In this document: piece by piece, positions 1-64,000 of the stretch
How the letters are laid out: every line of letters begins with the position of its first letter
Numbering within the stretch: position 1 is the first letter of the stretch
Assembly (NCBI RefSeq): GCF_009729055.1
Contig: NZ_CP045484.1
Coordinates: forward strand, 1-64,000
Source of the DNA: Sulfurisphaera ohwakuensis
Lineage (GTDB): Archaea; Thermoproteota; Thermoprotei_A; Sulfolobales; Sulfolobaceae
Length of the DNA stretch: 64,000 nt
Direction: 5' to 3'
The notes under the pieces: model-generated
Database searches by the model: none
Told to the model about the DNA's origin: nothing
What the model saw: only the letters and a program-made list of their open reading frames with translations
Translations under genes and position numbers: made by a program

Positions 1-260
1 ACGAAAGATGCTAGAAGTGCCATTACTAAACCAGTAAGATTAAAATAAATAAATAGAACCGCGATTACAGATGATATAAGGTACGAAAATACAATATTGA
101 AGAAACGAATTCTCCTCCAATCAGGGTCTGGATATTTAGTAGCTGCCGTTGCTAAGAAAGGGGGTAAAATAAATTCAGTATGAGTTATTATTGTAACAAA
201 AGTAAGTAAGGACATTGAAGTTATTAAATTAACGATAGAAATAACCTTTTTCTTATTCAT
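1..260 (-). CDS. HPP-family-like membrane protein (partial)
   Basis: The reading frame opens with ATG at 260 and runs off the left edge, so only about 86 N-terminal residues are present. They contain three hydrophobic stretches and a Pro-Pro-Phe-Leu-Ala-Thr-Ala segment followed by a charged loop (YPDPDWRR), which resembles the signature area of HPP-family integral membrane proteins. It lies just upstream (same strand, separate) of the large membrane protein gene that ends at 292. The family call rests on a short stretch and could be wrong; another small multi-pass family is possible. Confidence 0.5.
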   Translation of the reverse strand, partial: MNKKKVISIVNLITSMSLLTFVTIITHTEFILPPFLATAATKYPDPDWRRIRFFNIVFSYLISSVIAVLFIYFNLTGLVMALLASF

Positions 261-291
261 AGAAATATGAAAAGGAGAAAAATAAAAAACG

Positions 292-2607
292 TTAACTACT
301 TCTCCCTCTCTTTCTCCTTTCCCTCAATAACAGAAATAAAATCAAAGCGTAGAAAATGACGTTGAGAATAATAATCGGAATTAAGTGATAGCTTGGAGGT
401 TTCTCAGCCTTGCTGATAATAATATTATAACCAACACTGGAAATAACATTACCAACAACCGGATAGGAAACAACAGTCACATTTTTAGGATGAAGAGTGA
501 TAATAGTATCATTCCATAAAGAGTAAGGAATAAGTTCAAGGTTAACAATATAGGTTATCTTATTATCTGGGTGGATAAGCTCTATCTTCCCTTCCTCAGT
601 AGAAATAACGCCCAGATATGAGGAGACCACAGAAAGAGTATTATTGGCAGTATTTACTTTTAGAGAGACACTACCATTAGAAATTTCAATAATACCTCCT
701 TCCGGATAAGAAACATAAGTCAGTAGGACAGCATATTTACCCGGAGGAATCGAAACATTCTCACTTGCATGATTCCCAACCTGGATTAGCGAAATACCCG
801 GGAAGGAAGAGAGGATTTGAAGAGTATAAGCATTAACGTAAATAGTACACGAAAAGTTAGTAGGATAGGGTAAGCGTTGAGCGGGAATCTTAACACTGTA
901 ACTATGAAACACATCCGCCTTAATATATATCTCATTACCGCCAATAATTCCAGCCAAATATTCCGGAGGTATGTAAAAGTAATAGGGGACAGCAGCAACA
1001 TCTTCATTTAAATCATCAACGTTGTAGACAAGATAAATACCCCTTGAGGAAAAAGTCGATTTATAATCAAGGTTCTTAAAAACGTATATACCGCTGAAAT
1101 TTTTAACAAGCTCAAGGTCTTTCTGGGAGAGGAAATAAGAGAGATTCTCATTAGTTAGAACATACTCTACACCGTAATATTCGAGAATATTACCTAGGTG
1201 AGTAGTATTAAAGAAAGGAAGGAAAACAGAATTCGGGATACCAGTGAAAACTTCGGGATCATAGTACTTACCGTGGTAATATATCGTTGTACCGTAAACT
1301 GCTACTTTAGCATTATGTAAATATTCAGTAGCTTGGATCAAGTTTTCTGGTACCGGTAAAGGTACGTAATTATACTCATAATTACCGGTAGCAAATGACG
1401 GGTAAGAAAAGACTAACTGAGCGGAAATAACTAGGAGTAGGATGATGAGAGAGATTAATCTTTGAATTTCGCCCTTCTCTTGAAAAAGAATGTTTATTTC
1501 ATAAACAAAAGTGAGGAATAAAGGCGCAATGATCATTTCACTTAAATAGGTTGGGATAATAATCCACATGTAAGGAAATAGGGGAGAGTCTTTTAGCCAA
1601 TTGTTTAGATAGTAGATTAAGTTTAGGTTAAAAACGTGGTTAAACACTACTACGTAAGAGGACATAAAGATTACTAAGAAAGAATATAGAAAGAAATAGA
1701 AGATAGCGTCTGTATGTATTAGTTTAAAGAAGAGGTAGAAAAAGACCAGAATAACAAAAACAGGTAAAAAGAAAGAGAAAATGTAAGAGAAAAGAGTATT
1801 CCCCGCGTAAAAATTTATCAATGGTGCAAATAACCCTATCCCTCTTAAATTATCTGACAAAGAAAATGTATAATAATTTAGCCAGAGTTGTATAACCGAA
1901 ATCGAAGAGCCAGTAGAAACGTAGACGGTATGTTGAACAGCTAAAGAGAAAAAAGTCCTTATGTTTTCCACCAGGTAGAACGGAAGAGAAAAAAGAGCAA
2001 TTTTTATGAAATGAATATCCCCCTTAATTAAGCGGTAAACGATATAAAGGAAGAGAGTGAAAAAGGAAAAAACAAAACCTCTAGGGTCTGTAGTTGCTAA
2101 CGTTAACAACAAGGAGAGAAGAATACTACTACGAAGAAGAGAAAAGTTCTTCTTATTAACATAGTCTAAACCAACCAGAAACAAGGGATATAAAGCAACA
2201 AAAGTAGAGTAATCAGTCCAGTAAGTAAAATACATGAAAGTTGGTGAAATTACGTATAAAAAAGCGACCATCAGAGATATTATCTCCTTGTACTTAATTC
2301 GAAGAATATAATAAGAAGCAAAGTACATAGAAACAAAACCTAAAAAGATTGGATAAGCATAACTTAGTTTATCCGATATCTCTGGCCATAAAGAAAAAAT
2401 GTAAATCGGTAGATCTGAAGTATCCATAATAAAAAGCAGATTAATTTGGCCGTTATTAACTAGACTAGGAAAATAACCTATAATTGACGGATAAGAATCC
2501 CTTATATAAATTAAACCGGGGAAAAATAATGTAGATCTGAGGATAAAGAGCGTGAATAAAACCCCGCCTAGAAAAGGAATTAATAGCCTGTATTTGTTTA
2601 TATTCAT
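292..2607 (-). CDS. Large polytopic membrane protein with extracellular C-terminal domain (GT-C/YfhO-like architecture)
   Basis: The 771-residue protein has about ten to twelve hydrophobic segments in the first ~420 residues, then a ~310-residue soluble, Asn-rich domain with many N-glycosylation sequons (NTT, NVS, NGS), and a final membrane segment near residues 740-762 ending in a basic tail (RERRKRGRSS). This layout matches archaeal GT-C-type glycosyltransferases and YfhO-like proteins, which use lipid-linked sugars outside the membrane. I see no decisive catalytic motif, so the enzymatic role is inference from architecture. The neighbour is a pilin gene on the same strand, which fits a surface or glycosylation function. 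Confidence 0.6.
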   Translation of the reverse strand: MNINKYRLLIPFLGGVLFTLFILRSTLFFPGLIYIRDSYPSIIGYFPSLVNNGQINLLFIMDTSDLPIYIFSLWPEISDKLSYAYPIFLGFVSMYFASYYILRIKYKEIISLMVAFLYVISPTFMYFTYWTDYSTFVALYPLFLVGLDYVNKKNFSLLRSSILLSLLLTLATTDPRGFVFSFFTLFLYIVYRLIKGDIHFIKIALFSLPFYLVENIRTFFSLAVQHTVYVSTGSSISVIQLWLNYYTFSLSDNLRGIGLFAPLINFYAGNTLFSYIFSFFLPVFVILVFFYLFFKLIHTDAIFYFFLYSFLVIFMSSYVVVFNHVFNLNLIYYLNNWLKDSPLFPYMWIIIPTYLSEMIIAPLFLTFVYEINILFQEKGEIQRLISLIILLLVISAQLVFSYPSFATGNYEYNYVPLPVPENLIQATEYLHNAKVAVYGTTIYYHGKYYDPEVFTGIPNSVFLPFFNTTHLGNILEYYGVEYVLTNENLSYFLSQKDLELVKNFSGIYVFKNLDYKSTFSSRGIYLVYNVDDLNEDVAAVPYYFYIPPEYLAGIIGGNEIYIKADVFHSYSVKIPAQRLPYPTNFSCTIYVNAYTLQILSSFPGISLIQVGNHASENVSIPPGKYAVLLTYVSYPEGGIIEISNGSVSLKVNTANNTLSVVSSYLGVISTEEGKIELIHPDNKITYIVNLELIPYSLWNDTIITLHPKNVTVVSYPVVGNVISSVGYNIIISKAEKPPSYHLIPIIILNVIFYALILFLLLRERRKRGRSS

Positions 2608-2683
2608 AGTCGAAATGTATTATATTATAGATTTAAAAGTTAATCAGAAGAAAATAAGATATAAAAGAAAAAGAGAGTTAACT

Positions 2684-3115
2684 TTACTGTGCTATTACTG
2701 CAACTTGTACGGTTTGGCCATCGCTTAAACCTATAGAAATGGTGTAAGTACTGCCAGGCTGCAAATTAGATAATGAGGTACCAAAACTAATTGATACTGT
2801 ATTAACTCCTGCAGTTAGAGAGTTACTTGTGCCACCAATTACGGAAATACTACTTGCACTGTATGTTGTTCCTGCTATGGTTGCACTAACTATTTGTACA
2901 TTTCCAGTAGAGTGTAAAGTAATAATAGCATAGCCTCCACTGATACTTAGAGTTCCTGTTCCTACTTGTGTTACTGTTGGTGTTCCTCCAAATGCTCCGA
3001 ATAGTCCGAAGGCAAATCCAACAACTACTAGTGCTATTATTACTGATGCAATTACTAGAATTAATGCAGTTACAGCACCACTTAACCCCTTCTTAGCCTT
3101 CCTTCTCAACAACAT
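2684..3115 (-). CDS. Type IV adhesion pilin (AapB-type), copy 1
   Basis: The 143-residue protein starts with a short basic class III signal peptide (LLRRKAKKG) directly followed by [15 protein letters not shown], the hydrophobic assembly helix. Prepilin peptidase PibD would be expected to cut after KKG. The rest is Ser/Thr/Gly-rich and beta-prone, as in Sulfolobus adhesion pilins. The first ~55 residues and the underlying DNA are almost identical to the second pilin at 7028-7453, which lies in opposite orientation; the C-terminal halves diverge. A TATA-like TTTATATAG lies about 40 bases upstream, so a short leader is likely. Assembly ATPase genes are not in the window. Confidence 0.85.
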
Positions 3116-3305
3116 ATTTACTCATAACAATATTCATTATACATCTATATAAATTTTTCCTAGACAAAAGTAGAAAGAAAAAGAAAGATAAGTATAATCA
3201 GCATTACATAAACTATATTAAACATCTTAAATCAAAACTTTGTACTTTTTATCAAGATTATGTTACTACCAGCGATGATGAAGAAAGGAAATCAATTATA
3301 ACCTT

Positions 3306-5189
3306 TTGCACTTTATATCCTTTGTGAGTGAACTATTTACCCAATTCAAAAACTCTTACGTTTATGGTAAGAATTATCTAATAGTAGCTCCTACAGGATC
3401 TGGCAAAACACATATTGCCAAGTATTTACTTAATGAGGAAAAAGGAATAGTAGTTTATACTTCACCACTAAAAGCTCTATCGAGAGAAGTTTATAAGGCG
3501 ACAAAGAGGAAAGCGAAATACGTAGATTCTGATGTATATGAAGATGATTTAAGATACTTATCTGCAGAAGCCTTGCTCACGACTTATGAGAAATTCGATA
3601 GCGCAATTAGACATGATTACAGTTGGTTAAAAAACATAAGCCTCATCATCATTGACGAGATACATAATGTTGAAAGTGATAGAGGGTTAGGCATAGAGAA
3701 CATAGTACTTTGGGCAAAAGAGAACTCAGTCCCGATAATAGGATTAAGTGCCACAGTAGGTAATGTAGAGGAATATAAGCAGTGGCTAAATGCGGAACTA
3801 ATTAAGGTAGAAAAAAGAAAAGTCCCGCTTCATGAATGCATAGCATTTCCTTATATAATTAAATGTTATGATAATAACAAGATTATACCCATTGAGAAAA
3901 GAAGACTGAAAAACACCAAATTAGACCTACTTCTTGGTGTGTTAAGTTATATTCTGTCTTTAGGAAAGAACGCATTAGTCTTCGTTAGAAGCAGAAACTC
4001 TGCAGAGACACTTGCCGAAACCCTTAGAAAGTTCTCAATACCAGCCTTACCTTATCATTCCGGCTTACCTTATGATGTTAGAGATAAAGTAATAGAGTCC
4101 TTTATGAAGGGCGAAGTCAAGGTGCTGGTATCTACAACAGCATTGGGTCAGGGAGTGAACTTACCCGTTTACGCTACAGTCTTTTATGACGTCTCGTTAC
4201 CAGACTCAGATGATAAAGGAGAGTTTAAAGGGTGGAGAGATCTGTCAGTAGCAGAATTTAAGCAAATTGCCGGAAGGGCAGGAAGACCGGGATTTGACCA
4301 AGAAGGAATGGCAATAGTTATAACAGAGACAATTAAGGAAATGGATAAGGTAGTGAAAACTTATTTCTCCTCATTTTTAGCAAAGAGTGAAGGTGTAAGT
4401 TTTAAGCTCGAAAACTTAACACTTGGTGTTATAAGCTGGTTCAATAAAAGAGAAGAAGAAGTTGAGGAGTTAATAGGTAAGGGATCGTTCACGTTTAAGG
4501 GTAAAGAAGTAAAACCTGCCATAGAATATCTGGTTAAACAGAACTTAGTGGAGAAAAAGGAAACGTTAAGGCTAACACCCTTAGGAAAAGCTGTAGCATT
4601 AAGTTATATTGACGTATCCGCATTAAACGGCTTCCCAGTAAATGTACAAGACTTCAATCCCCTCGACGTTGTGTATTCATCACCGGCTGTGCTACAGTCA
4701 TTAAGGGGATGTGAGGAAGGAAAAGAACTCATTGAGAGATGGGTTAATGGAGGAGATATAGCATCTCTTTGCCTAAAGCTTTCGGCAAAAGATATTGATG
4801 ATGTAATTTCAAACGCCAGATGGATAGCCTTTGCTCTTTATAGAGTATTAAGAGCGTTGAACCATCCAAAGGCGAAGGAAGCCCTTGAGTTTTATGAAAG
4901 GGTAAAATACGGCTTACCGAAGGAGGGAATAGAAATGGTGAAAGCTGGATTATCTAGGGATGAGGCTAAAAAACTTCTCCAATTAAATATTAAGAGTGTG
5001 GATGAAGCATGTATCATGAAGGATATACTCAATATTGACGTGATTGAGTGCAGAAAGTTCCATGAAGAATTAAGAAGATTTGTTAACGAGAACTATGGGA
5101 AAGAGATTGATCAAAACGATCCTAGAGTTGAGATTTTAAAAAGGTTCGGAATAATTACCGAGACCGGATGGAAAAAATATGGAAAATAA
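3306..5189 (+). CDS. Ski2/Hel308-like superfamily 2 helicase
   Basis: 627 residues with a full SF2 motif set: Walker A APTGSGKT at 28-35, DEIH (motif II) near 119, SAT (motif III) near 150, and QIAGRAGRPG (motif VI) near 320. Downstream is a winged-helix and helical region as in Ski2-type enzymes, though shorter than canonical Hel308 (~700 residues). It presumably unwinds nucleic acid using ATP. The frame begins with TTG at 3306; no ATG is available between the upstream stop and the P-loop, and a GTG at 3324 is an alternative start. It sits between the two inverted pilin genes; its connection to pili is unknown. Confidence 0.85.
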   Translation: MHFISFVSELFTQFKNSYVYGKNYLIVAPTGSGKTHIAKYLLNEEKGIVVYTSPLKALSREVYKATKRKAKYVDSDVYEDDLRYLSAEALLTTYEKFDSAIRHDYSWLKNISLIIIDEIHNVESDRGLGIENIVLWAKENSVPIIGLSATVGNVEEYKQWLNAELIKVEKRKVPLHECIAFPYIIKCYDNNKIIPIEKRRLKNTKLDLLLGVLSYILSLGKNALVFVRSRNSAETLAETLRKFSIPALPYHSGLPYDVRDKVIESFMKGEVKVLVSTTALGQGVNLPVYATVFYDVSLPDSDDKGEFKGWRDLSVAEFKQIAGRAGRPGFDQEGMAIVITETIKEMDKVVKTYFSSFLAKSEGVSFKLENLTLGVISWFNKREEEVEELIGKGSFTFKGKEVKPAIEYLVKQNLVEKKETLRLTPLGKAVALSYIDVSALNGFPVNVQDFNPLDVVYSSPAVLQSLRGCEEGKELIERWVNGGDIASLCLKLSAKDIDDVISNARWIAFALYRVLRALNHPKAKEALEFYERVKYGLPKEGIEMVKAGLSRDEAKKLLQLNIKSVDEACIMKDILNIDVIECRKFHEELRRFVNENYGKEIDQNDPRVEILKRFGIITETGWKKYGK

Positions 5190-5380
5190 GAGTAAAGTTA
5201 ACGCATCGGTTTATTTAGTGTGCTAAAACCTAAGTAATACTGAGAAAGCTTATATAGATTAAATTATTGTTATCCTTTAAGAAGATAAATTACATAGAAA
5301 TTATATTAGTTTATTCTCTAATATCTTCCGTATACTTCTTATCGTAAAACTTTAAATAGCTAAGGGATAAAGTCTTAACT

Positions 5381-6076
5381 ATGAAGTCTTTCTTACTTTT
5401 TCTATTATTGGCTTTTCCCATATTTGTCGGATTACTACATGCTAGCGTAAGTTTTACTTCCAACACATTCTTTGCTTATAACCAAACAGTTATTATGACA
5501 TTACCTAACGGGAGTATAACAACCATTCATGAAGTTCTCCTACAGAGAATTGTTGGAGTATATCCTAATAACACTATTGCAGTAAATTTAACTGTATATA
5601 ATGTTGGTCAAAAATACTATTTACCTTCAGTAATCTCCCTAAGCAATTCCTCTTTTCCGACTAACTTATATTATATACCTCCTCCGCTGTTGGGAAAAAA
5701 TGTAACTAGAGGAAGTTCTGAAATGTGTTTTGTAAATTACAGTAATGGCCTTTATGTTTATGAGAGTAAATCAAATATTCAGGGTGTTATCATAGAATTC
5801 TTTATGTGGGTAAACTCATCTGGGATTGCTGTTAAAGTACAGACGCTCCAGATAGGAGCTAATCTTCAACTAGTAAGTAATGCTACAGCAGTCTTATGGA
5901 AGTCGAACTATTTTGACCCTTCAACCCATTTACCGACATTTCCGGGTTATACTGAGGCACATGTAGTTAGTGCAAATTTAAATAAGACACTTCTCATTAT
6001 CTCTCACAAGCTCTTAGAATATATCTTGATTGCCGGTGTTTTAGGAATTATTATTATACTTCTTTTTAGAAAATAG
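5381..6076 (+). CDS. Secreted, membrane-anchored Asn-rich protein (paralog A)
   Basis: 231 residues: N-terminal signal peptide (SFLLFLLLAFPIFVGLL), an extracellular region rich in Asn/Ser/Thr with many NxS/T sequons, and a C-terminal membrane anchor (ILIAGVLGIIIILLF) ending RK. It aligns with the convergent gene 6041-6694 over the central region (for example LYYIPP against LYYFPQ, WVNSSGIAVK against YVNSSGVPSK), so the two are paralogs facing each other with a 36-base overlap of their 3' ends. Function unrecognised; a glycosylated surface protein is likely. A TATA-like CTTATATAGAT lies well upstream at about 5249. Confidence 0.7.
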   Translation: MKSFLLFLLLAFPIFVGLLHASVSFTSNTFFAYNQTVIMTLPNGSITTIHEVLLQRIVGVYPNNTIAVNLTVYNVGQKYYLPSVISLSNSSFPTNLYYIPPPLLGKNVTRGSSEMCFVNYSNGLYVYESKSNIQGVIIEFFMWVNSSGIAVKVQTLQIGANLQLVSNATAVLWKSNYFDPSTHLPTFPGYTEAHVVSANLNKTLLIISHKLLEYILIAGVLGIIIILLFRK

Positions 6077-6694
6077 GAGAAGAACTGGGATTCCAACTAC
6101 TATAAGTGAAAAAACAATATTATCCACCTCATTCTTGAATGCGTTAAGAGAAAAAGTCTGACTAACCTTGTGGAGCCCACTCGGAAAATAGATTCTTTCA
6201 CTAGGGTTTATCAAATTACTAGCATAAAGTACGTATGTGTTATTACTCACAAGTCCATTAAGTCCGTACTGAAGAAATATAATCTTAGAAGGGACACCGC
6301 TACTATTAACGTAATAATAAGTTACTATTGAAACCGTAGAGACCGGGTGTTGAGTATTCTCGTATATATAACAGCCATTTTTCTCACCCACTAGCTGGAA
6401 CACAGAGCTACCCTTTTGTGCAATGTCACTTCCGACCTGGGGAAAGTAGTAAAGTATAGTAGGAGAGGAAAGATTATCAAACTCTACTATAGGACCTATA
6501 TATTCAGAATAATTTAGGTTAATTAAGTAGAAATCAAATTTTACGGTATCATTACTATAAATATTTGTGATATTTTCTATGATTAAACCATATAATGTAC
6601 TGTTAGATGATACAAAATAAGATATTGTCTTATACTCTATAAAGAAAGGGTGATGAGGTATTATTAGTAAAAGTAATAAGAGAATAGGTAACAA
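6041..6694 (-). CDS. Secreted, membrane-anchored protein (paralog B)
   Basis: 217 residues, with an N-terminal hydrophobic signal (ILLLLLLIIP), a glycosylation-rich ectodomain, and a C-terminal hydrophobic anchor (IVFSLIVVGIPVLLLF) followed by KKKYNNNS. It is a diverged paralog of the plus-strand gene at 5381-6076. The two are convergent and overlap at their 3' ends, so the coding strands constrain each other there. No catalytic motif is visible. Together with the flanking inverted pilins this makes a roughly mirror-symmetric surface-gene cassette. Confidence 0.7.
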   Translation of the reverse strand: MLPILLLLLLIIPHHPFFIEYKTISYFVSSNSTLYGLIIENITNIYSNDTVKFDFYLINLNYSEYIGPIVEFDNLSSPTILYYFPQVGSDIAQKGSSVFQLVGEKNGCYIYENTQHPVSTVSIVTYYYVNSSGVPSKIIFLQYGLNGLVSNNTYVLYASNLINPSERIYFPSGLHKVSQTFSLNAFKNEVDNIVFSLIVVGIPVLLLFSKKKYNNNS

Positions 6695-6987
6695 TATTCA
6701 ATCACCTCATCATAAAAACATTTCATCATAATATCAGTCCTGGCCACTCAAATCATCCATTATAATTTCTCGATTTACTATTTATATTTAACCTTAGGTT
6801 TAAATGAAGGAAGTAGTTATAGCCTCTTTCATCTTTCTCTTTATAAATGTTTACATAATGTTAGTAGTAATTTGTTGGCGCCTCTTTAAAAGATGATTAT
6901 AAATTAACTATTTCTTTAATATCACGATTTAACAATGAAATTACAGCCTAATATTAGCCTTAGTTTATCCGTATTAATAGATAGAAA

Positions 6988-6999
6988 AGCTTATATAGA
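6988..6999 (+). promoter_or_regulatory. TATA box of pilin copy 2
   Basis: AAAGCTTATATAGATA lies about 30-40 bases before the ATG at 7028, the right place for an archaeal TATA box with a short leader. The same TTATATAGAT core is found ahead of pilin copy 1 (reverse strand, ~3140-3155) and as an apparent orphan near 5249, so the promoters were probably duplicated along with the genes. Confidence 0.6.
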
Positions 7000-7027
7000 T
7001 ATTTGCCCAATATTTTTATGACTAAAT

Positions 7028-7453
7028 ATGTTGTTGAGGAGGAAGGCTAAGAAGGGGTTAAGTGGTGCTGTAACTGCTCTTATCCTAGTAATTGCATCAG
7101 TAATAATAGCACTAGTAGTTGTTGGATTTGCTTTCGGACTATTCGGAGCATTTGGAGGAACACCAACAGTAACACAAGTAGGAACAGGAACTCTTACTAG
7201 TAGTGGTAATTATGTTGTTGCTACAATCACTTTGCACTCTACTGGGAGTGTTCAAATAGTTAGTGCAACTATAGCAGGTACCACATATAGTGCAACTAGT
7301 CTTTCTCAATCATTATCTGCAGGAGTTAATACAGTAACTCTTAGTTTTGATACAAGTACTGGAAGTGTAACATTACAACCCGGTTCTACATATACTATCT
7401 CTATAGGTTTAAGTGATGGTCAGACTGTGCAAGTAGCAGTAGTATATCAATAA
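7028..7453 (+). CDS. Type IV adhesion pilin (AapB-type), copy 2
   Basis: 141 residues, starting with the same class III signal peptide and hydrophobic helix as copy 1 ([18 protein letters not shown]). The first ~165 nucleotides are nearly identical to copy 1, while the exposed C-terminal beta-rich part differs in sequence and by small indels. It ends with the same motif [18 protein letters not shown]. This pattern, a conserved assembly helix with a variable surface, suggests duplication with gene conversion at the 5' end. Expected product: a subunit of an adhesive type IV pilus. Confidence 0.85.
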   Translation: MLLRRKAKKGLSGAVTALILVIASVIIALVVVGFAFGLFGAFGGTPTVTQVGTGTLTSSGNYVVATITLHSTGSVQIVSATIAGTTYSATSLSQSLSAGVNTVTLSFDTSTGSVTLQPGSTYTISIGLSDGQTVQVAVVYQ

Positions 7454-7959
7454 ATTTAAAGTCAAACCTTTTTTATTTTGTTGCTCTTTTTATACTCGCT
7501 AATAACTTAAAGTACAATAGTTTCTAAGAGTACATTCTCTAAAGTCTAATTAAGTATAATTAACTTTTTTACCTATCTTAGCACATAATTTCAAAATAAA
7601 GCATAATAATTCTTTAATATTCTTGAAATAATATATAGTTGTTATATCTGAAACTTTATCTTCTTAAAACATAAAAATATAGTGGCCTAAACTATATGAC
7701 TACTTAGCATTTCATAATAAAACGAAGAATTTTTATCTTAAATGAACCTTTTTTTCAATTTTTTGTCTAAAAATTTATGCTATTATAGGAAAATAGCTAT
7801 GCTAAAACTACTAAATGATTTTCAGAGTTAGCTACTCATGATTTATTCTTGTCCTTTAATCATAATATACTAAGTCAACTTAGACTATTACTCAATGTTT
7901 GTATATTCAAAGTTTTAGGGTTAAGAACAGGGCTATTCTTATGAAAATTGATATAAAGG
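7454..7959. other. AT-rich intergenic stretch
   Basis: About 500 bases between pilin copy 2 and tRNA-Gln. Stop codons occur in all frames and I see no RNA-like hairpins or repeats. A poly-T tract soon after 7453 (CCTTTTTTATTTTG) could end pilin transcription. Confidence 0.5.
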
Positions 7960-8032
7960 TAGCCGGGCTGGGATTTGAACCCAGGTCCGAGGGGCCAGAG
8001 CCCTCGATCCTTGACCACTAGACGACCCGGCT
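7960..8032 (-). tRNA. tRNA-Gln (anticodon CTG)
   Basis: On the minus strand the sequence folds as a 73-nt cloverleaf: acceptor AGCCGGG pairs with CCCGGCT (discriminator A), anticodon stem GAGGG/CCCTC encloses the loop CTCTGGC, giving anticodon CTG (Gln), and T-arm CTGGG-TTCAAAT-CCCAG. No intron is present. Confidence 0.95.
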
Positions 8033-8237
8033 AATAATAATACTAGAAAGTAGATTTAAAAAGTGAATGGTTCTTTTTTATTGTGAACTCTCTGTATTGC
8101 AAGTTGACTCGTTTATCTCAGAGGCAATATTAAACTCGCTTTGATATTTTTTTAAAGAAATCGTATTATTGAAGGATTCAACTAGTATTATTATTTTATA
8201 AATCAAACTTTAAAATAAGTTTACATTTCTTCTTTCT

Positions 8238-8567
8238 ATGAAAGTGGTTGTACAAATAAAGGATATTGATAAAGTACCTCAAGCATTAAGATCTGTTATT
8301 AATCTCTATAACGATATTAAGGATGCTGAAATAGAAGTTGTTTTTCATCAATCTGCTATAAAGGCTTTGTTGAAAGATAGTGAGACTAGAAGTATTATTG
8401 AAGATTTAATGACTAAAAAGAATATACTTATTGTTGGTTGTGAAAATAGTATAAGGTCTCAAAATCTTTCTCACGATCAGCTTATTCCAGGGATTAAGAT
8501 TGTAACTTCTGGTGTTGGTGAAATTGTTAGGAAGCAAAGTGAAGGTTGGATTTATTTAGCTTTATGA
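8238..8567 (+). CDS. DsrE/DsrF-like family protein
   Basis: 109 residues with the alternating strand/helix pattern of the DsrE fold: an N-terminal strand KVVVQI, EIEVVFHQSA, and a conserved-looking cysteine in ILIVGCENS, then GIKIVTSGVGEIVRKQSEGW. DsrE-like proteins relay sulfur or act in related thiol chemistry; here the single Cys near residue 74 is the candidate active residue. It is monocistronic, flanked by tRNA-Gln (opposite strand) and the next plus-strand gene. Role in sulfur metabolism is inference. Confidence 0.75.
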   Translation: MKVVVQIKDIDKVPQALRSVINLYNDIKDAEIEVVFHQSAIKALLKDSETRSIIEDLMTKKNILIVGCENSIRSQNLSHDQLIPGIKIVTSGVGEIVRKQSEGWIYLAL

Positions 8568-8698
8568 TGCTTTATGAATCGTTTAGTTTTTATCAATAAC
8601 TAGTTGCTCTGAATTTGAAAATTGATGCGTTCTGAAAAAATTAACAGACAATGCGTGAGGAGTTGAATATTTTTATATTCTCTCGTCTAATTTACGTT

Positions 8699-9418
8699 AT
8701 GGAACTAACCTTATCCAATTTTGATGTATTGGAAGATTTTTGGGGAAACACAGACGGGATAAAGATGTCATTTTCCGGAAATCAGTGGTTTGTAGTACCA
8801 GATTTGATAGCTTTACTTAACAAAAAAGGATTCACCGTGTACATAGAGACTATTCCTCCCGGAATTGTTAGGAAGAGGGCTGAAGGTGAAAATCTTAAGG
8901 TCGGGAACTTAGAAATTACTTTTAAACCGGAAATTGTTTCATTACCTCCTTCTCTTTTAGAGGGATTAAAAGTTAAGAAGATGAAAGAATATGTTGAAAA
9001 TGAGTTAGCTATTGTTTATTCTTCAAAAGTTAATGATTGGTGTGATTTAAAGGGAAAGAAGGTTGCTATACCTAATCCGGAAATTGAGGGGATAGGAGTT
9101 CTTTTTAAACAGCTGTATGAGGAATATTGTGGTAATTATGAAGAGTTTGCCTCTTCAGCATACTTAACCAAAGTCCATCATAGGGAAATACCTTACATGT
9201 TATCTAAAGGTTTAATTGAAGCTGGAGTTGTCTGGAAAACTGAGGCGACTTATTGGAAATTTAACTACGTAGTACCAAATTTTAATAAGAAAGGGAGGTT
9301 GGCTTTCGCGTTACTAAGTAATGGTAGTGAGATTGCAGAGGTATTATTTGATTATCTCTTTTCTTTAGATGTTAAGACTATTTACGAAAAATATGGTTTT
9401 AAATGGATCTCTACGTAG
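8699..9418 (+). CDS. DUF3834-type periplasmic-binding-like protein
   Basis: 239 residues from the ATG at 8699. A TATA element (TTTTTATATTC, ~8669-8679) sits about 26 bases before this ATG, supporting a leaderless start here rather than at an in-frame ATG at 8651. The sequence has two alpha/beta lobes of the type II solute-binding fold (for example LKGKKVAIPNPEIEGIG, then EAGVVWKTEATYW), but no signal peptide, so it is predicted cytoplasmic. Sulfolobales-restricted DUF3834 members look like this. Ligand and role unknown. Confidence 0.6.
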   Translation: MELTLSNFDVLEDFWGNTDGIKMSFSGNQWFVVPDLIALLNKKGFTVYIETIPPGIVRKRAEGENLKVGNLEITFKPEIVSLPPSLLEGLKVKKMKEYVENELAIVYSSKVNDWCDLKGKKVAIPNPEIEGIGVLFKQLYEEYCGNYEEFASSAYLTKVHHREIPYMLSKGLIEAGVVWKTEATYWKFNYVVPNFNKKGRLAFALLSNGSEIAEVLFDYLFSLDVKTIYEKYGFKWIST

Positions 9419-9832
9419 AGAATTTTGTCAAAATCTTAGCTATTTGAATTTGACCTAAAGATTTGTTACTAAATACCTAGTAATTCGACTTAGTTTAATG
9501 AAATAGAGAAACTAGAAATAGAACCATTGAGAGTGGAAATTGCGGGACATAGAATTTAATCCACTTACTATAGAAGTTTTGCAACTACATAGGAAAACTA
9601 TATCTTTTATTTAAAGATCATAAGGTATAACAACTCATTTATTTCAATAGATCTATCAAGTTGTTTAATATAGAAATAGTAATACATTAGTATAATTGCC
9701 AATGAGATAAGGTATCTTAATTTGAGCTTCATTAGTAGTACAGTAATATTTGATATTTTGGAATAATGGGAAAAATATTTAATATCTATGCATATTAAAC
9801 TTCCAGAGTTTTTCAATTCCTTGCAAAATGTT
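9419..9832. other. Intergenic region without recognisable gene
   Basis: 414 bases of AT-rich DNA between the DUF3834-like gene and the permease 3' end. A 69-codon minus-strand frame (9607-9816) has no promoter or homology signal that I can recognise. Nothing else supported. Confidence 0.4.
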
Positions 9833-10906
9833 TCAGATTTCAGTTACTTTTTTATTTGTTGCTACTCTATAAATAGCACCAGCTATCATCCAAACTATAA
9901 AAGATACAACTCCTATCAGCACATACACGTTAACAGACGTAGTTATAATATTAGCGAACACCACAAATAGTAATGTTGAGTTTATTGCTATAGTAAGAAG
10001 AATATTCCAAATACTTAGACTATTATTTTTCCTTAAGATAAATAACAAGCTTATATTAGCAGTAAATAGTGCTATCAAAAACCCAAATGTGGTAGTTATT
10101 CCGACCGATAAGAAAACGTTTTCTGGGCCAATTATTAATGAAAAGATTAGTGTATACGCTAAGGAAAATATGAATGAGAATAGTATAGCCTTATGTGGAG
10201 TCTTATTAGTTTCATGAATATCATATAATCTCTTATCTAATACACCATCCCTAGCCATAGCAAATACTACCCTAGATACTGTATTGAAGAAAGTTACGGA
10301 ATCAGTTAAACCACTACTTATGAGAAGAATTGTTAATATTATTCCTAAAGCTATTCCCCCGTATTTTACCCCTAAGATTATTCCAGGCACTAATTCTGTG
10401 AAGAAAGAAGACATGTTATTTACGCCCCAACCTACTACAAATGCTTCACTTGCCACCAGATAAGTTATTCCAACAAGTAAAGCAGCAGTGAAAACTCCTT
10501 TAGATATAGTATTCTTAGGATCCTTAGCCTCTTCTCCTAAAACTGATGTTGTCTCATATCCTGCAAAAGCTAGAAATATAAATGCCATTCCTACACCTAC
10601 ATTAAATGGTGAAGCATACTTAAACGTGAAAGTAGTCGGGTCTGGAGGAACTTTAGTAAATATCAGAAAAGATGTTGCCAATATAAAAACTATTTCGAGA
10701 ATGCTCATTGTTAACGTAAATCTTAAAGATGGTCTAACACCCAGATAAGATAAGACACCGCCAAACAAGGCTACTATTATTACCAATGGAATCCATAACC
10801 AAGACGGAGTGGAAACACCTAAAGCTTGTAGTGCACCGGGAAGCTTCCGGTATAAAAACCTTTCCATGAAAAATCGAGCATAGTCTACACTACTTATGGA
10901 AAAGTA
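9833..10906 (-). pseudogene. APC-family amino-acid permease, C-terminal part (split by IS110)
   Basis: The part from about residue 115 to the end of a polytopic APC-superfamily transporter: about nine to ten membrane segments with the typical FAGYETTSVLGEEAKDPKN region (residues ~103-122 of the fragment). The N-terminal part is at 12029-12375, on the other side of an IS110-family element. Removing the element and one copy of the CT core does not restore the frame exactly, so there may also be a one-base change at the junction. The natural substrate is presumably an amino acid or amine; the adjacent acetamidase gene hints at an amide/amine context. Confidence 0.8.
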
Positions 10907-10918
10907 AGGCTCTCCTTA

Positions 10919-11869
10919 TCACTCGCTAGCATCAAATGGTTTATTATAATACAGCACAGCCCAAGTAATAACAGCTAATTTCCTTGCACAGGCAATAATC
11001 AACTTCTTACCCTTCAACTTTCCCTTATGCTCTTCATAAAAACGCTTGATAACAGGATTAACCCTAATAGCAGTTAAAGCTGCAAGATAGAAAGCTCTCC
11101 TCAAAACAGCATCACCCCTCTTAGAAATACCCTTAGAAACAACACTCTTACCACTAGACTCAATAACTGGGTCAAGACCGCAATAAGCAACAAACTTCTT
11201 CTTATCACTAAAGCGCCTAATATCACCAACCCTAGCCAAAATAATACAACCCAAGGTTTTACCAATACCAGGAATGGTGAAAATCAAACTATCCTTGGGA
11301 ACAAGATCCTCAAGTTTCTCCTCAATCTCCCTCTTCCTAACCTCAAGTCTCTCCAACTCCTCCAAAAGAAACCTAACCTCAACCAAGACAATACTATCCC
11401 CACCCCTCAAAACCTCCTCTAAGTTCTTCTTGGACAAACTATCCTTATAACCCAAAAGTATCAAATCCCTCCTCAACCTATTCTTAACCCTAGCAATACT
11501 CCTAGTAACAAAATCCCATTGGCTAGTTAACTCCCTAGCATCACTTGTTGTAAACTCACTACCCATACTTACAACTATTTCTGCAAGCTTTTTAGCATCA
11601 TTCTTATCACTCTTCTTACCCCTAAAATCCTTGAACTTCTTGAGTATGAAGGGATTAATAATCCTAACGTCATACTCTCCCATCAAGTACTTTGCTAGGT
11701 TAATGTGGTAAATTCCAGTACTTTCAATACCCACTTTACAACCCTTAGGCAAGATCTTAATTATCTCCTCATAACCTTGCCTATCATTAGGAAACTCGTA
11801 GTATTTGCCTTGGAAATATACTACTAATTTATCTTTTGATACGTCTATTCCTGCGACTGGGGCCTCCAT
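10919..11869 (-). CDS. IS110-family transposase (DEDD recombinase)
   Basis: 316 residues. N-terminal RuvC-like DEDD domain: GIDVSKDKLVVY (first Asp), GIESTGIYH (Glu), and KSDKNDAKKLAE (Asp pair). C-terminal Tnp20 domain: IPGIGKTLGCIILARVGDI, YCGLDPVIESSGKSV (catalytic Ser region) and KRGDAVLRRAFYLAA. The gene appears intact. IS110 enzymes recombine a circular element with a target under guidance of a bridge RNA encoded in the non-coding end. Confidence 0.92.
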   Translation of the reverse strand: MEAPVAGIDVSKDKLVVYFQGKYYEFPNDRQGYEEIIKILPKGCKVGIESTGIYHINLAKYLMGEYDVRIINPFILKKFKDFRGKKSDKNDAKKLAEIVVSMGSEFTTSDARELTSQWDFVTRSIARVKNRLRRDLILLGYKDSLSKKNLEEVLRGGDSIVLVEVRFLLEELERLEVRKREIEEKLEDLVPKDSLIFTIPGIGKTLGCIILARVGDIRRFSDKKKFVAYCGLDPVIESSGKSVVSKGISKRGDAVLRRAFYLAALTAIRVNPVIKRFYEEHKGKLKGKKLIIACARKLAVITWAVLYYNKPFDASE

Positions 11870-12028
11870 GTATACTCACCCTTATGTTTTATTCGGGCTT
11901 TTTGCCCAACTTCCGGTCCGAATTGGAGGCGGGCCAAGCTCCCCGACGGGCTTCAAGCCCAAGGAAGTCAACGGCCTACACCCCAGTCAGATCTGTATTA
12001 CACAGATCTGACTAATATGTTTTATATA
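11870..12028 (-). ncRNA. Candidate bridge RNA / left end of the IS110 element
   Basis: This 159-bp non-coding end is markedly GC-richer than its surroundings. It contains a perfect 11-bp hairpin, GTCAGATCTGT/ACAGATCTGAC (11986-11996 and 12002-12012), then other stems such as GGGCTT/AAGCCC. The segment AAGGAAG at 11961-11967 is repeated in the target flank at 12029-12035, a possible left-guide match. Calling it a bridge RNA follows from its position in an IS110 group element; the fold has not been computed. Confidence 0.5.
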
Positions 12029-12375
12029 AGGAAGACTCCAACAGATAAGTATATAAAGACTAATGCAGTTAAAGTGTAAAGTACATAAGCCCATCCTATA
12101 AAATAACCTATAGTTCTTCCTAATCCTGCAGAAATGAATGCATATATTCCGCCAGCGCTTTGGACATACCTACTTGTAATTGATAACCTGGTTGCATCTA
12201 GTAAAACTCCTAAAGTTGCAATTATAACTGCCAAAGGAAGTGAAGCATATGCATAAGCAGCAGCCCCAGTTAGTGTTACTAAACTAGCCATTGCTGGAGC
12301 GGCACCGCCAATACCTTGAGCAACAACTTCTCTAAATGAAACTGTACCCTTAGCTAGCTCCTTATTCTCTTTCAT
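12029..12375 (-). pseudogene. APC-family permease, N-terminal part
   Basis: The first ~115 residues of the permease: a short cytoplasmic leader, FREVVAQGIGGAAPAMAS (the characteristic first helix of APC transporters), and three to four membrane segments ending in YLSVGVFL, where the IS110 element begins. The promoter side is intact, so a truncated protein may still be made. See the C-terminal part at 9833-10906. Confidence 0.8.
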
Positions 12376-12462
12376 AAATCTAAGACGTCCTTGTTGTCTT
12401 AAATCTCTTTCTTCGAAACATAAAAATATGAGATTTAAATTTTTAAAAAAATTTAAACTTTG

Positions 12463-13419
12463 TCAGAGCACATCAATATTTGTGTCGAAGACGCTTTTTG
12501 GCAAATATGCTGTAACTATCCAATTGGGAACATCAACCACCTCACTAACCCTAAGATTTACTGTAACACTAGCCAATATGTAAGCCTCTACTGGGGTCAT
12601 ATATTTGGATAAAATAGAGATTATACCCTTAATAGCTTTTTTAGCAGCATTCCACAGATTAGGATCTATACCCGGATACGCTATATATTCTTCATATTCC
12701 ATCTCTTTTACTTTCTTAGCTACAAATAGGGGTTGAGTTAAACCGATATTTTTAATTAACCTAACCTTCATTGTAACCTCCATAGGGGCTTCTATTGCAG
12801 TTCCACAAACCTCACCATCACCTTGGGCTAAGTGAGTATCACCTATAGAAAGTAATGCACCTTTTACAAACACTGGAAGGTATAGCTTAGTACCTATAGT
12901 TAGGTGCTTAATATCCATATTTCCTCCATTTTCCCTAGGAGGTATGGTACTCAACTTTCCTCTATATGGTAACGCAGTACCTATTACTCCAGGGAAAGGA
13001 TATATGGGGACTTTAACGTTTAAATCACCGAATTTAGCATATGCATACTTTTCATCAACTTTCCAAATTTTAAGGGCTGGTCCTTGAAGATCTATAGGTG
13101 CAGTATATTGTTCATCAGCAAGAAATCCGAATCCTGGAAGTACTCCAGTCCATCCCCATCCTTTATGCTTAAATTCTAAAAATTCAATCTCTAAAGCATC
13201 TCCGGGTTCTGCACCTTTTACCTCTATTGGACCGGTCAATGGGTGAATTTTGGAGAAGTCTATTTTTAAGAGATCCTTCTCTGTAGATGAAGGTGTAACT
13301 TGGCCATCAGAGGCCTCTTTAGTTTCTACTGTTATAACATCTCCATCGCTTATTGTCATAATTGGAGGTATAGTATTATCCCACTTATTATGTGTTATTG
13401 CATGAATAGTATATTGCAT
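12463..13419 (-). CDS. Acetamidase/formamidase family hydrolase
   Basis: 318 residues covering the FmdA/AmdA fold from end to end. Typical segments are ISDGDVITVETKEASDGQ near the N-terminus, GPIEVKGAEPGDALEIEF, and GDTHLAQGDGEVCGTAIEAP (residues ~190-210), the metal-binding and active-site region. The enzyme hydrolyses short-chain amides to ammonia and an acid. It lies directly upstream (same strand) of the broken permease, which may once have imported its substrate. The exact amide is unknown. Confidence 0.9.
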   Translation of the reverse strand: MQYTIHAITHNKWDNTIPPIMTISDGDVITVETKEASDGQVTPSSTEKDLLKIDFSKIHPLTGPIEVKGAEPGDALEIEFLEFKHKGWGWTGVLPGFGFLADEQYTAPIDLQGPALKIWKVDEKYAYAKFGDLNVKVPIYPFPGVIGTALPYRGKLSTIPPRENGGNMDIKHLTIGTKLYLPVFVKGALLSIGDTHLAQGDGEVCGTAIEAPMEVTMKVRLIKNIGLTQPLFVAKKVKEMEYEEYIAYPGIDPNLWNAAKKAIKGIISILSKYMTPVEAYILASVTVNLRVSEVVDVPNWIVTAYLPKSVFDTNIDVL

Positions 13420-13645
13420 ATAGTATTAGTTCTCTTTCTTAACTTATAAGTATTGAGTGCTCATCTACCCTAATTTCCTTGATTATTTTATCTCCTAAAG
13501 TTATGAAAAGTCTTAATATAATAATTTATTTTTAAGGAAATGATTTTGGATATACCATGGAAGGGGCGAGACTTGTAGTTCGTTTTGTCAATATTGCCTA
13601 AGGAGTTAAAGGAAACCTTTAGGGAAACTGCATGGAAAAAGAGAA

Positions 13646-14011
13646 GTCCTTGTGGATGCGAGCGTGTTTATATCTAAGAAAAATATTAGGAAGGGTAAAG
13701 TTAGTATAGTAACAGTGATAGAAATTATGGAATAGGCTTTAAGGAAGTATGCTGAATATAATGGAAAAAGTGAAAGATTAAGGGCTTTAGGTTATCTAAT
13801 ATCGTAACCTCACTTCCGCTAATTATGGATGAAATAGTTAAGTTAAAAGGTGATGAAATACGAGATCTGATCTATTACGTAGCTGAGAAAGATCTGGATC
13901 CTGCAGATGCTTACCTTGTGGTTTTTAAGCAAGAGGTTTAAAATATCTATAATTACCATGGATAAGGATTTCGAAAGAGCTAAGAATGAAATAGAAGTTA
14001 TAGACACATGA
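13646..14011 (+). pseudogene. VapC-like PIN-domain toxin remnant
   Basis: Translation across three frames gives a recognisable PIN domain: VLVDASVFIS (first acidic residue), IVTVIEIME then a TAG stop, LPLIMDEIVKLKGDEIRD, EKDLDPADAYLV, and ISIITMDKDFERAKNEI ending at 14011. At least one in-frame stop and two frameshifts inactivate it. The preceding ~60 bases encode a Lys/Arg-rich tail (LPKELKETFRETAWKKR) that could be the C-terminus of the VapB partner. The toxin-antitoxin pair is clearly dead. Confidence 0.7.
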
Positions 14012-14337
14012 ATATTGTTATATGCAGTTTAAGTATATGCTAACAAATCCCTTGTCTTTCTCCGCAGTAAGTTATTTCTATGTATAAAGAATGTGAAAGT
14101 AGGAAGTTACTATTCAGAATTTTGAACTTCTTATAACTTATAAGAGGAGACCATGTTTTTATTATAATATAAAATTAATAAAAACTGAACTTTACAAATA
14201 TCCTATTATCGGAAAAATTGATCAACTTAACTTGAATAGTTATAGGTTGAAATCGTGTAGGGAACTTAGAAACCGAAAACTCTATATTTTCTATTTACTG
14301 ATGACGATAAGATTACTTAAAAGTCTTGAAAGTTCTT
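14012..14337. other. Non-coding stretch after the dead toxin
   Basis: 326 bases, AT-rich with stops in every frame. I recognise no gene, RNA or repeat. Confidence 0.4.
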
Positions 14338-15399
14338 TTAGAAGCCATAAAGTTCTTCAGCGTTTTTATAAAAGAATCTTTCCTTAAACACTTCTAAGTC
14401 GTCTTCTGATAACAGATCTCTCTTTAAAAACTCTGACCGTAATTCCTCAAAACTCTCTTTGGCTAATTTTACACCCAGCCAAGCAATTTCAGGTATGTTA
14501 AACGCATCGGAACCATAAAGTACTTTATTAGCCGGTGATACTTCAAATATCTCTTTCATTACGTTGAATGTTGAAAGTGGTGCTAATGGGTTAAACTGTG
14601 AAATATCAAGATATACTGAAGGGAAAATATAACTCATCCACGCGGTTTCCCTATGGTATGGATAGCCGGCGTGCACAAGAATTACTTTTCCTTCATATTT
14701 TCTAACAACATCAGTAAGGTAAGAGGGCCGTGATAAATCAAGTTTTATGTCCCTATCTCCAGCCCCAGTGTGTACTTGTATAGGCACTTTAAGCTCCTTA
14801 GCTATTTCTAACGTTTTACAAACTAGGAAATCCCTAAGGGCTTTAGCTTTTCTACCAAACCAATCTCTTTCTCCGCTGTAGAACTCTTCAAAAGCTTTAC
14901 TCTCATTACATGAAATTTTTAACCCAGTCCTATAAGCTATAATAGTCTTAAAACCAGCATAGCCTATTCTGATCTTCTCCCTCAGAGTCTCTTCAAAATA
15001 TTCTATTGCTTTATCAAAAGGTTTCTTAAACATCTCATCGTTTATAATCTTCTCTATCCTGAATAAGAGTTTGTATTTTACTGGTGGTTCAATTTCTTTT
15101 TTCCCGAAACCTTCATCAATCACCATACCTTCTATATTAGCATCTTGAAATAGGAATCTCACATAATTTACTGGATCGTCCTTAATCATTCTGTTTCTTT
15201 CATCTATAAAATTCTCTCCTAAAAGTTTCTTCAATCTGTGTTTTAGGACTAGGAAAAATGGTTTTAATAAATTCATTGTAACTACATCAGCATTAATCTC
15301 TCCTTCAAGCCAACTTTCTGCTGATTCTAAAGCTAAACCCTTCTCATCAAGTGGTTTTATGCTAAACCAATGAGCATGATCATCGATTACCTTAAACAT
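14338..15399 (-). CDS. Amidohydrolase-2 family protein (FluG N-terminal-domain type)
   Basis: 353 residues with a TIM-barrel metal-dependent hydrolase pattern: DDHAHW at residues 5-10, KVPIQVHTGAGD near 215-226, VILVHAGYPYH near 240, and LYGSDAF near 300 (final Asp). It starts 8 bases inside the preceding glutamine-synthetase-like gene, so the two are translationally linked. In fungal FluG and some bacterial proteins these domains are fused in this combination, which suggests a two-step route on one substrate (gamma-glutamylation and hydrolysis of an amine derivative). Substrate unknown. Confidence 0.85.
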   Translation of the reverse strand: MFKVIDDHAHWFSIKPLDEKGLALESAESWLEGEINADVVTMNLLKPFFLVLKHRLKKLLGENFIDERNRMIKDDPVNYVRFLFQDANIEGMVIDEGFGKKEIEPPVKYKLLFRIEKIINDEMFKKPFDKAIEYFEETLREKIRIGYAGFKTIIAYRTGLKISCNESKAFEEFYSGERDWFGRKAKALRDFLVCKTLEIAKELKVPIQVHTGAGDRDIKLDLSRPSYLTDVVRKYEGKVILVHAGYPYHRETAWMSYIFPSVYLDISQFNPLAPLSTFNVMKEIFEVSPANKVLYGSDAFNIPEIAWLGVKLAKESFEELRSEFLKRDLLSEDDLEVFKERFFYKNAEELYGF

Positions 15400-16672
15400 A
15401 CCTATATACCTCGTATTCCCAGTCTGTTACTAAGCTTTCATATTCTTCAATTTCAGCCATCTTTACTTTTATGAATTCTTCCACAATCTCTTTCCCTACT
15501 CTTTCAATTAGTCTCGTATCCTTCTTTAACTCATTAAGTGCTTCTCTCAAGTTTCTAGGAATATCCTCTATGTCCTTTCTGAAATATGCGTTCTCATTTA
15601 CTGGTGATGGAGGTTTTAGACCCCTTTCAATACCGTCCATTCCGGCTTCAATAAATGCCGATAATAAGAGGTATGGATTTGTTGTTGGGTCCGGTACCCT
15701 ATACTCTATTCTCCTATCTTGCATACTCATCCCAGGGTATGGTGTAGGTATTCTTAGCATTGCGCTTTTGTTGTTATAACCATAAGTTATTTTTGTTGGT
15801 GCCCAAGAGCCCGGTACAAGCCTTTTATAGGAGTTTATTGTTGGTGCAGCTATTGCTGTTAATGCCTTTGCATGTTCAATTACTCCAGCTATAAAGTTAT
15901 AAGCTAAGTCACTTAAACCATATTTATCACTGGCTTCGTAGAAAAGGTTCCTTCCATTTTTCCACATGCTAAAGTTTAAGTGAAGTCCAGAGCCAGCCAT
16001 TTTGTTAAATGGTTTTGGCATAAAGTTAACTTCAACATTATATTTTGATGCAATTTGTCTAGCAATTTCTTTAAATAGAATTACCTCATCTGCACTCCTC
16101 ATTGCGTCTTTATGTTGTATATCAAATTCGTATTGTCCCGGACCATATTCCTTTATAACACGTAACGGGATTATACCTACACTTCCTGCTACTTTAGCAA
16201 TTTCCGGGATAATCGGATTATTGTAATAAGCCCTTGAATCGAAGCATTTAGCATCATCATAAGGTTTTCTATCCTTAATTAGGTAAAATTCTATCTCGAA
16301 TGAGGATTTAAACTCATATTCACCATATTTTTCCAATATCTTTTTGAGAGTACTTCTGGGGTCGTATATCCACGGTGAACTACCCTTATAAAGATAACAT
16401 AATACTACAGCGGATGGAGGAAAAATAGAGAGTGTGGATAAGTCTGGAGTTAGAAATACATCTTCATCTTGAGGACCAAATGTACCGTAAGGGGAAATGT
16501 AATCCATTGGTGTGAAGCTCATCATTGCCATTGTTAATCCTATTCCGGTTTTTACTAGATTGTCTACTTCATCGATGTATGCCCCTTTTGATCTTATTAT
16601 TCCATCTAACCCTACCCATGTAAAGCGTAAAATTTCTACGTTGTTCTTTCTTAATAATTCACTTACACTCAT
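15392..16672 (-). CDS. Glutamine synthetase-like ligase (type III/FluG C-terminal type)
   Basis: 426 residues from the ATG at 16672, chosen because a TATA-like TTTATAATTT (16692-16702, minus strand) lies 25 bases upstream; an in-frame ATG at 16705 would place that box in the coding region. Conserved GS segments: KSSFEIEFYL, GPGQYEFD, GSGLHLNFSMW, NSYKRLVPGSWAP, and RIEYRVPDPTTNPYL. It probably joins glutamate to an amine rather than ammonia. It overlaps the amidohydrolase gene by 8 bases. Not a housekeeping GlnA by overall appearance. Confidence 0.85.
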   Translation of the reverse strand: MSVSELLRKNNVEILRFTWVGLDGIIRSKGAYIDEVDNLVKTGIGLTMAMMSFTPMDYISPYGTFGPQDEDVFLTPDLSTLSIFPPSAVVLCYLYKGSSPWIYDPRSTLKKILEKYGEYEFKSSFEIEFYLIKDRKPYDDAKCFDSRAYYNNPIIPEIAKVAGSVGIIPLRVIKEYGPGQYEFDIQHKDAMRSADEVILFKEIARQIASKYNVEVNFMPKPFNKMAGSGLHLNFSMWKNGRNLFYEASDKYGLSDLAYNFIAGVIEHAKALTAIAAPTINSYKRLVPGSWAPTKITYGYNNKSAMLRIPTPYPGMSMQDRRIEYRVPDPTTNPYLLLSAFIEAGMDGIERGLKPPSPVNENAYFRKDIEDIPRNLREALNELKKDTRLIERVGKEIVEEFIKVKMAEIEEYESLVTDWEYEVYRYV

Positions 16673-16894
16673 ATTTTTAATAACTGTATGAGAAATTATA
16701 AACAATGATGAAGTATAATGTCTGATTGGTGAAGAAGGTCTTGAGCTCTGATAAGCTCTGGATCTACTTTAAAACCGAACTAGTTAGTGCATTAGATAAA
16801 GTTAAAAGTGTAAGAATAAATGTAGAATAATATAAAGCTTCACTATCTATAACTTATGATAAAACTTATTTGATCAAGTATCAAAAATTAAGTA

Positions 16895-17509
16895 ATGAAC
16901 GAGGAAATTAAGGGCATTAGAAAGCTGAAAATTGGGGCTTTGCTATTAACTCTTGCAGGGATAATACCCCTTGCTGGAACCTTAACTAATTTAAGTATCT
17001 TCTTAGGAGTTTTAGCTGAGTCTAATCGTAGCGTTTCTGAATTTGATCATAAATTCATAAAAGTAGAACCAATTGTTATAGATATAGCAATAGGTATGAT
17101 GGTATCAAGTGCTATCCTCGGCTTAATATCCATTATAATATTTAGAAGTGGTTTTTTAACATTAAAGAAAATAGATTCCAGATTAGGAATAGGAAGTATT
17201 GGAGCATATTTAATATTTGCTTCTATAATTACGTATTTTATTTCAAGTTCTAGTCAGATGATTTACTATTCTTATGACAGTATAATATTCTTATCAAGTG
17301 TTTTTATGTTTATAACTGGGGGCATAATCATAATTATAGGGTTCTACAGAGTGGGGGAGAAATATGGGGAAAACTTAGTAAGTTTAGGAAGTATATTGAG
17401 TATAATATTTCCTCTTATAGGTATAGCTTATCTTCTAGTTTATCTAGGTTTAAGAGGTATCGAGAAAAAGTTGAGGCGTGAAGAGAATAAAGTTACTAAA
17501 GTTGTATGA
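16895..17509 (+). CDS. DUF973 membrane protein
   Basis: 204 residues with about five membrane segments, a start of the DUF973 type (EIKGIRKLKIGALLLTLAG), a long hydrophobic C-terminal hairpin, and a basic tail (KLRREENKVTKVV). DUF973 is common in Sulfolobales and its function is unknown. It is monocistronic. Confidence 0.75.
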   Translation: MNEEIKGIRKLKIGALLLTLAGIIPLAGTLTNLSIFLGVLAESNRSVSEFDHKFIKVEPIVIDIAIGMMVSSAILGLISIIIFRSGFLTLKKIDSRLGIGSIGAYLIFASIITYFISSSSQMIYYSYDSIIFLSSVFMFITGGIIIIIGFYRVGEKYGENLVSLGSILSIIFPLIGIAYLLVYLGLRGIEKKLRREENKVTKVV

Positions 17510-17655
17510 ATGAGGTTAGAAAGCTTTTGTAAGAATATTGAAGGAGTGAATTTCATTTACATTTTATAGTGTTTTTCATAGTAAATATGAAGGATAAATG
17601 ATACCTATCTATGCAAAACATATCCTCTCCACTTGAGTGTAAAGTTATTGTAATT

Positions 17656-17813
17656 TTATACTACTGTAAAGTACGCAAAGACCGTTTGGTTAAAGTAATC
17701 AAAAGCTACAACAGTATAAATTCCCGGCTGAAAATATGTGAAATTACCGTTAGAAAGCGGAGCAAGAGTACTACTATTTGGAAACACCCAGTAACCGTAA
17801 AATGTTAAACTTA
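17656..17813 (-). pseudogene. 3' remnant of a secreted protein gene cut by an insertion sequence
   Basis: On the minus strand, an open frame enters from the IS at about 17813 and ends at a TAA at 17656, reading FYGYWVFPNSSTLAP, then NGNFTYFQPGIYTVVAFDYF, and ending AYFTVV. The Gly-Tyr-Trp and Asn-Gly-Asn-Phe pattern looks like the C-terminal domain of a Sulfolobales extracellular protein. The 5' part is not seen beyond the IS cluster at 20.1 kb, so it was lost or moved. Confidence 0.4.
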
Positions 17814-18942
17814 TAGCATTTTACGTCTTTTTCCTTCTCTTAAAAAGTTTCTTAATCCCGCCCAAAGATTGATAAATACTTTTTATCACCCTTGCTATCC
17901 TCTTGGCACCCAAATACAAACCAAGGGAATACTTAAACAAGAGTACCAAGAGTAGGGAGAGAGCCTTAAGGGTTATAAACCCCTTATTCCTAACCCAGGT
18001 GAGGAAAGAACCCTTCTCCAATCCCAAGGCTTTAAGCTCCCTAATCAAAACCTCAATATCCCAACGATTCTCCCATGTAGTTATGATATCCTCAGCAGTA
18101 TCATTAACGTTGGTAGAGAAGAAGTACCTCCTTCCAAAACCCTTATAATCATCTATTACAAGTAATTTTATGGGAATACCTAAATACTCAACTAGGTATT
18201 CCCCCTCGGGGAACTCACCAACAGGCACAAGCCTACCACCCTCGGTGACCCGCGAGTTGGCCTTGAGTTCCCCGACGGTATCATCCAAGAGAGTTTTAGA
18301 ATTAACATACCAAGAATCAAAAACCTTGCACACAACATTAAACTCCTTCTCGAGAATTGGCAATGTTTCCAAGTATTCTTGTATCTTTGTCTTGAACTCA
18401 ACCTCCTCTCCCCTCTCCCTTAATATCTCAACAACCTTTTGTGGTATGTAGGGTATTATTGTTACTATGTAGGTCTCGTTTGTTTTCAAGTCTTTTATTG
18501 CTATTATGAGTAGTTGTATTGTTGGTTCGTATCTTTTGTGTTCTCTGCAGTAAAAGACTTGTGCTCCGTTTCTTGATACTGGTAGTGCTCTTGCGTGTTG
18601 TTTGTGATCATGTGTGTCGTCTATTATTAGTTGTACTGGGTGGTCTTGTACTATCTCTTTTACTATTTTGGTCAGGTTTGTGTTTGCTAGTTTGTTAAGG
18701 TTTTTTAGTACTGTCTCGTAGTCCATGCCCGTTGCTTGGGCTATTTCTGTTGCTGTTCCACCCATTACTCCTCCAAGTACTAGTTTTGCTAGTGTGTCTT
18801 TTCTCAAGCTAGTCAAGGCGGTGAATATTTGTTGGAGTGCTTCTTGTAGTGCATTGTAATACGCTTGGAGTAATGAGTTTGTATTCATCCGATATTTTGT
18901 TTGGTTAATTTTTAAAAAGTTTTCAAGGTCCCCTTAAACTGC
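17814..18942 (-). mobile_element. ISC1217-like insertion sequence, copy A (right end truncated)
   Basis: Nearly identical over its length to the copy at 36774-37924. The left end TAGCATTTTACG is shared. The right side ends abruptly after CTTAAACTGCAAGG at ~18942, about 18 bases short of the complete copy, and another insertion sequence follows at once. Confidence 0.75.
17821..18888 (-). CDS. DDE transposase, ISC1217-like (copy A)
   Basis: 355 residues. N-terminal helical DNA-binding part (TATEIAQATGMDYETVLKNL), first catalytic Asp likely in VQLIIDDTHDHK, second in KVFDSWYVNSK, and a C-terminal RWDIEVLIRELKALG box with the catalytic Glu. Length fits the ~354-residue ISC1217 transposase as I remember it, but the family label is from memory. 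Only a handful of residues differ from copy B at 36781-37848, so transposition was recent. Confidence 0.85.
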   Translation of the reverse strand: MNTNSLLQAYYNALQEALQQIFTALTSLRKDTLAKLVLGGVMGGTATEIAQATGMDYETVLKNLNKLANTNLTKIVKEIVQDHPVQLIIDDTHDHKQHARALPVSRNGAQVFYCREHKRYEPTIQLLIIAIKDLKTNETYIVTIIPYIPQKVVEILRERGEEVEFKTKIQEYLETLPILEKEFNVVCKVFDSWYVNSKTLLDDTVGELKANSRVTEGGRLVPVGEFPEGEYLVEYLGIPIKLLVIDDYKGFGRRYFFSTNVNDTAEDIITTWENRWDIEVLIRELKALGLEKGSFLTWVRNKGFITLKALSLLLVLLFKYSLGLYLGAKRIARVIKSIYQSLGGIKKLFKRRKKT

Positions 18943-20094
18943 AAGGCCCTAGACCCCAATTTCATTACCCCGAAAATAATTCAAGAGAGTTAAAAAATAG
19001 ATAAAATAATTTAACTAAATATTCTTGGAAAATAGTAATATTATCTTGTAAGAGCAAGATGGTTAGGAGTAAGCGGAAGTCTTCTTTGCTCGTTGTCCCC
19101 TTGAGGAGCAAGTATAGTGTATAGATTAACATTGCTAGGAGGAAGATGAATAATCGGAATAGCCAACTCCTTGATGAGGTAAAGATTAGGAAAGATTTGA
19201 TTAACTTGTATGATGCCTCTATTGGTGTTCTAACCTTGTTATACCATTTTACAATAATACTCCTATTTACGTCTAGGTTTGTCCCCTTTGCCAAGTACTC
19301 CTTTTCCCTACCGTGATGTATTATTAGCCTAAAGGTTGCCTTCTTAGCATTTGACTTTGCAGTATAATCCCCGTCAAAATTTCTATGTATTCCAACCTTT
19401 TCCACTGGTACTCCAATGATGAAGTTAAACCTTGATAAGTAGTTGATCACGTCTACTGAATAGAATCCGGCATCTAGTGTTACTAGTTCTATTTCTAGGC
19501 CTAATGCTGGTATTTGTTGTATTGGGTTTTCAACTATCTCTAGCCTAGTCATTCTATGCGTGTGAATGCTAGTATTAGTGTTTTTCCCTTTACTCTTGTT
19601 GTTGCTGTTGCGTAATTCTATGCGTAATCTTTTTCTGAGCCGCTTAGTCCTTCTACTGGTTTTCCCTTGTGTTTTACTGACGTTAGTCTATTGATATTTT
19701 TACACGTTTTCTTCCGCCTAGTTCCTTAATGGAGGTTGTTTTGATCATGTTTAGTATTTGTTCTATTACTTGTGGTTGTTCTTTCACGTAGTTTCTTACT
19801 GTTTGTGGTGAGATACCAAATTCTTTTGCCTTGTTTTCTACTGAATCTTTTGTTAGTGCTGCTGTTACAAGTGTTTTCTTGACTTCTTCTGCCTTGAAGT
19901 TTATGATGGAAAATAATTTTTCCTTGATTTGTGCAAGTGTCTTTGGGTGGACGGAGCCTGGTATTATCAAGTTGGTTCCCCTAAGGTAATACCACTCCGT
20001 CCACCTTAACTTTTATTACAAAATTTTCAAGATAATAGATAATTACTCTTTGAAATTATTTTTGTAAAATGAATTTGGGGTCTAGGGTATTGCC
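18943..20094 (-). mobile_element. Degenerate insertion sequence with 19-20 bp inverted repeats
   Basis: The left end CCCTAGACCCCAATTTCATT (from ~18945) and the right end (reverse complement CTAGACCCCAAATTCATTTT, ending ~20093) are matching terminal inverted repeats with one small indel. The interior is a broken DDE transposase. It abuts the truncated end of the ISC1217-like copy A. Confidence 0.75.
18965..19970 (-). pseudogene. Broken DDE transposase (ISH3/IS4-superfamily type)
   Basis: Two separated frames. 19683-19970 encodes an N-terminal part with a helix-turn-helix (KAKEFGISPQTVRNYVKEQ). 18965-19552 encodes the catalytic C-terminal part (EIELVTLDAGFYSVDVINYL, a DDE second-Asp motif, and VRTPIEASYKLIKSF with the Glu). 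The ~130 bases between contain stops and frame changes, so the gene is dead. Confidence 0.75.
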
Positions 20095-20498
20095 ATTTTA
20101 ATTACCCTACTATATATCTTGATATACATCTAATAAATATTTGATACACATGATAGAGTCCAATGCGTAATTAATGTGAATAATTATATAAAGTGAAAAG
20201 TTATAAAAACACGTTTATTCAGAATTAAATTCACTTAATTACAAACAATATGATAATATAGAATAAGTTTATTAAATGTAATTGCAAATAATCTCGTAAT
20301 TTTCGATAATCTAGGCCAAGAAAGCTTTTGTAGTGAGATTTTCAAATATGATGTAATCCTCTTAAATATTATTCTGTCAGTTGGGTTCTATAATATTTAT
20401 TTTCCTGTAAAAATTTTATTAATAAAGTGAATTACACTAATTATGCATTGGGTGCTCTCACGTAGCTACTAAGTTTAAGGAAATTGTTGAAATATTAA
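20095..20498. other. Intergenic stretch with a dispersed repeat
   Basis: About 400 bases with no convincing gene. Two copies of a TTAATTACGCATTGGA-like sequence occur here, one inverted (20158-20200) and one direct (20434-20462); a third precedes the IS110 derivative at 21387. Confidence 0.5.
20434..20462 (+). repeat. Empty-site-like copy of the IS110-derivative target sequence
   Basis: ATGCATTGGGTGCTCTCACG here matches the reconstructed target of the mini-element at 21387 (left flank ACATTGGACG, core CT, right flank CTCACG). An inverted relative (TTACGCATTGGACTC) is at 20158-20180. It helps to define the element ends. Confidence 0.55.
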
Positions 20499-20837
20499 TT
20501 AAGAATAGTCCTTCATTATAATTAATTTAGTATTCTTATCAAAGCATATCAGCATTCTTGAAAAGAAGTCTTCCCTACCTAAAATGAGGCTGGGGAAAAT
20601 CCCTCCTATTTCTCCGAAATCAGCTACCACAACTGGAATTTCGAAGTCCTTATTCAGTTCTACGAAATGAAATTTTAACTTATACCTTTTTGTGTATAGG
20701 TTCAGATTGGTTAATATCACGGTATCTAAATAGCGTTCTTCTAGATTATCAAAACATTCATTTAACGTCCTCTTGTTTATTAATGAAAATCTACTACCGG
20801 TATCTGGTAAAGCATAAATTAACAAATTCCCTCCCAA
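20499..20837 (-). CDS. Retropepsin-like aspartic protease
   Basis: 112 residues from a TTG at 20837. Core motifs: ALPDTGSRFSLINK (catalytic Asp in DTGS) and LILGREDFFSRM, the Ile-Leu-Gly-Arg strand typical of clan AA single-domain proteases, which work as dimers. The same frame stays open upstream to a TAA at 20922-20924, encoding further beta-strand-like sequence (YIEIPFVTLRS...), and that TAA ends the DUF5678 gene. So either translation begins at the internal TTG or the natural start has been lost. Partner gene on the same strand upstream. Confidence 0.65.
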   Translation of the reverse strand: MGGNLLIYALPDTGSRFSLINKRTLNECFDNLEERYLDTVILTNLNLYTKRYKLKFHFVELNKDFEIPVVVADFGEIGGIFPSLILGREDFFSRMLICFDKNTKLIIMKDYS

Positions 20838-20921
20838 TTTAGGACATTCGATCTCGGTTTTCAGTAAAGGTATTGAGTAACTCCTTAAGGTAACAAAAGG
20901 AATTTCTATATAATTACCATA

Positions 20922-21089
20922 TTAATCATTCTCGGCTTCTACTACCGTCAAAATGTCATATTGACTCCTCTTATAACCCTTCTTCTTCATTATCTCTTCA
21001 ACTTCCTCCCACGAATTACCCTCAGCTACAATATTCCTATTCTCATCTATCGCATAATATTTCCTAATAACCTTAATGGTTTTTGGCAT
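20922..21089 (-). CDS. DUF5678-like small protein
   Basis: 55 residues from ATG at 21089: PKTIKVIRKYYAIDENRN, then IVAEGNSWEEVEEIMKKKG, a short beta-hairpin and helix as in DUF5678. It lies directly upstream of, and in the same frame as, the retropepsin-like gene, separated only by the TAA. I regard these as a conserved pair in Sulfolobales by recollection; a mobile-element accessory or a protease partner is possible. Confidence 0.65.
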   Translation of the reverse strand: MPKTIKVIRKYYAIDENRNIVAEGNSWEEVEEIMKKKGYKRSQYDILTVVEAEND

Positions 21090-21386
21090 ATATACCCTCG
21101 AATTAAATAATAAATTTCCAAAGTTATAACCTTATCTTAGTTGATTATCTATTTCCTAACGATAAGGGTGAGTTAGGTTTTTATTGTAATATTCTCGTAG
21201 AATTAGAATAATTCTATGAAGAATATATATCATTATCTCCGTTAAGTCCGTGTGTAATTCCTTGTTCTCTTCAATTGTAAATATACAATCAATTTTTTGA
21301 CTTCAAAAATGAGAAAATAAAGTGAATTTATAAAAGAGCCGTGAAAGACCCTTATATAGTTATTCGTATTAATTACACATTGGACG
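21090..21386. other. Intergenic region before the mini-IS110 element
   Basis: About 300 AT-rich bases. It contains the third copy of the TTAATTACACATTGGACG repeat (21367-21386), which forms the left flank of the mini-element. No gene seen. Confidence 0.4.
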
Positions 21387-21731
21387 CTCCTACGGGGAAT
21401 CCCCGCAATTCAACCGAACGATTAAAGTCAAGTATTACGAGAGTAAAATAAATAATCGAGTCAAGTAAGGAGAAAACAATATAAGCCCAGGTACACTATG
21501 TGGATAACACCCCCTTTAAGAGGCTGGCTGTGAAGCCCCTAGAACGATCTAACAAGCGGGGATAAAACCCCGTGTAGGAGAGTGTAACAAATTACCCTAG
21601 GGGCTGAACATATTTGATACTATGCAAGAAAATCAAGGTATTACAATCACAAGATTTATATAAAGGATACATGTCTAACACACACAGATTCTCGGTTCCC
21701 ACAGGAATGTTAGAGGCGTAGCATGTGGAGC
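21387..21731 (+). mobile_element. Non-autonomous IS110-family derivative (no transposase)
   Basis: About 345 bp related end to end to the element at 29449-30923: left end CTCCTACGGGG against CTCCCACGGGG, a conserved internal RNA-like module, and right end GTTAGAGGCGTAGCATGTGG against GTTAGAGGCGGTAGCATGTGG. The transposase gene is missing; about 70 bases of unrelated sequence join the two ends. CT flanks both sides (21387-21388 and 21732-21733). Confidence 0.75.
21484..21609 (+). ncRNA. Candidate bridge RNA module of the mini-element
   Basis: The outer stem AGCCCAG/CTGGCT encloses a guide-type internal loop (5' side GTACACTAT, 3' side CTTTAAGAG). A second stem AGCCCCTAG/CTAGGGGCT encloses GGGGATAAAACCCC and GTAGGAG (21574-21580). 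GTAGGAG is the exact reverse complement of the element start CTCCTAC (21387-21393), as expected for a donor guide. Transcription not tested. Confidence 0.6.
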
Positions 21732-21978
21732 CTCTCACGATTTTCCAATAAATCGTCAAAATTCGATTAGCATTTTTTGTAAATTCTAGGAATATATAAT
21801 TTTCAAAATATTAAGCTTCAAATTAAAATCTTCTATCTTAAAACGGTTATATTACCATATATCCTAAGATAGAAATTAAACATTTATGTAAATATTCATT
21901 AAAATTATAGAATATAACTACTTTCCTACAAATGCTAAATGAGAAGTTTTAAATACTAAAAAATAGGAGAAAGAATAT

Positions 21979-22224
21979 ATGATAGCGGATTTAATTGGTT
22001 TGGTTTTATTTTTTATAGAATTAGGAGTATCACTCGCAATAGTTTATAGTATTTTGAATTATTTTTACCCTAATTCTTCTAGAAAACTTAAAATAGAAGC
22101 CTCAATATTTTTAGGCTTTATAGCTCTAGGGGTATTTATGTTATTTGTTTCTTTCAACTTTTTACTTGTCTTTTTGCTTATAGGCTTAGGGGTAATGTAT
22201 GGTCTCAAGAAAGCAAAAAGTTAA
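21979..22224 (+). CDS. Small two-to-three-helix membrane protein
   Basis: 81 residues with hydrophobic segments at ~4-27, ~42-60 and ~62-76, and a short KKAKS tail. An AT-rich promoter region precedes the ATG. No family recognised. Confidence 0.5.
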   Translation: MIADLIGLVLFFIELGVSLAIVYSILNYFYPNSSRKLKIEASIFLGFIALGVFMLFVSFNFLLVFLLIGLGVMYGLKKAKS

Positions 22225-22886
22225 AAAAATCTGTAACATACTTACGTAACTTTTAGTTATTTTTAATCACTTCTAATCCCCTTAAAACTATCAAATAAGC
22301 TGAAGCCATATGCCTATTAAAACTTAGCAATACCGTGAACAAGCAGTTGTTTCTTAGCAAAACGCGAAACCCTTTTATTTCCCCCTCCTACTCCTAATAA
22401 ACCACCTTATATCTATAGTACTCTTACTCTTATCTTGAGCGATTTCTTACAATCTTTTTACATCCTCTACTGTAATTATATGTATTGATGAGACACTTTT
22501 CAGATAATCTCCTTAATATTGATAAAGAATTAAAATAAATTCTAGAACTTTAATCTTTAATTGATTTACCAAACTACTGATAATGCAGTGGTAACATTAA
22601 CTACATTTTAACCTGTAGATAGCATATGAAAGATCATCTGGTGCTAACATGCAGCTCTTCATGTCATTTCCAAGGGAATACTTTGATTAGAGTTTATATA
22701 ATCCGCATATAAAGTACTACTACCTACTCATAACTGCTTTATTACTTGTGCTAATCCTAGATTCTCTACTATTCTCTTTCTCTATTCATTATCTGATTTT
22801 GTTATTTCAATTATTTTTCTGCCCTATTTACAAGAAACGGCAATGTTCCAAAAATAAGGCTTTATGTCTCATTTACGTCTTTATAA
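22225..22886. other. Gene-poor region next to the integrated element
   Basis: About 660 bases without a supported gene. It begins with a ~44-bp sequence (22231-22275) related to 57549-57592. The rest is AT-rich with scattered stops, the chromosomal flank of the left attachment repeat. Confidence 0.45.
22231..22275 (+). repeat. Dispersed repeat CTGTAACA...TACGTAACTTTT
   Basis: Shares about 80 percent by eye with 57549-57592 over 44 bases (CTGTAACA, ACGTAACTTTTA, TTTTTAATCA). Both copies lie just after the stop codon of a plus-strand gene. Could be a mobile remnant or a 3' element. Confidence 0.45.
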
Positions 22887-22968
22887 AGAGAACATAATTC
22901 TTTTTTCAATTTGATTAAAAATTAGTGCCGCGGCCGAGATTTGAACCCGGGCCACAGGCTCGAAAGGG
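22887..22968 (-). repeat. Left attachment repeat: decayed tRNA-Glu 3' half
   Basis: Matches 41768-41849, including 42 bases of the tRNA-Glu 3' half (from GTGCCGCGGCC to CTCGAAAG) and ~38 bases beyond the tRNA end. It carries several substitutions and stops matching in the anticodon loop, so it is not a functional tRNA. This is the original chromosomal 3' half displaced by integration of the element lying between the two repeats. Confidence 0.85.
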
Positions 22969-23119
22969 CTATTTCGTTTTCTTAGAAACGTTTTAGAAAT
23001 ACGTTAAGGTTTCCGATTTACTTGCTTATGATAATGTAAAAAAGGAGTAATGGAAAACTTGATTTCTAGTGATAGTTGAAATGAAAGAGGTTTCCGCGTT
23101 AACTCCCCAGTTAACGACA

Positions 23120-23344
23120 CTAAACGTTAAACTCTTTGAGCCTAGTGCTGCTTATACAATAAAGCCTAAATCTTTTCCCTTCTGGAGTCCTAAGCCACCT
23201 TCTAGTTATATAATGCTCTTTTGCTAATCTGCTAAGGGCAATTTTTGCAGTATTTTCATTTATTTTTAGATTATTGCAAATCTCATCTAAGGTTGCACAG
23301 TTCTTTCTTGCAATATAGAATAGTATTAAACCCCTGATATTCAT
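23120..23344 (-). CDS. Winged-helix DNA-binding protein (element-encoded)
   Basis: 74 residues: TLDEICNNLKINENTAKIALSRL is a helix-turn-helix, followed by the wing YITRRWLRTPEGKRFRLY. The gene is divergent from the small membrane protein at 23677, and the 330-bp space between holds three palindromes of the type CCCAGTYRACTGGG, with a further half-site at 23105-23115 just past its stop. It is the natural candidate to bind them and repress its own region. Confidence 0.7.
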   Translation of the reverse strand: MNIRGLILFYIARKNCATLDEICNNLKINENTAKIALSRLAKEHYITRRWLRTPEGKRFRLYCISSTRLKEFNV

Positions 23345-23426
23345 ATGTTAAAATACGCTAAGTAGGGTTTCAAAAATGTTACTATTCATCACAAGGTGAA
23401 AAGGTGAGTTTGAAAACTGTTTCTTT

Positions 23427-23476
23427 CAGGGTTTCAATTCTGAAACCCTCTCATCATCAGCGTGAGAGCTAGGTTT
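23427..23476. other. Pair of short hairpins upstream of the operators
   Basis: AGGGTTTCA/TGAAACCCT (around 23429-23450) is followed by CTCTCA/TGAGAG. They lie in the divergent intergenic space; terminator-like or structural, function unknown. Confidence 0.35.
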
Positions 23477-23514
23477 TATGAGTAAAAAATTTGAGATCCG
23501 GACAGGATTAATTT

Positions 23515-23611
23515 CCCAGTCGACTGGGAACATATATATAAGCTTTATGCGAAAAGTTTAAATATAAATGCCCAATCAACTGGGCAAACAATTTTTGCTC
23601 AGTTAACTGGG
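23515..23611. promoter_or_regulatory. Three palindromic operators, CCCAGTYRACTGGG type
   Basis: CCCAGTCGACTGGG (23515-23528, perfect), CCCAATCAACTGGG (23571-23584) and CTCAGTTAACTGGG (23598-23611). TATA-like stretches (CATATATATAAG, TTTAAATATAAATG) lie between site 1 and site 2, so occupancy would block promoters in this intergenic region. A related half-site CCCAGTTAAC occurs near 23106. Confidence 0.7.
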
Positions 23612-23676
23612 GAGTTTATTCTAAAATTGTAAAGGGAAAACGGGCCTTAAGGATTTTTAAATTAATAAAAATAATC

Positions 23677-23970
23677 ATGAACAAGAAAACTTTTCTCATC
23701 CTTTCATTTATTCTCTTAAGTATTGTGATAACTGTTTCCGCAATTCTTACACACATTTATATCTCTGCTATACAAATTTGTCTGACTCTAGAGATACTTA
23801 ATTCAATTCGAATACATTATTATTTTACAATATATTATAACGAATGTATTACGTGGATTTGTTGCATTATATCACTTCTTGCCTGCATGTATTGCACATT
23901 ATTAGCTAATAATGTAAAGTTCGATGAGATTAAGAAGTTAGAAGAAAGAATTTTTCTTAACAAACTGTAA
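23677..23970 (+). CDS. Small membrane protein with two to three helices
   Basis: 97 residues: hydrophobic helices at ~5-30 and ~60-80, a Cys-rich second helix (WICCIISLLACMYC), and a charged C-terminal tail with a short amphipathic helix. It lies downstream of the three operators, so is probably controlled by the winged-helix protein. No family recognised. Confidence 0.5.
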   Translation: MNKKTFLILSFILLSIVITVSAILTHIYISAIQICLTLEILNSIRIHYYFTIYYNECITWICCIISLLACMYCTLLANNVKFDEIKKLEERIFLNKL

Positions 23971-24098
23971 AGTTTATTCGATTTTTCTAACGCATAAAGA
24001 AAGCGTGGGATCCCATATATGCGCTATTCCTCCCTTCAATCCAATTTTTCAAAATTCAATGAGAAGAAAGCTTAATAGTTAGGAGGATAAGATTAAAT

Positions 24099-24181
24099 TA
24101 GGGATGAGGGGGTCGGGTCAGCTGTCGGGTTGTCTATCATAGGTCAACTCTGTCCCTCCTCATCATCCCCTCATCCCCGAT
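24099..24181. other. GC-rich hairpin element
   Basis: GGGATGAGGGGG at 24102-24113 pairs with CCCCTCATCCCC at 24168-24179. The ~55 bases between are also GC-rich for this genome and nearly all C/T/G runs (GTCGGGTCAGCTGTCGGGT). It sits between convergent genes. It could be a small RNA, a terminator or a replication origin of the integrated plasmid-like element. Confidence 0.4.
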
Positions 24182-24247
24182 TTCTATTTGTGAAAAAAAC
24201 ACATTTAAAAACTTTTCTGTTTTTAATTTTGCTCGATTAATATCTCT

Positions 24248-24583
24248 TTAGAAATAATATGGATAAGTAATATAATATGCAATTAATAGGAGTATGAAAC
24301 CGACAAAGATTGCTAAACCATTTACTGCGGGGTTATCATATCTGAAGTGGGCTAATGCGAACCTCCTCCATTTCCCATTTTTCTTCACATAAACCCCGGC
24401 TTCAGTAAACATATCCAAGAACATATGTGTGGGACCGACAATAATACCGGAAACCAATACTTCCACTAAAGCATAATAACCGTATATATAGTGTATTAGG
24501 AAGATTAAGGGAACTGTAGGTAATAATCCCCATACTACACTCCTCGGATAAGTGTGGGTTAAAGGAGTCCTAACCGGTACATA
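24248..24583 (-). pseudogene. DUF1286-type membrane protein, 5' truncated
   Basis: The frame reads WGYVPVRTPLTHTYPRSVV at its start, then LLPTVPLIFLIHYIYGYY, SGIIVGPTHMFLDMFTEAG and a final hydrophobic helix. This is the C-terminal two thirds of a DUF1286/YdjM-like membrane hydrolase family protein (the motif PLTHT is usual). The N-terminal third is absent: the sequence runs directly into the 3' end of the ParB-like frame, whose last codons overlap here. An internal ATG at 24466 could still express a short version. Confidence 0.6.
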
Positions 24584-25095
24584 ACCCCAGTTTCCTTATT
24601 ATATCTAGCCTAGTATACCCGTCTATCAGAACGTAATTTCTGTCAGTTATTAATGGGAATATTTGTGACTTCTCTCTAAGAGATTTTTCTAAATCTTCTC
24701 TGGAGTTGTTAGAAGGAACCAGAGTCTTAAACTCCTCATCTTCCTTTAATCTTTCAATAGGTACTACTTCTTCAATATAGGATAACGTAGAACTCATTGC
24801 GTTATCACCAAACTCTTTCAATTTAATTTCTACGAATTCTTTACCTTTCTCGGAAAGTTTTACATAAGTTACGGTTTTCGTTAATTTTCCTCTTTTTCTC
24901 CTCTCTTTGCTCAACATCTATTAATTGATATATCTGCAGCTGTGGTATCTTCTGAGATATAGTGCTTCTTGGAATTCTAGTACTTTCGGATATCTCATCT
25001 ATGTTATGAAAAGCTGGGTTTTTGTATAAAAAAATCAGTATTTCTCCCTCTGGGCTGAACAAGAGGTATCTCTTTTGTTTGAGCATATTTATCAT
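24570..25095 (-). pseudogene. Winged-helix plus ParB-like protein, frameshifted
   Basis: Two overlapping frames make one protein. 24841-25095 gives a winged-helix (IDEISESTRIPRSTISQKIPQ). 24570-24917 continues with GKLTKTVTYVKLSEKGKEF, then a ParB/sulfiredoxin-like motif LIDGYTRLDIIRKLG near the end. The frames meet in a run of five A (GAGAAAAAGAGG, ~24895-24906), so a one-base slip is likely. The C-terminal part of the ParB domain is missing where DUF1286 sequence begins. It is divergent from the 25194 gene and shares its operators. Confidence 0.6.
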
Positions 25096-25096
25096 G

Positions 25097-25193
25097 TGTT
25101 ATGTTCCAAATAACAAATATATAAATTTATTTGGTAAATGTTATGTAACATGATAAAAGCCGTTATTATGTTACTGGTTAGATTACACATAAC
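25097..25193. promoter_or_regulatory. Divergent promoter with TTATGT/ACATAA operators
   Basis: TGTTATGTT (25096-25104), ATGTTATGTAACAT (25138-25151, near-palindromic), TTATGTTAC (25166-25174) and ACATAACAT (25186-25194) lie between two divergent winged-helix genes. The repeated TTATGT half-site implies a shared regulator. Confidence 0.55.
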
Positions 25194-25487
25194 ATGGAAG
25201 ATATAGTAAGACTTAACGAAATCGACCAAGATGTCTTATTAGCTTTGTTAAATAAGGATAAGTTAGGAATAAGAGAGCTAGAAGAGGAAATAAAAAAGGT
25301 TTCAAAGCAGAGATCCCCTAACGCTATAAGTAAGAGTGTAGATAAGCTCCTTAAAATAGGATTGGTAAACGAGGAGAAGGAGGAAAAACCGCCAAGAGGA
25401 AAGAGATTAATTTACTTAACTGATAAGGGTAAGGAGGTAGCACGACACTTAAAATCTATTTATGATCTTATCGGGAAGAGTGAGTAA
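25194..25487 (+). CDS. Winged-helix transcriptional regulator
   Basis: 97 residues: LLALLNKDKLGIRELEEEI, SPNAISKSVDKLLKIGLV (recognition helix) and a wing with PPRGKRLIYLTDKGKEVA, a MarR/PadR-like arrangement. The start codon itself lies in the ACATAACAT operator half-site, suggesting autoregulation. First gene of a possible two-gene unit with 25529-25699. Confidence 0.75.
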   Translation: MEDIVRLNEIDQDVLLALLNKDKLGIRELEEEIKKVSKQRSPNAISKSVDKLLKIGLVNEEKEEKPPRGKRLIYLTDKGKEVARHLKSIYDLIGKSE

Positions 25488-25528
25488 ATATTATTATACG
25501 GAGAAAGTAAATATATAAGTGAGTAAAG

Positions 25529-25699
25529 ATGACGGATGAGATTTCTGAGATTAGGAATGACTTGTATAAGAGGGCTGAGTTTGTTTTAAAAACCTATAAG
25601 AAATATCTAGACGCCCTAGCGGAATTCGATAGATCTGGAGTACTTAAGGTTGATGGAAAAATACTTTATGTAACTAAACGTGAGGTTAATAAGGGTTAG
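25529..25699 (+). CDS. Small charged protein (56 residues)
   Basis: From ATG at 25529: TDEISEIRNDLYKRAEFVLK, then a helix to FDRSGVLKVDGKILYVTKRE. No ATG alternative. It starts 41 bases after the regulator stop and its last 14 bases overlap the 3' end of the convergent Fic gene. Could be an accessory of either; no family recognised. Confidence 0.5.
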   Translation: MTDEISEIRNDLYKRAEFVLKTYKKYLDALAEFDRSGVLKVDGKILYVTKREVNKG

Positions 25700-26123
25700 C
25701 TAATCTTTTCATAATTTCTTCTATAATTTTCTGTAAATCAAGTATATCATTTTCTGGTTCTTTAGATATTTTGGCTATTATAGTTATTAGTGAATTCATT
25801 AAGGTTTCTTCAAGTATTATATCCCTTTCGTACAGTTTGGAAAGTATAGTGAGTAATAGGGCTGTGGCAGTTCTCTTATTCCCATCAGCAAAAGGATGCC
25901 CAGTTATAAGATGATGTATCAGTACAGCTAAACTCCTACTTATGTTGTGATTTATTTCAAAATCCAACATTGCGGAATACACAGCTCCTTCAATATTTCC
26001 CTCATTAATTACAATAGAAGTTAAGGAAGGGTCTTCTTCTTTCAAAACTCTTTCGTTTAACCATATTATGAAACTTTTATCAAGCGAAGCGAGGATCAGT
26101 TGAAATTTATTTCCCAATGCCAA
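25686..26123 (-). CDS. Fic/Doc family protein
   Basis: 145 residues with the Fic active-site motif HPFADGNKRTA at residues ~77-87 (catalytic His first) and a helical bundle. Fic enzymes transfer AMP or phosphate to target proteins; Doc types act as toxins on mobile elements. No inhibitory S/TxxxE/D-type helix is obvious in the N-terminus and no antitoxin lies on the same strand. The length fits a minimal Doc-like protein. Confidence 0.8.
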   Translation of the reverse strand: MALGNKFQLILASLDKSFIIWLNERVLKEEDPSLTSIVINEGNIEGAVYSAMLDFEINHNISRSLAVLIHHLITGHPFADGNKRTATALLLTILSKLYERDIILEETLMNSLITIIAKISKEPENDILDLQKIIEEIMKRLANPY

Positions 26124-26173
26124 TTACCTCAATTTGTTTATGGTTTTTATAAACTGAGTAACTTAAAGTTTTA

Positions 26174-26188
26174 TTATGTGTCACATAA
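26174..26188. promoter_or_regulatory. Palindromic operator TTATGTGTCACATAA
   Basis: A perfect 15-bp palindrome with the same TTATGT half-site as at 25.1 kb. It overlaps the TATA-like TTTTATTATG (26168-26178), which lies ~26 bases before ATG 26200, so binding would block transcription of the SWIM gene. Confidence 0.55.
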
Positions 26189-26199
26189 CAAGAAACAAA

Positions 26200-26519
26200 A
26201 TGATTTCCACACAAATCCCCTCAAAATCCATGATAAAGAGAATAGATGTTTTTTACGTATTATCTGAAGGCATAATCGTTTCAGCAGATATTCAAAGCAA
26301 GAGCAGGTTAAACTTGGTACACTATTCAAGGATTGTTATAGATCCCATAAGTTTAAAGATAATTAAGGAGAGTTGCAGTTGTGAGGCTAGAAGCTTCGGA
26401 AAGAAATAATGCTGGCACCTAAAGGTGCTGGAACAATTGATAGCTTCTGAGGAGATTAAGGAGAAGGTAGAGAAGGCTAGGAATGAATTGATGCAGATAG
26501 AGGCAAAGAATGAACGTAA
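26200..26519 (+). pseudogene. SWIM zinc-finger protein, interrupted
   Basis: One frame, broken by a TAA at 26407-26409, encodes VFYVLSEGIIVSADIQSKS, then CSCEARSFGKK [stop] CWHL: a CxCx(n)CxH SWIM zinc finger with the stop exactly inside the finger. The helical tail continues (EQLIASEEIKEKVEKA) to ~26500, where it merges with the truncated integrase. SWIM proteins are common on Sulfolobales plasmids and viruses. Unless the stop is read through, it is inactive. Confidence 0.6.
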
Positions 26520-27578
26520 GTCATATAATCTGAACTCTTTCCCCGCTTTTCTCATTCCCTCTTTTATTTCTTCTCTTAAATCGGCTAACTGGAACGGAAA
26601 GAACTTCATCTTCCACTTCTCAACGTCTCCACCTATCTGTTGCACCGCTTTTTCGTATTTTGAAATGAAGTCCTCTCTGAAAGGCAAATAATTCTTCTTT
26701 ATCCATTCAATAGTCTCTCCATGCAGAAATGAAATGTAAGCCCTCTTTGTCGCACTATTTTTCATTAATTTAACTATTCCGTTATCCAAGTCTACTTGCT
26801 CGACGCTTAATGAATAAACTTCCCCTACTCTCAACCCCGTTTCAGCCAGAATGAGGAAGAATGTTTTTGCACCTAAATGGTCTATTGAGTTAAATATTTT
26901 CTTTAGCAGTTCTAAGGAAAGTGGAGGAGGGGAATATTTGTAATCAACTTTAGGTACCTTAAAGGAATTGCAAAGTATTTGCCTCAGGATTGGGTTTCTG
27001 CTCATTACTACTTCTTTTATGAATAACTTGAGCGTGTTTGCCCTGTGTCTCGCTACATTAGGCCCTTCTTCTACTGCTAATTCCAATATATACTCTTTCA
27101 GCGAATCGGGTGAAAGTGAAAATCCTAAATCTCTCATTGCATATTTTATATGCCTCAGCCTTTCTTCTCTGGTCGCTTTACTTTGTTGCTCTAATATCTT
27201 CTCAAATAGTTTCAGGTCTTCTTCAGTGACTACGTAACTGTTTGTATTCTGCCTAACATAGTCTCCTAAGAACCTATTTAACATCATAAAAAGCAAAGAA
27301 CGGAACTGTGGATCCTCCATTGCAGTGTTTATTACTTTTAGTAGGTCGTTTATATCCGCTTTCTCTATCTTCTTGCCGTAAATTATTCTAGCTATTTCAT
27401 CTGGTGCTAGAAACTGTAACAGCTTTTCAACAACCTCTTTCGGTATTTCCCTTAAGCCCTTCTTATACCTCCAGCCAGTAGCTTTTGAAATTCCTAATTG
27501 TTCATACGTCAGTATGGGAATCTCTTTTTTCGCGTAAAAAATGAGATGAACGAAATACAAAAAAAGACTAGTAAACAC
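26500..27578 (-). pseudogene. Tyrosine integrase lacking its catalytic C-terminus
   Basis: Homologous along ~340 residues to the intact integrase at 40427-41692: helix-turn-helix start (TYEQLGISKATGWRYKKGL), SYVVTEEDLKLFE, box I Arg in ETGLRVGEVYSL, and YDLRSFFAS of box II. Just after this the sequence changes into the antisense of the SWIM gene, so the nucleophile Tyr region (NHYF in the intact copy) is missing. It is therefore inactive. Start codon uncertain; the first residues before AKKEIPILT are doubtful. Confidence 0.75.
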
Positions 27579-27593
27579 TAATTTTTTGAGAAA

Positions 27594-27640
27594 AGTTTGT
27601 ATATTAGAGGGCGGACCTTAACATATGAAGGGGAGTAAAG
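27594..27640 (+). repeat. Promoter-type repeat shared with 36664-36708
   Basis: AAAAGTTTGTATATTAGAGGG here and AAAAGTTTGTATAAGTGAGGG at 36664, both followed by GACCT, then CATATGAA. Each places a TATA-like element ~28 bases before an ATG, so these are related promoter-plus-start regions of an element gene (ribbon-helix-helix type in the right-hand copy). Here the coding part is cut short by a transposon. Confidence 0.45.
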
Positions 27641-27678
27641 ACAAAGGGACGAAGTCCCTATTGTAGGACTTCGTCCGG

Positions 27679-28440
27679 TTAGCTCTCAAACTAATCTACA
27701 CCTTTCTAACTAATATACTTTTCCCCGAAGAACTCCTCAAAGCCTTACTCAAGGCAAGAGGAACTTACTTGAGTAGGCTTGGGAATGAGGGGAGAAGGGC
27801 ATTAAAGCTCTTGAACAATATTAATGTTGATGATGTTAGAAGGGCATTAAGGGAGATGGGTAAGGGGGTTTTGAGGGAAACTAGGGATAGGAGGGTTGCT
27901 ATTGACCTCCATTCAGAACCACAGTATCACAAGGATAAGAGTTTGTTGAGTAGGATTAAGCCTAATAGGGGGACCTCTTGGGGTCTCGTTCAAATTGCAA
28001 TTTTCCTCTTGATTAAGGGTATTTTCCTTGATGTTTTGCCTATAACTGTTAAGAATGTTGCTGAGGATTTTAAGATGCAAGTTGTTTTGGAGGAGTTGGA
28101 CAAGTTTGATCTTAGGCTTGTTTATGCTGATAGGGAGTTTGCTGTTAATGAGGTTATCAAGTTTCTCTTGGATTTTGTTATTGCTGCTAGGTATCAAATG
28201 TATAGGAAGTATGTGGATAAGTTGGAGGATGTTGATATTACTTATTGTGGTGTTAGGTATACTGGTTTTCTTTGTGTTAAGCATGTTAGTGGTGCTTATC
28301 TTGTTATTTTAAGGAAGAAGGAGGGTGGGGAGGATGGTATGATTATAGCTTTTCTTGTTAGGGGCGTTCAGTAATAAATCTTTCGGTCATACTTCAAGAA
28401 TAGTGTTAGCTAAGATTGCCACGTGGGCCATCTAGACCCA
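27679..28440 (+). pseudogene. DDE transposase (IS4-superfamily type), N-terminal part
   Basis: The frame opens upstream of an internal TTG at 27769 and reads FPEELLKALLKARGTYLSRL, then RRVAIDLHSEPQYHKDK (first Asp), LRLVYADREFAVNEVIKFLL (second Asp) and ending IIAFLVRGVQ with TAA at 28372-28374. The C-terminal part with the catalytic Glu is at 31072-31360, displaced by a 2.6-kb nest of two IS110 elements. A hairpin CCACGTGGG/CCCACGTGG (28420-28446) lies after the frame end. Confidence 0.7.
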
Positions 28441-28469
28441 CGTGGCTATTAAGGGGGAGGGACCTTTAA

Positions 28470-29434
28470 TCACTTAGGCTCATAAGGCTTATTATTATAC
28501 CAAACACTCCATACAATCCTAGCCAACTTCCTTGCCAAAGCAGTATATAACTTCTTACCTCGTAACCTATCCTTATGAGACTCATAAAACTTCAACAACG
28601 TTGGGTTCCTAGAATAATTCATCTTTGCAAGAAAGTAGAATAAACTACGCAAATACTTATTACCCCTCTTAGAAATCCCCCTACTTATCACACCCCTACC
28701 ACTCCTCTCCACAATTGGGTCTAAACCACAATAAGCAACAAAAGATTCTGGCTTAGGAAAGCGCCTAATATCACCAACAACACCAATAATTATACCGGCT
28801 GCAAGCCTCCCAATTCCCGGGATAGTCAACAAAACGTGATCCTCGGGAACTTGCTCCTCAATCATCCTCCTAACTTCTTTCAATTTCTCTTGCGTTTCCA
28901 AGAGTGTTTTTGCCAATACTCTTATTTCTTCGAGTACTATTGGTGTGTATTCTAGGTTGTAGAGCTCTTCTTGTGTAAAATCCCCATTTGCGAGTTTTTC
29001 TAACCTTTCCTTGTTTATCTTGTCGTTGTCACTTACTAGGAATAGTGTCCTCTTTAGCCTGTTCTCGTATTTTACTTCTATATCCTTGAGGAAGAGGTAG
29101 AGTGTTACTAACTCCTTCAAGGGGTTGTATTCATATTCTTTGGCCTTGTCAGCCATGTTTTCTAATTTTTCAGCGTCATAAAAATCTGTTTTCTTTCCTC
29201 TAAACTCCTTCTCCCTCGATAGTATGTTGGGGCTTACTTGTAGTACTTTTATTCCTCTCTCTTTGAAGTATTGGCAAGGCCTTATTGCGTATACTCCAGT
29301 GGGCTCTAAAACTATTGCGCAAGGTTTCATCTTGAGGATTTCTTCATAACCCTTCTTATTATTCTCGTATTTTCTTTCCCTCCCCCTACTTGTAATTAGA
29401 TAATCTTTTGATATATCTATTCCTATTACCCCTA
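28470..29434 (-). pseudogene. IS110-family transposase (5' end damaged)
   Basis: DEDD domain: VGVIGIDISKDYLI, LEPTGVYAI, KKTDFYDAEKLEN. Tnp20 domain: IPGIGRLAAGIIIGVVGDI, YCGLDPIVERSGRGV and KRGNKYLRSLFYFLA. The coding frame extends upstream of the first ATG (29330) through the essential GIDISK motif, but no ATG, GTG or TTG is available in that frame; a GTG at ~29434 would work only with a one-base shift in the AAAAGGG run. Insertion of the other element at 29449 also separated it from its upstream region. Probably inactive. Confidence 0.8.
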
Positions 29435-29540
29435 CCCTTTTATCACACCTCCCACGGGGGATTCTCGTAAATCAAGTGAACGAATAAAACCAAGTATTAC
29501 GAGAGTAAAATAAATAAACAAGTAAGGAGAAAAACAACAT

Positions 29541-29667
29541 AAGCCCAGTCACACCAAGGGGATAAAACCCCCTCATATAGGCTGGCTGTGAAGCCCCTAG
29601 AACGATCTAACAAGAAGGGATAAAACCCCGTGTGGGAGGATGTAACAAATCACCCTAGGGGCTGAAC
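29541..29667 (+). ncRNA. Candidate bridge RNA with matching target and donor guides
   Basis: Stem AGCCCAG/CTGGCT (29542-29548, 29582-29587) encloses TCACACC (29549-29555), the hairpin GGGGATAAAACCCC, and ATATAGG (29575-29581). TCACACC equals the left target plus core C, and ATATAGG is the reverse complement of CCTATAT across the core and right target. The second stem AGCCCCTAG/CTAGGGGCT encloses GTGGGAGG (29632-29639), the reverse complement of CCTCCCAC at the element start. This is the guide logic of IS110 bridge RNAs. RNA ends are not known. Confidence 0.7.
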
Positions 29668-29739
29668 AGTTAACATTATGTAAAGAAAAACGGTATTATG
29701 AACACAAAAAATATCTTGTAAAACGAGAAATATTCAAAC

Positions 29740-30895
29740 ATGACAAATGATTTTATAAGCAAAGCCTTTGCAATAGACATATCACAAAGCAAACTAACAG
29801 CAGCAAAGGGAGAACTAGTCCTAAAACATGAAAAACCATCAGTAACAATCAAAGAAATAAAAGAATTCCCATACAACGACAAGGGAATAGAAGAGTTAAT
29901 AAAATTCCTCGGAGAATACAAAAGCGGGATAGTAGAGGCGACAGGAGTATACTTCTACTACCTACACGAGAGACTAACAGAAAAAGGATACAAGGTAACA
30001 GTAGTAAACCCGGCACAATTAACAGAAATACTAGGGAAAAAGACAGATAAACTAGACACACAAAGACTACTAGTAGCATACATGACCGGGGTAATAAAAG
30101 GATCACACATACCAACAGGAGAAATAAAAGAACTAAGAGAGTTAACAAGACACAGGGAAAACCTAGTAAACAAAATAACACAAGTAAAAAACGAGATAAG
30201 AAAAACCTTGGAAATCGCCGGTTATAAAATACAACCATTCGACAAGAGAGGAAGACAACTACTGGAAAAACTAGCAAAAGGAGATAAGCAAGGAAGAGAA
30301 GGAAGAGTTAAAGGAGAAACTAGGAAGAAACTTGAATGACGCAGAAAGGCTAACACTAAAACAACTAGTCGAGTTATTGAAAAGCTTGGAGAACATGGTT
30401 AAGGAAGTGGAGAACATGATAATGTCCAAGATACCAAAACCGGTAATAGAGTTATCCAAGATACCCGGAATTGGTTTAATCACAGCAGCAATAATTTATG
30501 CTGAATTCGGTGATATATCACGTTTTCCAAACTCAAAGGCAGCTAGGGCTTACGCAGGCTTAGCACCTAGAACCAAGCAGAGTGGTAATAGTGAGTTCCA
30601 CTCTGGTATGATTAGGGGTAACAAGCACTTACGCAAGTGTTTCTACTTAGCTGCTAGGAGTGCCAGAGGGCTTGAACCATTTAACGAGTTTTACGGGAGA
30701 CTCATTGCTAGGGGCAAGAGTGTAATACAAGCTACATGTGCACTTGCGGGGAAGCTTGCTTGCATAGCATATCACGTTTTAAAGGACGGTGTTTACAAGG
30801 GCATAGTCAAGAAGCGTCTTAGGATACCCAAGGGTGGGGAAGTTGATGTCAAGGATTTCAACGTGGGAGACGCACTTGACTCGTTATCCCCTTAG
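29740..30895 (+). pseudogene. IS110-family transposase in two frames (frameshift near 30280)
   Basis: Frame one (29740-30339): FAIDISQSKLTAAKG, VEATGVYFYYLHERL and KKTDKLDTQRLLVAYMTG form the DEDD domain. Frame two continues from ~30278 (KEISKEEKEELKEKLGRN) through SKIPGIGLITAAIIYAEFGD, YAGLAPRTKQSGNSEFHSG (Ser region) and RGNKHLRKCFYLAA. Continuity is restored by skipping one base in GCAAAAGGAG (30274-30283). Either a recent inactivating insertion or a programmed +1 shift at the A-run; a TTG at 30332 can start only the second part. Confidence 0.8.
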
Positions 30896-30925
30896 GTTTG
30901 TTAGAGGCGGTAGCATGTGGTGCCT

Positions 30926-31069
30926 ATATTCGTGGATTTTTCCACAATGTTCAGTCCGACGGTAGGGGTTTGTCACGCCCCAACCCGAAGACTTTGCTTC
31001 AGTTGATGTTTCGACCATGTTTCCCCAGCCGAGGAGAGTATTACTCTCCCCGACTAATAAAACCTATAT
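30926..31069 (-). ncRNA. Displaced non-coding end (candidate bridge RNA region) of IS110 element 2
   Basis: GC-rich 144 bases. It contains the stem GGAGAGT/ACTCTCC (31033-31039, 31043-31049) with a GTAATAC loop on the minus strand, followed by CTGGGG, the same arrangement as in the end of the 10909-12028 element. Separated from its transposase by the inserted element. Confidence 0.45.
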
Positions 31070-31071
31070 AG

Positions 31072-31360
31072 GGTTGATGTTAGGACTGCTGTTGTTTTGG
31101 CTGAGGGGGAGGTGGGGTGTTGAGAATGCTTTTCGTTCGCTGGAGGAGTTTAGGGTTAGGACTTGTGATGTTGGGAAGGAGTTGGTTCTTATCCTCCTTT
31201 GCTATTTTCTTTTGAATGTTTTGGTTCGTTCTTGGAGGAGGTGAGGTTGTGGGAGTTTTCTCAAGCTATTGTTGATTTTCTAGTCCTCAAGGAGATGAGG
31301 GGAGTTGTTGCACAAGGTTTACCTCAAGTTGGGGAGTTGTTTTTCGTGAACTTCAGCTAA
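31072..31360 (+). pseudogene. DDE transposase (IS4-superfamily type), C-terminal part
   Basis: Reads GLLLFWLRGRWGVENAFRS (the catalytic Glu box: RxRWGVEN), LEEFRVRTCDVGKELVLI and LLNVLVRSWRR to a TGA at 31244, then in another frame EFSQAIVDFLVLKEMRG to the natural-looking end VGELFFVNFS at 31360. It complements the N-terminal part at 27679-28440. At least one frameshift besides the interruption, so the gene is dead. Confidence 0.65.
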
Positions 31361-31510
31361 CTCTATGTACTCCTTTTTAATCACGTGAAATTAATTCTAT
31401 ATTTCCTGTTTTTCTAATAAAAATATATTTAATTATACTCGATATCATAAAATATATGTGGTTTTATTTGAATGATACTGGTTTTATTCAATTTTGATTA
31501 ATGTTATTAT

Positions 31511-31951
31511 TTATCTCAGAAAAAAGAGATTCCCATACTGACGTAGTAAAGGATAACATTTTGAACTAGATATTTTTACATAGTTAAACTTAGGTCTAAA
31601 TATATTACAATGCACGGTATCTAGTATCTTACTAGTACTAGGATATATCCTCATGTTCTTAAGATCCTTAACATCTGGGTATATTATAAAAATTCCAAGA
31701 TCTTTTGATCTCCTTATCAATTTTATATATTCCTTTGAATTAAATATATCAATATTGATATTAGGCGAAACTATAACTTTTTTGTCATTTGTTACTTTCG
31801 AAAAATTTCTAATCAATTCCTTAATCTTATTAAAATTCATATTTAGAAATAATATTAATTTATTGTTTATATTTATTATATTATTATCAGTTGTACTGTT
31901 TTTAACTTTATTTAGTATATAATCTAAAAAAATTCTTTGCATTCTGTCCAA
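31511..31951 (-). CDS. Unknown protein, 146 residues, next to the small peptide gene
   Basis: Begins at TTG 31951 or ATG 31942, 5-14 bases after the stop of the 43-residue peptide gene, so the two are probably co-transcribed from the mirror promoter. Very Asn/Ile/Lys-rich, in keeping with the AT-rich cluster. Strand/helix alternation (LILFLNM, KVIVSPNIN, LGIFIIYPD) suggests an alpha/beta fold, possibly a degenerate ATPase-like domain without a P-loop. Two cysteines (VHCNIF, SKCYPL) lie near the C-terminus. No family recognised. Confidence 0.55.
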   Translation of the reverse strand: MDRMQRIFLDYILNKVKNSTTDNNIININNKLILFLNMNFNKIKELIRNFSKVTNDKKVIVSPNINIDIFNSKEYIKLIRRSKDLGIFIIYPDVKDLKNMRIYPSTSKILDTVHCNIFRPKFNYVKISSSKCYPLLRQYGNLFFLR

Positions 31952-31956
31952 CCCTG

Positions 31957-32088
31957 TTAAGTGTAAATAGGTATCACTGTTTTACTTTCTCCTGACATTA
32001 CTATTATATATTTCATTATAATTTCTTCGTCATTATTTATTATGGATTCAACTATTTGTTCTAGTTCTATTTCGAATCCCACTTCCAT
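31957..32088 (-). CDS. 43-residue peptide, candidate substrate of the radical SAM enzyme
   Basis: From ATG at 32088: EVGFEIELEQIVESIINN (acidic, leader-like), then DEEIIMKYIIVMS and the C-terminal GESKTVIPIYT. Its TATA box is the left end of the perfect palindrome (32113-32122), ~30 bases upstream. The size, acidic N-terminus and position opposite a radical SAM gene fit a ribosomally made, modified peptide precursor, but there is no Cys and no conserved core motif I can name. It might instead be a small regulator. Confidence 0.5.
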   Translation of the reverse strand: MEVGFEIELEQIVESIINNDEEIIMKYIIVMSGESKTVIPIYT

Positions 32089-32112
32089 CACCAGTATATT
32101 TATTCTGTTATG

Positions 32113-32172
32113 TTTTTAATAAACGTTAGTTTATAGCTAAAATTTTAGCTATAAACTAACGTTTATTAAAAA
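32113..32172. promoter_or_regulatory. Perfect 60-bp palindrome containing two divergent promoters
   Basis: Every base from 32113 to 32142 pairs with its mirror from 32143 to 32172 with no loop; symmetry ends at 32112/32173. The outer ends read TTTATTAAAA toward each gene, a TATA-like element centred ~26 bases before ATG 32193 and ~30 bases before ATG 32088. The inner part (TTTATAGCTAAAATTTTAGC) would serve as operator. Both sides must therefore be expressed symmetrically. Confidence 0.85.
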
Positions 32173-32192
32173 TCAGATTAGAAAGTCCTATT

Positions 32193-33863
32193 ATGAATAT
32201 AGCTTTAGTTAGGATACCTAAGGACTTTTGGCCTTTCATTGCGGATATAAATGATTATTACATATCTCAATTGACTAGTTATATTATGCAAAAATTCGAA
32301 AATTACTTATTAAAAGTAGATATATATGATTATATGCTTAACCCAGAGTTAAATATAGAGAAATTTATTAATAATACTTATGATATAATTTTGGTAATAA
32401 AACATTATCCGCAACCTATTTCTCTAACTAGAAGATTCTCTCTTAATATCAAATTACACAATAAAGAAACTTTAATAGGATTATGGGGAATGGGAATTAG
32501 TGCTAACTATGAAGAACCATTAGTAGATAAATATGCAGATTTTATTGTACTTGGGGATGAAGCCTCAATATCTGATTTGATATATAATATATATTATTAT
32601 AATGATTTTACTAGAACTAAAGGAATAGTATACAGAAATAATAATAATATAGTTATAAATTATCCAATATTAAAAATACAAAATTTAGATCAATTACCAT
32701 TACCCTATCTATATCATATAATGGAAGATACTTATAAATATAGTAAGTATAGTATTTTAGACGCAGCAGAAATAATGACATCTAGAGGTTGCTATGCAAA
32801 CTGCTCATTTTGTCATGTTTCTTATACAAAATCTATTGATAATTCATATAAATGGTATCAGATGTCACCTAAGAAAGTAGTTGACATAATCTATGAATTT
32901 AATAAGAGATTTGGAATAAAAATCTTTAGAGTAAAAGATCTAGATTTCTTCGGGCCAAATCCAAAAAGAGTCGTAGATATAGCAAATGGAATAATCGAGA
33001 GTAACCTCAATGTAACGATTTATGCTTATACTAGAGCAGAAAATATAATTAAAATAAAAGATAAACTTAAATTATTAAATAAAGCAGGTATTAAATATAT
33101 ATTATTAGGAATAGAAACTTTTTTAGATGATAAACTTAAATTATTAAATAAAGGTAATAATAGTAAAATTAATATAGAAAGTATAAATGAACTTATAAGT
33201 AATAATTTTTGTGTAGATATTAGTTTAATTCCATATTCTGCATTTGATACTTTAGAAGATATTAAGACTGATTTACTAACATTAAAAAATTTATTATTGT
33301 CGTTACCTAAATTAAAGAGAGCACAAATAAAGAGTTTACCTATGAGCTTAGGAAATGTTTTTGAATATTATGGAAATTTTAATAAATTAAAAATATATAA
33401 TTATAATAAAATTTTAACTATCGATAATGAAATTTTGCAGAGCTATCTAGCTATTTTAAGGCTCGTAAGCGATCCAAATTATGGTCCAATACCTTGGTTT
33501 AAAGATGAAAAGGTCCCTGTAATAGGATTATTAGCATATATATTATCATCAATTCTTGTAGCTAAATCTAATGAAGTATATTCATATTTGAAAAGGTGCA
33601 AAAATAGGGATGAGATTAAGGATATATTAAATTGGGAACTTCAAATTAATGAGTTTATAATAGATTTACTTCTTAAAATTTTAGATTTTACCAATAAAAT
33701 GGAAAAAATTGATATATATAGTTTTAAGCAACTAATTAAAATTGTATTAGTTCAATTACAACTTTTTAATAGTAAATTACCTGAAAACTTACAAAAAATT
33801 AAATTGCCTTCTCATTTAAAATGGTTACAAATTATACTCGATTTAGATATTAGAGATCATTAA
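32193..33863 (+). CDS. B12-binding-type radical SAM enzyme
   Basis: 556 residues. N-terminal B12-binding-like domain (~1-190; ALVRIPKDFWP, IVLGDEASISDLI, then the usual linker LDQLPLPYLYHI). Radical SAM cluster SRGCYANCSFCH with Cys200, Cys204 and Cys207 binding the 4Fe-4S cluster, then IFRVKDLDFFGP and KYILLGIETF of the TIM barrel. The last ~150 residues are helical and unlike common members. Such enzymes methylate or rearrange unactivated carbons, often on peptides, lipids or antibiotics. Extremely AT-rich codons (Ile, Asn, Tyr) point to acquisition. Followed by a winged-helix gene and an ABC exporter. Confidence 0.85.
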   Translation: MNIALVRIPKDFWPFIADINDYYISQLTSYIMQKFENYLLKVDIYDYMLNPELNIEKFINNTYDIILVIKHYPQPISLTRRFSLNIKLHNKETLIGLWGMGISANYEEPLVDKYADFIVLGDEASISDLIYNIYYYNDFTRTKGIVYRNNNNIVINYPILKIQNLDQLPLPYLYHIMEDTYKYSKYSILDAAEIMTSRGCYANCSFCHVSYTKSIDNSYKWYQMSPKKVVDIIYEFNKRFGIKIFRVKDLDFFGPNPKRVVDIANGIIESNLNVTIYAYTRAENIIKIKDKLKLLNKAGIKYILLGIETFLDDKLKLLNKGNNSKINIESINELISNNFCVDISLIPYSAFDTLEDIKTDLLTLKNLLLSLPKLKRAQIKSLPMSLGNVFEYYGNFNKLKIYNYNKILTIDNEILQSYLAILRLVSDPNYGPIPWFKDEKVPVIGLLAYILSSILVAKSNEVYSYLKRCKNRDEIKDILNWELQINEFIIDLLLKILDFTNKMEKIDIYSFKQLIKIVLVQLQLFNSKLPENLQKIKLPSHLKWLQIILDLDIRDH

Positions 33864-33913
33864 AAGAAAAATTTAAAAAAAAAAGCAGGATAATATTTAT
33901 ATGATGATGTATA

Positions 33914-34261
33914 ATGTCACCCAGTGATAATCATAATTTTCAAATAAATAGTAAATGTATTTTTTCTGTGAGGAAAAGCAAAATAAGATTAGAAATCCTA
34001 AAAGTTTTGAGAGAATGCTATCCAAATTCATTATATATAGCGAAAATTGCAAGAAGAACTGGAGTAAATATTACGCAAGTAATTGGAGCTTTAAGAGGGA
34101 TCAATAACAAACAATATAAGCCAGAATATTCTTTATTATCACTAGGGTTAGTTTATGAGAGCATTAGCGGAAATCGCAAATTATATAAAATATCTCCTAA
34201 AGGTATTCTGATTTTATCTTATTTAGAATCACAAAGGTATAATAATGAGAGAAATTATTAA
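33914..34261 (+). CDS. Winged-helix regulator of the radical SAM/ABC cluster
   Basis: 115 residues: VRKSKIRLEILKVLRECYPN, YIAKIARRTGVNITQVIGAL (helix-turn-helix), then a wing and YKISPKGILILSYLES. Archaeal ArsR/MarR-like. A possible own TATA (AATATTTATATG) lies ~20 bases upstream. Its last 17 bases overlap the start of the ABC ATPase gene, so the two are coupled. Best local candidate to bind the 60-bp palindrome. Confidence 0.75.
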   Translation: MSPSDNHNFQINSKCIFSVRKSKIRLEILKVLRECYPNSLYIAKIARRTGVNITQVIGALRGINNKQYKPEYSLLSLGLVYESISGNRKLYKISPKGILILSYLESQRYNNERNY

Positions 34262-35147
34262 TATACAGAATTTAACTAAAGAATATAAGAATGAAGTAAA
34301 GACACTAAAAGGAATAAATCTTAAAATATACGAGAATGAAGTTTTTGTAATAGTAGGCCCTAACGGAGCAGGTAAGACAACCTTACTTTACATCATTTCT
34401 ACTATATTAAAACCTACTGAAGGTAGTGTTTACGTTATGGGCTATGACGTTACAAAGAACCCAGGGAAAATTAGGGAGTTATTAGGCTTTGCTTTCACCG
34501 AGATTACGCTATTTAACACCACTGTATATAAGGCTTTATGGGCTCACGGAAGAATTTATGGTATTCCAAAGAACGAATTAAGGCAGAGGATCTTAAATTG
34601 TTTAAATGAACTTGACATTATAGATAAGTCTGATTCAATAATTTGGGAATTATCCAGTGGGCAGAGGAAAAGAGTCGAAATCTGTAAGGTAATCATCCAG
34701 AGACCTAAAATAGCTATATTCGATGAACCTACAATAACAGTAGATATAGACGGTAAGCATAAAGTATGGAGTCTCATTAAGAACTTGAAGAAGTACGGAA
34801 GCACAGTAATCATTGCAACTAATGATATTTATGAGGCAGAATACTTAGCTGACAGAGTAGCAATACTAAATAAGGGGGAGTTGTTAGCCGTTGGTTCAAT
34901 AGATGAATTGAAAAAACCTTTGGGTAGCGAAGTTCTTGAACTTGAAGTATCAAATCCAAATGTAATAAGCAAGATAAGCCATTTAGGACGAATTATAGTA
35001 TCGGGTAACTATATAAGATTGTATTCTGATAAATTGCAGGATATAATTAAGGAAATTTCAACACTTAATGGAATTATCTCGATTAGGAGGCTCAACGTTA
35101 CTTTAGATGACGTATTTCTAGTGTTAACTGGAGGTGTAAAACAATGA
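34245..35147 (+). CDS. ABC transporter ATP-binding protein
   Basis: 300 residues. Walker A GPNGAGKTT near 40, Q-loop around AFTEITLF, signature LSSGQRKRVEI near 140, Walker B IAIFDEPTITVDI, H-loop region replaced by ATNDIYEAEYLADR (an Asn-Asp in place of the usual His, worth checking). C-terminal ~80 residues form the extension typical of ABC-2 drug/peptide exporters. Overlaps the downstream permease start by 4 bases. Confidence 0.92.
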   Translation: MREIINIQNLTKEYKNEVKTLKGINLKIYENEVFVIVGPNGAGKTTLLYIISTILKPTEGSVYVMGYDVTKNPGKIRELLGFAFTEITLFNTTVYKALWAHGRIYGIPKNELRQRILNCLNELDIIDKSDSIIWELSSGQRKRVEICKVIIQRPKIAIFDEPTITVDIDGKHKVWSLIKNLKKYGSTVIIATNDIYEAEYLADRVAILNKGELLAVGSIDELKKPLGSEVLELEVSNPNVISKISHLGRIIVSGNYIRLYSDKLQDIIKEISTLNGIISIRRLNVTLDDVFLVLTGGVKQ

Positions 35148-35884
35148 GAGTTACTTCTTACATATACCTTATTTTTGCTTATTCAATTTATTTTTTGGGT
35201 TCGAGTACTTTAATATCTTTACTTATGTCCTTCATACAGATAGCCGTAAGTACGTTAACTACAATAGTATTCTTAATAATACTTCTACCTACTTATAAAT
35301 CTTATATATTTGTGGGCGGATCAATAGTCATGCTTCTACTCTCTTTAAAGAACTATCTATCAGATACAATAGGGTGGGATTTGAAAATGAACAAAAATTA
35401 TTTATTATTACTACCCATTAATAGATATTTAACGCCCTTCATAATAATGCTAGGTTTATCCATTTATTTTGTCATATTATACGTTCCGATCTATTTTATT
35501 CTAGCTTATTTCTTGAATTTATTAGTTTTAGCAATATATTTGTTATCAATGTTAGTATTAGTAAATGTAGTGTTAATGTCTACAATACTAGTTACTACAG
35601 TTGCACCTAAACGTTATTGGGAATGGTACTCTGTAATTCCCACAGAGATAATTATTGGTTTGATTTCGTACTTCTCAAATGCGCTAATACCTGCTAAAGG
35701 TAAAATTCTTGATCAAATAATAATTTACAACCCATTTTATTATATTATAGCCCTTATAAGACAAATATTGGGGTTAGAAGAACTTAATCTATTATATTTT
35801 CTCATATCTGCCGTGGTGATCTTAGCTTTAATATCAATAGCCATTATCGTATATGATAAGGCTGAGGGGGGCAGTTTTAGATGA
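35144..35884 (+). CDS. ABC-2-type permease subunit 1
   Basis: 246 residues, six predicted membrane helices, the ABC-2 layout. Starts in the ATGA overlap with the ATPase and ends in an ATGA overlap with the second permease. Together with the ATPase these make a heterodimeric exporter. Substrate presumably the product of the radical SAM enzyme, by context. Confidence 0.8.
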   Translation: MRVTSYIYLIFAYSIYFLGSSTLISLLMSFIQIAVSTLTTIVFLIILLPTYKSYIFVGGSIVMLLLSLKNYLSDTIGWDLKMNKNYLLLLPINRYLTPFIIMLGLSIYFVILYVPIYFILAYFLNLLVLAIYLLSMLVLVNVVLMSTILVTTVAPKRYWEWYSVIPTEIIIGLISYFSNALIPAKGKILDQIIIYNPFYYIIALIRQILGLEELNLLYFLISAVVILALISIAIIVYDKAEGGSFR

Positions 35885-36513
35885 TATTGTCGCGATATTT
35901 TTATATAATCCAGGCTAAAATTGTTGGAGATCTAAGATCTAAAGAGATACTATGGATAATATTACCCAACATTTTCATGGAATTATTTTTCCTATTTTTC
36001 GTAGGAGGAATTATAGGTAGTGCATACCAGTTTTATGTAGCTATTGGTACTACAGTCAACAATTACGTATCTATGTTGCTAAGTATATCGTATAATATAT
36101 TCTTGGACTACTTCTCTGACTCAAAACGTAATAGTTATGAGTTGTTACTTTCAAAAAGTAACATGGAATATGCGTTAGTGTTTAATATGCTTCCATCATA
36201 TTTAATATCAACTATTATTTCTATACCCTCTCTAATTTATATCGTATATTATGACGCATTGAGAATTGTGTACATGATGTTCATTAACCTACTCATTTAC
36301 TTGGTTTTCACTCCTTTCCTTGTGAGATTAGGGTTTCTCATAGACGATATAAAGAAAGTAATTATATTCAGAGTATTTAACCTTTACCTCACCAGATTAA
36401 ATATAGCAATAATCCCTTCCGGCAAGTTACTCACAATTATTCCCCTTACCCTCGCAGTTCCAATAATATACAATCCAGTTTCCATTTTAATACAATTATT
36501 GACTTATTTATAG
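35881..36513 (+). CDS. ABC-2-type permease subunit 2
   Basis: 210 residues with about five or six helices (IFMELFFLFFVGGIIGSAY, LLIYLVFTPFLVRLGF and others). Last gene of the radical SAM/ABC operon; an intergenic stretch and transposons follow. Confidence 0.78.
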   Translation: MILSRYFYIIQAKIVGDLRSKEILWIILPNIFMELFFLFFVGGIIGSAYQFYVAIGTTVNNYVSMLLSISYNIFLDYFSDSKRNSYELLLSKSNMEYALVFNMLPSYLISTIISIPSLIYIVYYDALRIVYMMFINLLIYLVFTPFLVRLGFLIDDIKKVIIFRVFNLYLTRLNIAIIPSGKLLTIIPLTLAVPIIYNPVSILIQLLTYL

Positions 36514-36663
36514 ATTAATAAATAATTAAGAAAACAATTGTTTAGAATGATAAGTAATACTTAACACAAATGCATTAAATTAACATCAGTATAGGAATTT
36601 CTTTTTACAAGTAAAAAATAAAAAATAAGTAAAATACATAGAAAATCTGAAGATTGAATTTTT

Positions 36664-36745
36664 GAACAAAAGTTTGTATAAGTGAGGGCAGACCTATTCA
36701 TATGAAATAGATTAACAGAACGAGACGGGGGAAGACCAATAGGGG
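36664..36745 (+). pseudogene. 5' fragment of an element gene (ribbon-helix-helix type), cut by an IS
   Basis: The promoter repeat AAAAGTTTGTATAAGTGAGGG is followed by ATG at 36703, then a TAG after two codons and a basic stretch (INRTRRGKTNRG). The rest of a ribbon-helix-helix gene continues at 39066 after the IS1-like element. Frame continuity is not perfect. Confidence 0.35.
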
Positions 36746-36773
36746 GTGTTCTCAAACAGTCATGAAATTCGAT

Positions 36774-37924
36774 TAGCATTTTACGTCTTTCTCCTTCTCT
36801 TAAAAAGTTTCTTAATCCCGCCCAAAGATTGATAAATACTTTTTATCACCCTTGCTATCCTCTTGGCACCCAAATACAAACCAAGAGAGTACTTAAACAA
36901 GAGTACCAAGAGTAAGGAGAGAGCCTTAAGGGTTATAAACCCCTTATTCCTAACCCAGGTGAGGAAAGAACCTTTCTCCAATCCCAAGGCTTTAAGCTCC
37001 CTAATCAAAACCTCAATATCCCAACGATTCTCCCACGCAGTTATGAGATCCTCAGCAGTATCATTAACGTTGGTAGAGAAGAAGTACCTCCTTCCAAAAC
37101 CCTTATAATCATCTATTACAAGTAATTTTATGGGAATACCTAAATACTCAACTAGGTATTCCCCCTCGGGGAACTCGCCAACTGGCACAAGCCTACCACC
37201 CTCGGTGACCCGTGAGTTGGCCTTGAGTTCCCCGACGGTATCATCCAAGAGAGTTTTAGAATTAACATACCAAGAATCAAAAACCTTGCATACAACATTA
37301 AACTCCTCCTCGAGAATTGGCAATGTTTCCAAGTATTCTTGTATCTTTGTCTTGAACTCAACCTCCTCTCCCCTCTCCCTTAATATCTCAACAACCTTTT
37401 GTGGTATGTAGGGTATTATTGTTACTATGTAGGTTTCGTTTGTTTTCAAGTCTTTTATTGCTATTATGAGTAGTTGTATTGTTGGTTCGTATCTTTTGTG
37501 TTCTCTGCAGTAAAAGACTTGTGCTCCGTTTCTTGATACTGGTAGTGCTCTTGCGTGTTGTTTGTGATCATGTGTGTCGTCTATTATTAGTTGTACTGGG
37601 TGGTCTTGTACTATCTCTTTTACTATTTTGGTCAGGTTTGTGTTTGCTAGTTTGTTAAGGTTTTTTAGTACTGTCTCGTAGTCCATGCCCGTTGCTTGGG
37701 CTATTTCTGTTGCTGTTCCACCCATTACTCCTCCAAGTACTAGTTTTGCTAGTGTGTCTTTTCTCAAGCTAGTCAAGGCGGTGAATATTTGTTGGAGTGC
37801 TTCTTGTAGTGCATTGTAATACGCTTGGATTAGTGAGTTTGTATTCATCCGATATTTTGTTTGGTTAATTTTTAAAAAGTTTTCAAGGTGCCCTTAAACT
37901 GCAAGGATTTTCCTATAAATGCTA
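36774..37924 (-). mobile_element. ISC1217-like insertion sequence, copy B (complete)
   Basis: 1151 bp with ends TAGCATTTTA...TATAAATGCTA (short inverted repeats) and a 6-bp target duplication TTCGAT at 36768-36773 and 37925-37930. Inserted into the left end of the IS1-like element. Confidence 0.85.
36781..37848 (-). CDS. DDE transposase, ISC1217-like (copy B)
   Basis: 355 residues, differing by only a few residues from copy A at 17821-18888 (for example KRRRKT in place of KRRKKT at the end, SLIQAYY in place of SLLQAYY at the start). Same catalytic segments: IIDDTHDHK, KVFDSWYVNSK, RWDIEVLIRELKALG. Intact. Confidence 0.88.
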   Translation of the reverse strand: MNTNSLIQAYYNALQEALQQIFTALTSLRKDTLAKLVLGGVMGGTATEIAQATGMDYETVLKNLNKLANTNLTKIVKEIVQDHPVQLIIDDTHDHKQHARALPVSRNGAQVFYCREHKRYEPTIQLLIIAIKDLKTNETYIVTIIPYIPQKVVEILRERGEEVEFKTKIQEYLETLPILEEEFNVVCKVFDSWYVNSKTLLDDTVGELKANSRVTEGGRLVPVGEFPEGEYLVEYLGIPIKLLVIDDYKGFGRRYFFSTNVNDTAEDLITAWENRWDIEVLIRELKALGLEKGSFLTWVRNKGFITLKALSLLLVLLFKYSLGLYLGAKRIARVIKSIYQSLGGIKKLFKRRRKT

Positions 37925-38036
37925 TTCGATAAGTATTTGTAAAATTATTAGAGTAACGTAAGAATTGTTACCATAATGTTATTTGCTAAAGAGGTCTAGA
38001 AGTGTAAGGGCAAACATTATTCTAGAAAACATTTAT

Positions 38037-38094
38037 GTGCAAGGGTTACGAGGCTTATGTGGAGGTCACGAGATGGACCTCGTAACCCTTGCAC
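38037..38094 (+). promoter_or_regulatory. Hairpin around the transposase start site
   Basis: GTGCAAGGGTTACGAGG (38037-38053) pairs perfectly with CCTCGTAACCCTTGCAC (38078-38094). The 24-base loop holds GGAGGT (38061-38066) and the ATG at 38073. A 17-bp stem presenting the ribosome-binding site and start codon could limit or time transposase translation. Confidence 0.6.
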
Positions 38095-39023
38095 AATTAA
38101 TACTTCTGCTTTTAAGGAATTTAAACCTTAAGCCGAGAAAATACAGGCTAGAAGACCTTGCCTACGCAATAGCAGCGTATCTACTTGGAGTACAAGTCAC
38201 CAGGCTAGGGATACCACCATCAACACTATATTATTACACTAAAAAACTAGGGGTAAAGAGGAGGAGGGAAGAAAGACCACAATGCGCATCATGTAAATCA
38301 AACAAAGTAATAAAGAACGGCTCATTTAAAGGAAAAACAAAATACAAGTGCAAAACTTGCGGAAAAACATTTTACCAAGCATATAACCACAAGATGAGTA
38401 AAGAACAAAAGGAGAGGATATTGAAAGAGTACTTGAATAGGATGAGCATGAGAGCAATAGCAAAGGTCGAAGGGAAACCGCTAACCACAATATACAGCTT
38501 TATAAGGAGAAAAGGGATAGAAGCCTATGTTCACCTAATAGTACTACGAGAACAACTAAAGGCCTTCACGGCAAAATTCACGGTAATTGATGAGAGTTGG
38601 AGTTACTTGAGGGCTAGGCGTGGCCCAAAGAGGATAGACTTGTGGATATGGAACGCTTTGGTAGATGGTGTACCACTTTCCATTACCGGTAATAGGGACC
38701 ATAGGACTTTCAACTACCTCTTGAATTCCCTACCTAAGAGTGAAGTGTATTATACCGATGGTTACCCAGTTTACCAAGTACTTAACAACCATATTGCGGG
38801 CAAGGAGTACACTTACACAGTGGAGAGCCACAATTCCTACTGTAGGGCCCACTTAGCTAGGTTAGCAAGGGATACGAGGGCTGTAAGTAGGAGTGAGGCC
38901 ATGGTTAACTATAGTCTTGCTTTGTTGTACGTCATGTATCCCGTAGTTTATTCAAGGGAAAAGACCCCCTTGAACGAGGCTTACTTGAAGGGGATAGAGA
39001 ATATTAGAAACAAGCTGATATAA
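38073..39023 (+). CDS. IS1-family-like transposase (InsA/InsB-type fusion)
   Basis: 316 residues from ATG 38073, which has a GGAGGT ribosome-binding site 7 bases upstream; a longer TTG start at 37983 is in frame but would run through the hairpin. Zinc ribbon CASCKSNKVIKNGSF...YKCKTCGKTF (~70-100), a helix-turn-helix (SMRAIAKVEGKPLTTIYSFI), then the DDE-type catalytic part (FTVIDESWSYL, YYTDGYPVYQ, ESHNSYCRAHLARLAR) as in IS1 InsB. Confidence 0.82.
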   Translation: MDLVTLAQLILLLLRNLNLKPRKYRLEDLAYAIAAYLLGVQVTRLGIPPSTLYYYTKKLGVKRRREERPQCASCKSNKVIKNGSFKGKTKYKCKTCGKTFYQAYNHKMSKEQKERILKEYLNRMSMRAIAKVEGKPLTTIYSFIRRKGIEAYVHLIVLREQLKAFTAKFTVIDESWSYLRARRGPKRIDLWIWNALVDGVPLSITGNRDHRTFNYLLNSLPKSEVYYTDGYPVYQVLNNHIAGKEYTYTVESHNSYCRAHLARLARDTRAVSRSEAMVNYSLALLYVMYPVVYSREKTPLNEAYLKGIENIRNKLI

Positions 39024-39065
39024 TATTACAAATATTTTTCGAATTTCATGACTGTTTGAGAACAC

Positions 39066-39227
39066 TCCCAGTTAGATCTGTATTGCATAAATAATCGTAA
39101 AGAACGTAGTGTAGTAATTAGGGAGGCTATAATATTCTACTTAAATTGCAGAAAGGGTAGGGTTTACAGACTAAATTCCATTGAAGAGAATTATCAGAAT
39201 AGGGAAATTAGGGTGCAGGAGCTATGA
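39066..39227 (+). pseudogene. 3' fragment of a ribbon-helix-helix (CopG-like) gene
   Basis: Immediately after the IS1-like element an open frame reads QLDLYCINNRKERSVVIREA, IIFYLNCRKGRVYRLNS and ends EIRVQEL at TGA 39225-39227. The DLYCINN...ERSVVIREAI pattern is the two-helix part of a CopG/Arc-type fold. The stop overlaps the next ATG (ATGA), so this was the first gene of the operon that follows. Confidence 0.6.
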
Positions 39228-39472
39228 TAGACATTTCAGAGTTGAAAAGGAAAGTTTACGAGTACAATTCTAAGATAAGAGGTTACGGCGTATATTTGAA
39301 GCCTTACCATATTGTATACAAGAACGGCAAAAAGTACATCTACATAGGGAGGTACTGGTATAAGTTAGAAAGAAAGAACGGTAAGCAAAAATGGATATAC
39401 TTAGGAAAAGAAAAACCCTTGCCCAACTTACCAGATCCTCCAGAATTACCTGAGGTAAGTAAAAATGATTAA
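39224..39472 (+). CDS. Small basic plasmid-type protein (82 residues)
   Basis: Very rich in Lys and Tyr (KPYHIVYKNGKKYIYIGRYW, RKNGKQKWIYLGKEK) with repeated YIYIG/WIYLG strands, ending in a Pro-rich tail (LPNLPDPPELPEV). Resembles small DNA-binding-like proteins on Sulfolobales plasmids and viruses. Overlaps both neighbours by a few bases, part of a five-gene operon. Confidence 0.6.
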   Translation: MIDISELKRKVYEYNSKIRGYGVYLKPYHIVYKNGKKYIYIGRYWYKLERKNGKQKWIYLGKEKPLPNLPDPPELPEVSKND

Positions 39473-39698
39473 TGTCCCAGATTGGGTAATTGAAGTGTTG
39501 GAGGAAACTGATTGTGAGTACTGTGGGGCAGAAATAGTTTACGCTAGAACAAAGAAAGGAATAGGAGTGTTTGACGCCAGAACGTGGAAACCTCACCGCC
39601 TAACCTGTCCTTACTCACCACAGTGGTCTAAAAAAGTAGGCAGAAGGGAAATGAAGCAAACTCATTTAGAAGATTTTGGGATTCTGAGGGATGAATAA
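39465..39698 (+). CDS. Small zinc-binding-like protein (77 residues)
   Basis: CEYCGAEIVYARTKKGIGVF, WKPHRLTCPYSPQWSK: a CxxC and HxxxxC pair that could form one zinc site. The tail ends MKQTHLEDFGILRDE. Overlaps the preceding gene by 8 bases and the following one by a single base (stop/start TAATG). Function unknown. Confidence 0.6.
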   Translation: MINVPDWVIEVLEETDCEYCGAEIVYARTKKGIGVFDARTWKPHRLTCPYSPQWSKKVGRREMKQTHLEDFGILRDE

Positions 39699-39889
39699 TG
39701 AAGTTCTATTTTGCTGATGATGGGAATAAGGTATACATACTTGATAGGAAAGGCAACGGTATTATTGTAGATAAGGTAGACTTCGAAAAGGTTAAAACGA
39801 AGATAAAAAACTGTCTTAACATAAACGATGCGGACGCTATAGTACTGACAATGACTTACTTTATACTGAATCGAGGTGGGAAGGAATGA
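39698..39889 (+). CDS. Small protein (63 residues) in the element operon
   Basis: KFYFADDGNKVYILDRKGNG, then a helical second half. Starts in an overlap with the preceding stop and ends in an ATGA overlap with the next gene. No family recognised; conserved coupling argues that it is real. Confidence 0.55.
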   Translation: MKFYFADDGNKVYILDRKGNGIIVDKVDFEKVKTKIKNCLNINDADAIVLTMTYFILNRGGKE

Positions 39890-40161
39890 CAGTTGATCAA
39901 ATTATCGAGGAAAACAGAGAGCTGCAGCTACAGTATACTAAAGCATTAAACACTATTGCTACTTTAGAAAGAAAAGTAGTAAAACTTCAAAAAGAGAATG
40001 TAATGTTGAAAGAACAAAACAAAAAGCTTCAGAAGCAAAATAATATTCTAATGAGAGCTATAGAGATTGCTATTCAAATCAGAGACTATAACGCTCAAAC
40101 TAGGCATTTGAAAAAAGTTCTGGAGAAAATAAGGGAAGAAACTGGGGAGTTTAAGGGGTGA
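39886..40161 (+). CDS. Coiled-coil protein (91 residues)
   Basis: Heptad pattern over residues ~20-65 (LERKVVKLQKENVMLKEQNK, LQKQNNILMRAIEIAI) predicts a long coiled coil. Overlaps the preceding gene by 4 bases. Similar small coiled-coil proteins occur in Sulfolobales plasmids and fuselloviruses; role unknown. Confidence 0.6.
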   Translation: MTVDQIIEENRELQLQYTKALNTIATLERKVVKLQKENVMLKEQNKKLQKQNNILMRAIEIAIQIRDYNAQTRHLKKVLEKIREETGEFKG

Positions 40162-40165
40162 GAAG

Positions 40166-40447
40166 ATGGAGATCCAGCAATTGTTAATTCCGAAAGTGAC
40201 TGTTTCCAAAATGAGGAAGAAGAACGGCCATATATATTACGTCTATATCCCTCAGTCCTATACGGAATATATACAATATAAAAAGTGGAATATAATTGCA
40301 GTACTAAACGGTAAGGAAATTCCTCTAGGTCCGAGGAGCCCATTTAAACATGGTAATAATCTAATCGTTACTCTCCCATTAGCCTACAAGGACTTATGGG
40401 AGTCACTTTTAGGTAAGGAAATAGACTTAATCTTTTTGAGGATCTAA
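40166..40447 (+). CDS. AbrB-like/unknown beta-rich protein (93 residues)
   Basis: Strand-rich: IPKVTVSKMRKKNGHIYYVY, IPQSYTEYIQYKKWNIIAVL, GKEIPLGP and NNLIVTLPLAYKDLWESLLG. Has the look of a SpoVT/AbrB-type swapped-hairpin DNA-binding protein, not certain. Last gene of the operon; its final 21 bases overlap the convergent integrase gene. Confidence 0.55.
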   Translation: MEIQQLLIPKVTVSKMRKKNGHIYYVYIPQSYTEYIQYKKWNIIAVLNGKEIPLGPRSPFKHGNNLIVTLPLAYKDLWESLLGKEIDLIFLRI

Positions 40448-41692
40448 AAGCCTAGGCGCATATTTATCGTAAATCTGTTGTAATTCTATATCCGAAATTA
40501 CGAAGTAATGGTTCTGTAAGATTTTGAACTGCTCTGGGGGAGCTCTCCCCTGGAGCAAATTAATGATCATAGGGCTTACTCCTTGCTTCAACATGTAAGA
40601 AGCCCAGAAACTCCTTATATCATAAAGTCTGAACTCTTTGCCTAGTACTTTCTTCATTGCCTGCTTTATCGAATATCTTATATCCTGGAGTTGGAATGGG
40701 AACAACTTGCTCTTCCATTTTTCGACGTCCTGTCCTATCCCCCTAACCGCAGGCTCATATCTTTTTATAAATTCTTCTCTATAGAGTAAATAGACGTCCT
40801 TCAGATATTCTGTAGTTTTCGGATGAATAAAGGAAATGTACGCTCTTTTCGTTTCATTCTCTTTAAGCAGCTTGATTACTCTGTGCTCTAAGTCCATTTG
40901 CCCTATAGTTATGCTGTAAACTTCCCCTGTCCTCAACCCCGTTTCACATAATAATAAGAAATAAGCCTTAGCCCCCTGGTGTTCTATCGCGTCAAATATT
41001 TTCTTTAAAGTTTCTATATTAAGGTTTTCTGGTCTATGTTTGTACTTTCCCTTAGGTACTGTAAACGAGGAGTAAAGTAAGTGCGCTAACCCAGGGTTTT
41101 TCTCCTTGACAACCGTCTTTATAAACAGTTTTAATGAGTTTGCCATATGTCTTGCAATATTAGGGCTATCTGCTTCTATTAATATTTCCCTAATTCCGTC
41201 AGGCGACAGTTCATAGCTCAGTTCAGATAGAACTCTCTTCAGATATCTCATGCGCATATCCTTAGTACTTTTAGACTTATTGTTTAGTAACGTTTCGAAT
41301 TTCTTTACATCTTCCTCACTTACAATATACGTGTTTGTAGTTGTCCTTAAGTAGTCCCCCATATACTGGTAAAGCAGTGTTAGGAAGAAGTTTCTGAAGC
41401 CCTCATCTTTTAGTGCTTTCACTATTACGCTCATTGCAGTGGTAGGGTCGACATCTACAGTCTTCAATCCATAAAGTGCATCGCTCAGTTCTTCAACACT
41501 GAGCATCTCTGCAGTTGTGCTTATTATCTCATCTGGAACTTTCTTTACTTTGCCTGCAACATACCTGTATAAAGTACTTCTGTCAATTCCTAACTTCTGT
41601 GCAACGTAGCTTAACCCGTATTTCTCCACTGCTTTCTTCAATATTCGGATTTTTTGCTCACTATCGAGTTTATTTACGTCAATCTTTACCAT
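40427..41692 (-). CDS. Tyrosine recombinase (integrase) of the integrated element
   Basis: 421 residues from ATG 41692; upstream in-frame ATGs (to 41776) would add an unlikely N-terminus and run into the attachment repeat. N-terminal helix-turn-helix (VAQKLGIDRSTLYRYVAGK), then the catalytic domain: Arg in ETGLRTGEVYSITIG, Lys region NETKRAYISF, YDIRSFWASYML (box II, Tyr in place of His of HxxR) and nucleophile Tyr in LQNHYFVIS. Not partitioned, so of the pNOB8 rather than SSV type. It lies ~75 bases from the attachment repeat and tRNA-Glu. Confidence 0.88.
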   Translation of the reverse strand: MVKIDVNKLDSEQKIRILKKAVEKYGLSYVAQKLGIDRSTLYRYVAGKVKKVPDEIISTTAEMLSVEELSDALYGLKTVDVDPTTAMSVIVKALKDEGFRNFFLTLLYQYMGDYLRTTTNTYIVSEEDVKKFETLLNNKSKSTKDMRMRYLKRVLSELSYELSPDGIREILIEADSPNIARHMANSLKLFIKTVVKEKNPGLAHLLYSSFTVPKGKYKHRPENLNIETLKKIFDAIEHQGAKAYFLLLCETGLRTGEVYSITIGQMDLEHRVIKLLKENETKRAYISFIHPKTTEYLKDVYLLYREEFIKRYEPAVRGIGQDVEKWKSKLFPFQLQDIRYSIKQAMKKVLGKEFRLYDIRSFWASYMLKQGVSPMIINLLQGRAPPEQFKILQNHYFVISDIELQQIYDKYAPRLLDPQKD

Positions 41693-41767
41693 AATCTCAC
41701 ATTCTATTATTAAATGGTGAGGGTGTTGCAAAAATATCCTTCGCTGTTGCAAATCCCTTATATCTAT

Positions 41768-41849
41768 AGAGAACATAACTCTCTTTCAATTTTAGGAAAA
41801 ATTAGTGCCGCGGCCGGGATTTGAACCCGGGTCACGGGCTCGAAAGGCC
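41768..41849 (-). repeat. Right attachment repeat (tRNA-Glu 3' half)
   Basis: Matches 22887-22968 with a few substitutions. Contains the functional 3' half of tRNA-Glu plus ~38 bases downstream. Marks the right end of the ~18.9-kb integrated element. Confidence 0.85.
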
Positions 41850-41896
41850 CGCATACTTTCGGCGCAGCGTGCTTGACCGGGCTATACTACCGCGGC
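41806..41896 (-). tRNA. tRNA-Glu (anticodon TTC) with a non-canonical D-arm intron
   Basis: Acceptor GCCGCGG/CCGCGGC with discriminator A; anticodon stem CGGGC/GCCCG encloses CTTTCGA, giving TTC (Glu). Removing a 16-nt insert (GCACGCTGCGCCGAAA, ~41857-41872) from the 3' side of the D-arm restores a 75-nt cloverleaf with D-stem GTAT/GTAT-type pairing. The tRNA is intact and is the integration target of the adjacent element. Confidence 0.9.
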
Positions 41897-41961
41897 GTCT
41901 CGTAGTAAAAATAAGATGTAGGTAATATTTAAGATTAACTAATAAAAGGAGAAAAATGGTT

Positions 41962-42276
<315 letters not shown>

Positions 42277-42338
42277 TCAAATCCCCAATTACTAAATTGC
42301 AATGCTTTAAAATATTTTAATCCCCTAATATATTCGGG

Positions 42339-42917
42339 ATGTTACTTCACGTTACTTTAAAAACTCCTATTGAAGATTGGATTTCTATAAATGATATCTA
42401 TACCACTTCTGTTACTATTTTGGATATAAGACCAGACTCTTCTTCATATAGAGTTTTAATCGAGTATAAGGGAAAAGATAATGAAAAGTTTCTTTCATCT
42501 TTTACAAAAGTTTCGAAAAATAGTTATTTAGGTACTCTACAAGTTAATTCGAAAATAATTTCTATTCTTTCAAAATATACTATTATGCAAGGAAATGTGG
42601 TACCAGATTCTATAATTTGGACTGTTATAGTTGATGGTTACCAGGAGCTTAAAAGGTTATTGAAAGAATTTGTAGATAATAAAATCGATGTTAAGGTTCT
42701 GAAGGTTGTCAAGGCCAAGTCTGATGCTACAATAACTGCAAGACAAGAGCAGATTATAAAAATTGCCTTAGAGGCTGGTTATTTTGATTTTCCAAGGAGG
42801 ATAACGTTAAATCAGTTAGCTGAAAAATTAAACATAAGTTCTTCTACGTTGGCTGAGATATTAAGAAGAGCTGAAAAGAATATTATTGAGGCTTACTTTA
42901 AGGAGAGAGGCTTATGA
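42339..42917 (+). CDS. Bacterio-opsin activator-like HTH protein
   Basis: 192 residues: an N-terminal ~130-residue sensor-like domain and a C-terminal HTH_10 domain (TARQEQIIKIALEAGYFDFP, then ITLNQLAEKLNISSSTLAEI, RRAEKNIIEAY). HTH_10 proteins regulate transcription in archaea. It overlaps the following aminotransferase gene by 4 bases (ATGA), suggesting that it regulates that operon. Confidence 0.85.
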   Translation: MLLHVTLKTPIEDWISINDIYTTSVTILDIRPDSSSYRVLIEYKGKDNEKFLSSFTKVSKNSYLGTLQVNSKIISILSKYTIMQGNVVPDSIIWTVIVDGYQELKRLLKEFVDNKIDVKVLKVVKAKSDATITARQEQIIKIALEAGYFDFPRRITLNQLAEKLNISSSTLAEILRRAEKNIIEAYFKERGL

Positions 42918-43885
42918 AGCATGGAGGAGTAAAGTGGAGTAAGGATGGACCAGAGAATATTAATGATTTTAGTGTTAATTTGAATCCTTTAGGAACTTTG
43001 CCCAGAATACATGAACTTATAGATGAAGCGGTGAAGAAAAGGATTTACTCATTTTATCCACCAGAAGATTATAGAGAAATAAAAGAGTTTATAGCAGAAC
43101 TTTATAATGTTGATATTGATTTAATTGGTGTTTTTAATGGTTCCTCAGAAGTAATAAAATTACTAGATGCTTGTGATGTTCCAGAACCAAATTTTTCTGA
43201 GTATAAGAGGAAAAGTAGTTATTTTGCAACAGAGAGAGAGAATTACTTTGAATATTATCTCTCTGGGGATTGTGTCATAACTAGTAATCCAGTTAATCCT
43301 ACTGGGAGTATGATTAAAGAGAAGGATATTATTGATTTTCTATCCTTAGGAAGAAAATTAATACTAGATGAATCTTTTGCAGATATAAGTCTAGTAAAGA
43401 GTTCTATTAAATATACCGAAGAGTTTGATAATCTTCTTATAATTTCATCCTTTACAAAATCCTTATCTATTCCAGGGTTAAGAATAGGTTTTTCTATTGG
43501 AAAAGATTCAAGAAAATTAGAGGAGAAAGCACCGCCCTGGAGGATAAATAGCATTGTGTATTATGTTTTTGTTAATCTAGATCCTAAGGAGGTTATGGAT
43601 TTTTTTGAAAAATCTAAAAGAGAGGTTGAAAGGCTTATTAGCGTTTTAAAAAGTGCGAAAGCTAAATTTAAAATATATGATACAGTAGCCCCGTATTTTT
43701 TGGCAGAATTTCCTATCCCTACTAAAGAGTTAAATATGAAGCTAAGGAAATATGGTTATCAGATTAGAGAGCCAGACGGTTTTTTAGGTTTAAGATCAAC
43801 TCACGGCAGAATTTCTTTAAAAAATGACTTTAAAGAGCTAATATTTTTAATAAATAAGATTCTTGATTGCGAAAAACTTTATTAA
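42914..43885 (+). CDS. PLP-dependent aminotransferase, CobD/HisC-like
   Basis: 323 residues, class I/II fold. Begins HGGVKWSKDGPENINDFSVN as in threonine-phosphate decarboxylases (CobD), with SNPVNPTG, LDESFAD, and the PLP lysine in SSFTKSLSIPGLRIGF (residues ~178-193). CobD makes the aminopropanol arm of cobalamin. Shorter than HisC (~350), which favours CobD, but substrate is not certain. Overlaps the HTH gene. Confidence 0.75.
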   Translation: MKHGGVKWSKDGPENINDFSVNLNPLGTLPRIHELIDEAVKKRIYSFYPPEDYREIKEFIAELYNVDIDLIGVFNGSSEVIKLLDACDVPEPNFSEYKRKSSYFATERENYFEYYLSGDCVITSNPVNPTGSMIKEKDIIDFLSLGRKLILDESFADISLVKSSIKYTEEFDNLLIISSFTKSLSIPGLRIGFSIGKDSRKLEEKAPPWRINSIVYYVFVNLDPKEVMDFFEKSKREVERLISVLKSAKAKFKIYDTVAPYFLAEFPIPTKELNMKLRKYGYQIREPDGFLGLRSTHGRISLKNDFKELIFLINKILDCEKLY

Positions 43886-43908
43886 TCATTATCTTTTATT
43901 ATCTACTT

Positions 43909-44343
43909 GTGTTAGAAAAAGTTATTAAATATGCTATTGTTGGCGGATTAGGTACTATTGTTAATGAGGGAATTCTTTTATCTACTAAACCTTTTATACC
44001 TATTGCTATCTCATTAGCATTAGCAATCGAAATATCTATTTTATTTAATTTCATCCTTAACGACATATGGACTTTTAAAGATTCAAGAAAGGGCAAAATT
44101 ATAACTAGATTATGGAAATTTCATGTTTCGTCTTTAGTTGGTGGTGTAGTACAGTATGTTATTGTGATTGCTCTTGTAGTTTTGTTTATACATTTTGGTA
44201 ATCTAACTCAGTTGTTATTTCTTCTATTCTTTTCAAGCTTGCATCTATCTTCTTTATATTTAGCTATAATCAATTTTCTAGGTATAGTTGCTGGTTTTGG
44301 AGTGAGGTTTATTCTTAGTATAAGGTACGTCTGGGAGATTTGA
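43909..44343 (+). CDS. GtrA-family membrane protein
   Basis: 144 residues from GTG 43909 (a TATA-like TTTATTAAT lies ~26 bases upstream). Four helices with the GtrA signature KYAIVGGLGTIVNEG, FNFILNDIWTF and RFILSIRYVW. GtrA proteins help move lipid-linked sugars or are otherwise tied to cell-surface glycans. An upstream TTG (43867) within the preceding gene is less likely. Confidence 0.8.
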   Translation: MLEKVIKYAIVGGLGTIVNEGILLSTKPFIPIAISLALAIEISILFNFILNDIWTFKDSRKGKIITRLWKFHVSSLVGGVVQYVIVIALVVLFIHFGNLTQLLFLLFFSSLHLSSLYLAIINFLGIVAGFGVRFILSIRYVWEI

Positions 44344-44348
44344 ATATT

Positions 44349-45050
44349 TTAGGGTTTTATAGTGTAATATATTCTTTTTTTGCCTTTTCCTCTATTCTCA
44401 ATTTTTAAAGGTACTATTTCTCCTATTTCTAAAGTATTAGAAACGTGAGGTCCTCCATCAGCTTGGATATCTATTCCTTCAATTTCCACAATTCTCCATA
44501 TGTCTATATTTGGTGGCATTCTTTCAGCTAACTTTACAATTCCGGGTATTTTGAGTGCTTCTTCCTTCTTCAAGAAGTAAATTTTTACTGGTATTCCTTT
44601 TTTAGCTATTTCGTTGGCTTCCTTTACTATTTCTAATAGTTTATTCTTATCATCAATATCGAAATCATCTTTAGCATATTCTGGTGAAATATTTCCACCA
44701 GTTATTTTAGAATTATACTTTGAATATGCTATTGCAGCGATTATATGGGAAGCTGTATGTAATCTCATCATTCTATATCTTCTTTCCCAATCTATTACTC
44801 CAGTGATTTCATCTCCTTCCTTAAATGGTACCGAGGTAGCCTCATGTGCTATTTCTCCGTCTATTTCTTTTACGTTATTAACTTCTATTTTATTTCCGTT
44901 AAAGATAAAGTAACCCTTATCATTTTCTACACCTCCTCCTCCAGGATAAAATGCCGTTTTGTCTAAGAATACAAGATTTCCATCAATTTTTGTGATTTTT
45001 GCCTTAAATTCCTTTATATAACAATCTGTTAGGTAAAGTTTCTCTACCAT
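44349..45050 (-). CDS. alaX: Alanyl-tRNA editing protein AlaX (AlaX-M type)
   Basis: 233 residues. Editing-domain metal site: RLHTASHI (HxxxH) and DGGPHVSNT near the C-terminus; YPGGGGVENDKG near residue 36 is the N-terminal glycine-rich element of the medium form. It hydrolyses Ser- or Gly-tRNA(Ala) in trans. The usual Cys of the CxxxH part is Asp here (ADGGPH). Confidence 0.9.
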   Translation of the reverse strand: MVEKLYLTDCYIKEFKAKITKIDGNLVFLDKTAFYPGGGGVENDKGYFIFNGNKIEVNNVKEIDGEIAHEATSVPFKEGDEITGVIDWERRYRMMRLHTASHIIAAIAYSKYNSKITGGNISPEYAKDDFDIDDKNKLLEIVKEANEIAKKGIPVKIYFLKKEEALKIPGIVKLAERMPPNIDIWRIVEIEGIDIQADGGPHVSNTLEIGEIVPLKIENRGKGKKRIYYTIKP

Positions 45051-45065
45051 AACTTAAATTACTAC

Positions 45066-45323
45066 TTACGTTTTTTTAAGCGTAATTATATAGGTTCCAA
45101 ATTTTTCTGAAAATGAGACTGAAGTTGGATCTACGAACGTTGGCAACTTTATTACTTTTATTACGTTATTACTTTCCTTGTCAAAAATGTAAACCCCTTG
45201 TTTATCGGCTTTAACTATCAAATTTTCAGATTTTAGATTCCTCCCTCTGAGATCAATTAATACTTTTAAAAGATTACCATTCATGAGTATATCAACATCT
45301 GGATCTTCAGTAATGGTGGGCAT
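45066..45323 (-). CDS. Hsp20/CS-domain-like small protein
   Basis: 85 residues with the alpha-crystallin-like strand series: [50 protein letters not shown] and ITLKKT. It has the VDPxSV...G.Y.ITL pattern of Hsp20 domains but lacks long N- and C-terminal arms and the IxI tail. Sits upstream of alaX on the same strand. Confidence 0.6.
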
Positions 45324-45414
45324 ACTATATACTTATTTCCTTTCCCTCACTTTTAAACCTATATTATGTGTAAAACCCCTTTATAAGTTTATCATACCAA
45401 GATATAAATTGCCC

Positions 45415-46038
45415 ATGTTAGGAAAAGAAGACTTCCAAAAGATTTGGGCTGGAAACGAAAAAGTAAAAATACCAAAAAGCAAAGAACCATTAAAATATAG
45501 GTTAATTCAAGCTCAGTATAAAATTAGATCAATGATAAGTAGATTAGACTCTTACATTGCTAAAATGCAAGAAAGAGACAGAACACTATTCGAGAGAGTA
45601 GTAGAGGCTCAAATGAGTAAGGATCATACAAGGGCAGCGATGTATGCTAATGAAGTTGCAGAAATTAGAAAAATAACGAAGCAGTTAATAACAACTCAAA
45701 TTGCACTAGAACAAGTTGAATTAAGATTAGAGACTGTTGGTGAATTAGGAGATATTTACGTAAATCTAATACCAGTAATGGGGGTTATTAGCGAGTTAAA
45801 GGCTGCATTAAAGGGAGTAATGCCAGAGCTGTCAATTGAGCTAGGCGAATTAGGTGATAGTTTACAAGAAGTAGTAATTGAAGCTGGCGAATTCAGTGGT
45901 GTAGGTGGTGTAGGAGTAACTTCATCTCCAGAGGCAAGAAAGATATTAGAAGAGGCATCAATGATTGCAGAACAGAAGATGAAGGAACAATTCCCAGAGC
46001 TACCAGCTGGTGGATTGGCTTCTTCACAAAAATCATGA
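45415..46038 (+). CDS. ESCRT-III-like cell division protein (CdvB paralog)
   Basis: 207 residues from ATG 45415 (TATA-like TTTATAAG ~30 bases upstream; the longer in-frame start at 45283 is unlikely). Snf7 fold: basic helix 1 ([20 protein letters not shown]), coiled helix 2, and an acidic C-terminal region ([20 protein letters not shown]). No MIT-interacting or winged-helix extension as in CdvB itself, so it is CdvB1 or CdvB2. These polymers constrict the membrane at division. Confidence 0.88.
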
Positions 46039-46084
46039 ACTTTCTTACCACATTTTTAAATTTCTCATTTTTCTTTTTTATATT

Positions 46085-47230
46085 ATGGCTCAAGATTTTA
46101 ATGTTACCCCTTGGGAAGTAAAAGGAAAAGTAGATTATGATAAGCTAATTGTTCAATTTGGAACTCAAAAAATTACTTCAGAATTAAAGGAAAAGATTAA
46201 GAGTATTATTAATGATGAACTCCACGTTATGTTAAGAAGAGATGTTTTCTTTTCTCATAGGGATTTAGATTTAGTTTTAAAAGATTATCAAGATGGTAAA
46301 GGATTTTTCCTATATACCGGAAGAGCCCCTTCATTAGGTATGCATATAGGTCATTTAATTCCTTTTATCTTTACTAAATGGTTACAAGACAAATTTAATG
46401 TTAATCTATATATAGAGATAACAGACGATGAAAAATTCATGAGGAATCCAGAATATACTTTGGATCAGACTAGACAATGGGCTTATGATAATATTTTAGA
46501 TATAATAGCTGTTGGATTTAACCCAGATAAAACTTTCATATTTCAAGATACAGAGTATATTAGAAATATGTACCCTATTGCAATAAAAATTGCTAAAAAA
46601 TTGACATTCTCTGAAGTTAGGGCTACGTTTGGTTTAGATACTTCTTCAAATATAGGAATAATTTGGTATCCGGCATTACAAATAGCCCCTACAATGTTTG
46701 AGAAGAGGAGATGTCTAATACCAGCTGGTATTGACCAGGATCCTTATTGGAGATTGCAAAGAGATATTGCTGAGAGTTTAGGTTATTATAAGGCAGCACA
46801 GATTCATAGTAAATTCCTTCCTCCATTAACTGGACCGGAAGGAAAAATGAGCTCATCTCAGCCTGAGACAGCAATTTATCTTACTGATGATCCTAAGACT
46901 GTTGAAAGGAAAATAATGAAATATGCATTTTCTGGAGGTCAACCCACAATTGAATTGCATAGAAAATATGGTGGTAATCCAGATATAGATGTGTCATTTC
47001 AGTGGCTGTATATGTTCTTTGAGCCTGATGATAATAAGATAAAGAAAATAGAAGAAGATTATAGATCTGGTGCACTTTTAACTGGTGAACTAAAACAGAT
47101 ATTAATAGAAAAATTAAATGATTTCTTGGAAGAACATAGGCAGAAAAGAGAAGAAGCTAAGAAATTAGTGAATGTTTTCAAATATGACGGAGAACTCGCT
47201 AGAGAGATGTGGAGGAAGATTCACGAATAA
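46085..47230 (+). CDS. trpS: Tryptophanyl-tRNA synthetase
   Basis: 381 residues from ATG 46085. Class I motifs: YTGRAPSLGMHIGHL (HIGH) and GPEGKMSSSQP (KMSKS), with the eukaryotic/archaeal-type N-terminus. Charges tRNA-Trp. The 3' end overlaps the convergent HTH gene by 32 bases. Confidence 0.95.
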   Translation: MAQDFNVTPWEVKGKVDYDKLIVQFGTQKITSELKEKIKSIINDELHVMLRRDVFFSHRDLDLVLKDYQDGKGFFLYTGRAPSLGMHIGHLIPFIFTKWLQDKFNVNLYIEITDDEKFMRNPEYTLDQTRQWAYDNILDIIAVGFNPDKTFIFQDTEYIRNMYPIAIKIAKKLTFSEVRATFGLDTSSNIGIIWYPALQIAPTMFEKRRCLIPAGIDQDPYWRLQRDIAESLGYYKAAQIHSKFLPPLTGPEGKMSSSQPETAIYLTDDPKTVERKIMKYAFSGGQPTIELHRKYGGNPDIDVSFQWLYMFFEPDDNKIKKIEEDYRSGALLTGELKQILIEKLNDFLEEHRQKREEAKKLVNVFKYDGELAREMWRKIHE

Positions 47231-47642
47231 TACCGTATTTCTTTAAGTAGTATACGATTAGGTTAGTTGATCTATTCAACTTTTTAGCAATTTCGTATAT
47301 AGATTTACCCTCTTTATACATACTAATAATTTGGTTTATCTCTTCTTTGCTCATCTTTTTTATTCTCTTTCCTAAATTATGTTCCTTTAAAATTCTAAGT
47401 ACTGTGGATTCATTCATATTTAACTCTTTACTTATTCTTCTAGCACTATAACCTTGCTTAGCTAATTCCACTACTCTTTCTATTAACTCTTTAGGTACTT
47501 TATTCCTCATTTTTACTCCTTCTTTAATGAGAATATTCCTTACTTTTCCATAACTCATATTCATCTCTTTAGCTATTTCTCTTATTGTATAACCACTATT
47601 ATACAGATTTTTGATTTTTTCTATAACTTCTCTTTCCATCAC
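47199..47642 (-). CDS. Triple helix-turn-helix protein
   Basis: 147 residues composed of three tandem HTH units: YNSGYTIREIAKEMNMSYGK, AKQGYSARRISKELNMNEST and YKEGKSIYEIAKKLNRSTNL, each ~45 residues apart. No other domain. Looks like the DNA-binding part of resolvases/transposases tripled; probably a DNA-binding regulator. 3' overlap with trpS. Confidence 0.75.
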   Translation of the reverse strand: MMEREVIEKIKNLYNSGYTIREIAKEMNMSYGKVRNILIKEGVKMRNKVPKELIERVVELAKQGYSARRISKELNMNESTVLRILKEHNLGKRIKKMSKEEINQIISMYKEGKSIYEIAKKLNRSTNLIVYYLKKYGIIRESSSTSL

Positions 47643-48004
47643 TTTTTTAAAGCTAAAAACCTAAAAATAAACTTTTTTCCATATTCAGTTATGATAAAGA
47701 TAGGAATTCATAGGTTTACTTAAAATAAATACCTTAAGGTTAAAGATGCATTCAATTTTTATTCATAATTAATGAAGAAATTATAAATTGAGAAAAAGTG
47801 AAAAGTTAAGTTCACAATAAAAGAAATACATAAGTTACATAATATTTATAAAAACTAAAGTTAATTATTCCATCGAGAAGTATAATTAAAAAGTCTTGAA
47901 AATAATAAAGGCTGCAATAATAAAGTTTATTTAATATTTAACAGCATATACTCTCTTGATAATACCTTAAGACTTAAAAAATCAATAATTGACTTAAATA
48001 TGCA
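47643..48004. other. Intergenic region, nothing recognised
   Basis: About 360 AT-rich bases upstream of the LysE gene and of the divergent HTH gene. A TATA-like stretch for the LysE gene is likely near 47970-47985; no repeat or RNA seen. Confidence 0.4.
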
Positions 48005-48571
48005 ATGAATATTTTTTATGCTTTTGGCCTAGGCATAGTCATGGGTTTATCTATTGCTGCACCTCCAGGACCTATAAATGCAATGATGGCTCATGAGTCT
48101 ATAAGGTCTTCATTACACGGAACTGCAGTAGGAGCTGGCGCAATGACTGCTGATTTCATATTCTTCTGGCTAACTTACTTTTTTAAGAGTATTATTCCTT
48201 CTTCAGCTCTCATATTCTTCTATTTTATAGGAGGAGCATATATGCTTTATTTAGCTTATGGGGTACTTAAAATAAAAGGATTTAAGGCTACTATAAAGGG
48301 AAGTTATGTTAAGGGATTAACCACGGCTATAGTTAATCCATACCAGATTAGTTGGTGGCTCACTTTTGGAATTTCAATGCTTCAACAATTTTCTGTTTTC
48401 ATAGCTCCAGGTTTTTTCACTGGAATTGTTATTTGGATATTCTCTTTCCCAATGATTATTAATAAAATTGGAGAGAAGTATGTTATAGGTGTTAAGATTT
48501 TCTCGTTCATAGTACTTTTAGCCTTTGGAATATATATTTTATATCAGGGTATTTATGCTCTCAAAATCTGA
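48005..48571 (+). CDS. LysE/RhtB-family exporter
   Basis: 188 residues, six helices, with the N-terminal family signature [15 protein letters not shown] and [16 protein letters not shown], then [13 protein letters not shown]. Exports amino acids or related metabolites. Its end overlaps the next gene by 17 bases. Confidence 0.85.
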
Positions 48572-49274
48572 AATTAGGGAAAAGATTTGGAAACTCCTTG
48601 AAGATACTAACATTGCTTCTTTTCCAAGACCAGTATACGGTAGGATTCCTAATTTTAAAGGAGCAGAGGAAGCAGCAAAAAGATTAACAGAAACTAGGGA
48701 GTTTAAAGAGGCAAAAATAGTAAAAGTTAATCCGGATTCTCCTCAAAGACCCGTTAGAGAACTAGTGTTAAGGAGTGGGAAAATTCTTATCGTACCTACT
48801 CCTAGACTAAAAGGAGAGTTTTATTTACTTGATCCTAATAAAATAAAGGATTATAAAGAGGCTTCAAAGATAAGCGGTTTCTCAAGGTTTGGTGAAGTAG
48901 TTGATTTAAACTCAATTTCAAGAGTTGATTTTATAGTTGCAGGTTCTGTGGCCGTAACCATGTATGGAGATAGAATAGGCAAAGGGGAAGGGTATAGTGA
49001 ACTGGAATTTGCAATATTAAGGGAATTAGGTAAGGTTAATGAAAATACTCCTATAGCTACTACTGTACATGATATACAAATTGTAGATTTTATTCCAACA
49101 GAACCTTATGATGTACCTATTGATATTATAGCCACACCTACAAGAGTTATTTACACAAAGAGAAAAAGAGAGAAACCAAAAGGTATTTATCTTGAATACT
49201 TAACTAAAGAGAAAATTGAAGAAACTCCATTTTTGAAGAAGTTTTTAACCCAGAGAGGATATAAGTTGCTTTAA
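48555..49274 (+). CDS. 5-formyltetrahydrofolate cyclo-ligase-like protein
   Basis: 239 residues from ATG 48555. MTHFS-type fold: [57 protein letters not shown], and [19 protein letters not shown] (the conserved GxGxGYxD/E region). Sulfolobales have this distant MTHFS subfamily; folate versus other substrate not resolved. Confidence 0.8.
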
Positions 49275-49595
49275 TTGATCACATAATTCATTAGCTTTTT
49301 TCTCTAATTTAGTTCTTATTTCATCCTTGTTAACGTAATACATGAATTTCGGCCTTCCTCCTTTGTTATTTCCACTTTTTTCTTTCTCAATTAAGCCAGC
49401 ATCTGAAAGTTTTTTAAGAATTAAACTCGCTCTGCTTTTACTAATTCCTAATTCACTAGAAATTGTATCAACATTCTTACCTTCTTTGCTTTCCATGATT
49501 TTAAGAAAAGCTTCTATTTCTGCCTCTGAGAGTCCATAAGCTACAGCAAGGAATCTCTTAAAAATTACGCTTTTTTCAGTAATTTCAATACTCAT
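49245..49595 (-). CDS. Lrs14-like winged-helix regulator
   Basis: 116 residues: [40 protein letters not shown] (recognition helix), the wing [11 protein letters not shown] and a C-terminal dimer helix. Typical of the Sulfolobales Lrs14/AbfR family that controls biofilm and archaellum genes. Convergent, with 30 bases of 3' overlap with the cyclo-ligase gene. Confidence 0.78.
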
Positions 49596-49702
49596 TTTTT
49601 ACCACCTATCATCTTTAATATTAAATAAACTATTTTTTAAATTTAACCACTATTCTGACTAATAACTTTTTTATACTTTATACGTATTGTATTATACTAA
49701 AC

Positions 49703-49921
49703 ATGAATAAGGATGAATTAAAAAAAGTTATTATAGATTTACTGAGTAAAGAGGGACCAAAAACATCTACTGAGATAAGAGATATTCTGATAGAAAAAGG
49801 TTATGAGTTTGATATGATAAAATTTAGAGAAGCATTAGCTGAACTTGTAAGAGAAGGAAAAGTAAAGAAAGAGACTAGCTACGAGAGAAAGAAGTTTTTA
49901 TTTTATGTCACTGCTGATTAG
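49703..49921 (+). CDS. Small winged-helix protein
   Basis: 72 residues: KKVIIDLLSKEGPKTSTEIR, GYEFDMIKFREALAELVREG (recognition helix) and YERKKFLFYVT. A lone DNA-binding domain, putative transcription factor. The 3' end overlaps that of the Mrp gene. Confidence 0.7.
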   Translation: MNKDELKKVIIDLLSKEGPKTSTEIRDILIEKGYEFDMIKFREALAELVREGKVKKETSYERKKFLFYVTAD

Positions 49922-50804
49922 AGTTTTCCACTATATGTATAACTTGTTCAGCGATCCTCATAAACTCTTTTGAAGCTGGATTATCTGGATATTTTAAGAA
50001 GAATGGTTCTCCTAGGTCATTAGCTTGAGCAACAATTGGGTCTAATGGAATTTGTCCTAATAAAGGTACTCCCATTTCTTCAGCCATTTGCTTTCCTTTT
50101 CCTTCTCCGAAAATATAATATGGTTTATTATCTGATGGACATAAAAAGTAACTCATGTTTTCTATTACTCCTAATATTTTGGCGTTTATCGTTTTTGCAA
50201 AATTAATTGACTTCTTTACGGCTAAAGTTGATACTTCTGAAGGTATAGTGACTATTATCATTCCAGTTAAATTAGGAACTAATTGTGCTACTGATAAAGC
50301 CTCATCACCAGTGCCCGGAGGCATATCAATGATTAAATACTCTAATTCACCCCAATTTACATCTCCTAAGAATTGTTTAATTGCAGTATGTTTAATTGCT
50401 CCTCTCCAAACTACTGGAGTATCATCTCTGGGTAATAGGAAATCAATTGAAACAACTTTTATACCGAAAGGACCTATAACTGGGTTTATTCCACCTTTAT
50501 CATCTGCTGTTAAATATTGACCTCTAACTCCTAGCATTTTAGGTACAGAAGGACCATGAAAGTCTACATCAACGATACCAACACTTCTTCCTGCAGCAGC
50601 TAATGCCATTGCTAGATTAGAGGAGACAAATGACTTACCTACTCCACCCTTTCCGCTTAGCACGGCTATCTTATATTTAACTGTTTTCATCTTCATCTGT
50701 ATTTTCAAATCAGCTGCTTGAACTTGTTGATTAACTTTTCTTAAATCTCTTGGTTGTTTTTGTGGTTGTGGGGATGATATTCTGAAAGGATTACTACTCA
50801 TCAC
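49908..50804 (-). CDS. apbC: Mrp/Nbp35-family iron-sulfur carrier ATPase
   Basis: 298 residues. Deviant Walker A SGKGGVGKSFVSSNL near 50, switch MPPGTGDEALSV near 160, VIENMSYFLC with the Cys of the metal-binding region. Assembles and delivers 4Fe-4S clusters. First codons overlap the AK6/Fap7 gene by 11 bases, so the two are co-expressed. Confidence 0.92.
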   Translation of the reverse strand: MMSSNPFRISSPQPQKQPRDLRKVNQQVQAADLKIQMKMKTVKYKIAVLSGKGGVGKSFVSSNLAMALAAAGRSVGIVDVDFHGPSVPKMLGVRGQYLTADDKGGINPVIGPFGIKVVSIDFLLPRDDTPVVWRGAIKHTAIKQFLGDVNWGELEYLIIDMPPGTGDEALSVAQLVPNLTGMIIVTIPSEVSTLAVKKSINFAKTINAKILGVIENMSYFLCPSDNKPYYIFGEGKGKQMAEEMGVPLLGQIPLDPIVAQANDLGEPFFLKYPDNPASKEFMRIAEQVIHIVENSNQQ

Positions 50805-51360
50805 TTATACTATCTTCATACGAGCTAATAACCTTATCTAATGAAATTAATAGATCTTGAATTTCCTCTATATTTAACCAGTCTACAATATCGCAATTAT
50901 TTGAGAGAATTTGTTCCACAACCTCTTCTGGTTTTTTATTAGTTACATTAATTTCACAAATATTACCAAAATACTCTTTAGCTTCACCACTTATCACTCC
51001 TAAAATTTCAGCCATGACGTTTTCTGCAATTTTTAACTCTCCCCACCCTCTTCTTTTTAATTCCACATAAAGTACTCTTGGGTCTTTTCTTAATACTATT
51101 ACTTTATCTGCATGAGAGATTAATGAAGGATATATAGTCTCAATTACAACATTCCTATTCTTAATAAAAGAATCTATTAACTGAAATGCTTTTTCCTCAT
51201 CAATAACATAGCTCTGCCTTAATTCATCATATTCAGAAAAAGCCTTATTTTGAATTAAAAATGATGAAACATGAAGCTTTTCAAAACCCAGTTTTTTAGA
51301 TAATAGGTCTACAATAGTACTCTTACCACTCCCTGGTGTCCCAGTAATAATTATTATCAT
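50794..51360 (-). CDS. AK6/Fap7-like adenylate kinase family NTPase
   Basis: 188 residues with P-loop ITGTPGSGKSTIVDLL at 5-20, LHVSSFL, YVIDEEKAFQ and the RKDPRVLYVELKRRGW lid. The Fap7/AK6 family acts in small-subunit ribosome maturation. The motif VVIETIYPSLI replaces the usual DTHC-type site. Overlaps the Mrp gene. Confidence 0.85.
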   Translation of the reverse strand: MIIIITGTPGSGKSTIVDLLSKKLGFEKLHVSSFLIQNKAFSEYDELRQSYVIDEEKAFQLIDSFIKNRNVVIETIYPSLISHADKVIVLRKDPRVLYVELKRRGWGELKIAENVMAEILGVISGEAKEYFGNICEINVTNKKPEEVVEQILSNNCDIVDWLNIEEIQDLLISLDKVISSYEDSISDE

Positions 51361-51371
51361 AAGTATAAAGT

Positions 51372-51533
51372 CTACTTTAATGCTAAAATAGTCTCTACTA
51401 TATACAATATTGCTGAAATGCCAATAACTATGATTTTCGTTTGCTTATCCCCACTCCCCTTCCATATTTCATAAATTCCATAGGGAAACATTAGTAATCC
51501 TATGATTAGAAGCACTTCTTCTACTATGTTCAC
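51372..51533 (-). CDS. Small two-helix membrane protein (53 residues)
   Basis: Starts with GTG at 51533 in a GTGA overlap with the rhomboid stop: NIVEEVLLIIGLLMFPYGIY, a charged loop EIWKGSGDKQTK, then IIVIGISAILYIVETILALK. Two membrane helices. The overlap argues for translational coupling in a protease operon. Confidence 0.55.
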   Translation of the reverse strand: MNIVEEVLLIIGLLMFPYGIYEIWKGSGDKQTKIIVIGISAILYIVETILALK

Positions 51534-52084
51534 ACTGTTCCTCTTGTTTTATTTATTTTAAAAAATAGTAGTGATAGTAATATTCCAGTTAGAATTCCTC
51601 CAGTATGAGCCCAGATATCGACGTCAAAAAATGGTAAAGTATCACTCAAGATAAATACCGAAACAAGAAGAATTATAGAGATTTGATTTAATTGTCTATC
51701 TTTAAGATAATCAGTAACAGTATAGTAAGCAAACAAACCGAAAATTCCTCCTGAAGCACCAGCTGATGCAACAAATGGAGGATAAAGATAAAGTGAGAGA
51801 ATATTTCCTACTATTCCAGCGATAAGGAAAATTATATATTCTAACTTTCCCGCCTCTCCTTTATAAAGCCAGTAAATAAAGTACATTGCGATAGTATTAA
51901 ATGCCCAATCGAAAAAGTTAGGTGTTACGAAAATAGATGTAAGTATCTGCCAATAAAAACCATGAAGGACTAGATAATTTATTTGTATTAAATAATAAAT
52001 CAATGATGATCTTTCTAAAGATAAAATTTGGCCTATTATATATCCAATAGTTATTAAAATAGTCAATACCACTGTAGATTTCAT
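51530..52084 (-). CDS. Rhomboid-family intramembrane serine protease
   Basis: 184 residues from ATG 52084, which overlaps the preceding gene stop (ATGA). Six helices; catalytic Ser in GASGGIFGLFAYY and His in WAHTGGILTG. Cleaves membrane proteins within the bilayer. Upstream in-frame ATGs would add a Cys-rich tail inside the neighbour and are not favoured. Confidence 0.88.
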   Translation of the reverse strand: MKSTVVLTILITIGYIIGQILSLERSSLIYYLIQINYLVLHGFYWQILTSIFVTPNFFDWAFNTIAMYFIYWLYKGEAGKLEYIIFLIAGIVGNILSLYLYPPFVASAGASGGIFGLFAYYTVTDYLKDRQLNQISIILLVSVFILSDTLPFFDVDIWAHTGGILTGILLSLLFFKINKTRGTV

Positions 52085-52713
52085 AATACATAATAAGGTA
52101 CAAAGGTTAATATAAGTGCAAATATTAATGCAATACCCCATATTGCTGAATTCCATCTTAGAACTTTTTGTCCGTCTAATGGAGGAAGAGGTATTAAATT
52201 GAAGAATGCAACGTAACTATTGAATGTGAATATTTCTGCTAGCAGGTACAATAGATAAATGTTCGAAATTGGTATAAATAAGAGAGACAAGAGGGATAAT
52301 ATTGCGATAACTAAATTGGTTAATGGACCAGCAAAAGCTGTTTTACCTTCAACGTCTTTTGTCATTAAACCAAATCTACAAAATATCCCAGTATAACCAG
52401 AAACGAATACTAAAAACCCAAAACCCGTAAGTCCACTTATTAAGTTTATTAATAACGTAGCGAGAAAACCTTTAAAGCTTAATGTAAATCTTGAAGCACA
52501 TCCGTAATTCCTTGCAGATTGCCTGTGTGCAATCTCATGGGGAATTATTGCAGTTGTAGCAGTTATTATAGGTATTAATACACCTACTATAACTCCGTAT
52601 CTTAAATAATGTGGTCCTACAAACGCTACAGCTAAAGATAAAATAGCTAAGAGAAAAGATAAACCTTCATTAAGGTTTCTGAATCTCCATTCTAAGTAAT
52701 CAATGTAGCTCAA
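52081..52713 (-). CDS. Site-2 protease-like M50 metallopeptidase
   Basis: 210 residues with zinc motif PHEIAHRQSARNYG (HExxH) and the distal NLIPLPPLDGQ motif, several membrane helices. Intramembrane protease; a two-protease cascade with the rhomboid next to it is plausible but unproven. Confidence 0.88.
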   Translation of the reverse strand: MSYIDYLEWRFRNLNEGLSFLLAILSLAVAFVGPHYLRYGVIVGVLIPIITATTAIIPHEIAHRQSARNYGCASRFTLSFKGFLATLLINLISGLTGFGFLVFVSGYTGIFCRFGLMTKDVEGKTAFAGPLTNLVIAILSLLSLLFIPISNIYLLYLLAEIFTFNSYVAFFNLIPLPPLDGQKVLRWNSAIWGIALIFALILTFVPYYVL

Positions 52714-52732
52714 ATTATCACTACTTGAATTA

Positions 52733-53332
52733 CTAATAAGTAGATAAAATTTTTTTCGAAATTGAACTTGTATAATCTACCGTAGTAGAATCAATCTCCC
52801 AAATTATACCCCTATCTTTATAATCAGTTACAATGAAATTTTTATCTATTATACCCTCAAACTTAATCTTAGAAATTTTTCTAAATGAACTAAATATTTC
52901 GAATATAATAAATTTATATAGAAAAGGCATTTGTACTCTTAAACAGTTTAAATAATCCACGCTCTTACGCATAATATCAAAAATTACTCTATCAAATAGC
53001 TCTGGTTTTGAAATTGAAATTTGAATATTACCAGAATAATTTACTATCGCAAGAAAGTGTTGAGTCGATTTTTCAGCATCGGTAATCCATAATTCAAGGA
53101 AAATTCCAGTATTTGGACAAGTAAATGAATAAGGTTTTCCGCTTACATGAATCGTTAACATAGAGTTATTTTCTTTTATATAATCTATTATAAAATCAGA
53201 AAATATATTCATATTTATTCCGTTCTGCTCTAGAATCTCTCTTAACTCTTTAGTTAACCCTACTAAGTCACCACTGCTACTTAAGAGCCTACTATCCCCA
53301 GCAAAAATATCTACATAAGCTTCGTATCTCAC
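52733..53332 (-). CDS. Hypothetical protein (199 residues)
   Basis: A soluble alpha/beta protein with no motif I recognise; segments include LTIHVSGKPYSFTCPNTGIF and KFEGIIDKNFIVTDYKDRG. It is on the same strand as the protease genes, 19 bases upstream. Confidence 0.6.
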   Translation of the reverse strand: MRYEAYVDIFAGDSRLLSSSGDLVGLTKELREILEQNGINMNIFSDFIIDYIKENNSMLTIHVSGKPYSFTCPNTGIFLELWITDAEKSTQHFLAIVNYSGNIQISISKPELFDRVIFDIMRKSVDYLNCLRVQMPFLYKFIIFEIFSSFRKISKIKFEGIIDKNFIVTDYKDRGIIWEIDSTTVDYTSSISKKILSTY

Positions 53333-53343
53333 AAAAATAAATA

Positions 53344-53508
53344 TTATTTATTTCTCCTTAAATACTTTGTATATATTTCAGCCTCTATATTCATGTTCTT
53401 TAGCAGAATTTTTTCTACGTATTCTTTATCTTCGTCATTTATTTCAATATTCTTTATAATCTCCTCTACTTCCTCTAATCTTTTTATTGCTTCTTCTAAC
53501 TGAGACAT
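53344..53508 (-). CDS. Small helical protein (54 residues)
   Basis: From ATG 53508: SQLEEAIKRLEEVEEIIKNI, EINDEDKEYVEKILLKNMNI, ending TKYLRRNK. Charged and helical with a single amphipathic coiled segment. Short but with typical codon use; separate from both neighbours. Confidence 0.5.
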   Translation of the reverse strand: MSQLEEAIKRLEEVEEIIKNIEINDEDKEYVEKILLKNMNIEAEIYTKYLRRNK

Positions 53509-53575
53509 AAGAATAAATCGGAATAAGAGGTAATTAAATAATTTGCAAAACAGATTTAATATTACTTTCTCCCAA

Positions 53576-54496
53576 TTAATTTTCGGTTAACTCTCTGTAT
53601 TTTTTACCGATTTCTATAACTTTCTTAACTACTTCTACTGGATCCTTACCTAAAACGTAAGTTATAGGCTCTAATCCTTTTCCTCCAAGATGAACTACAC
53701 AATCCATACCACTATAAAAGGCAGAATATATTAAGTTAGAGATACTTTCATCATCAGTCTCATCGCTTGGTCCAACGTAAACTATCCTAAAATTTAGAAG
53801 ATGTAATGCTTCATCAATCTTTTTGTCATATTTTATGTTCATAATTGATCTTATACTGGGATCTTTCTGCATAATCTTAAGAAGTATTGTAGCAAGATGT
53901 TTACTAGAGCCCCAAGATGGATTTGAAGCTGGAGTTGGTATTCCCTTAACTTTTGTAATTCTGCCTTCAACTGCTAATATATCATTTATTCCTTTTGGAT
54001 TCTTTCTTGCAAAAGCTAAGTTACTTAAAACCTCTGGTATTAACGGAGTCACAAACTCATTTTGTAGCATGCTCAAAGCTATTTCCATTCTTTCTTCCTC
54101 ATTTTGCCTATAAATGTATCTGCAAATATCACAATCTTGAGGAATATACTTATCATTTTCTTTATGAAATTTGCAAAATTTTAGTTCTGATAAATATCTT
54201 AATCCTATATCAGTTATATAATACATTGCACTCTTAGTATCATTTTTATTCAATATATTTACTAAATCTTGTATTATATCTTCTATTTCTTCATCTTTTA
54301 ATCCTAATTCTCTTAATTTTTTATATTGGAAATTCTCATCTTCATCTAAGTATTGCTTTACTGCTGGCTGAGTAACACCTAATAAAATTGCTATTCTATT
54401 TTGGCTCATACCAAGTTCTCTAAGTTTTTTAGCTATCAATACTTTAATTGTTGGTAGGAGATTATCCGTAATGAGCTCTAATGGAGTTTTTACCAC
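53576..54496 (-). CDS. ThiR-like transcription regulator (HTH plus ThiN domain)
   Basis: 306 residues. N-terminal HTH (KLRELGMSQNRIAILLGVTQ, AVKQYLD), a helical linker with a CKFH...CDIC cysteine cluster, and a C-terminal ThiN domain (GINDILAVEGRITKVKGIPT, NPSWGSSKHLATILL, HLGGKGLEPITYVLG). In archaea this combination represses thiamine genes in response to thiamine phosphate. The 5' end overlaps that of the divergent NurA-like gene by 26 bases as annotated. Confidence 0.85.
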   Translation of the reverse strand: MVKTPLELITDNLLPTIKVLIAKKLRELGMSQNRIAILLGVTQPAVKQYLDEDENFQYKKLRELGLKDEEIEDIIQDLVNILNKNDTKSAMYYITDIGLRYLSELKFCKFHKENDKYIPQDCDICRYIYRQNEEERMEIALSMLQNEFVTPLIPEVLSNLAFARKNPKGINDILAVEGRITKVKGIPTPASNPSWGSSKHLATILLKIMQKDPSIRSIMNIKYDKKIDEALHLLNFRIVYVGPSDETDDESISNLIYSAFYSGMDCVVHLGGKGLEPITYVLGKDPVEVVKKVIEIGKKYRELTEN

Positions 54497-55169
54497 AATT
54501 ATTAATTTGATTAAAGGTAAATATGGTGAATGGAATTTCTCATTTTCTGCAATAGACGGGAGTTTTCATGAGATACAGTACATTGGAGGAAACTTAGCTT
54601 ATATTGTAGTTAGTAAAGTTGAAGGAGAAGTTAAGCAAAATAAAATCTTAACGTTAAAAATTGACTATGAGGAGAAAATTTGCGAAAATTGTAAAGTAGA
54701 GGATGAAATGAGAGAGATGGAATATGAAAAAGCTAGAAATGCCTCCTCAGACATAATCTTTCTAGATAGGAAAATTAGTATGGATGATTTCGAGGAAGAT
54801 AACTTAATAGCAATAGTTAAAGATCCGTTTGAAAGAATTAGTATAAATGGAGAGACTCCTTGGTTATTACCAGTTTATGAAAAGGGGAAAATAAGGGGGG
54901 CATACTTTAAACTTTTCCCGTTTAGTTGGATATTTCTAGTTGAGACAACATTAAACATAGATTGGAGTGAGATTCTGCATATTCTTTACTTTTTGGGTAG
55001 TGAACCTATTCCAGAGGCTCTTGGATATAATTATCCACTATTTCTAGCTGATAAGGTAGCTAAATTTTATAGAGACAAAATGGTTAAAACATTAGATTTA
55101 TTCGCATCAAAATTTCCTCAAAGATATAGGCAATTTAGAAGCTTAATAGAAAGAAATAGGAGGAAGTAA
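54471..55169 (+). CDS. NurA-like nuclease
   Basis: 232 residues: [20 protein letters not shown] holds the first acidic motif of NurA (DGS), [12 protein letters not shown] the second (LDR), and a C-terminal helix region. NurA nucleases resect DNA ends with HerA. The gene is directly followed by a HerA-like gene (2-base gap). ATG 54471 lies within the divergent ThiR gene; a TTG at 54507 would avoid the overlap. The usual Mre11/Rad50 partners are not here, so this may be a second, paralogous pair. Confidence 0.75.
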
Positions 55170-55171
55170 AA

Positions 55172-56905
55172 ATGTCCTTGTTTATTGATACTGATGGTAG
55201 ACTTAGAGAAATAAAAGTATTTACTAGGCCTACGGCTGACGGTAGAGGTTCGATATCTTTCAGAACGTTTATAATTGAGTTCCCTTTTAATAGAAATATT
55301 GAGATAGATACTGGAAAATTACTAGCTGTAGAAACTATTAAAGAAAATAAATATCTTGTTCTAGAAGTAGTAGATTATCTCCCATTACACTATGCAATGA
55401 TCAATCTTGACGGTACAATACCAAAAGAATTAAGAGATGAAATAATGAGAAGAGTTGAGGAAAGTTGGAATTCTAACGAATCTTGGATAGAAACTTATGC
55501 ATCTCCAGTAGGGTACATAATGGAAATTAATGAAAATAATATAAAATTTACAAAGGGATATATACCACCACTGCTAGGTTCAAAGATAAAGCTATTTACG
55601 CCAAAAGCCTATGAGAACTTCATTTTTTATGAAGACGGAGAAAATATAGGAAAAGTTGTAAATGAAAACATAGATCTAAAGATAAGTTTAAGGAAAGCTA
55701 TAAAGTATCACATAGGAGTATTTGCCTATACTGGTTCTGGAAAATCTAATTTAACTGCTTTATTAGTTAGAAAAGCCTTAGAATCAATACCAGAATTAAA
55801 AGTAATAATAATAGATGTTTCAATGGAATACGCAGTCCTTCTTCTTGATCAACTAGTCAAACTTAACTCTAGATTAATAACTCTAGATAGATTACCAAAC
55901 AATGAGATTGACGCCGGAAGGAGATTAGTTAGAACTCACGTTATTCCAGAAGAACTTTCTGAGTTTAAAGAAGAGATTAGGAAAGCTTTTGAAACTCTCT
56001 ATACGCAAAACAAATTAAGAAAACTTTACATTCCTCCGCAAGGTATAACGTGTCTAACCTATGGATATTTAATAGAAATGGTTAGATCTCAAGTCGAAGA
56101 TAAATATGTAGCAACAGCACAAAAACCGTTCTTTCTCATGTTACTTCAACAAATAGATAAATTAATGAGGGAGAAAAAAATGACTAAGGACGATATAGTT
56201 GATGATAGCATAAATGAGATATTAACTGAAGTTGAACTTAAGGCTAGAGAGGCTAACCTAAGAGAGAATTCTGCGATATTTACCTTTATTTCTGCAATAA
56301 AGAGCTATATAAACCAAGAACAAGTAACAAGTGAAGAATATGACATAGAGGCGTTAGCAATAGAAGCTCTCGATAATTCATCAGAATCGGCTAGATTATT
56401 TATAGTTGAGTCGCCAAATATGGACGACGCTAGAATGATAGTATCACTACTTATAGATCAGATATTTATGAGGAGAAAGAGATCCTATTCATCATCCCCA
56501 ACACTTCTGTTTGTTCTTGATGAAGCTCAAGAGTTTATACCATTTGATACAAAACAAAAGGATAATAGTGAAGCATCTTCACTAGCAGTTGAGAAACTGC
56601 TTAGGCATGGAAGAAAGTATTACCTACATGGTTTAATTAGTACGCAAAGATTAGCATATTTAAATACTAATGTATTACAGCAGATTCATACTTACTTTGT
56701 AAGTACATTACCAAGACCATATGATAGACAGTTAATTGCGGAAACGTTTGGAGTATCAGACTCCTTAGTTGAAAAAACTTTAGAATTCGATGTAGGACAA
56801 TGGATGATAGTGAGTTTTAAGGCTGCGCTCAAAGAAGATATACCAGTTATATTTAAAGCTGAAAATAACATAAATGAGCTTAAAGAATGGCTGAAAAAGA
56901 AATAA
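55172..56905 (+). CDS. HerA/FtsK-type ATPase (NurA partner)
   Basis: 577 residues. Walker [21 protein letters not shown] near 190-205, Walker [12 protein letters not shown] near 450, sensor [16 protein letters not shown], and Arg-finger-like region [17 protein letters not shown]-terminal ~150 residues are the HAS-like beta barrel. Hexameric DNA translocase; bigger than canonical HerA (~500). Overlaps pcm by 19 bases. Confidence 0.85.
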
Positions 56906-57522
56906 TTAATTATATAAGGACTCTAATAACAAGCGAAGAGCTAATAAGGGCATTTACGAAAGTAGATAGAAGGAAATTTCTTCCAGATAAATTAAAAGAC
57001 AGAGCGTATTCAATTAAACATATAGATGAACCATTACAAATAACTAAAAACTATACAACTACTGCCTTAAGCCTTGGATTGAAAATGCTTGATTTACTTG
57101 AGCTAAAAAAGGAAGATAAGGTGTTAGAAATAGGTACTGGAATTGGTTATTATACAGCATTAATTGCTGAGATTGTTGGAGGAAAAAATGTTTATACAGT
57201 CGAGTATGATGAAGAGATGTTTAACATAGCAAAACAAAATCTCAAGGAATACAATGTTAACCTTATTTTTGGAGATGGAAGTATTGGTTATGAAGAAGCA
57301 AAACCGTATGATAAAGCTATAATTTGGGCTGCATCGCCAACATTTCCTTGTCTAATTTACAATCAAATTAAAGATCAAGGAATAATTATAGTTCCAATAA
57401 CAGATAAAAAGGATAGACAAGGATTATACAAAATCGTGAAAGGAAAATCACCAACAATGATTAGATATTTTGATGTTATCTTTTCTCCATTAAGAGGTAT
57501 TTGTGGTTATTGGTTAAATTAA
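56887..57522 (+). CDS. pcm: Protein-L-isoaspartate O-methyltransferase
   Basis: 211 residues. SAM-binding [18 protein letters not shown], post-I acidic residue in [10 protein letters not shown], and [20 protein letters not shown] with the substrate-binding N-terminus. Repairs isoaspartyl residues in aged proteins. Overlaps the HerA-like gene, so part of the same operon. Confidence 0.9.
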
Positions 57523-57548
57523 AAAAGAATATTAGCTTAAGACTGTAA

Positions 57549-57592
57549 CAACTTTACGTAACTTTTAATTCCTTTTAATCATTTCTCAATAC
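57549..57592 (+). repeat. Dispersed repeat, second copy
   Basis: Related to 22231-22275 (CTGTAACA, TACGTAACTTTTAATT). A second, shorter version (CGTAACTTATCC...TTTTAATTC) occurs at ~57631-57662, enclosed by ACCCATGGCG (57624-57633) and its inverse CGCCATGGGT (57663-57672). Confidence 0.4.
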
Positions 57593-57797
57593 GACTTTTA
57601 TTATGATCATGTTTATATAAGTACCCATGGCGTAACTTATCCTTATTTTTACTCACTTTTAATTCCGCCATGGGTAAACACTCTCTTAAAATAACCTGAT
57701 AACAAGCATGAAAAAATAAATTTTCCTAATCCCTCGACCCTAAAAGATGAAACTTAAATTTAAAATCCTTTTTATTCATATTAATAGGTTATAAGAG

Positions 57798-58586
57798 CTA
57801 AAATACACCGAGAACTTTGAAAAGCTCACTAATTGATGTAGCTACAAACACACTGCCTAAAAACATGTAAATATGAGCTGGATGCATCTTATTTGCTATC
57901 TTTGCAAAATAATAACCCGATATCAAAGCAGTTATACCAATTATTATCCCAGCTATTATATCGATTCTTCCAGCACTTATATATGCTGTAGTTCCGCTAA
58001 TTGCTGAAAATAACATAGCTAAAGTGGCTGTACCAATCATTCTTTTGATATCAATTGAAAATAAAAGCATCATAACAGCAATAAACATTATACCGCCACT
58101 TGCCCCTAAAGTTCCAGTTACAATGCCTATAATCATCGCTAAAATTATAGCTATTAAGAACTTCGTTTTCCCGATCTCAATCCTCTTTATATTAAGCATT
58201 GGATTTCTAGATCTTTTAAATGACATATATGCCATGTATGACGTGAATATTGTAAATGATGCTTCTAAACCCTTTTCTGGTACTGCAAATGCTATTCGCG
58301 AACCTAATTGTGCACCTACTACTGCGCCTAAACCTAAGAGTAAAGAAACTCTATAATCAACATTTCCGTTTTTAAAGTAGACAAAGATAACTGAAAGTGT
58401 AGTGATCACGTCTACAAGTAGACTCGAACCAATTGAGTCATAATAAGAAAGACCTAAGTAAGAGAGAGCTGGAACTACTATAAGAACGCCACTAGACCCA
58501 GTAATCCCAGTTAGAATTCCTACTGAAATTCCAATAAGAATAAGAAAATAAATTGGGATCATAAGTAACCACGAGATAAAAAACAT
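57798..58586 (-). CDS. TauE/SafE-family sulfite/sulfonate exporter
   Basis: 262 residues, about eight helices, with the repeated family motifs GILTGITGSSGVLIVVPALS in the first half and GIVTGTLGASGGIMFIAVMM in the second. Likely exports sulfite or organosulfonates; relevant for a sulfur-oxidising archaeon. Confidence 0.88.
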   Translation of the reverse strand: MFFISWLLMIPIYFLILIGISVGILTGITGSSGVLIVVPALSYLGLSYYDSIGSSLLVDVITTLSVIFVYFKNGNVDYRVSLLLGLGAVVGAQLGSRIAFAVPEKGLEASFTIFTSYMAYMSFKRSRNPMLNIKRIEIGKTKFLIAIILAMIIGIVTGTLGASGGIMFIAVMMLLFSIDIKRMIGTATLAMLFSAISGTTAYISAGRIDIIAGIIIGITALISGYYFAKIANKMHPAHIYMFLGSVFVATSISELFKVLGVF

Positions 58587-58822
58587 TTAAAGAGTTTCTA
58601 ATATAGATTAAGTTATTACTCTTCCTTCTGTTTTAAGACTTACAGATCTTAAAATGAAAATTTCTCTATAAGTAACATTTTCACCATTGATTAACGTTAC
58701 ATTCAGTAAACACTCGAAATACTTATAAAAGCCTCCATTAAAACAGAGAAAATTTAAAATATTGGAAAATATTCTTTATTTAAAGTAAAACAAAGATATG
58801 TATTCATTTCAAAAATAATACG

Positions 58823-58922
<100 letters not shown>

Positions 58923-59200
58923 CAAAAATGAAGTATTGTAAGAAATATTTAAAGTTAGCTTAAGGCGAAAACATTTACAGAATCTATTTTTGTTATCACT
59001 TAAATGACTGTTTAAAAATGTTTACTAAGGTTAAGTTTAGATCTCACTATAAGATTAACATCAAATATATTATGATATTTACAGCTCTAATACTAAATTT
59101 AAAAATAGTATTCGTTTTAAGACAGTTTAATCTACAATAGATAAAATAACCTATATTATTAATCATAGTTATTCTATGTTAAGATTTAAGGTGAAACGCT

Positions 59201-60085
59201 TTATGATATGTTTCTCAGTTTTAAATTATAAAACAACCCGTAAGGAAACGATATAGCTAGTGCTAAACCTGGTATTAAATTCAGTAGATATTTTTTAAAT
59301 CCTCCATAATAGTAAACACCATAACCTATCAAAGGTATATAAAGAGCGGAGATTAATGGAAAAAATGCAGACAAAATAGCTAGTATATAGTAACTGCCAT
59401 AATATGTATAACCAGTCAAAAACGTAATATCTGTTAGTCCATCAAATAACAACATTAAATCATATTTACTTCTCCATAAATTTCTTCTTGCTTCTTTTAT
59501 CGAAGATTTAAAATCAGTTCTAGCGTGAACTTTATTTAAATGTAAACATCTTCCATTAACAGGTTCTACTCTATATCCTAATTTTTTTAGTTTTGCATAA
59601 AGCCAAACGTCTTCATCTCTTTCATATTTTTCGTCGAATCCTCCTATCATTTTTATATATTCAGTATTAATTCCAGCACATCCCAGATTAGGATTGTGCT
59701 CTCCTTTATTAATAGGCTTTTCAATTTCTTCGCTTGAGTAGGCATAATGCATCCATGTAAATGCAACTCCTTCTAATAGTTTTTCTTCAATCTTCTTACT
59801 AAAATTACTAGGTAAAACTACGTCACTATCAAGAAATATTACATGTTTTTCAGATGTTAATTCTAGCATTTTATTTCTTAATTTAGCCATATTAACTTTT
59901 TTCATTCTTTTATCCTTAACATAAGTAATTTCAGATCGAAGTGATAAGAAATATTCCTCTATATCTTTTCTCTCACTATTATCATAAATTACAACTCTAT
60001 TAACTTTTTGAGATAAAGCAGAGCTTACAGATTGTTTTACCCATTCTAGTTTATCACTAGGACCGACTGGTATAATAATTTCCAT
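59201..60085 (-). CDS. Family 2 glycosyltransferase with C-terminal membrane region
   Basis: 294 residues from ATG 60085 (TTTATATT ~20 bases upstream; a longer start at 60133 would overlap the divergent gene). GT-A fold: [29 protein letters not shown] (DxD), [14 protein letters not shown]. Two or three helices at the C-terminus anchor it. Likely adds sugars to S-layer glycans or lipids. Divergent from the GT4 gene with only 17 bases between starts. Confidence 0.82.
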
Positions 60086-60102
60086 TAAGTAATTGAATAT
60101 AA

Positions 60103-61170
60103 ATGGAAGAAATAAAGGTAGCCGTAATTGCACATGGTCTGGGAATGAGTAGAGGTTACAGTGGTGAGGGATATGTTTATAAAAACGTCTTTGAATTACT
60201 AAAGGAAAAAAATATAAATTTTGTAGCAGTAAGCTTTTCTAAACCGTATGACACTTCACTAAATTCTATTTACTCTTTGCCTTTTCATTTACCGAAGTTT
60301 GATAAATACCAAAGGCTTCTTGTTTATTTTACTGCTAAGAAAGTAAAACCTAAGTTGTTTTTTAATGCTTCTGGTATTTTGATTCCATTGTCTAATATTG
60401 CCCCTCACATTATTTACGCAGGAGCACCTGCTATATCCTCTGTACCTAGTAAATATACAAGATCATTTTTTTGGAGACTTTATCTTTTACCTTTTAGGAT
60501 AATTATCAGCAGAATAAAGGATGAAGCTAAGAAAGCCACAATAATTGCCAACTCTCTTTACTCTGCTAGAGCAATAGCTAAAGTCTTTGAAATACCTCAG
60601 CCTCAAGTAATTTATCCTCCGGTCGATGTTGAGTTTTACTCAAAAGCTTTTGAAAATGAGGATAGGGAAAGTGTGTTTGTTACTATTGCTAGGTTTGAAA
60701 GAGGAAAAATGATAGAGAATGCAATAAAATTTTCGCATCTTAGCGGAATTAAGGGAATCGTAATTGGCTCTTTGAATGACAAAAGGTATTATAAAGAACT
60801 TGTGAGATTAAGAGATAGACTAAATGCTGATATTAAGTTTTTACCTAATTTACCAAGAGAAGAGGTTTTAAAAATACTTTCTAAAGCTAAATTATATTTC
60901 CACCCAACTATTGGTGAACATTTTGGAATACCCATCATAGAGGCTATGGCATCTGGTGTTGTTCCCATTGTCCCTAAGGAGAGCGGTGGTAGTGAAATAG
61001 TTCCTCAATTCTCTTATGACAACTTAGAGGATGCTGTTAGGATAGGTAAAGAAATCATTGAAAAATATTCGAATAATTTAAGAAAAGAAATGCATGAAAA
61101 AGCTATAATGTTTGATAAAAATAACTTCAAGGAAAAAATTTACGACGTTATAAGTAAATATTTAATGTAG
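60103..61170 (+). CDS. Family 4 glycosyltransferase (GT-B)
   Basis: 355 residues. C-terminal donor-binding motif [34 protein letters not shown] (EX7E type), preceded by [22 protein letters not shown]-like TATAATAATT at 60071-60080 is ~28 bases before the ATG, inside the divergent gene. Works with the epimerase that follows. Confidence 0.87.
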
Positions 61171-61188
61171 AGTATTTTATTATTTCCC

Positions 61189-62109
61189 ATGGTTTACGTG
61201 ATAACTGGTGGTGCTGGTTATATAGGTGGGCATTTAACAGATTATTTAGTAGAAAGAGGAGAAGATGTCGTTGTAATTGATGATTTTTCTTATGGAAAAT
61301 ATATGAATAATAAAGCTATTTATAAAAAGATAGATTTGAGATCTAATGCTGACATAGAAATACCAAAAGATTCAATTCTTTTTCATTTAGCTGCCAATCC
61401 AGATGTAAGGACTTCAATGATTCACGTGCAAGAACATTTTGAAAGGGATGTAAAGGTTACTCTTAATACATTAGAAATAGCGAGAAAATATGATGTTAAA
61501 AAATTTATCTTTGCCTCTTCCTCTACTGTATATGGAGAGGCAAAAGTTATTCCTACACCAGAAGATTCTGAATTAAAGCCAATTTCTAACTATGGTCTTT
61601 TTAAATTATTAGGAGAAGAAATGGTAGAATATTATTCTAGGGTTTATAGTATAAGAGCAGTTTCGGTTCGTTTAGCTAACGTAACTGGAGGTAGAATATC
61701 TCATGGAGTAATTTATGATTTCGTAAATAAACTCTTAAAAGATAGTAATAAGCTAGAAATTTTAGGAAATGGAAAACAGAAAAAAAGTTATATCTATATT
61801 ACAGATACAATAGAAGGATTAGTCTTATTAGCAGAGGAAAATACTGGTTCGTATTCAGTATATAATCTTGGTAACGAAGATTGGATTACTGTTGATGAAA
61901 TTGCTAAGATCGTGGAAGAGGAAATGGGTGTGTCCCCCAAGCATATATACGTTGATTCTGGAGAAGGAAGAGGATGGGTGGGTGATGTTAGATTTATGTT
62001 ACTTGACATAAAAAAGATAAAAGAAATTGGTTGGAAGCCTAAATATACTTCTAGAGACGCTGTTAGACTTGCTGTGAGGGATTTATTAAATGAATTACAT
62101 AAAAATTAG
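61189..62109 (+). CDS. NAD-dependent sugar epimerase/dehydratase (GalE-like)
   Basis: 306 residues, extended [20 protein letters not shown] (Rossmann), SSSTVYGEA, catalytic Tyr/Lys in [13 protein letters not shown] (YxxxK), and [16 protein letters not shown]. Interconverts UDP-hexoses such as UDP-Glc/UDP-Gal, feeding the neighbouring glycosyltransferases. Overlaps the following small gene by 20 bases. Confidence 0.87.
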
Positions 62110-62317
62110 GCTGCTAGGCTTAGGTTTGCTTCTTCTCTCTATAACTATAATAATATTATCATTTGAAATATTATTTCTTGGATTACAGATAAAACTCGGT
62201 AATTTTAGACTGTCTGATTACTTCATAAAAGTTATTAATTTTTTAATTATCTTAGGCGTTTTTGGTTATTTAGGGTATGTTGGATATGTTATGCTTAGTA
62301 CTGGAGAAAGGAGATAA
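62090..62317 (+). CDS. Small two-helix membrane protein
   Basis: 75 residues, two long hydrophobic helices ([40 protein letters not shown]). Overlaps the epimerase gene, so co-expressed. No family recognised. Confidence 0.55.
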
Positions 62318-62357
62318 TAGCGTTTAATTTAAATACCAGACATTATATTGATTTTTG

Positions 62358-62459
<102 letters not shown>

Positions 62460-62463
62460 CGTA

Positions 62464-62739
62464 TTATTTTAAAAATTCTTTCATAATCATTTTAATAATC
62501 TTGTATTTTCCTTCTATTTTATTTACCATAATTAAACCTGGAATACCAGTTGCAGGATGGATTTTATCTGGAAATGGAACAGGATCTAGGCCAAGCTTTT
62601 GACAAATAATAAGCAAAGAATTAAAATCAATTCTTTTTTCTCCAATTTTTCTAATTTTTCTTCCTTTACCCCTACTACTAGCTAAAAAATAAGCTAACCA
62701 TATGGCTACTTTTTCCCCTTTATAGTCTCTTAAGCTCAT
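62464..62739 (-). CDS. srp19: Signal recognition particle protein SRP19
   Basis: 91 residues: WLAYFLASSRGKGRKI, KLGLDPVPFPDKIHPATG and a basic C-terminus, the SRP19 fold, which binds 7S RNA and primes SRP54 binding. Overlaps the S8e gene by 4 bases. Confidence 0.9.
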   Translation of the reverse strand: MSLRDYKGEKVAIWLAYFLASSRGKGRKIRKIGEKRIDFNSLLIICQKLGLDPVPFPDKIHPATGIPGLIMVNKIEGKYKIIKMIMKEFLK

Positions 62740-63122
62740 TCTTTAATCAGTATAGCATTTATTGTTCCGTCTTGACCTGGCCTAGAAGTTACCTTTGCTT
62801 TTCCCAATTCTGTTTGAATTATTGATCCTTTTACAATTATTCCTCTTCTAGCATACTCCTTATTTGCTGGAGTTTCTATAACTGATAATATTTTTGCTTT
62901 CTTGCTTACCTTTTCTTGAGGGTCATATATGTTTGCAAACGTGGCATATTTCACTCTTATTTTTATATTTCCTCCCATACCTCTTTCTTTTTCTATTAAC
63001 TCCTCAGTACTAAGTTTTGTTTCAGTAGGAGGAGAACCTAATTCAAACTTCCTTTTATCTCTATGTTTTCCTTTTTTACCACCAGTTATTTTCCTAAAAT
63101 CATTACCTTGAAAATATCCCAT
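62736..63122 (-). CDS. rps8e: Ribosomal protein S8e
   Basis: 128 residues with the family start YFQGNDFRKITGGKKGKHRD and KRKFELGSPPTETKLS, then KAKVTSRPGQDGTINAILI. Component of the archaeal small subunit. First gene of a two-gene unit with srp19. Confidence 0.95.
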   Translation of the reverse strand: MGYFQGNDFRKITGGKKGKHRDKRKFELGSPPTETKLSTEELIEKERGMGGNIKIRVKYATFANIYDPQEKVSKKAKILSVIETPANKEYARRGIIVKGSIIQTELGKAKVTSRPGQDGTINAILIKE

Positions 63123-63154
63123 ACGAAACTTATTTAAGGAGGTAGCTTATAAAT

Positions 63155-63943
63155 TTAAGCACCGAAATTTCTTTTCCTCTTTTGATAAGATCTTATTGCT
63201 CTCCATAAGTCTATCTTTCTAAAGTCTGGCCAATATGTGTCTACAAAAAAGAGTTCTGAATACGCTATATGCCATAAAAGGAAATTACTTATTCGTATTT
63301 CACCAGAAGATCTAATTACTAGATCTATGTCTTCTAGCTCTTTATCATAAAGGTATTGCCTAAATATATTTTCATTAATATCATCTAGTTTTATTTTTCC
63401 TTTCTCGTAATCTGCAATAATTTTTTTGGTAGCATCAATTATTTCTTGTCTTCCCCCATAACAGATTGCAAGAGTAAGCTTCCTCTTGTTAAAATTCTCA
63501 GTTTTTTTACTTAATTGATTTAGTACTTCTAATAGGTCTAAGGGAAGTTTATATATTAGACCTATTGCTCTTACTTTAACTTCATATTTGTAAATTATTT
63601 CGCCATAGAGTAACTCTTCTAATCCTGCCTTAATGTAGTTAAATATTGTATTAAGCTCAAGATTTGATCTCTTATCACAATTTTCTGTTGAAAGTGCAAA
63701 TACCGTTATATTTTTTATACCCATCTCTAGTAACCATAATAACACTTGTTTTAACTTTCTGTAACCATTATAATATGCATCATTTATACTTAAGTTGTTG
63801 GCTCTTGCCCATCTCCTATTCCCATCTGGAATAATTCCAACGTGTTGAGGAAATGGACCATTTTTTATCTCATTCCATAAAATTTTTTCATAGAACTTAT
63901 AGACTGGATATAGTATAATCTTCCCTACTTTTTCTTTAAACAT
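63155..63943 (-). CDS. uppS: Cis-prenyltransferase (UppS family)
   Basis: 262 residues. Family motifs: [16 protein letters not shown] (catalytic Asp), [61 protein letters not shown]. Makes the polyprenyl chain for dolichol-type carriers used in protein glycosylation. Start ATG 63943 overlaps the upstream gene end by 19 bases. Confidence 0.93.
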
Positions 63944-64000
63944 AATTCTTCTATCGCATTGATATAAGTTGTTAAAGCTATAAATATTTCATCGATAGAA
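63925..64000 (-). CDS. C-terminal fragment of an unidentified gene (partial)
   Basis: A frame entering from the right edge reads [20 protein letters not shown] and ends LKKK at TAG 63925-63927, inside the uppS start region. The overlap suggests an operon with uppS. Too short to identify. Confidence 0.45.

What the first reader, a model, noticed from the sequence alone, without database searches (positions are those of the whole stretch)
21387..21731. Transposase-less IS110 derivative that keeps the RNA module, with co-varying donor guide
A ~345-bp element shares both ends and the central module with the 29449-30923 element but has no transposase. Its donor-guide-like GTAGGAG (21574-21580) is the exact reverse complement of its own start CTCCTAC, whereas the other element has GTGGGAG with CTCCCAC: a compensated change. 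It may be a miniature guide-carrying element mobilised in trans. Its target-type loop (GTACACTAT / CTTTAAGAG) does not match its present flanks, so it either decayed, was retargeted or was moved otherwise.
Basis: partly seen in the sequence, partly recalled or inferred. Interest (0 to 1): 0.82.

Follow-up and report, generated by a model that had tools for sequence, protein, structure and literature searches.

The report
Miniature transposon that keeps guide RNA
This short stretch of archaeal DNA is a jumping element that has lost its own enzyme gene but kept what looks like the guide-RNA gene that tells a borrowed enzyme where to insert it; several related copies in other species sit where their own guides point, while this copy's guide no longer fits its site.

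Summary
Window 21387-21731 is a transposase-less IS110-type element with both ends and a bridge-RNA-like module. It is not a one-off: a covariance model of the module finds 77 modules in 31 Sulfolobaceae genomes, and 16 of the 77, in 7 genomes and 3 genera, have the right end 106-113 nt after the module and no transposase of their own. In ten such copies the target guides fit their own flanks better than permuted guides do (left P=3/20000, right P=281/20000). In genome G012 all three intact miniatures fit their own guide better than any of the 10 other distinct guides found there; two nearly identical copies sit at unrelated sites that are uninterrupted in homologues. So the family seems to bring its own targeting RNA and borrow the recombinase. 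The window copy no longer fits its flanks; its site fits the sister species' miniature guide (bgP 0.00065, best of 31 guides), and the only cognate transposase in this genome is frameshifted. It is probably immobile now. The donor-guide 'compensation' is real but inherited. Transcription is untested.

The parts
21387..21731 (+). Miniature IS110-type element, transposase-less (345 bp counting one copy of the CT core)
   Evidence: alignable full-length relatives
21387..21393 (+). Left end CTCCTAC (CT core plus left donor half)
21470..21619 (+). Bridge-RNA-like module (model R1 match, E 2.1e-33, 164.8 bits; this sequence is one of the 25 the model was built from)
   Evidence: single-strand fold z -2.30
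21489..21499 (+). Left target guide (AGGTACACTAT) of the target loop
   Evidence: position by analogy with matching copies
21514..21522 (+). Right target guide (CTTTAAGAG) of the target loop
21534..21542 (+). 5' strand of the stem AGCCCCTAG that closes the donor loop
21597..21605 (+). 3' strand CTAGGGGCT of the donor-loop stem
21574..21580 (+). Right donor guide GTAGGAG, reverse complement of the left end
21655..21662 (+). TATA-like TTTATATA in the miniature-specific right half; function unknown
   Evidence: TATATA in 7 of the 9 miniatures printed
21671..21722 (+). Remnant around the former transposase start (ATG) and the deletion junction shared by the miniatures, with a short in-frame stub
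21708..21731 (+). Right end TGTTAGAGGCGTAGCATGTGGAGC
21352..21386 (+). Left flank = terminal sequence of another repeated IS; target half ...TTGGACG; the other half (CTCTCAC) is at 21732-21738
29449..30923 (+). Cognate transposase-bearing IS110 element; own guides fit own flanks (right 5 of 7, left 6 of 6)
29740..30895 (+). Its transposase, frameshifted into two ORFs (29740-30339, 30332-30895); Pfam DEDD_Tnp_IS110 and Transposase_20

Best explanation
The element is a member of an old family of non-autonomous IS110 elements in Sulfolobaceae. A deletion removed the transposase gene but left the left end, the whole bridge-RNA module and the right end. Inferred mechanism: each miniature encodes its own bridge RNA; its target loop pairs with the two halves of the insertion site around a CT core, its donor loop pairs with the element's ends, and the DEDD recombinase comes from a related full-length IS110. 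Shown: shared architecture and junction, spread as a unit, exact insertion between the two halves of uninterrupted homologous sites, own-guide/own-flank agreement. Not shown: transcription, RNP formation, transposition. The window copy most likely entered the terminus of another IS with a guide like that of the sister species' miniature, after which its guide diverged. With the only cognate transposase in this genome frameshifted, it is probably stranded.
For: 77 RNA modules in 31 genomes; 16 have the right end 106-113 nt downstream (14 of them 111-113) and no transposase before it, in G000, G004, G012, G013, G014, G015, G030. Own guide against own flank, ten miniatures: left sum 44 against a permuted mean of 31.2, P=3/20000; right sum 40 against 30.7, P=281/20000. 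Positive control, 16 transposase-bearing copies: 78 against 51.0 and 69 against 34.8, both 0/20000. L008, L017 and L025 in G012 each rank first among the 11 distinct guides of that genome, bgP 0.00093, 0.00000 (0 of 40000) and 0.00252. L008 and L017 carry the same guide at two unrelated sites; uninterrupted homologues of both sites exist. L025 against L008: one extra base in the right guide goes with a one-base different flank, CTTCTTAA against CTCTTAA. For the window copy: L006 guide on L001 flanks right 6 of 7, left 4 of 6, bgP 0.00065; empty copies of the target IS terminus; guide positions differ from L006 at 5 of 16 sites against 38 of 329 elsewhere, one-sided Fisher p 0.036. Published assays: bridge RNA works in trans (PMC11208160, passages); transposase and NCR supplied in trans move a cargo flanked by ISEc11 ends, and circle formation needs target-derived flanks on both sides (PMC11187229, passages).
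Against: No transcript or activity data. Not every miniature fits: L132 (right 3 of 7, left 2 of 6), L135 (4, 2) and L001 (3, 3) do not match, and L006, L131 and L133 match on the left only. L131 and L133 share their left guides with full-length elements L160 and L161 of the same genome, so there the guide source is ambiguous. Structural covariation is weak: 2 of 20 pairs with changes on both sides, 90.1% paired against 89.6% shuffled; RNAalifold covariation term +0.47, i.e. no support. Rfam has no match. The left register was allowed to vary in scoring, for own and permuted pairs alike. I could not identify the left donor guide.
Confidence: 0.8

Rival explanations
1. One-off internal deletion of a full-length IS110 that never moved again; the RNA module is inert luggage.
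For: Only one such copy in this genome; its guide does not fit its flanks; the cognate transposase is frameshifted.
Against: 16 modules with the same miniature geometry in 7 genomes, an 89%-identical full-length relative L006 with different flanks, nearly identical L008/L017 at two sites.
Confidence: 0.05
2. The miniatures are mobile, but guided in trans by bridge RNAs of full-length elements; their own guides play no part.
For: Bridge RNA works in trans (PMC11208160 passages); donor guides are identical between miniatures and most full-length copies; some miniatures fit other guides better than their own, e.g. L132.
Against: Own-guide agreement above permutation; the three intact G012 miniatures fit their own guide best of 11, and no full-length module found there carries that guide.
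Confidence: 0.12
3. A stand-alone regulatory or decoy RNA gene that controls the IS110 recombinase rather than a mobile unit.
For: The RNA module is kept where coding potential is lost; 14 further modules have neither a detectable transposase nor the right end at the miniature distance.
Against: Conserved ends, clean insertions into sites with uninterrupted homologues, multiple copies. A decoy role is not excluded as a side effect.
Confidence: 0.05

Closest known systems
IS110-family insertion sequences with bridge RNA (IS621; Durrant et al. 2024, PMC11208160, passages read)
   Same: RNA between left end and transposase start, target loop with left and right guides, donor loop complementary to the element end, dinucleotide core, DEDD/Transposase_20 recombinase in the cognate element (layout of the published RNA partly recalled)
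   Different: No recombinase gene in the element; archaeal hosts; left donor guide not identified here
IS1111/IS110 seekRNA elements (2024, PMC11187229, passages read)
   Same: RNA matches both strands of the target; the target-derived flanks matter; artificial mini-IS are moved with transposase and RNA in trans
   Different: Those mini-IS are engineered; here the transposase-less form is natural and carries its own RNA module
Sulfolobus MITEs such as SMN1 (320 bp) and SM3A (164 bp) (PMC3718332, passages read)
   Same: Short, non-coding, non-autonomous elements in Sulfolobales, moved by a transposase in trans
   Different: The paper ties SMN1 to ISC1733 and SM3A to ISC1058; in the passages read neither is described as IS110-derived or guide-carrying. 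Their sequences were not compared here

Membership tests
IS110 family with bridge RNA (as a non-autonomous derivative) | Shared ends and RNA module with a DEDD/Transposase_20 element | tested here: met
   82% over nt 1-266 to the 29449 element; its frames hit PF01548 and PF02371
IS110 family with bridge RNA (as a non-autonomous derivative) | Encodes its own recombinase (autonomous IS) | tested here: not met
   No ORF of at least 60 aa inside; miniature geometry in 16 of 77 modules
IS110 family with bridge RNA (as a non-autonomous derivative) | Target loop guides match the insertion site: miniature family | tested here: met
   Ten miniatures: left P=3/20000, right P=281/20000
IS110 family with bridge RNA (as a non-autonomous derivative) | Target loop guides match the insertion site: window copy itself | tested here: not met
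   Right 3 of 7, left 3 of 6, bgP 0.20
IS110 family with bridge RNA (as a non-autonomous derivative) | Donor guides complementary to both element ends | tested here: inconclusive
   Right donor guide equals the reverse complement of the left end in 46 of the 49 copies where both could be read; left donor guide not recognised
IS110 family with bridge RNA (as a non-autonomous derivative) | RNA is transcribed and bound by the recombinase; circular intermediate | not testable with these tools
   Needs RNA-seq, RNA pull-down and junction PCR
MITE / non-autonomous transposable element | Multiple short copies without transposase at different sites, with an autonomous relative | tested here: met
   intact 386-aa transposases in L168 and L171
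MITE / non-autonomous transposable element | Terminal inverted repeats and longer target duplication | tested here: not met
   No inverted pair visible at the ends and only the CT shared; joined L008 and L017 flanks align end to end with uninterrupted homologues. Expected for IS110, so 'MITE' fits only loosely
SMN1 / SM3A Sulfolobus MITEs | Sequence identity to SMN1 or SM3A | not tested
   Sequences not held; PMC3718332 links them to ISC1733 and ISC1058

The most novel reading that the evidence does not exclude
The miniatures act as a pool of exchangeable guide cassettes for IS110 recombinases. They move by their own guides and swap RNA modules by recombination with full-length elements, so one recombinase lineage is served by many independently targeted, recombinase-free guide carriers. 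The swap is suggested by tree conflict: L131's RNA half groups with full-length elements (99/98), but its right half groups with the miniatures of another genus (99/98), and miniature monophyly of the RNA half is rejected (p-AU 0.003 for all 11 miniatures; 0.008 for L001+L006+L131+L132).
Probability: 0.4. Interest if true: 0.82.

Novelty: new variant of a known kind. Interest (0 to 1): 0.68.

Why it matters
Bridge-RNA recombinases are known from autonomous IS110 elements and from engineered two-part systems. A natural family that has dropped the recombinase and kept only ends plus guide RNA would show that the split already happens in nature, gives many natural guide/target pairs for one recombinase lineage, and offers a clean test of how guides change: the guide must fit the old flank for excision and the new site for insertion. 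None of my literature searches (open-licence PMC only) returned a listing that describes IS110-derived elements which keep the bridge RNA without the transposase. I read passages of nine papers, not all those listed.

Tried and rejected
Rejected: identity with SMN1-type MITEs, because PMC3718332 ties SMN1 to ISC1733 and not to IS110. Rejected: a known Rfam RNA, no match up to E=1 over 21200-21900. Rejected: active retargeting of the window copy, since its predicted target is not enriched. Rejected as proof of RNA structure: covariation, too weak. Led nowhere: genome contigs by right-end pattern found 0; by core pattern it gave 44 matches scattered over unrelated bacteria and a few archaea that I read as chance and did not follow; viral contigs gave 3 matches to the core pattern, not followed; plasmids and phages gave no match. 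These collections may leave out near relatives of the window, so organism names were not obtained. I first read extra CTC at left junctions as slippage of the element end. The uninterrupted homologue of the L017 site has the same length there, so for L017 the CTC belongs to the target; L175 against L180 remains unexplained. In scoring, the left guide was allowed three registers and removal of up to two terminal CTC, for own and permuted pairs alike. Dropped rows: L142 (same flanks as L141), L140 (left end not located), L139 (other deletion), L143 (diverged) and broken copies L130, L134, L136-L138, L144 were not in the ten-copy permutation; near-identical full-length copies were collapsed to 16.

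Full report
What is there. The element at 21387-21731 is exactly as described: CTCCTAC at the left, GTGGAGC followed by CT at the right, a module in between and no transposase. The 29449 element matches its first 266 nt at 82%. In the home genome it is a single miniature copy beside one frameshifted cognate full-length element and partial copies.

It is a family. Searching 31 Sulfolobaceae genomes with the 345 bp gave end-to-end or near end-to-end relatives without a transposase in G030 (89%), G014, G012, G013 and G015; one search added an end-to-end match in G004 at 67%. A covariance model from 25 modules finds 77 modules in 11 of the 31 genomes (only 99 first-look candidates were scored per genome, so this may be a lower bound). 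Checking up to 1700 nt downstream of all 77: 42 have at least 300 aa of IS110 transposase, 5 have part of it, 16 have the element's right end 106-113 nt after the module, and 14 have neither at that distance, including L139, a different deletion with the right end at 82 nt. The 16 lie in G000, G030, G004, G012, G013, G014 and G015. The distance is 111-113 nt in 14 of the 16, which points to one ancestral deletion rather than repeated ones (inference). L006 shows 82 aa of transposase downstream because it has inserted into an IS110 gene.

It moved as a unit. L008 and L017 in G012 are nearly identical, with the same guides, at unrelated places. Joining their flanks gives sequences that align end to end with uninterrupted homologues in related genomes or in other copies of the same repeat. 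Only the CT is shared between element and site.

Its own guides fit. In the target loop, the left guide follows AAGCCC and the right guide precedes GGCTGGC. For ten miniatures, own left guide against own left flank gives 44 matches against a permuted mean of 31.2 (P=3/20000), and the right side 40 against 30.7 (P=281/20000). Sixteen full-length copies give 78 against 51.0 and 69 against 34.8 (both 0/20000). The fit is uneven: L008, L017, L025 and L141 fit on both sides; L006, L131 and L133 on the left only; L001, L132 and L135 on neither. In G012, where all 16 modules found by the model were in hand, 11 distinct two-sided guides exist (L138 has lost its right guide), and L008, L017 and L025 each fit their own guide best. 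L160 shows a similar half mismatch among full-length elements, so half-fitting copies may be recombinants; that is inference.

The window copy. Its own guide does not fit (right 3 of 7, left 3 of 6). Its flanks read TTGGACG-CT-CTCACGA. Several copies of TTGGACGCTCTCACG, uninterrupted, form the terminus of another repeated IS in G030 and, with small differences, in G000, G004 and G020; an adjacent transposase in L222 hits Pfam DUF772. The guide of the sister-species miniature L006 fits this site (right 6 of 7, left 4 of 6, bgP 0.00065). I had compared 31 distinct guides, so a corrected value is about 0.02. A broken miniature in G030 (L130) has CTCTCACGG as right flank, again as that guide predicts. 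Between L001 and L006 the 16 guide positions differ at 5, the other 329 at 38 (one-sided Fisher p 0.036). The simplest reading is insertion under an L006-like guide, then guide drift. According to PMC11187229 (passages), circle formation needs target-derived flanks on both sides, so a copy whose guide no longer fits its flanks should be locked in place unless a fitting RNA comes in trans.

Donor guide. Right donor guide and left end are exact complements in 46 of 49 copies where both could be read, in three coordinated pairs; L135, L141 and L142 are mismatched. Many of the 49 are near-identical copies, so 46 is not 46 independent events.

RNA structure. The module folds into a target loop closed by AGCC/GGCT and a donor loop closed by AGCCCCTAG/CTAGGGGCT (consensus; the donor stem also). 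The single-sequence z-scores are -2.30 (window copy) and -3.62 (29449 element). Covariation support is weak, since the stems hardly vary.

Exchange of modules. In the tree of the RNA half, L131 groups with full-length L160, L163 and L165 (99/98); in the tree of the right half it groups with L001, L006 and L132 (99/98). Holding all 11 miniatures together in the RNA-half tree is rejected (p-AU 0.003), as is L001+L006+L131+L132 (0.008; that second group was named after seeing the trees). I read this as recombination between miniatures and full-length elements that swaps guide-bearing halves.

Novelty. Bridge-RNA IS110 elements and engineered mini-IS with RNA and enzyme in trans are published (PMC11208160 and PMC11187229, passages). 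Listings from my searches on IS110 with MITE, non-autonomous, miniature, bridge RNA, seekRNA and Sulfolobus terms showed no report of natural transposase-less IS110 elements that keep the RNA; subscription papers and ISfinder were out of reach. I file it as a new variant of a known kind: it works like an IS110 element with a split genome, and it is not itself an autonomous member.

Noticed in passing
window 21352-21386 and 21732-21738; L221-L234: The insertion target is the conserved terminus (...ACACATTGGACGCTCTCACG) of another multi-copy IS; in L229 (G014) a decayed left end CTCCTACGAGGAATCCACGC sits at the same position of the same terminus.
   Followed up: partly
window 29400-29449; L151-L154: The 29449 element sits at the 5' end of a gene for a different IS110 clade (match 28494-29375, minus strand), and four full-length copies in G012 have a near-identical left flank: IS110 targeting IS110.
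   Followed up: no
L006, L025: Two miniatures lie inside IS110 transposase genes, i.e. they interrupt elements that could have supplied the recombinase.
   Followed up: no
L134 (G014), L138 (G012): Internal deletions between the two GGGGAxxAAACCCC hairpins of target and donor loop remove the right target guide but leave the right donor guide.
   Followed up: no
window 21655-21662 and the same place in other miniatures: TATA-like sequence upstream of the transposase-start stub, TATATA in 7 of the 9 miniatures printed and not seen in the stretches of six full-length copies printed there; in a circle it would read across the junction towards the RNA.
   Followed up: no
L137 (G014), L145 (G030): About 90-bp right-end-only fragments in two genera, both preceded by ACAAAGCA; origin unexplained.
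   Followed up: no
L175 and L180 (G013): Two full-length copies in the same target sequence differ by CTCCTC at the left junction.
   Followed up: no
L163, L164, L165 (G015): Closely similar full-length elements whose right guides differ by one or a few bases; L164 against L165 differ in step with their right flanks (CTATTA against CTAATAT).
   Followed up: partly
PMC10883916 (passages): The CRISPR-binding protein Cbp1 binds another Sulfolobus IS110 element, ISC1229, in its 3' flank; whether it binds these miniatures is untested.
   Followed up: no

Follow-up and report, generated by a model that had tools for sequence, protein, structure and literature searches.

An archaeal IS110-group insertion sequence whose left end very probably encodes a bridge RNA with guides matching the insertion site

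Bridge or seek RNAs of IS110 elements were published in 2024 (PMC11208160, PMC11187229), and family-wide prediction in that year indicated that most IS110 elements encode such an RNA (PMC11208160, PMC11187229). A locus of Sulfurisphaera ohwakuensis raises the question of whether the RNA-guided transposition known from bacteria also works in archaea of this kind. The window analysed here, a stretch of 64,000 nucleotides, contains at 29449-30923 an element that the original prediction described as an archaeal IS110 carrying guides to its own insertion site and nested in another IS110. The description proved correct to the base, and both the archaeal host and the nesting were right. Considering the evidence given below, we conclude with high confidence that a Sulfolobaceae archaeon here carries an IS110-group insertion sequence, with a bridge RNA encoded in the element's left end and guides matching its site.

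The element and its insertion site are delimited as follows.

29449..30923, plus strand: IS110-group element of 1475 bp, from the left CT core to the right end ..GTGGTGC, delimited by full-length congener copies and empty sites
29441..29448, plus strand: left target (LT) TATCACAC, from the empty copies L150/L153
29449..29450, plus strand: left copy of the core dinucleotide CT, from empty-site comparison
30896..30923, plus strand: right end, conserved TTTGTTAGAGGC...GCATGTGGTGC, kept across copies
30924..30932, plus strand: right copy of the core CT and right target ATATTCG, from empty-site comparison

The full-length copies of the congener are 93% identical to the window element and share its ends. 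In addition, two copies of the interrupted gene in the same genome, L150 (2348225) and L153 (1042094), are uninterrupted and carry the junction. Across the empty site L150 reads TTATCACACCTATATTCG and L153 reads TTTGTCACACCTATATTCG, the latter junction fitting the 8-nt left guide GTCACACC fully. Because these two empty copies span the site, the insertion can be said to be clean and the core to be CT, with one CT on each side and no further duplication. The right boundary lies at ..GTGGTGC (30923), followed by the second CT, and rejoining the flanks gives TTATCACAC-CT-ATATTCG. The predicted junction ATCACAC-CT-ATATTCG is thus borne out by two empty sites in the organism's own genome, and the segments TCACACC (29549-29555), ATATAGG (29575-29581), GTGGGAGG (29632-29639) and CCTCCCAC (29448-29455) are all present at the positions first assigned to them. 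About 290 non-coding nucleotides precede the transposase ORF and about 28 follow it; such a long upstream non-coding region, together with the lack of target duplication beyond the core, is a trait of the IS110 group. No long terminal inverted repeat of the window element was found.

The transposase gene is in two parts.

29740..30339, plus strand: 5′ half of the transposase gene, DEDD/RuvC, PF01548 (domain match)
30332..30895, plus strand: 3′ half, PF02371 with the PRTKQSG motif, out of frame through a 5-nt deletion relative to the intact L120

As in the IS110 group, a DEDD RuvC-like N-terminal domain is combined with a PF02371 C-terminal domain bearing the catalytic serine motif, and D..E..D..D and GxxPxxxxSG (PRTKQSG) are conserved in the transposases. 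The congener copy L120 encodes an intact 386-aa IS110 RNA-guided transposase, scoring 240 bits against the corresponding model NF033542 (cut-off 140). Among PDB entries, IS621 and ISCro4 are nearest by profile, and the match to IS621 chain 8wt6 has an E value of 1.5e-26. The deletion that breaks the frame of the window copy lies near 30288 relative to the congener copies and, since the transposase is frameshifted, any movement of this copy would depend on help in trans. Other damage was observed among relatives. In L073 and L074 of genome G030, a small deletion takes the first catalytic aspartate (AIDIS becoming LRNS) in frames that are otherwise long, and L007, in the organism's own genome, has a 7-nt gap at the same place. 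Another IS110 gene is found at 11033-11290 on the minus strand of the window, with a 318-aa frame and seven near-identical matches in the genome.

The state of this gene bears on a qualification to which we give an even chance, namely that bridge-RNA logic applies but that the window copy is now defunct, its copy number reflecting amplification with the host element and not recent guided insertion. The frameshift fits such a history, as does the fact that the other copies of the genome are remnants or diverged; moreover, the host flanks are common to the four G030 copies, which may have multiplied together with the host. Past guided insertion is not contradicted by this: the empty host copies of this genome testify to a clean insertion, and intact genes occur in other genomes.

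The preferred reading, that of a left-end bridge RNA with guides to the site, rests first on the organization of the left end.

29530..29672, plus strand: predicted bridge RNA, of approximate extent (fold z -3.7; conserved in 33 aligned copies)
29542..29587, plus strand: stem-loop 1, the putative target-binding loop (helix 1 paired in 97% of cells)
29548..29555, plus strand: candidate left target guide GTCACACC, tracking LT across copies (0/20,000 permutations)
29573..29581, plus strand: candidate right target guide TCATATAGG, reverse complement CCTATATGA, tracking the right target RT (0/20,000 permutations)
29592..29663, plus strand: stem-loop 2, the putative donor-binding loop, with stem AGCCCCTAG (29592-29600) / CTAGGGGCT (29655-29663)
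29632..29639, plus strand: candidate right donor guide GTGGGAGG, reverse complement of CCTCCCAC at the left end, varying with the element end

The non-coding left end (29449-29739) adopts the two stem-loops that had been proposed, at -46.3 kcal/mol with an MFE z-score of -3.7, none of 200 shuffles being equally stable. The stem of the first is formed by AGCC(C)A (29542-29547) and TGGCT (29583-29587), below an upper hairpin GGGG-ATAAAA-CCCC that starts at 29558; the upper hairpin of the second is GGGATAAAACCCC (29617-29629), and a CUGA box-D-like motif follows stem 2. Across 33 sequences, 93.4% of cells are paired in a hand-drawn four-helix structure, and sliding this structure by 1-3 columns drops pairing to 29-63%. 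The covariance analysis suggested in the original prediction was favourable as regards conservation, with 93% pairing, and less so as regards compensatory change, which is weak (two pairs only) because the stems are nearly invariant. The stems are real, by virtue of conservation and energy and not of covariation. In nearly all copies the stems, both GGGG-ATAAAA-CCCC hairpins and their surroundings are almost constant, and it is the two strands of loop 1 that vary. RNAalifold placed the second stem of the 33 left ends in a shifted register, where covariation was almost absent, and the hand-drawn structure was counted instead. Single-sequence folds of L120, L129 and L082 (L120 and L082 as shortened slices) did not recover the structure, and in Rfam no family matched the module above any gathering score.

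Within loop 1, the segments GTCACACC and CATATAGG spell the insertion site ATCACAC-CT-ATATTC. In the window copy the agreement between guide and site is 7/8 on the left and 5/7 on the right. A combined score of 12/15 or better is reached at 1 of 127,985 window positions, a chance of about 1e-5 per register. The decisive support for reading these segments as guides is the comparison across copies. About 70 Sulfolobaceae loci were used, leaving 45 non-redundant guide/flank combinations on the left and 35 on the right, and flanks were re-paired with guides in 20,000 permutations per side; the right guide was scored over 6 positions, core excluded. The left guide agrees with its own left flank at a mean of 5.20/8 (re-paired 3.72 +/- 0.17; 0/20,000) and the right guide with its own right flank at 3.66/6 (re-paired 1.98 +/- 0.21; 0/20,000). 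Counting each distinct guide as a single event leaves the result at 0/20,000. Thus, loop 1 behaves as had been anticipated for target guides, the left segment having the same sense as LT plus the core C and the right one being the reverse complement, and the segments follow the insertion sites from copy to copy. Pairs of guide and flank include GTTATAAC and GTTATAA-C (left guide of L077), CAAGGTCT and CAAGGT-CT (L106), ATAATAGG and CTATTAT (right guide of L079), ATATTAGG and CTAATAT (right guide of L113), CTTCAAGG and CTTGAAG (L126), TATACAAGG and CTTGTATA (L129), and GGGGTAGG and CTACCCC (L100-L102). Around one third of the copies, mostly decayed or rearranged, fit poorly on one side.

It may be argued that these matches are not guides at all: a site preference set by the protein would be inherited, and the left end would have acquired flank sequence, or drifted towards it, after insertion. 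We regard this as highly improbable. It would account for the imperfection of the matches, such as the 7/8 and 5/7 of the window copy, and some copies share one repeated target, so that events are not fully independent. However, genome G028 contains one element, with copies at least 99.9% identical over the compared 3′ 1150 bp, at four distinct sites (AAAAAA-CT-TGTAG, AAAACA-CT-TGTAA, AGAAAA-CT-TGTCC and GATAAC-CT-TGTAG). Because a single guide set fits all four, the guide precedes the insertion. Furthermore, in G016 and G002 there are sister copies, nearly identical elsewhere, in which small changes of the right guide go with changes of the right flank. Sister copies with such paired changes include L113 (ATATTAGG/CTAATATG), L116 (ATAATAGG/CTATTAAG) and L120 (ATAAGG/CTTATAAA). 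Finally, simple sequence capture would not yield a same-sense left segment and a reverse-complement right one, as in IS621.

The guide reading extends to the donor side. The complementarity of loop 2 (29632-29639) to the element's own left end (29448-29455), already pointed out from the window alone, is confirmed, as expected of a right donor guide. Loop 2 and the left end co-vary in three states, CCCAC/GTGGG, CCTAC/GTAGG and TTCCAC/GTGGAA: most copies have GTAGGAG in loop 2 and CTCCTAC at the left end, the window and both G002 copies have GTGGGAGG and CTCCCAC, and L122 has GTGGAAGG and CTTCCAC. Loop 2 therefore follows the left end, the rule being broken in the decayed L098 and L108. The transfer of the bacterial IS110 guide logic to an archaeal element is in this way supported by the tracking of both loops. 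By eye, among the right-end variants, no left donor guide adjoining the core was found in same-sense or canonical form. A constant complementarity of 7-8 nt links TCTAACAA of loop 2 to TTGTTAGA, which lies about 20-30 nt inward of the right end; TCTAACAA was rejected as left donor guide for lack of covariation. Separately, all three copies of Sulfolobales archaeon HS-7 (L125-L127) are devoid of the right-donor-guide stretch of loop 2, and L126 is still close to its right target (CTTCAAGG versus CTTGAAG). The left core is immediately followed by 1 to 3 CCT units, and their number differs even between near-identical elements at a shared target (L085/L088, L066/L077, L064, L121), which suggests slippage of the pairing between donor guide and left end.

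The host of the insertion is itself an IS110 element, of a second lineage widespread in Sulfolobaceae.

28470..29448, minus strand: interrupted second IS110, most of the transposase gene (domain matches, uninterrupted copies)
30924..31072, minus strand: left end of the interrupted IS110 with its own bridge-RNA-like region, cut inside the donor loop (GAATATAGG / TGTG)

The left end of this lineage has the same anatomy as that of the window element. Its first loop reads ACATGGTCGA-(8-nt left guide)-CTGAAG..CTTCGG-(right guide)-GGCGTGAC and the next part CCCCTACC..GTGG-AAAAA-TCCAC-GAATATAGGTGTGATAAAGA-GGTAGGGG. In 24 events, its left guide agrees with its own left flank at 5.79/8, versus 3.77 when re-paired (0/20,000). 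This value holds for the observed 0-3-nt offset, set after inspection of the data with permuted pairs treated alike; the first register window gave 10/20,000. The bridge-RNA-like left end of the interrupted element overlaps an ORF running into its transposase. GAATATAGG contains ATATAGG, which is reverse-complementary to CCTATAT at the left end of the second element and, by position, would be its right donor guide. The target of the window element, CACAC-CT-ATATTC, is the exact reverse complement of GAATATAGGTGTG and lies inside this putative right-donor-guide stretch. Four G030 copies occupy the corresponding place, with a variant right flank CTATATGCG, and L109 (G024) has CTATATCCG on the right side with the right guide GATATAGG. 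L143/L233, L232 and L008, remnants in the organism's own genome, are also at this site; L143/L233 (231947) and L232 (1602590) are of about 60 bp, consist of the two extreme ends only and lie in further copies of the interrupted IS110. The window element may thus be read as aiming at the guide region of a rival IS110, which its insertion would presumably harm.

Eight elements of 335-345 bp retain both ends and the RNA module with the transposase absent. One of them is in the window.

21387..21731, plus strand: 345-bp transposase-less relative L003, with the same RNA module and both ends

The others, of about 340 bp, are L067, L075, L076, L104, L106, L108 and L110. Together with the 258-bp L078, the guides of transposase-less elements fit their own left sites above re-pairing (54/20,000), and both sides together give 29/20,000; tracking by the right guide alone was not significant in this set (2669/20,000). 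Such elements may travel in trans with their own guide. The least credible explanation, that the stem-loops serve to regulate the transposase, as an attenuator or by antisense action, with end complementarity being incidental, would suit a module directly upstream of the transposase gene, structured leaders being common, but variation is confined to the two internal-loop strands while stems and hairpins are constant, the flank tracking is 7-8 s.d. above permutation, and the module is kept where the transposase is absent.

DNA searches of 31 Sulfolobaceae genomes located the left end in 11, Sulfolobales archaeon HS-7 among them, and a single genome gave as many as 23 matches. In 147 genomes of the order, a search by covariance model gave no match outside the family Sulfolobaceae. 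Profile searches of genome contigs gave no match with the broken C-terminal half and Sulfolobales archaeon HS-7 only with the intact-protein alignment; one distant match was obtained in viral contigs.

The window element resembles IS621 (Durrant et al. 2024, PMC11208160; Hiraizumi et al. 2024, PMC11208158) in its left-end RNA with two internal loops, its CT core, a left guide in target sense and a right guide as reverse complement, a donor guide fitting its own end, and a DEDD-serine transposase. It differs in being archaeal and in having two near-identical upper hairpins of the GGGG-ATAAAA-CCCC type; no left donor guide was recognised and no separate 5′ stem-loop demonstrated. ISEc21 and its seekRNA (Siddiquee et al. 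2024, PMC11187229) are alike in belonging to the IS110 group and in having an upstream non-coding RNA that matches both target strands. ISEc21 also targets another IS, in an IS3-family transposase gene (PMC11187229), whereas the window element is found in another IS110, at the guide-RNA region of that other element. ISC1229 and its relatives of Saccharolobus (PMC10883916) are likewise Sulfolobales IS110 elements, many of them decayed; the parts of that source available to us report Cbp1 binding and not a guide RNA or target logic. As for TIGR-Tas and box C/D guide RNPs (PMC12045711), the C-terminal RNA-binding region of the transposase matches the Tas model weakly, below cut-off, but the window feature has no array or repeat units and belongs to a transposon with two ends and insertion sites. 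In the open-licence literature, we found no detailed treatment of archaeal copies, nor of transposase-less IS110 elements with their own guide; in the published Sulfolobus small-RNA literature, nothing specific was found on the RNA of this module.

By analogy with IS621 and ISEc21, the bridge RNA would be transcribed from the excised circle or from the left end and would bind the DEDD-serine transposase. It would pair simultaneously with the target and the joined circle ends, and the element would be inserted by an exchange of strands next to CT. In the case of the window element, the guide would address a repeated, conserved site within another IS110. A more specific scenario, which we put forward tentatively and judge slightly less probable than its opposite, is that in Sulfolobaceae the bridge RNA of one IS110 lineage is programmed against the donor-guide stretch in the bridge-RNA region of a rival IS110, a conserved stretch hard for the rival to change. 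Insertion there would disrupt the rival's RNA and also the beginning of its transposase, and the elements of about 340 bp, made of ends plus RNA, would carry the target choice and borrow the enzyme in trans.

The bridge-RNA logic itself is already published for the IS110 family, and the window element is a further, well-supported example. Less expected are the target in the bridge-RNA region of another IS110, the RNA-bearing transposase-less elements of about 340 bp, and the guide-target tracking in a second IS110 lineage. These archaea, too, very probably use RNA-guided transposition of the kind discovered in bacteria, a quantitative comparative test extending the guide-target logic to thermoacidophilic members of this domain. 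Among the copies of a single genome, reprogramming has left its natural trace. The RNA-only elements, and the choice of a rival's guide region as target, make competition between such elements a matter for experiment. A transposase from hosts that grow near 80 °C could provide a thermostable recombinase programmed by RNA.

Follow-up and report, generated by a model that had tools for sequence, protein, structure and literature searches.

A perfect 60-bp loopless palindrome between divergent coding stretches in an integrated plasmid remnant of Sulfurisphaera ohwakuensis

The stretch of Sulfurisphaera ohwakuensis DNA analysed here (64,000 nucleotides, referred to below as the window) carries a perfect loopless palindrome of 60 bp at 32113–32172, placed between two coding stretches that run away from each other. 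The arms, 32113–32142 and 32143–32172, are 30 nt each, 100% complementary and 0 nt apart. This confirms what a sequence-only reading of the window had reported, namely thirty bases matching on each side with no gap, and the feature is striking in size. The same reading took the palindrome for a mirror-image double promoter. That interpretation is partly supported, and we find no evidence for its extension to a double promoter whose two sides are forced by one regulator to fire equally. The explanation that we tentatively favour, with somewhat less than even confidence, is a small inverted duplication of a promoter segment, recent or homogenised, made by a replication template switch in the shared upstream region of divergent plasmid-cargo genes. 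The palindrome and the coding features around it are as follows.

32113–32172, no strand: perfect loopless palindrome (2 x 30), from arm comparison, Markov simulations and an arm-length survey
31957–32088, minus strand: 43-codon open reading frame with its start codon beside the palindrome (ATG 32088; alternative GTG 32091)
31511–31951, minus strand: 146-codon continuation in another frame, a broken gene, its last ~11 codons inside an insertion sequence
27505–31545, plus strand: insertion sequence that truncates the left gene; its ends are inverted and IS110-type elements have interrupted it
32193–33863, plus strand: intact radical-SAM gene, BchE / RiPP C-methyltransferase-like, 556 aa, Pfam PF04055 at 3e-12
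33914–34261, plus strand: EarA-like winged-helix protein with its own TATA-like site, PF07381 at 9e-20, upstream position weight matrix (PWM) score 7.27
34245–36513, plus strand: DrrA-like ABC ATPase and two membrane proteins, from profile and sequence matches

Palindromes that are both long and perfect are rare and unstable, and this one is a strong outlier; chance does not explain arms of 30 bases. The runner-up among loopless palindromes of the window reaches 10 bases per arm, and the longest loopless arms in 50 Markov-1 simulations of the window were 7–11. We surveyed 821,818 bases of Sulfolobaceae DNA, made up of the window, twenty 20-kb stretches of its own genome and 18 stretches of related genomes or elements (one of these 18 also from its own genome). 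Loopless arms of 8, 9 and 10 bases occurred 22, 8 and 4 times; there was one each at 11, 12, 13 and 14, and then only the 30 of the palindrome described here. The integrase discussed below matches 14 plasmid records; in eight of these, all related conjugative plasmids of Sulfolobales with 243,641 bases in total, the longest loopless arm is 12. The symmetry ends abruptly at either edge, and inspection of the flanks by eye for traces of a longer symmetry gave nothing convincing. The arms are single-copy in their own genome, which is one contig of 2,803,915 bases, and no match to the palindrome longer than ~25 bp was found among 197 genomes of the order, which together argue against a mobile repeat and against a conserved operator. 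Exact 20–22-mers of the arm were absent from the viral contigs, and an exact 21-mer was absent from the genome_contigs collection. Nor did a search of open-licence papers bring up a perfect palindrome of such length at an archaeal divergent promoter.

With DNA parameters, the predicted folding energy of a single strand of the palindrome is −25.5 kcal/mol, and its z-score relative to shuffled sequences is −11. We considered a cruciform function and rejected it: the hairpin is stable on paper, yet the predicted mRNAs begin outside the palindrome, and strong negative supercoiling is not expected in hyperthermophiles that have reverse gyrase. Sub-sites phased at 10.5 bp within the palindrome were likewise abandoned once the exact coordinates were known.

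The surroundings of the palindrome are those of a mobile element.

22884–41847, no strand: integrated element between repeated tRNA-Phe att sites (22884–22967 and 41765–41847)

The tRNA-Phe gene lies at 41805–41896, and its 3' half plus flank (41765–41847) recur at 22884–22967 (84 nt, 88%). The integrase that adjoins the tRNA (40427–41776) is 85% identical to the integrases of pSOG1, pSOG2 and pARN4. Sequence matches are to pSOG1 and pARN4 at the right end of the element and to pNOB8 at the left, and a ZapB-like gene and a plasmid gene module match conjugative plasmids. With an integrase at a tRNA, repeated att sites and a plasmid module, the element has, as judged from these matches, the make-up of a remnant of an integrated Sulfolobales conjugative plasmid. 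It mixes pNOB8-like remnants on the left with pSOG1/pARN4-like remnants on the right and has two integrases, the second of which, in the pNOB8-like part, is broken at ~27505. A Fic/DOC-family protein is encoded within it at 25686–26123. The palindrome sits between the plasmid remnants in a cargo patch of 23% GC; 300-base windows across ~31400–34250 have a GC content of 0.19–0.30, as against 0.30–0.39 in other 2-kb windows. A blastn comparison of 31546–36500 with the eight plasmids gave no match.

To the right of the palindrome, the radical-SAM gene starts at ATG 32193 and is of the B12 type. In NCBIfam, its protein resembles BchE (1e-25) and rSAM_ocin_1 (9e-18), both under the cut-offs. Matches within the E limits occur in 8 of the 197 order genomes and 12 of 398 phylum genomes, its own genome being counted in each; the foreign relatives are 25–36% identical, and those inspected resemble generic B12-type radical-SAM proteins. 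Plasmids, phages, viral contigs and genome contigs held no relatives, and by these comparisons the protein is an orphan. When it was used to look for an orthologous or homologous locus with the palindrome, none appeared among the 197 order and 398 phylum genomes, the plasmids, the phages or the viral and genome contigs. EarA-like proteins (PF07381) are rare in this archaeal family, with matches in 2 of its 31 genomes, the window's own included; the other match is a degraded copy in genome G175. It is also in G175 that the ABC ATPase and the first membrane protein have close counterparts (86% and 80% identical). There, the syntenic ABC operon retains the degraded EarA-like gene and is without a nearby radical-SAM gene and without a long palindrome. 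Taken together, the orphan radical-SAM enzyme, EarA-like regulator and DrrA-like ABC exporter of 32193–36513 look like a small gene cluster, part of the plasmid cargo, for a natural product or for peptide modification.

To the left, the minus strand has a stop-free run of 145 codons, longer than the maximum of 113 in 20,000 simulations, and the AT skew flips sign across the palindrome. On these signs the left stretch was clearly a coding sequence formerly. It is now broken twice, once by a frame switch between the two open reading frames, which may be a sequencing error, and once where its 3' end is replaced by the insertion sequence leftwards from 31545. The insertion sequence whose end reaches 31545 is present in several copies in the genome (95–99% identical), and no target duplication was seen at the outer ends of 27505–31545. 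Pfam, NCBIfam and PHROGs gave no match to the left gene beyond chance, and the structure model of its product is poor (pLDDT 50). The two divergent leaderless genes of the sequence-only reading therefore stand in part: the coding stretches are divergent and the right gene is intact, but the left gene has lost the frame of its start codon and been cut short by the insertion sequence.

We compared the tips of the palindrome with upstream regions of the same genome.

32157–32169, plus strand: BRE/TATA-like site TAACGTTTATTAA for the radical-SAM gene, PWM score 3.78, beginning at −36 from the ATG
32116–32128, minus strand: mirror BRE/TATA-like site for the left stretch, beginning at −40 from ATG 32088 and −37 from GTG 32091

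The BRE/TATA PWM was trained on 179 upstream regions from a 400 kb sample of the window's own genome, where the modal starts are at −34/−35, then −37, from the start codon. The distance from start codon to palindrome edge is 21 bp on the right and 22 bp (GTG) or 25 bp (ATG) on the left, and the TATA-like register is near the leaderless distance on both sides. The tip score of 3.78 bits falls at the 42nd percentile of the real upstreams (n = 179) and is attained by 25% of shuffled ones; in random cassette-like DNA, ~7% has such a TATA-like site in the four-position register. The TATA-like tips are thus present, mirrored and at roughly the leaderless distance as had been proposed, but their score is average and is also reached by shuffled sequence, which leaves the double promoter plausible and not demonstrated. 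Coding sequence diverges from either side, with the radical-SAM reading frame on the plus strand and the 145-codon stop-free run of the now broken left gene on the minus strand. The palindrome is probably a divergent promoter region with a candidate core promoter in each tip. As a two-tipped divergent promoter, it is plausible, short of proof.

The palindrome also contains a pair of internal dyads, one in each arm.

32119–32134, no strand: dyad ATAAAC-GTTA-GTTTAT in the left arm, a possible half-operator, from sequence
32151–32166, no strand: mirror copy of the dyad ATAAAC-GTTA-GTTTAT in the right arm, its centre 32 bp from that of the left one, from sequence

The window and the 400 kb host sample each contain two occurrences of the core pattern TAAAC-N4-GTTTA. 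Dyads of the form TAAAC-N(2-8)-GTTTA have an expected frequency in the cassette of 0.001 per 30 bp, a post hoc figure, and 21% of shuffled arms hold some dyad with half-sites of at least 6. With up to 2 mismatches allowed, the dyad pair has no second site in its own genome, and so any operator here would be single-site; a regulon with several such operators was rejected on this ground. Among 214 order genomes searched at the same stringency, only 2 others had a match, and in 1 of these the reversed control pattern matched as well. The protein at 33914–34261 had been proposed for footprinting on the palindrome. It is EarA-like (Pfam E = 9e-20), and EarA boxes are TACATA or A(C/G)(C/G)TACA(T/C) (PMC10665913). 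None lies in the palindrome, and within 31541–34300 TACATA occurs only at 31577 and 32259. With the boxes absent and a poor single-sequence structure model (pLDDT 47), we rejected the protein as the obvious regulator. The related claim, that the symmetry forces equal firing of both promoters under one regulator, finds no support, given a dead left gene, an absent EarA box and a dyad pair that has no second copy in the genome. Selection cannot now be acting to keep two genes firing equally when one of them, the left, is dead.

Returning to the inverted duplication that we favour, we suppose that two divergent genes of the plasmid cargo share the palindrome as their upstream region. A core promoter (BRE/TATA) would sit in each tip, with transcription starting at the start codon or a few bases before it, and TBP–TFB could load in either orientation. 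One 30 bp promoter segment would have been copied in inverted orientation when replication switched template at AAAATTTT, a short palindrome in the centre. The perfection of the arms would come from the event being recent, or from template switching that repeatedly corrects one arm from the other. Template switching is described as making or repairing perfect stems in one step (PMC8794818). Further points in favour are the exceptional, perfect arms, the sharp edges of the symmetry, the lack of another copy of the arms, the TATA-like register at both tips and the signs that the left side once coded. Perfect symmetry is more likely to result from recent copying than from a need to switch on both genes equally. 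Against the inverted copy stand the average tip score and the rare dyad in each arm; moreover, no ancestral or sister sequence with one arm, or with altered arms, was found, and, with the left gene broken, no present use is seen for a second promoter. The palindrome, its uniqueness, the diverging coding stretches, the register of the TATA-like sites and the damage to the left gene are thus observed, while promoter activity, the copying and any role as an operator are inferred.

The main rival, which we consider unlikely but still to be taken seriously, is a dedicated symmetric operator. A local regulator, as two dimers or as one tetramer, would sit on the two ATAAAC-N4-GTTTAT dyads, 32 bp or about three helical turns apart, looping or occluding both TATA boxes, and selection on both arms would maintain the symmetry. 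The rarity of the dyad within each arm (0.001 per 30 bp, post hoc) is easier to reconcile with a selected operator than with the copying of an arbitrary segment, and a regulator-like gene lies 1.7 kb downstream. There are also precedents among operators in Sulfolobus: the inverted repeats of FadRSa between divergent genes (PMC6449355) and the 32-bp inverted repeat of YtrASa (PMC6746942). However, 30 exact bases per arm are seldom needed by an operator, the FadRSa and YtrASa sites being semi-palindromic in those same accounts (PMC6449355, PMC6746942). The scarcity of other dyad-pair sites, in the genome and in the order, the missing EarA boxes and a dead left gene, which leaves no pair now in need of co-regulation, also tell against it.

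Rather improbable is a self-symmetric promoter, in which mirrored TBP/TFB sites would serve two genes and the arms would be kept identical by template switching. If it were true, both promoters would evolve in concert, a mutation in one being copied to the other.

A hairpin for replication, transfer or partition of the ancestral conjugative plasmid seems a little less probable again. The palindrome does lie in the remnant of a conjugative plasmid, with tRNA-Phe att sites on either side, and the origins of such plasmids are repeat-rich (PMC4390865). There is, in addition, a dyad frequent in these plasmids: TAAAC-N6-GTTTA, mostly in the form TAAACTGGGGAGTTTA, occurs 68 times in the eight conjugative plasmids and once in the 400 kb host sample, and two one-mismatch copies of TAAACTGGGGAGTTTA are found in the window at 23603 and 40138. 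The TAAAC-N4-GTTTA of the palindrome is similar, but since the spacing differs (4 against 6) the likeness is a lead only. None of the eight plasmids has loopless arms beyond 12, and none matches the cargo around the palindrome by blastn.

It is very unlikely that the arms are terminal inverted repeats of a transposon rejoined after loss of the middle, or a foldback element. Many insertion sequences lie nearby, but the arm is single-copy in the genome, which also speaks against a MITE, the 20–22-mer and 21-mer searches of the viral contigs and the genome_contigs collection found no exact copy, and no target duplication flanking the palindrome is visible by eye. An assembly or sequencing artefact is barely credible, for although fold-back chimeras exist in general, such chimeras yield far longer palindromes, 60 bp fits inside ordinary read lengths and the genome is a single contig.

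A perfect palindrome across an archaeal divergent promoter offers a compact natural test of mirror-image promoter design, and of whether template switching creates and homogenises promoters. The broken left gene and the absence of relatives limit the value of this case.

Among known systems, the bidirectional promoters of Escherichia coli reportedly give divergent transcription from pseudo-symmetrical DNA; they differ in being bacterial and in having pseudo-symmetry where the palindrome here is perfect over 60 bp. The EarA sites of the Methanococcus and Pyrococcus archaellum operons are connected to it through the EarA-like protein encoded 1.7 kb downstream, but the boxes of those sites, TACATA and A(C/G)(C/G)TACA(T/C), are missing from the palindrome (PMC10665913). 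Quasipalindrome and template-switch mutations share a one-step mutational path to perfect inverted repeats; they are known from other organisms and from RNA genes, and here the event is inferred (PMC8794818). Also comparable are the operators of two Sulfolobus acidocaldarius regulators. Those of FadRSa, of the TetR family, are dyad-symmetric sites between divergent genes in the same archaeal family, but with a 16-bp semi-palindromic motif and a known regulator, against a perfect 60 bp here (PMC6449355). That of YtrASa, of the GntR family, likewise places a long inverted repeat, of 32 bp, at a promoter in Sulfolobus, but it is imperfect, has a 14-bp core and spans the transcription start, whereas the palindrome here ends ~20 bp before the predicted starts (PMC6746942).
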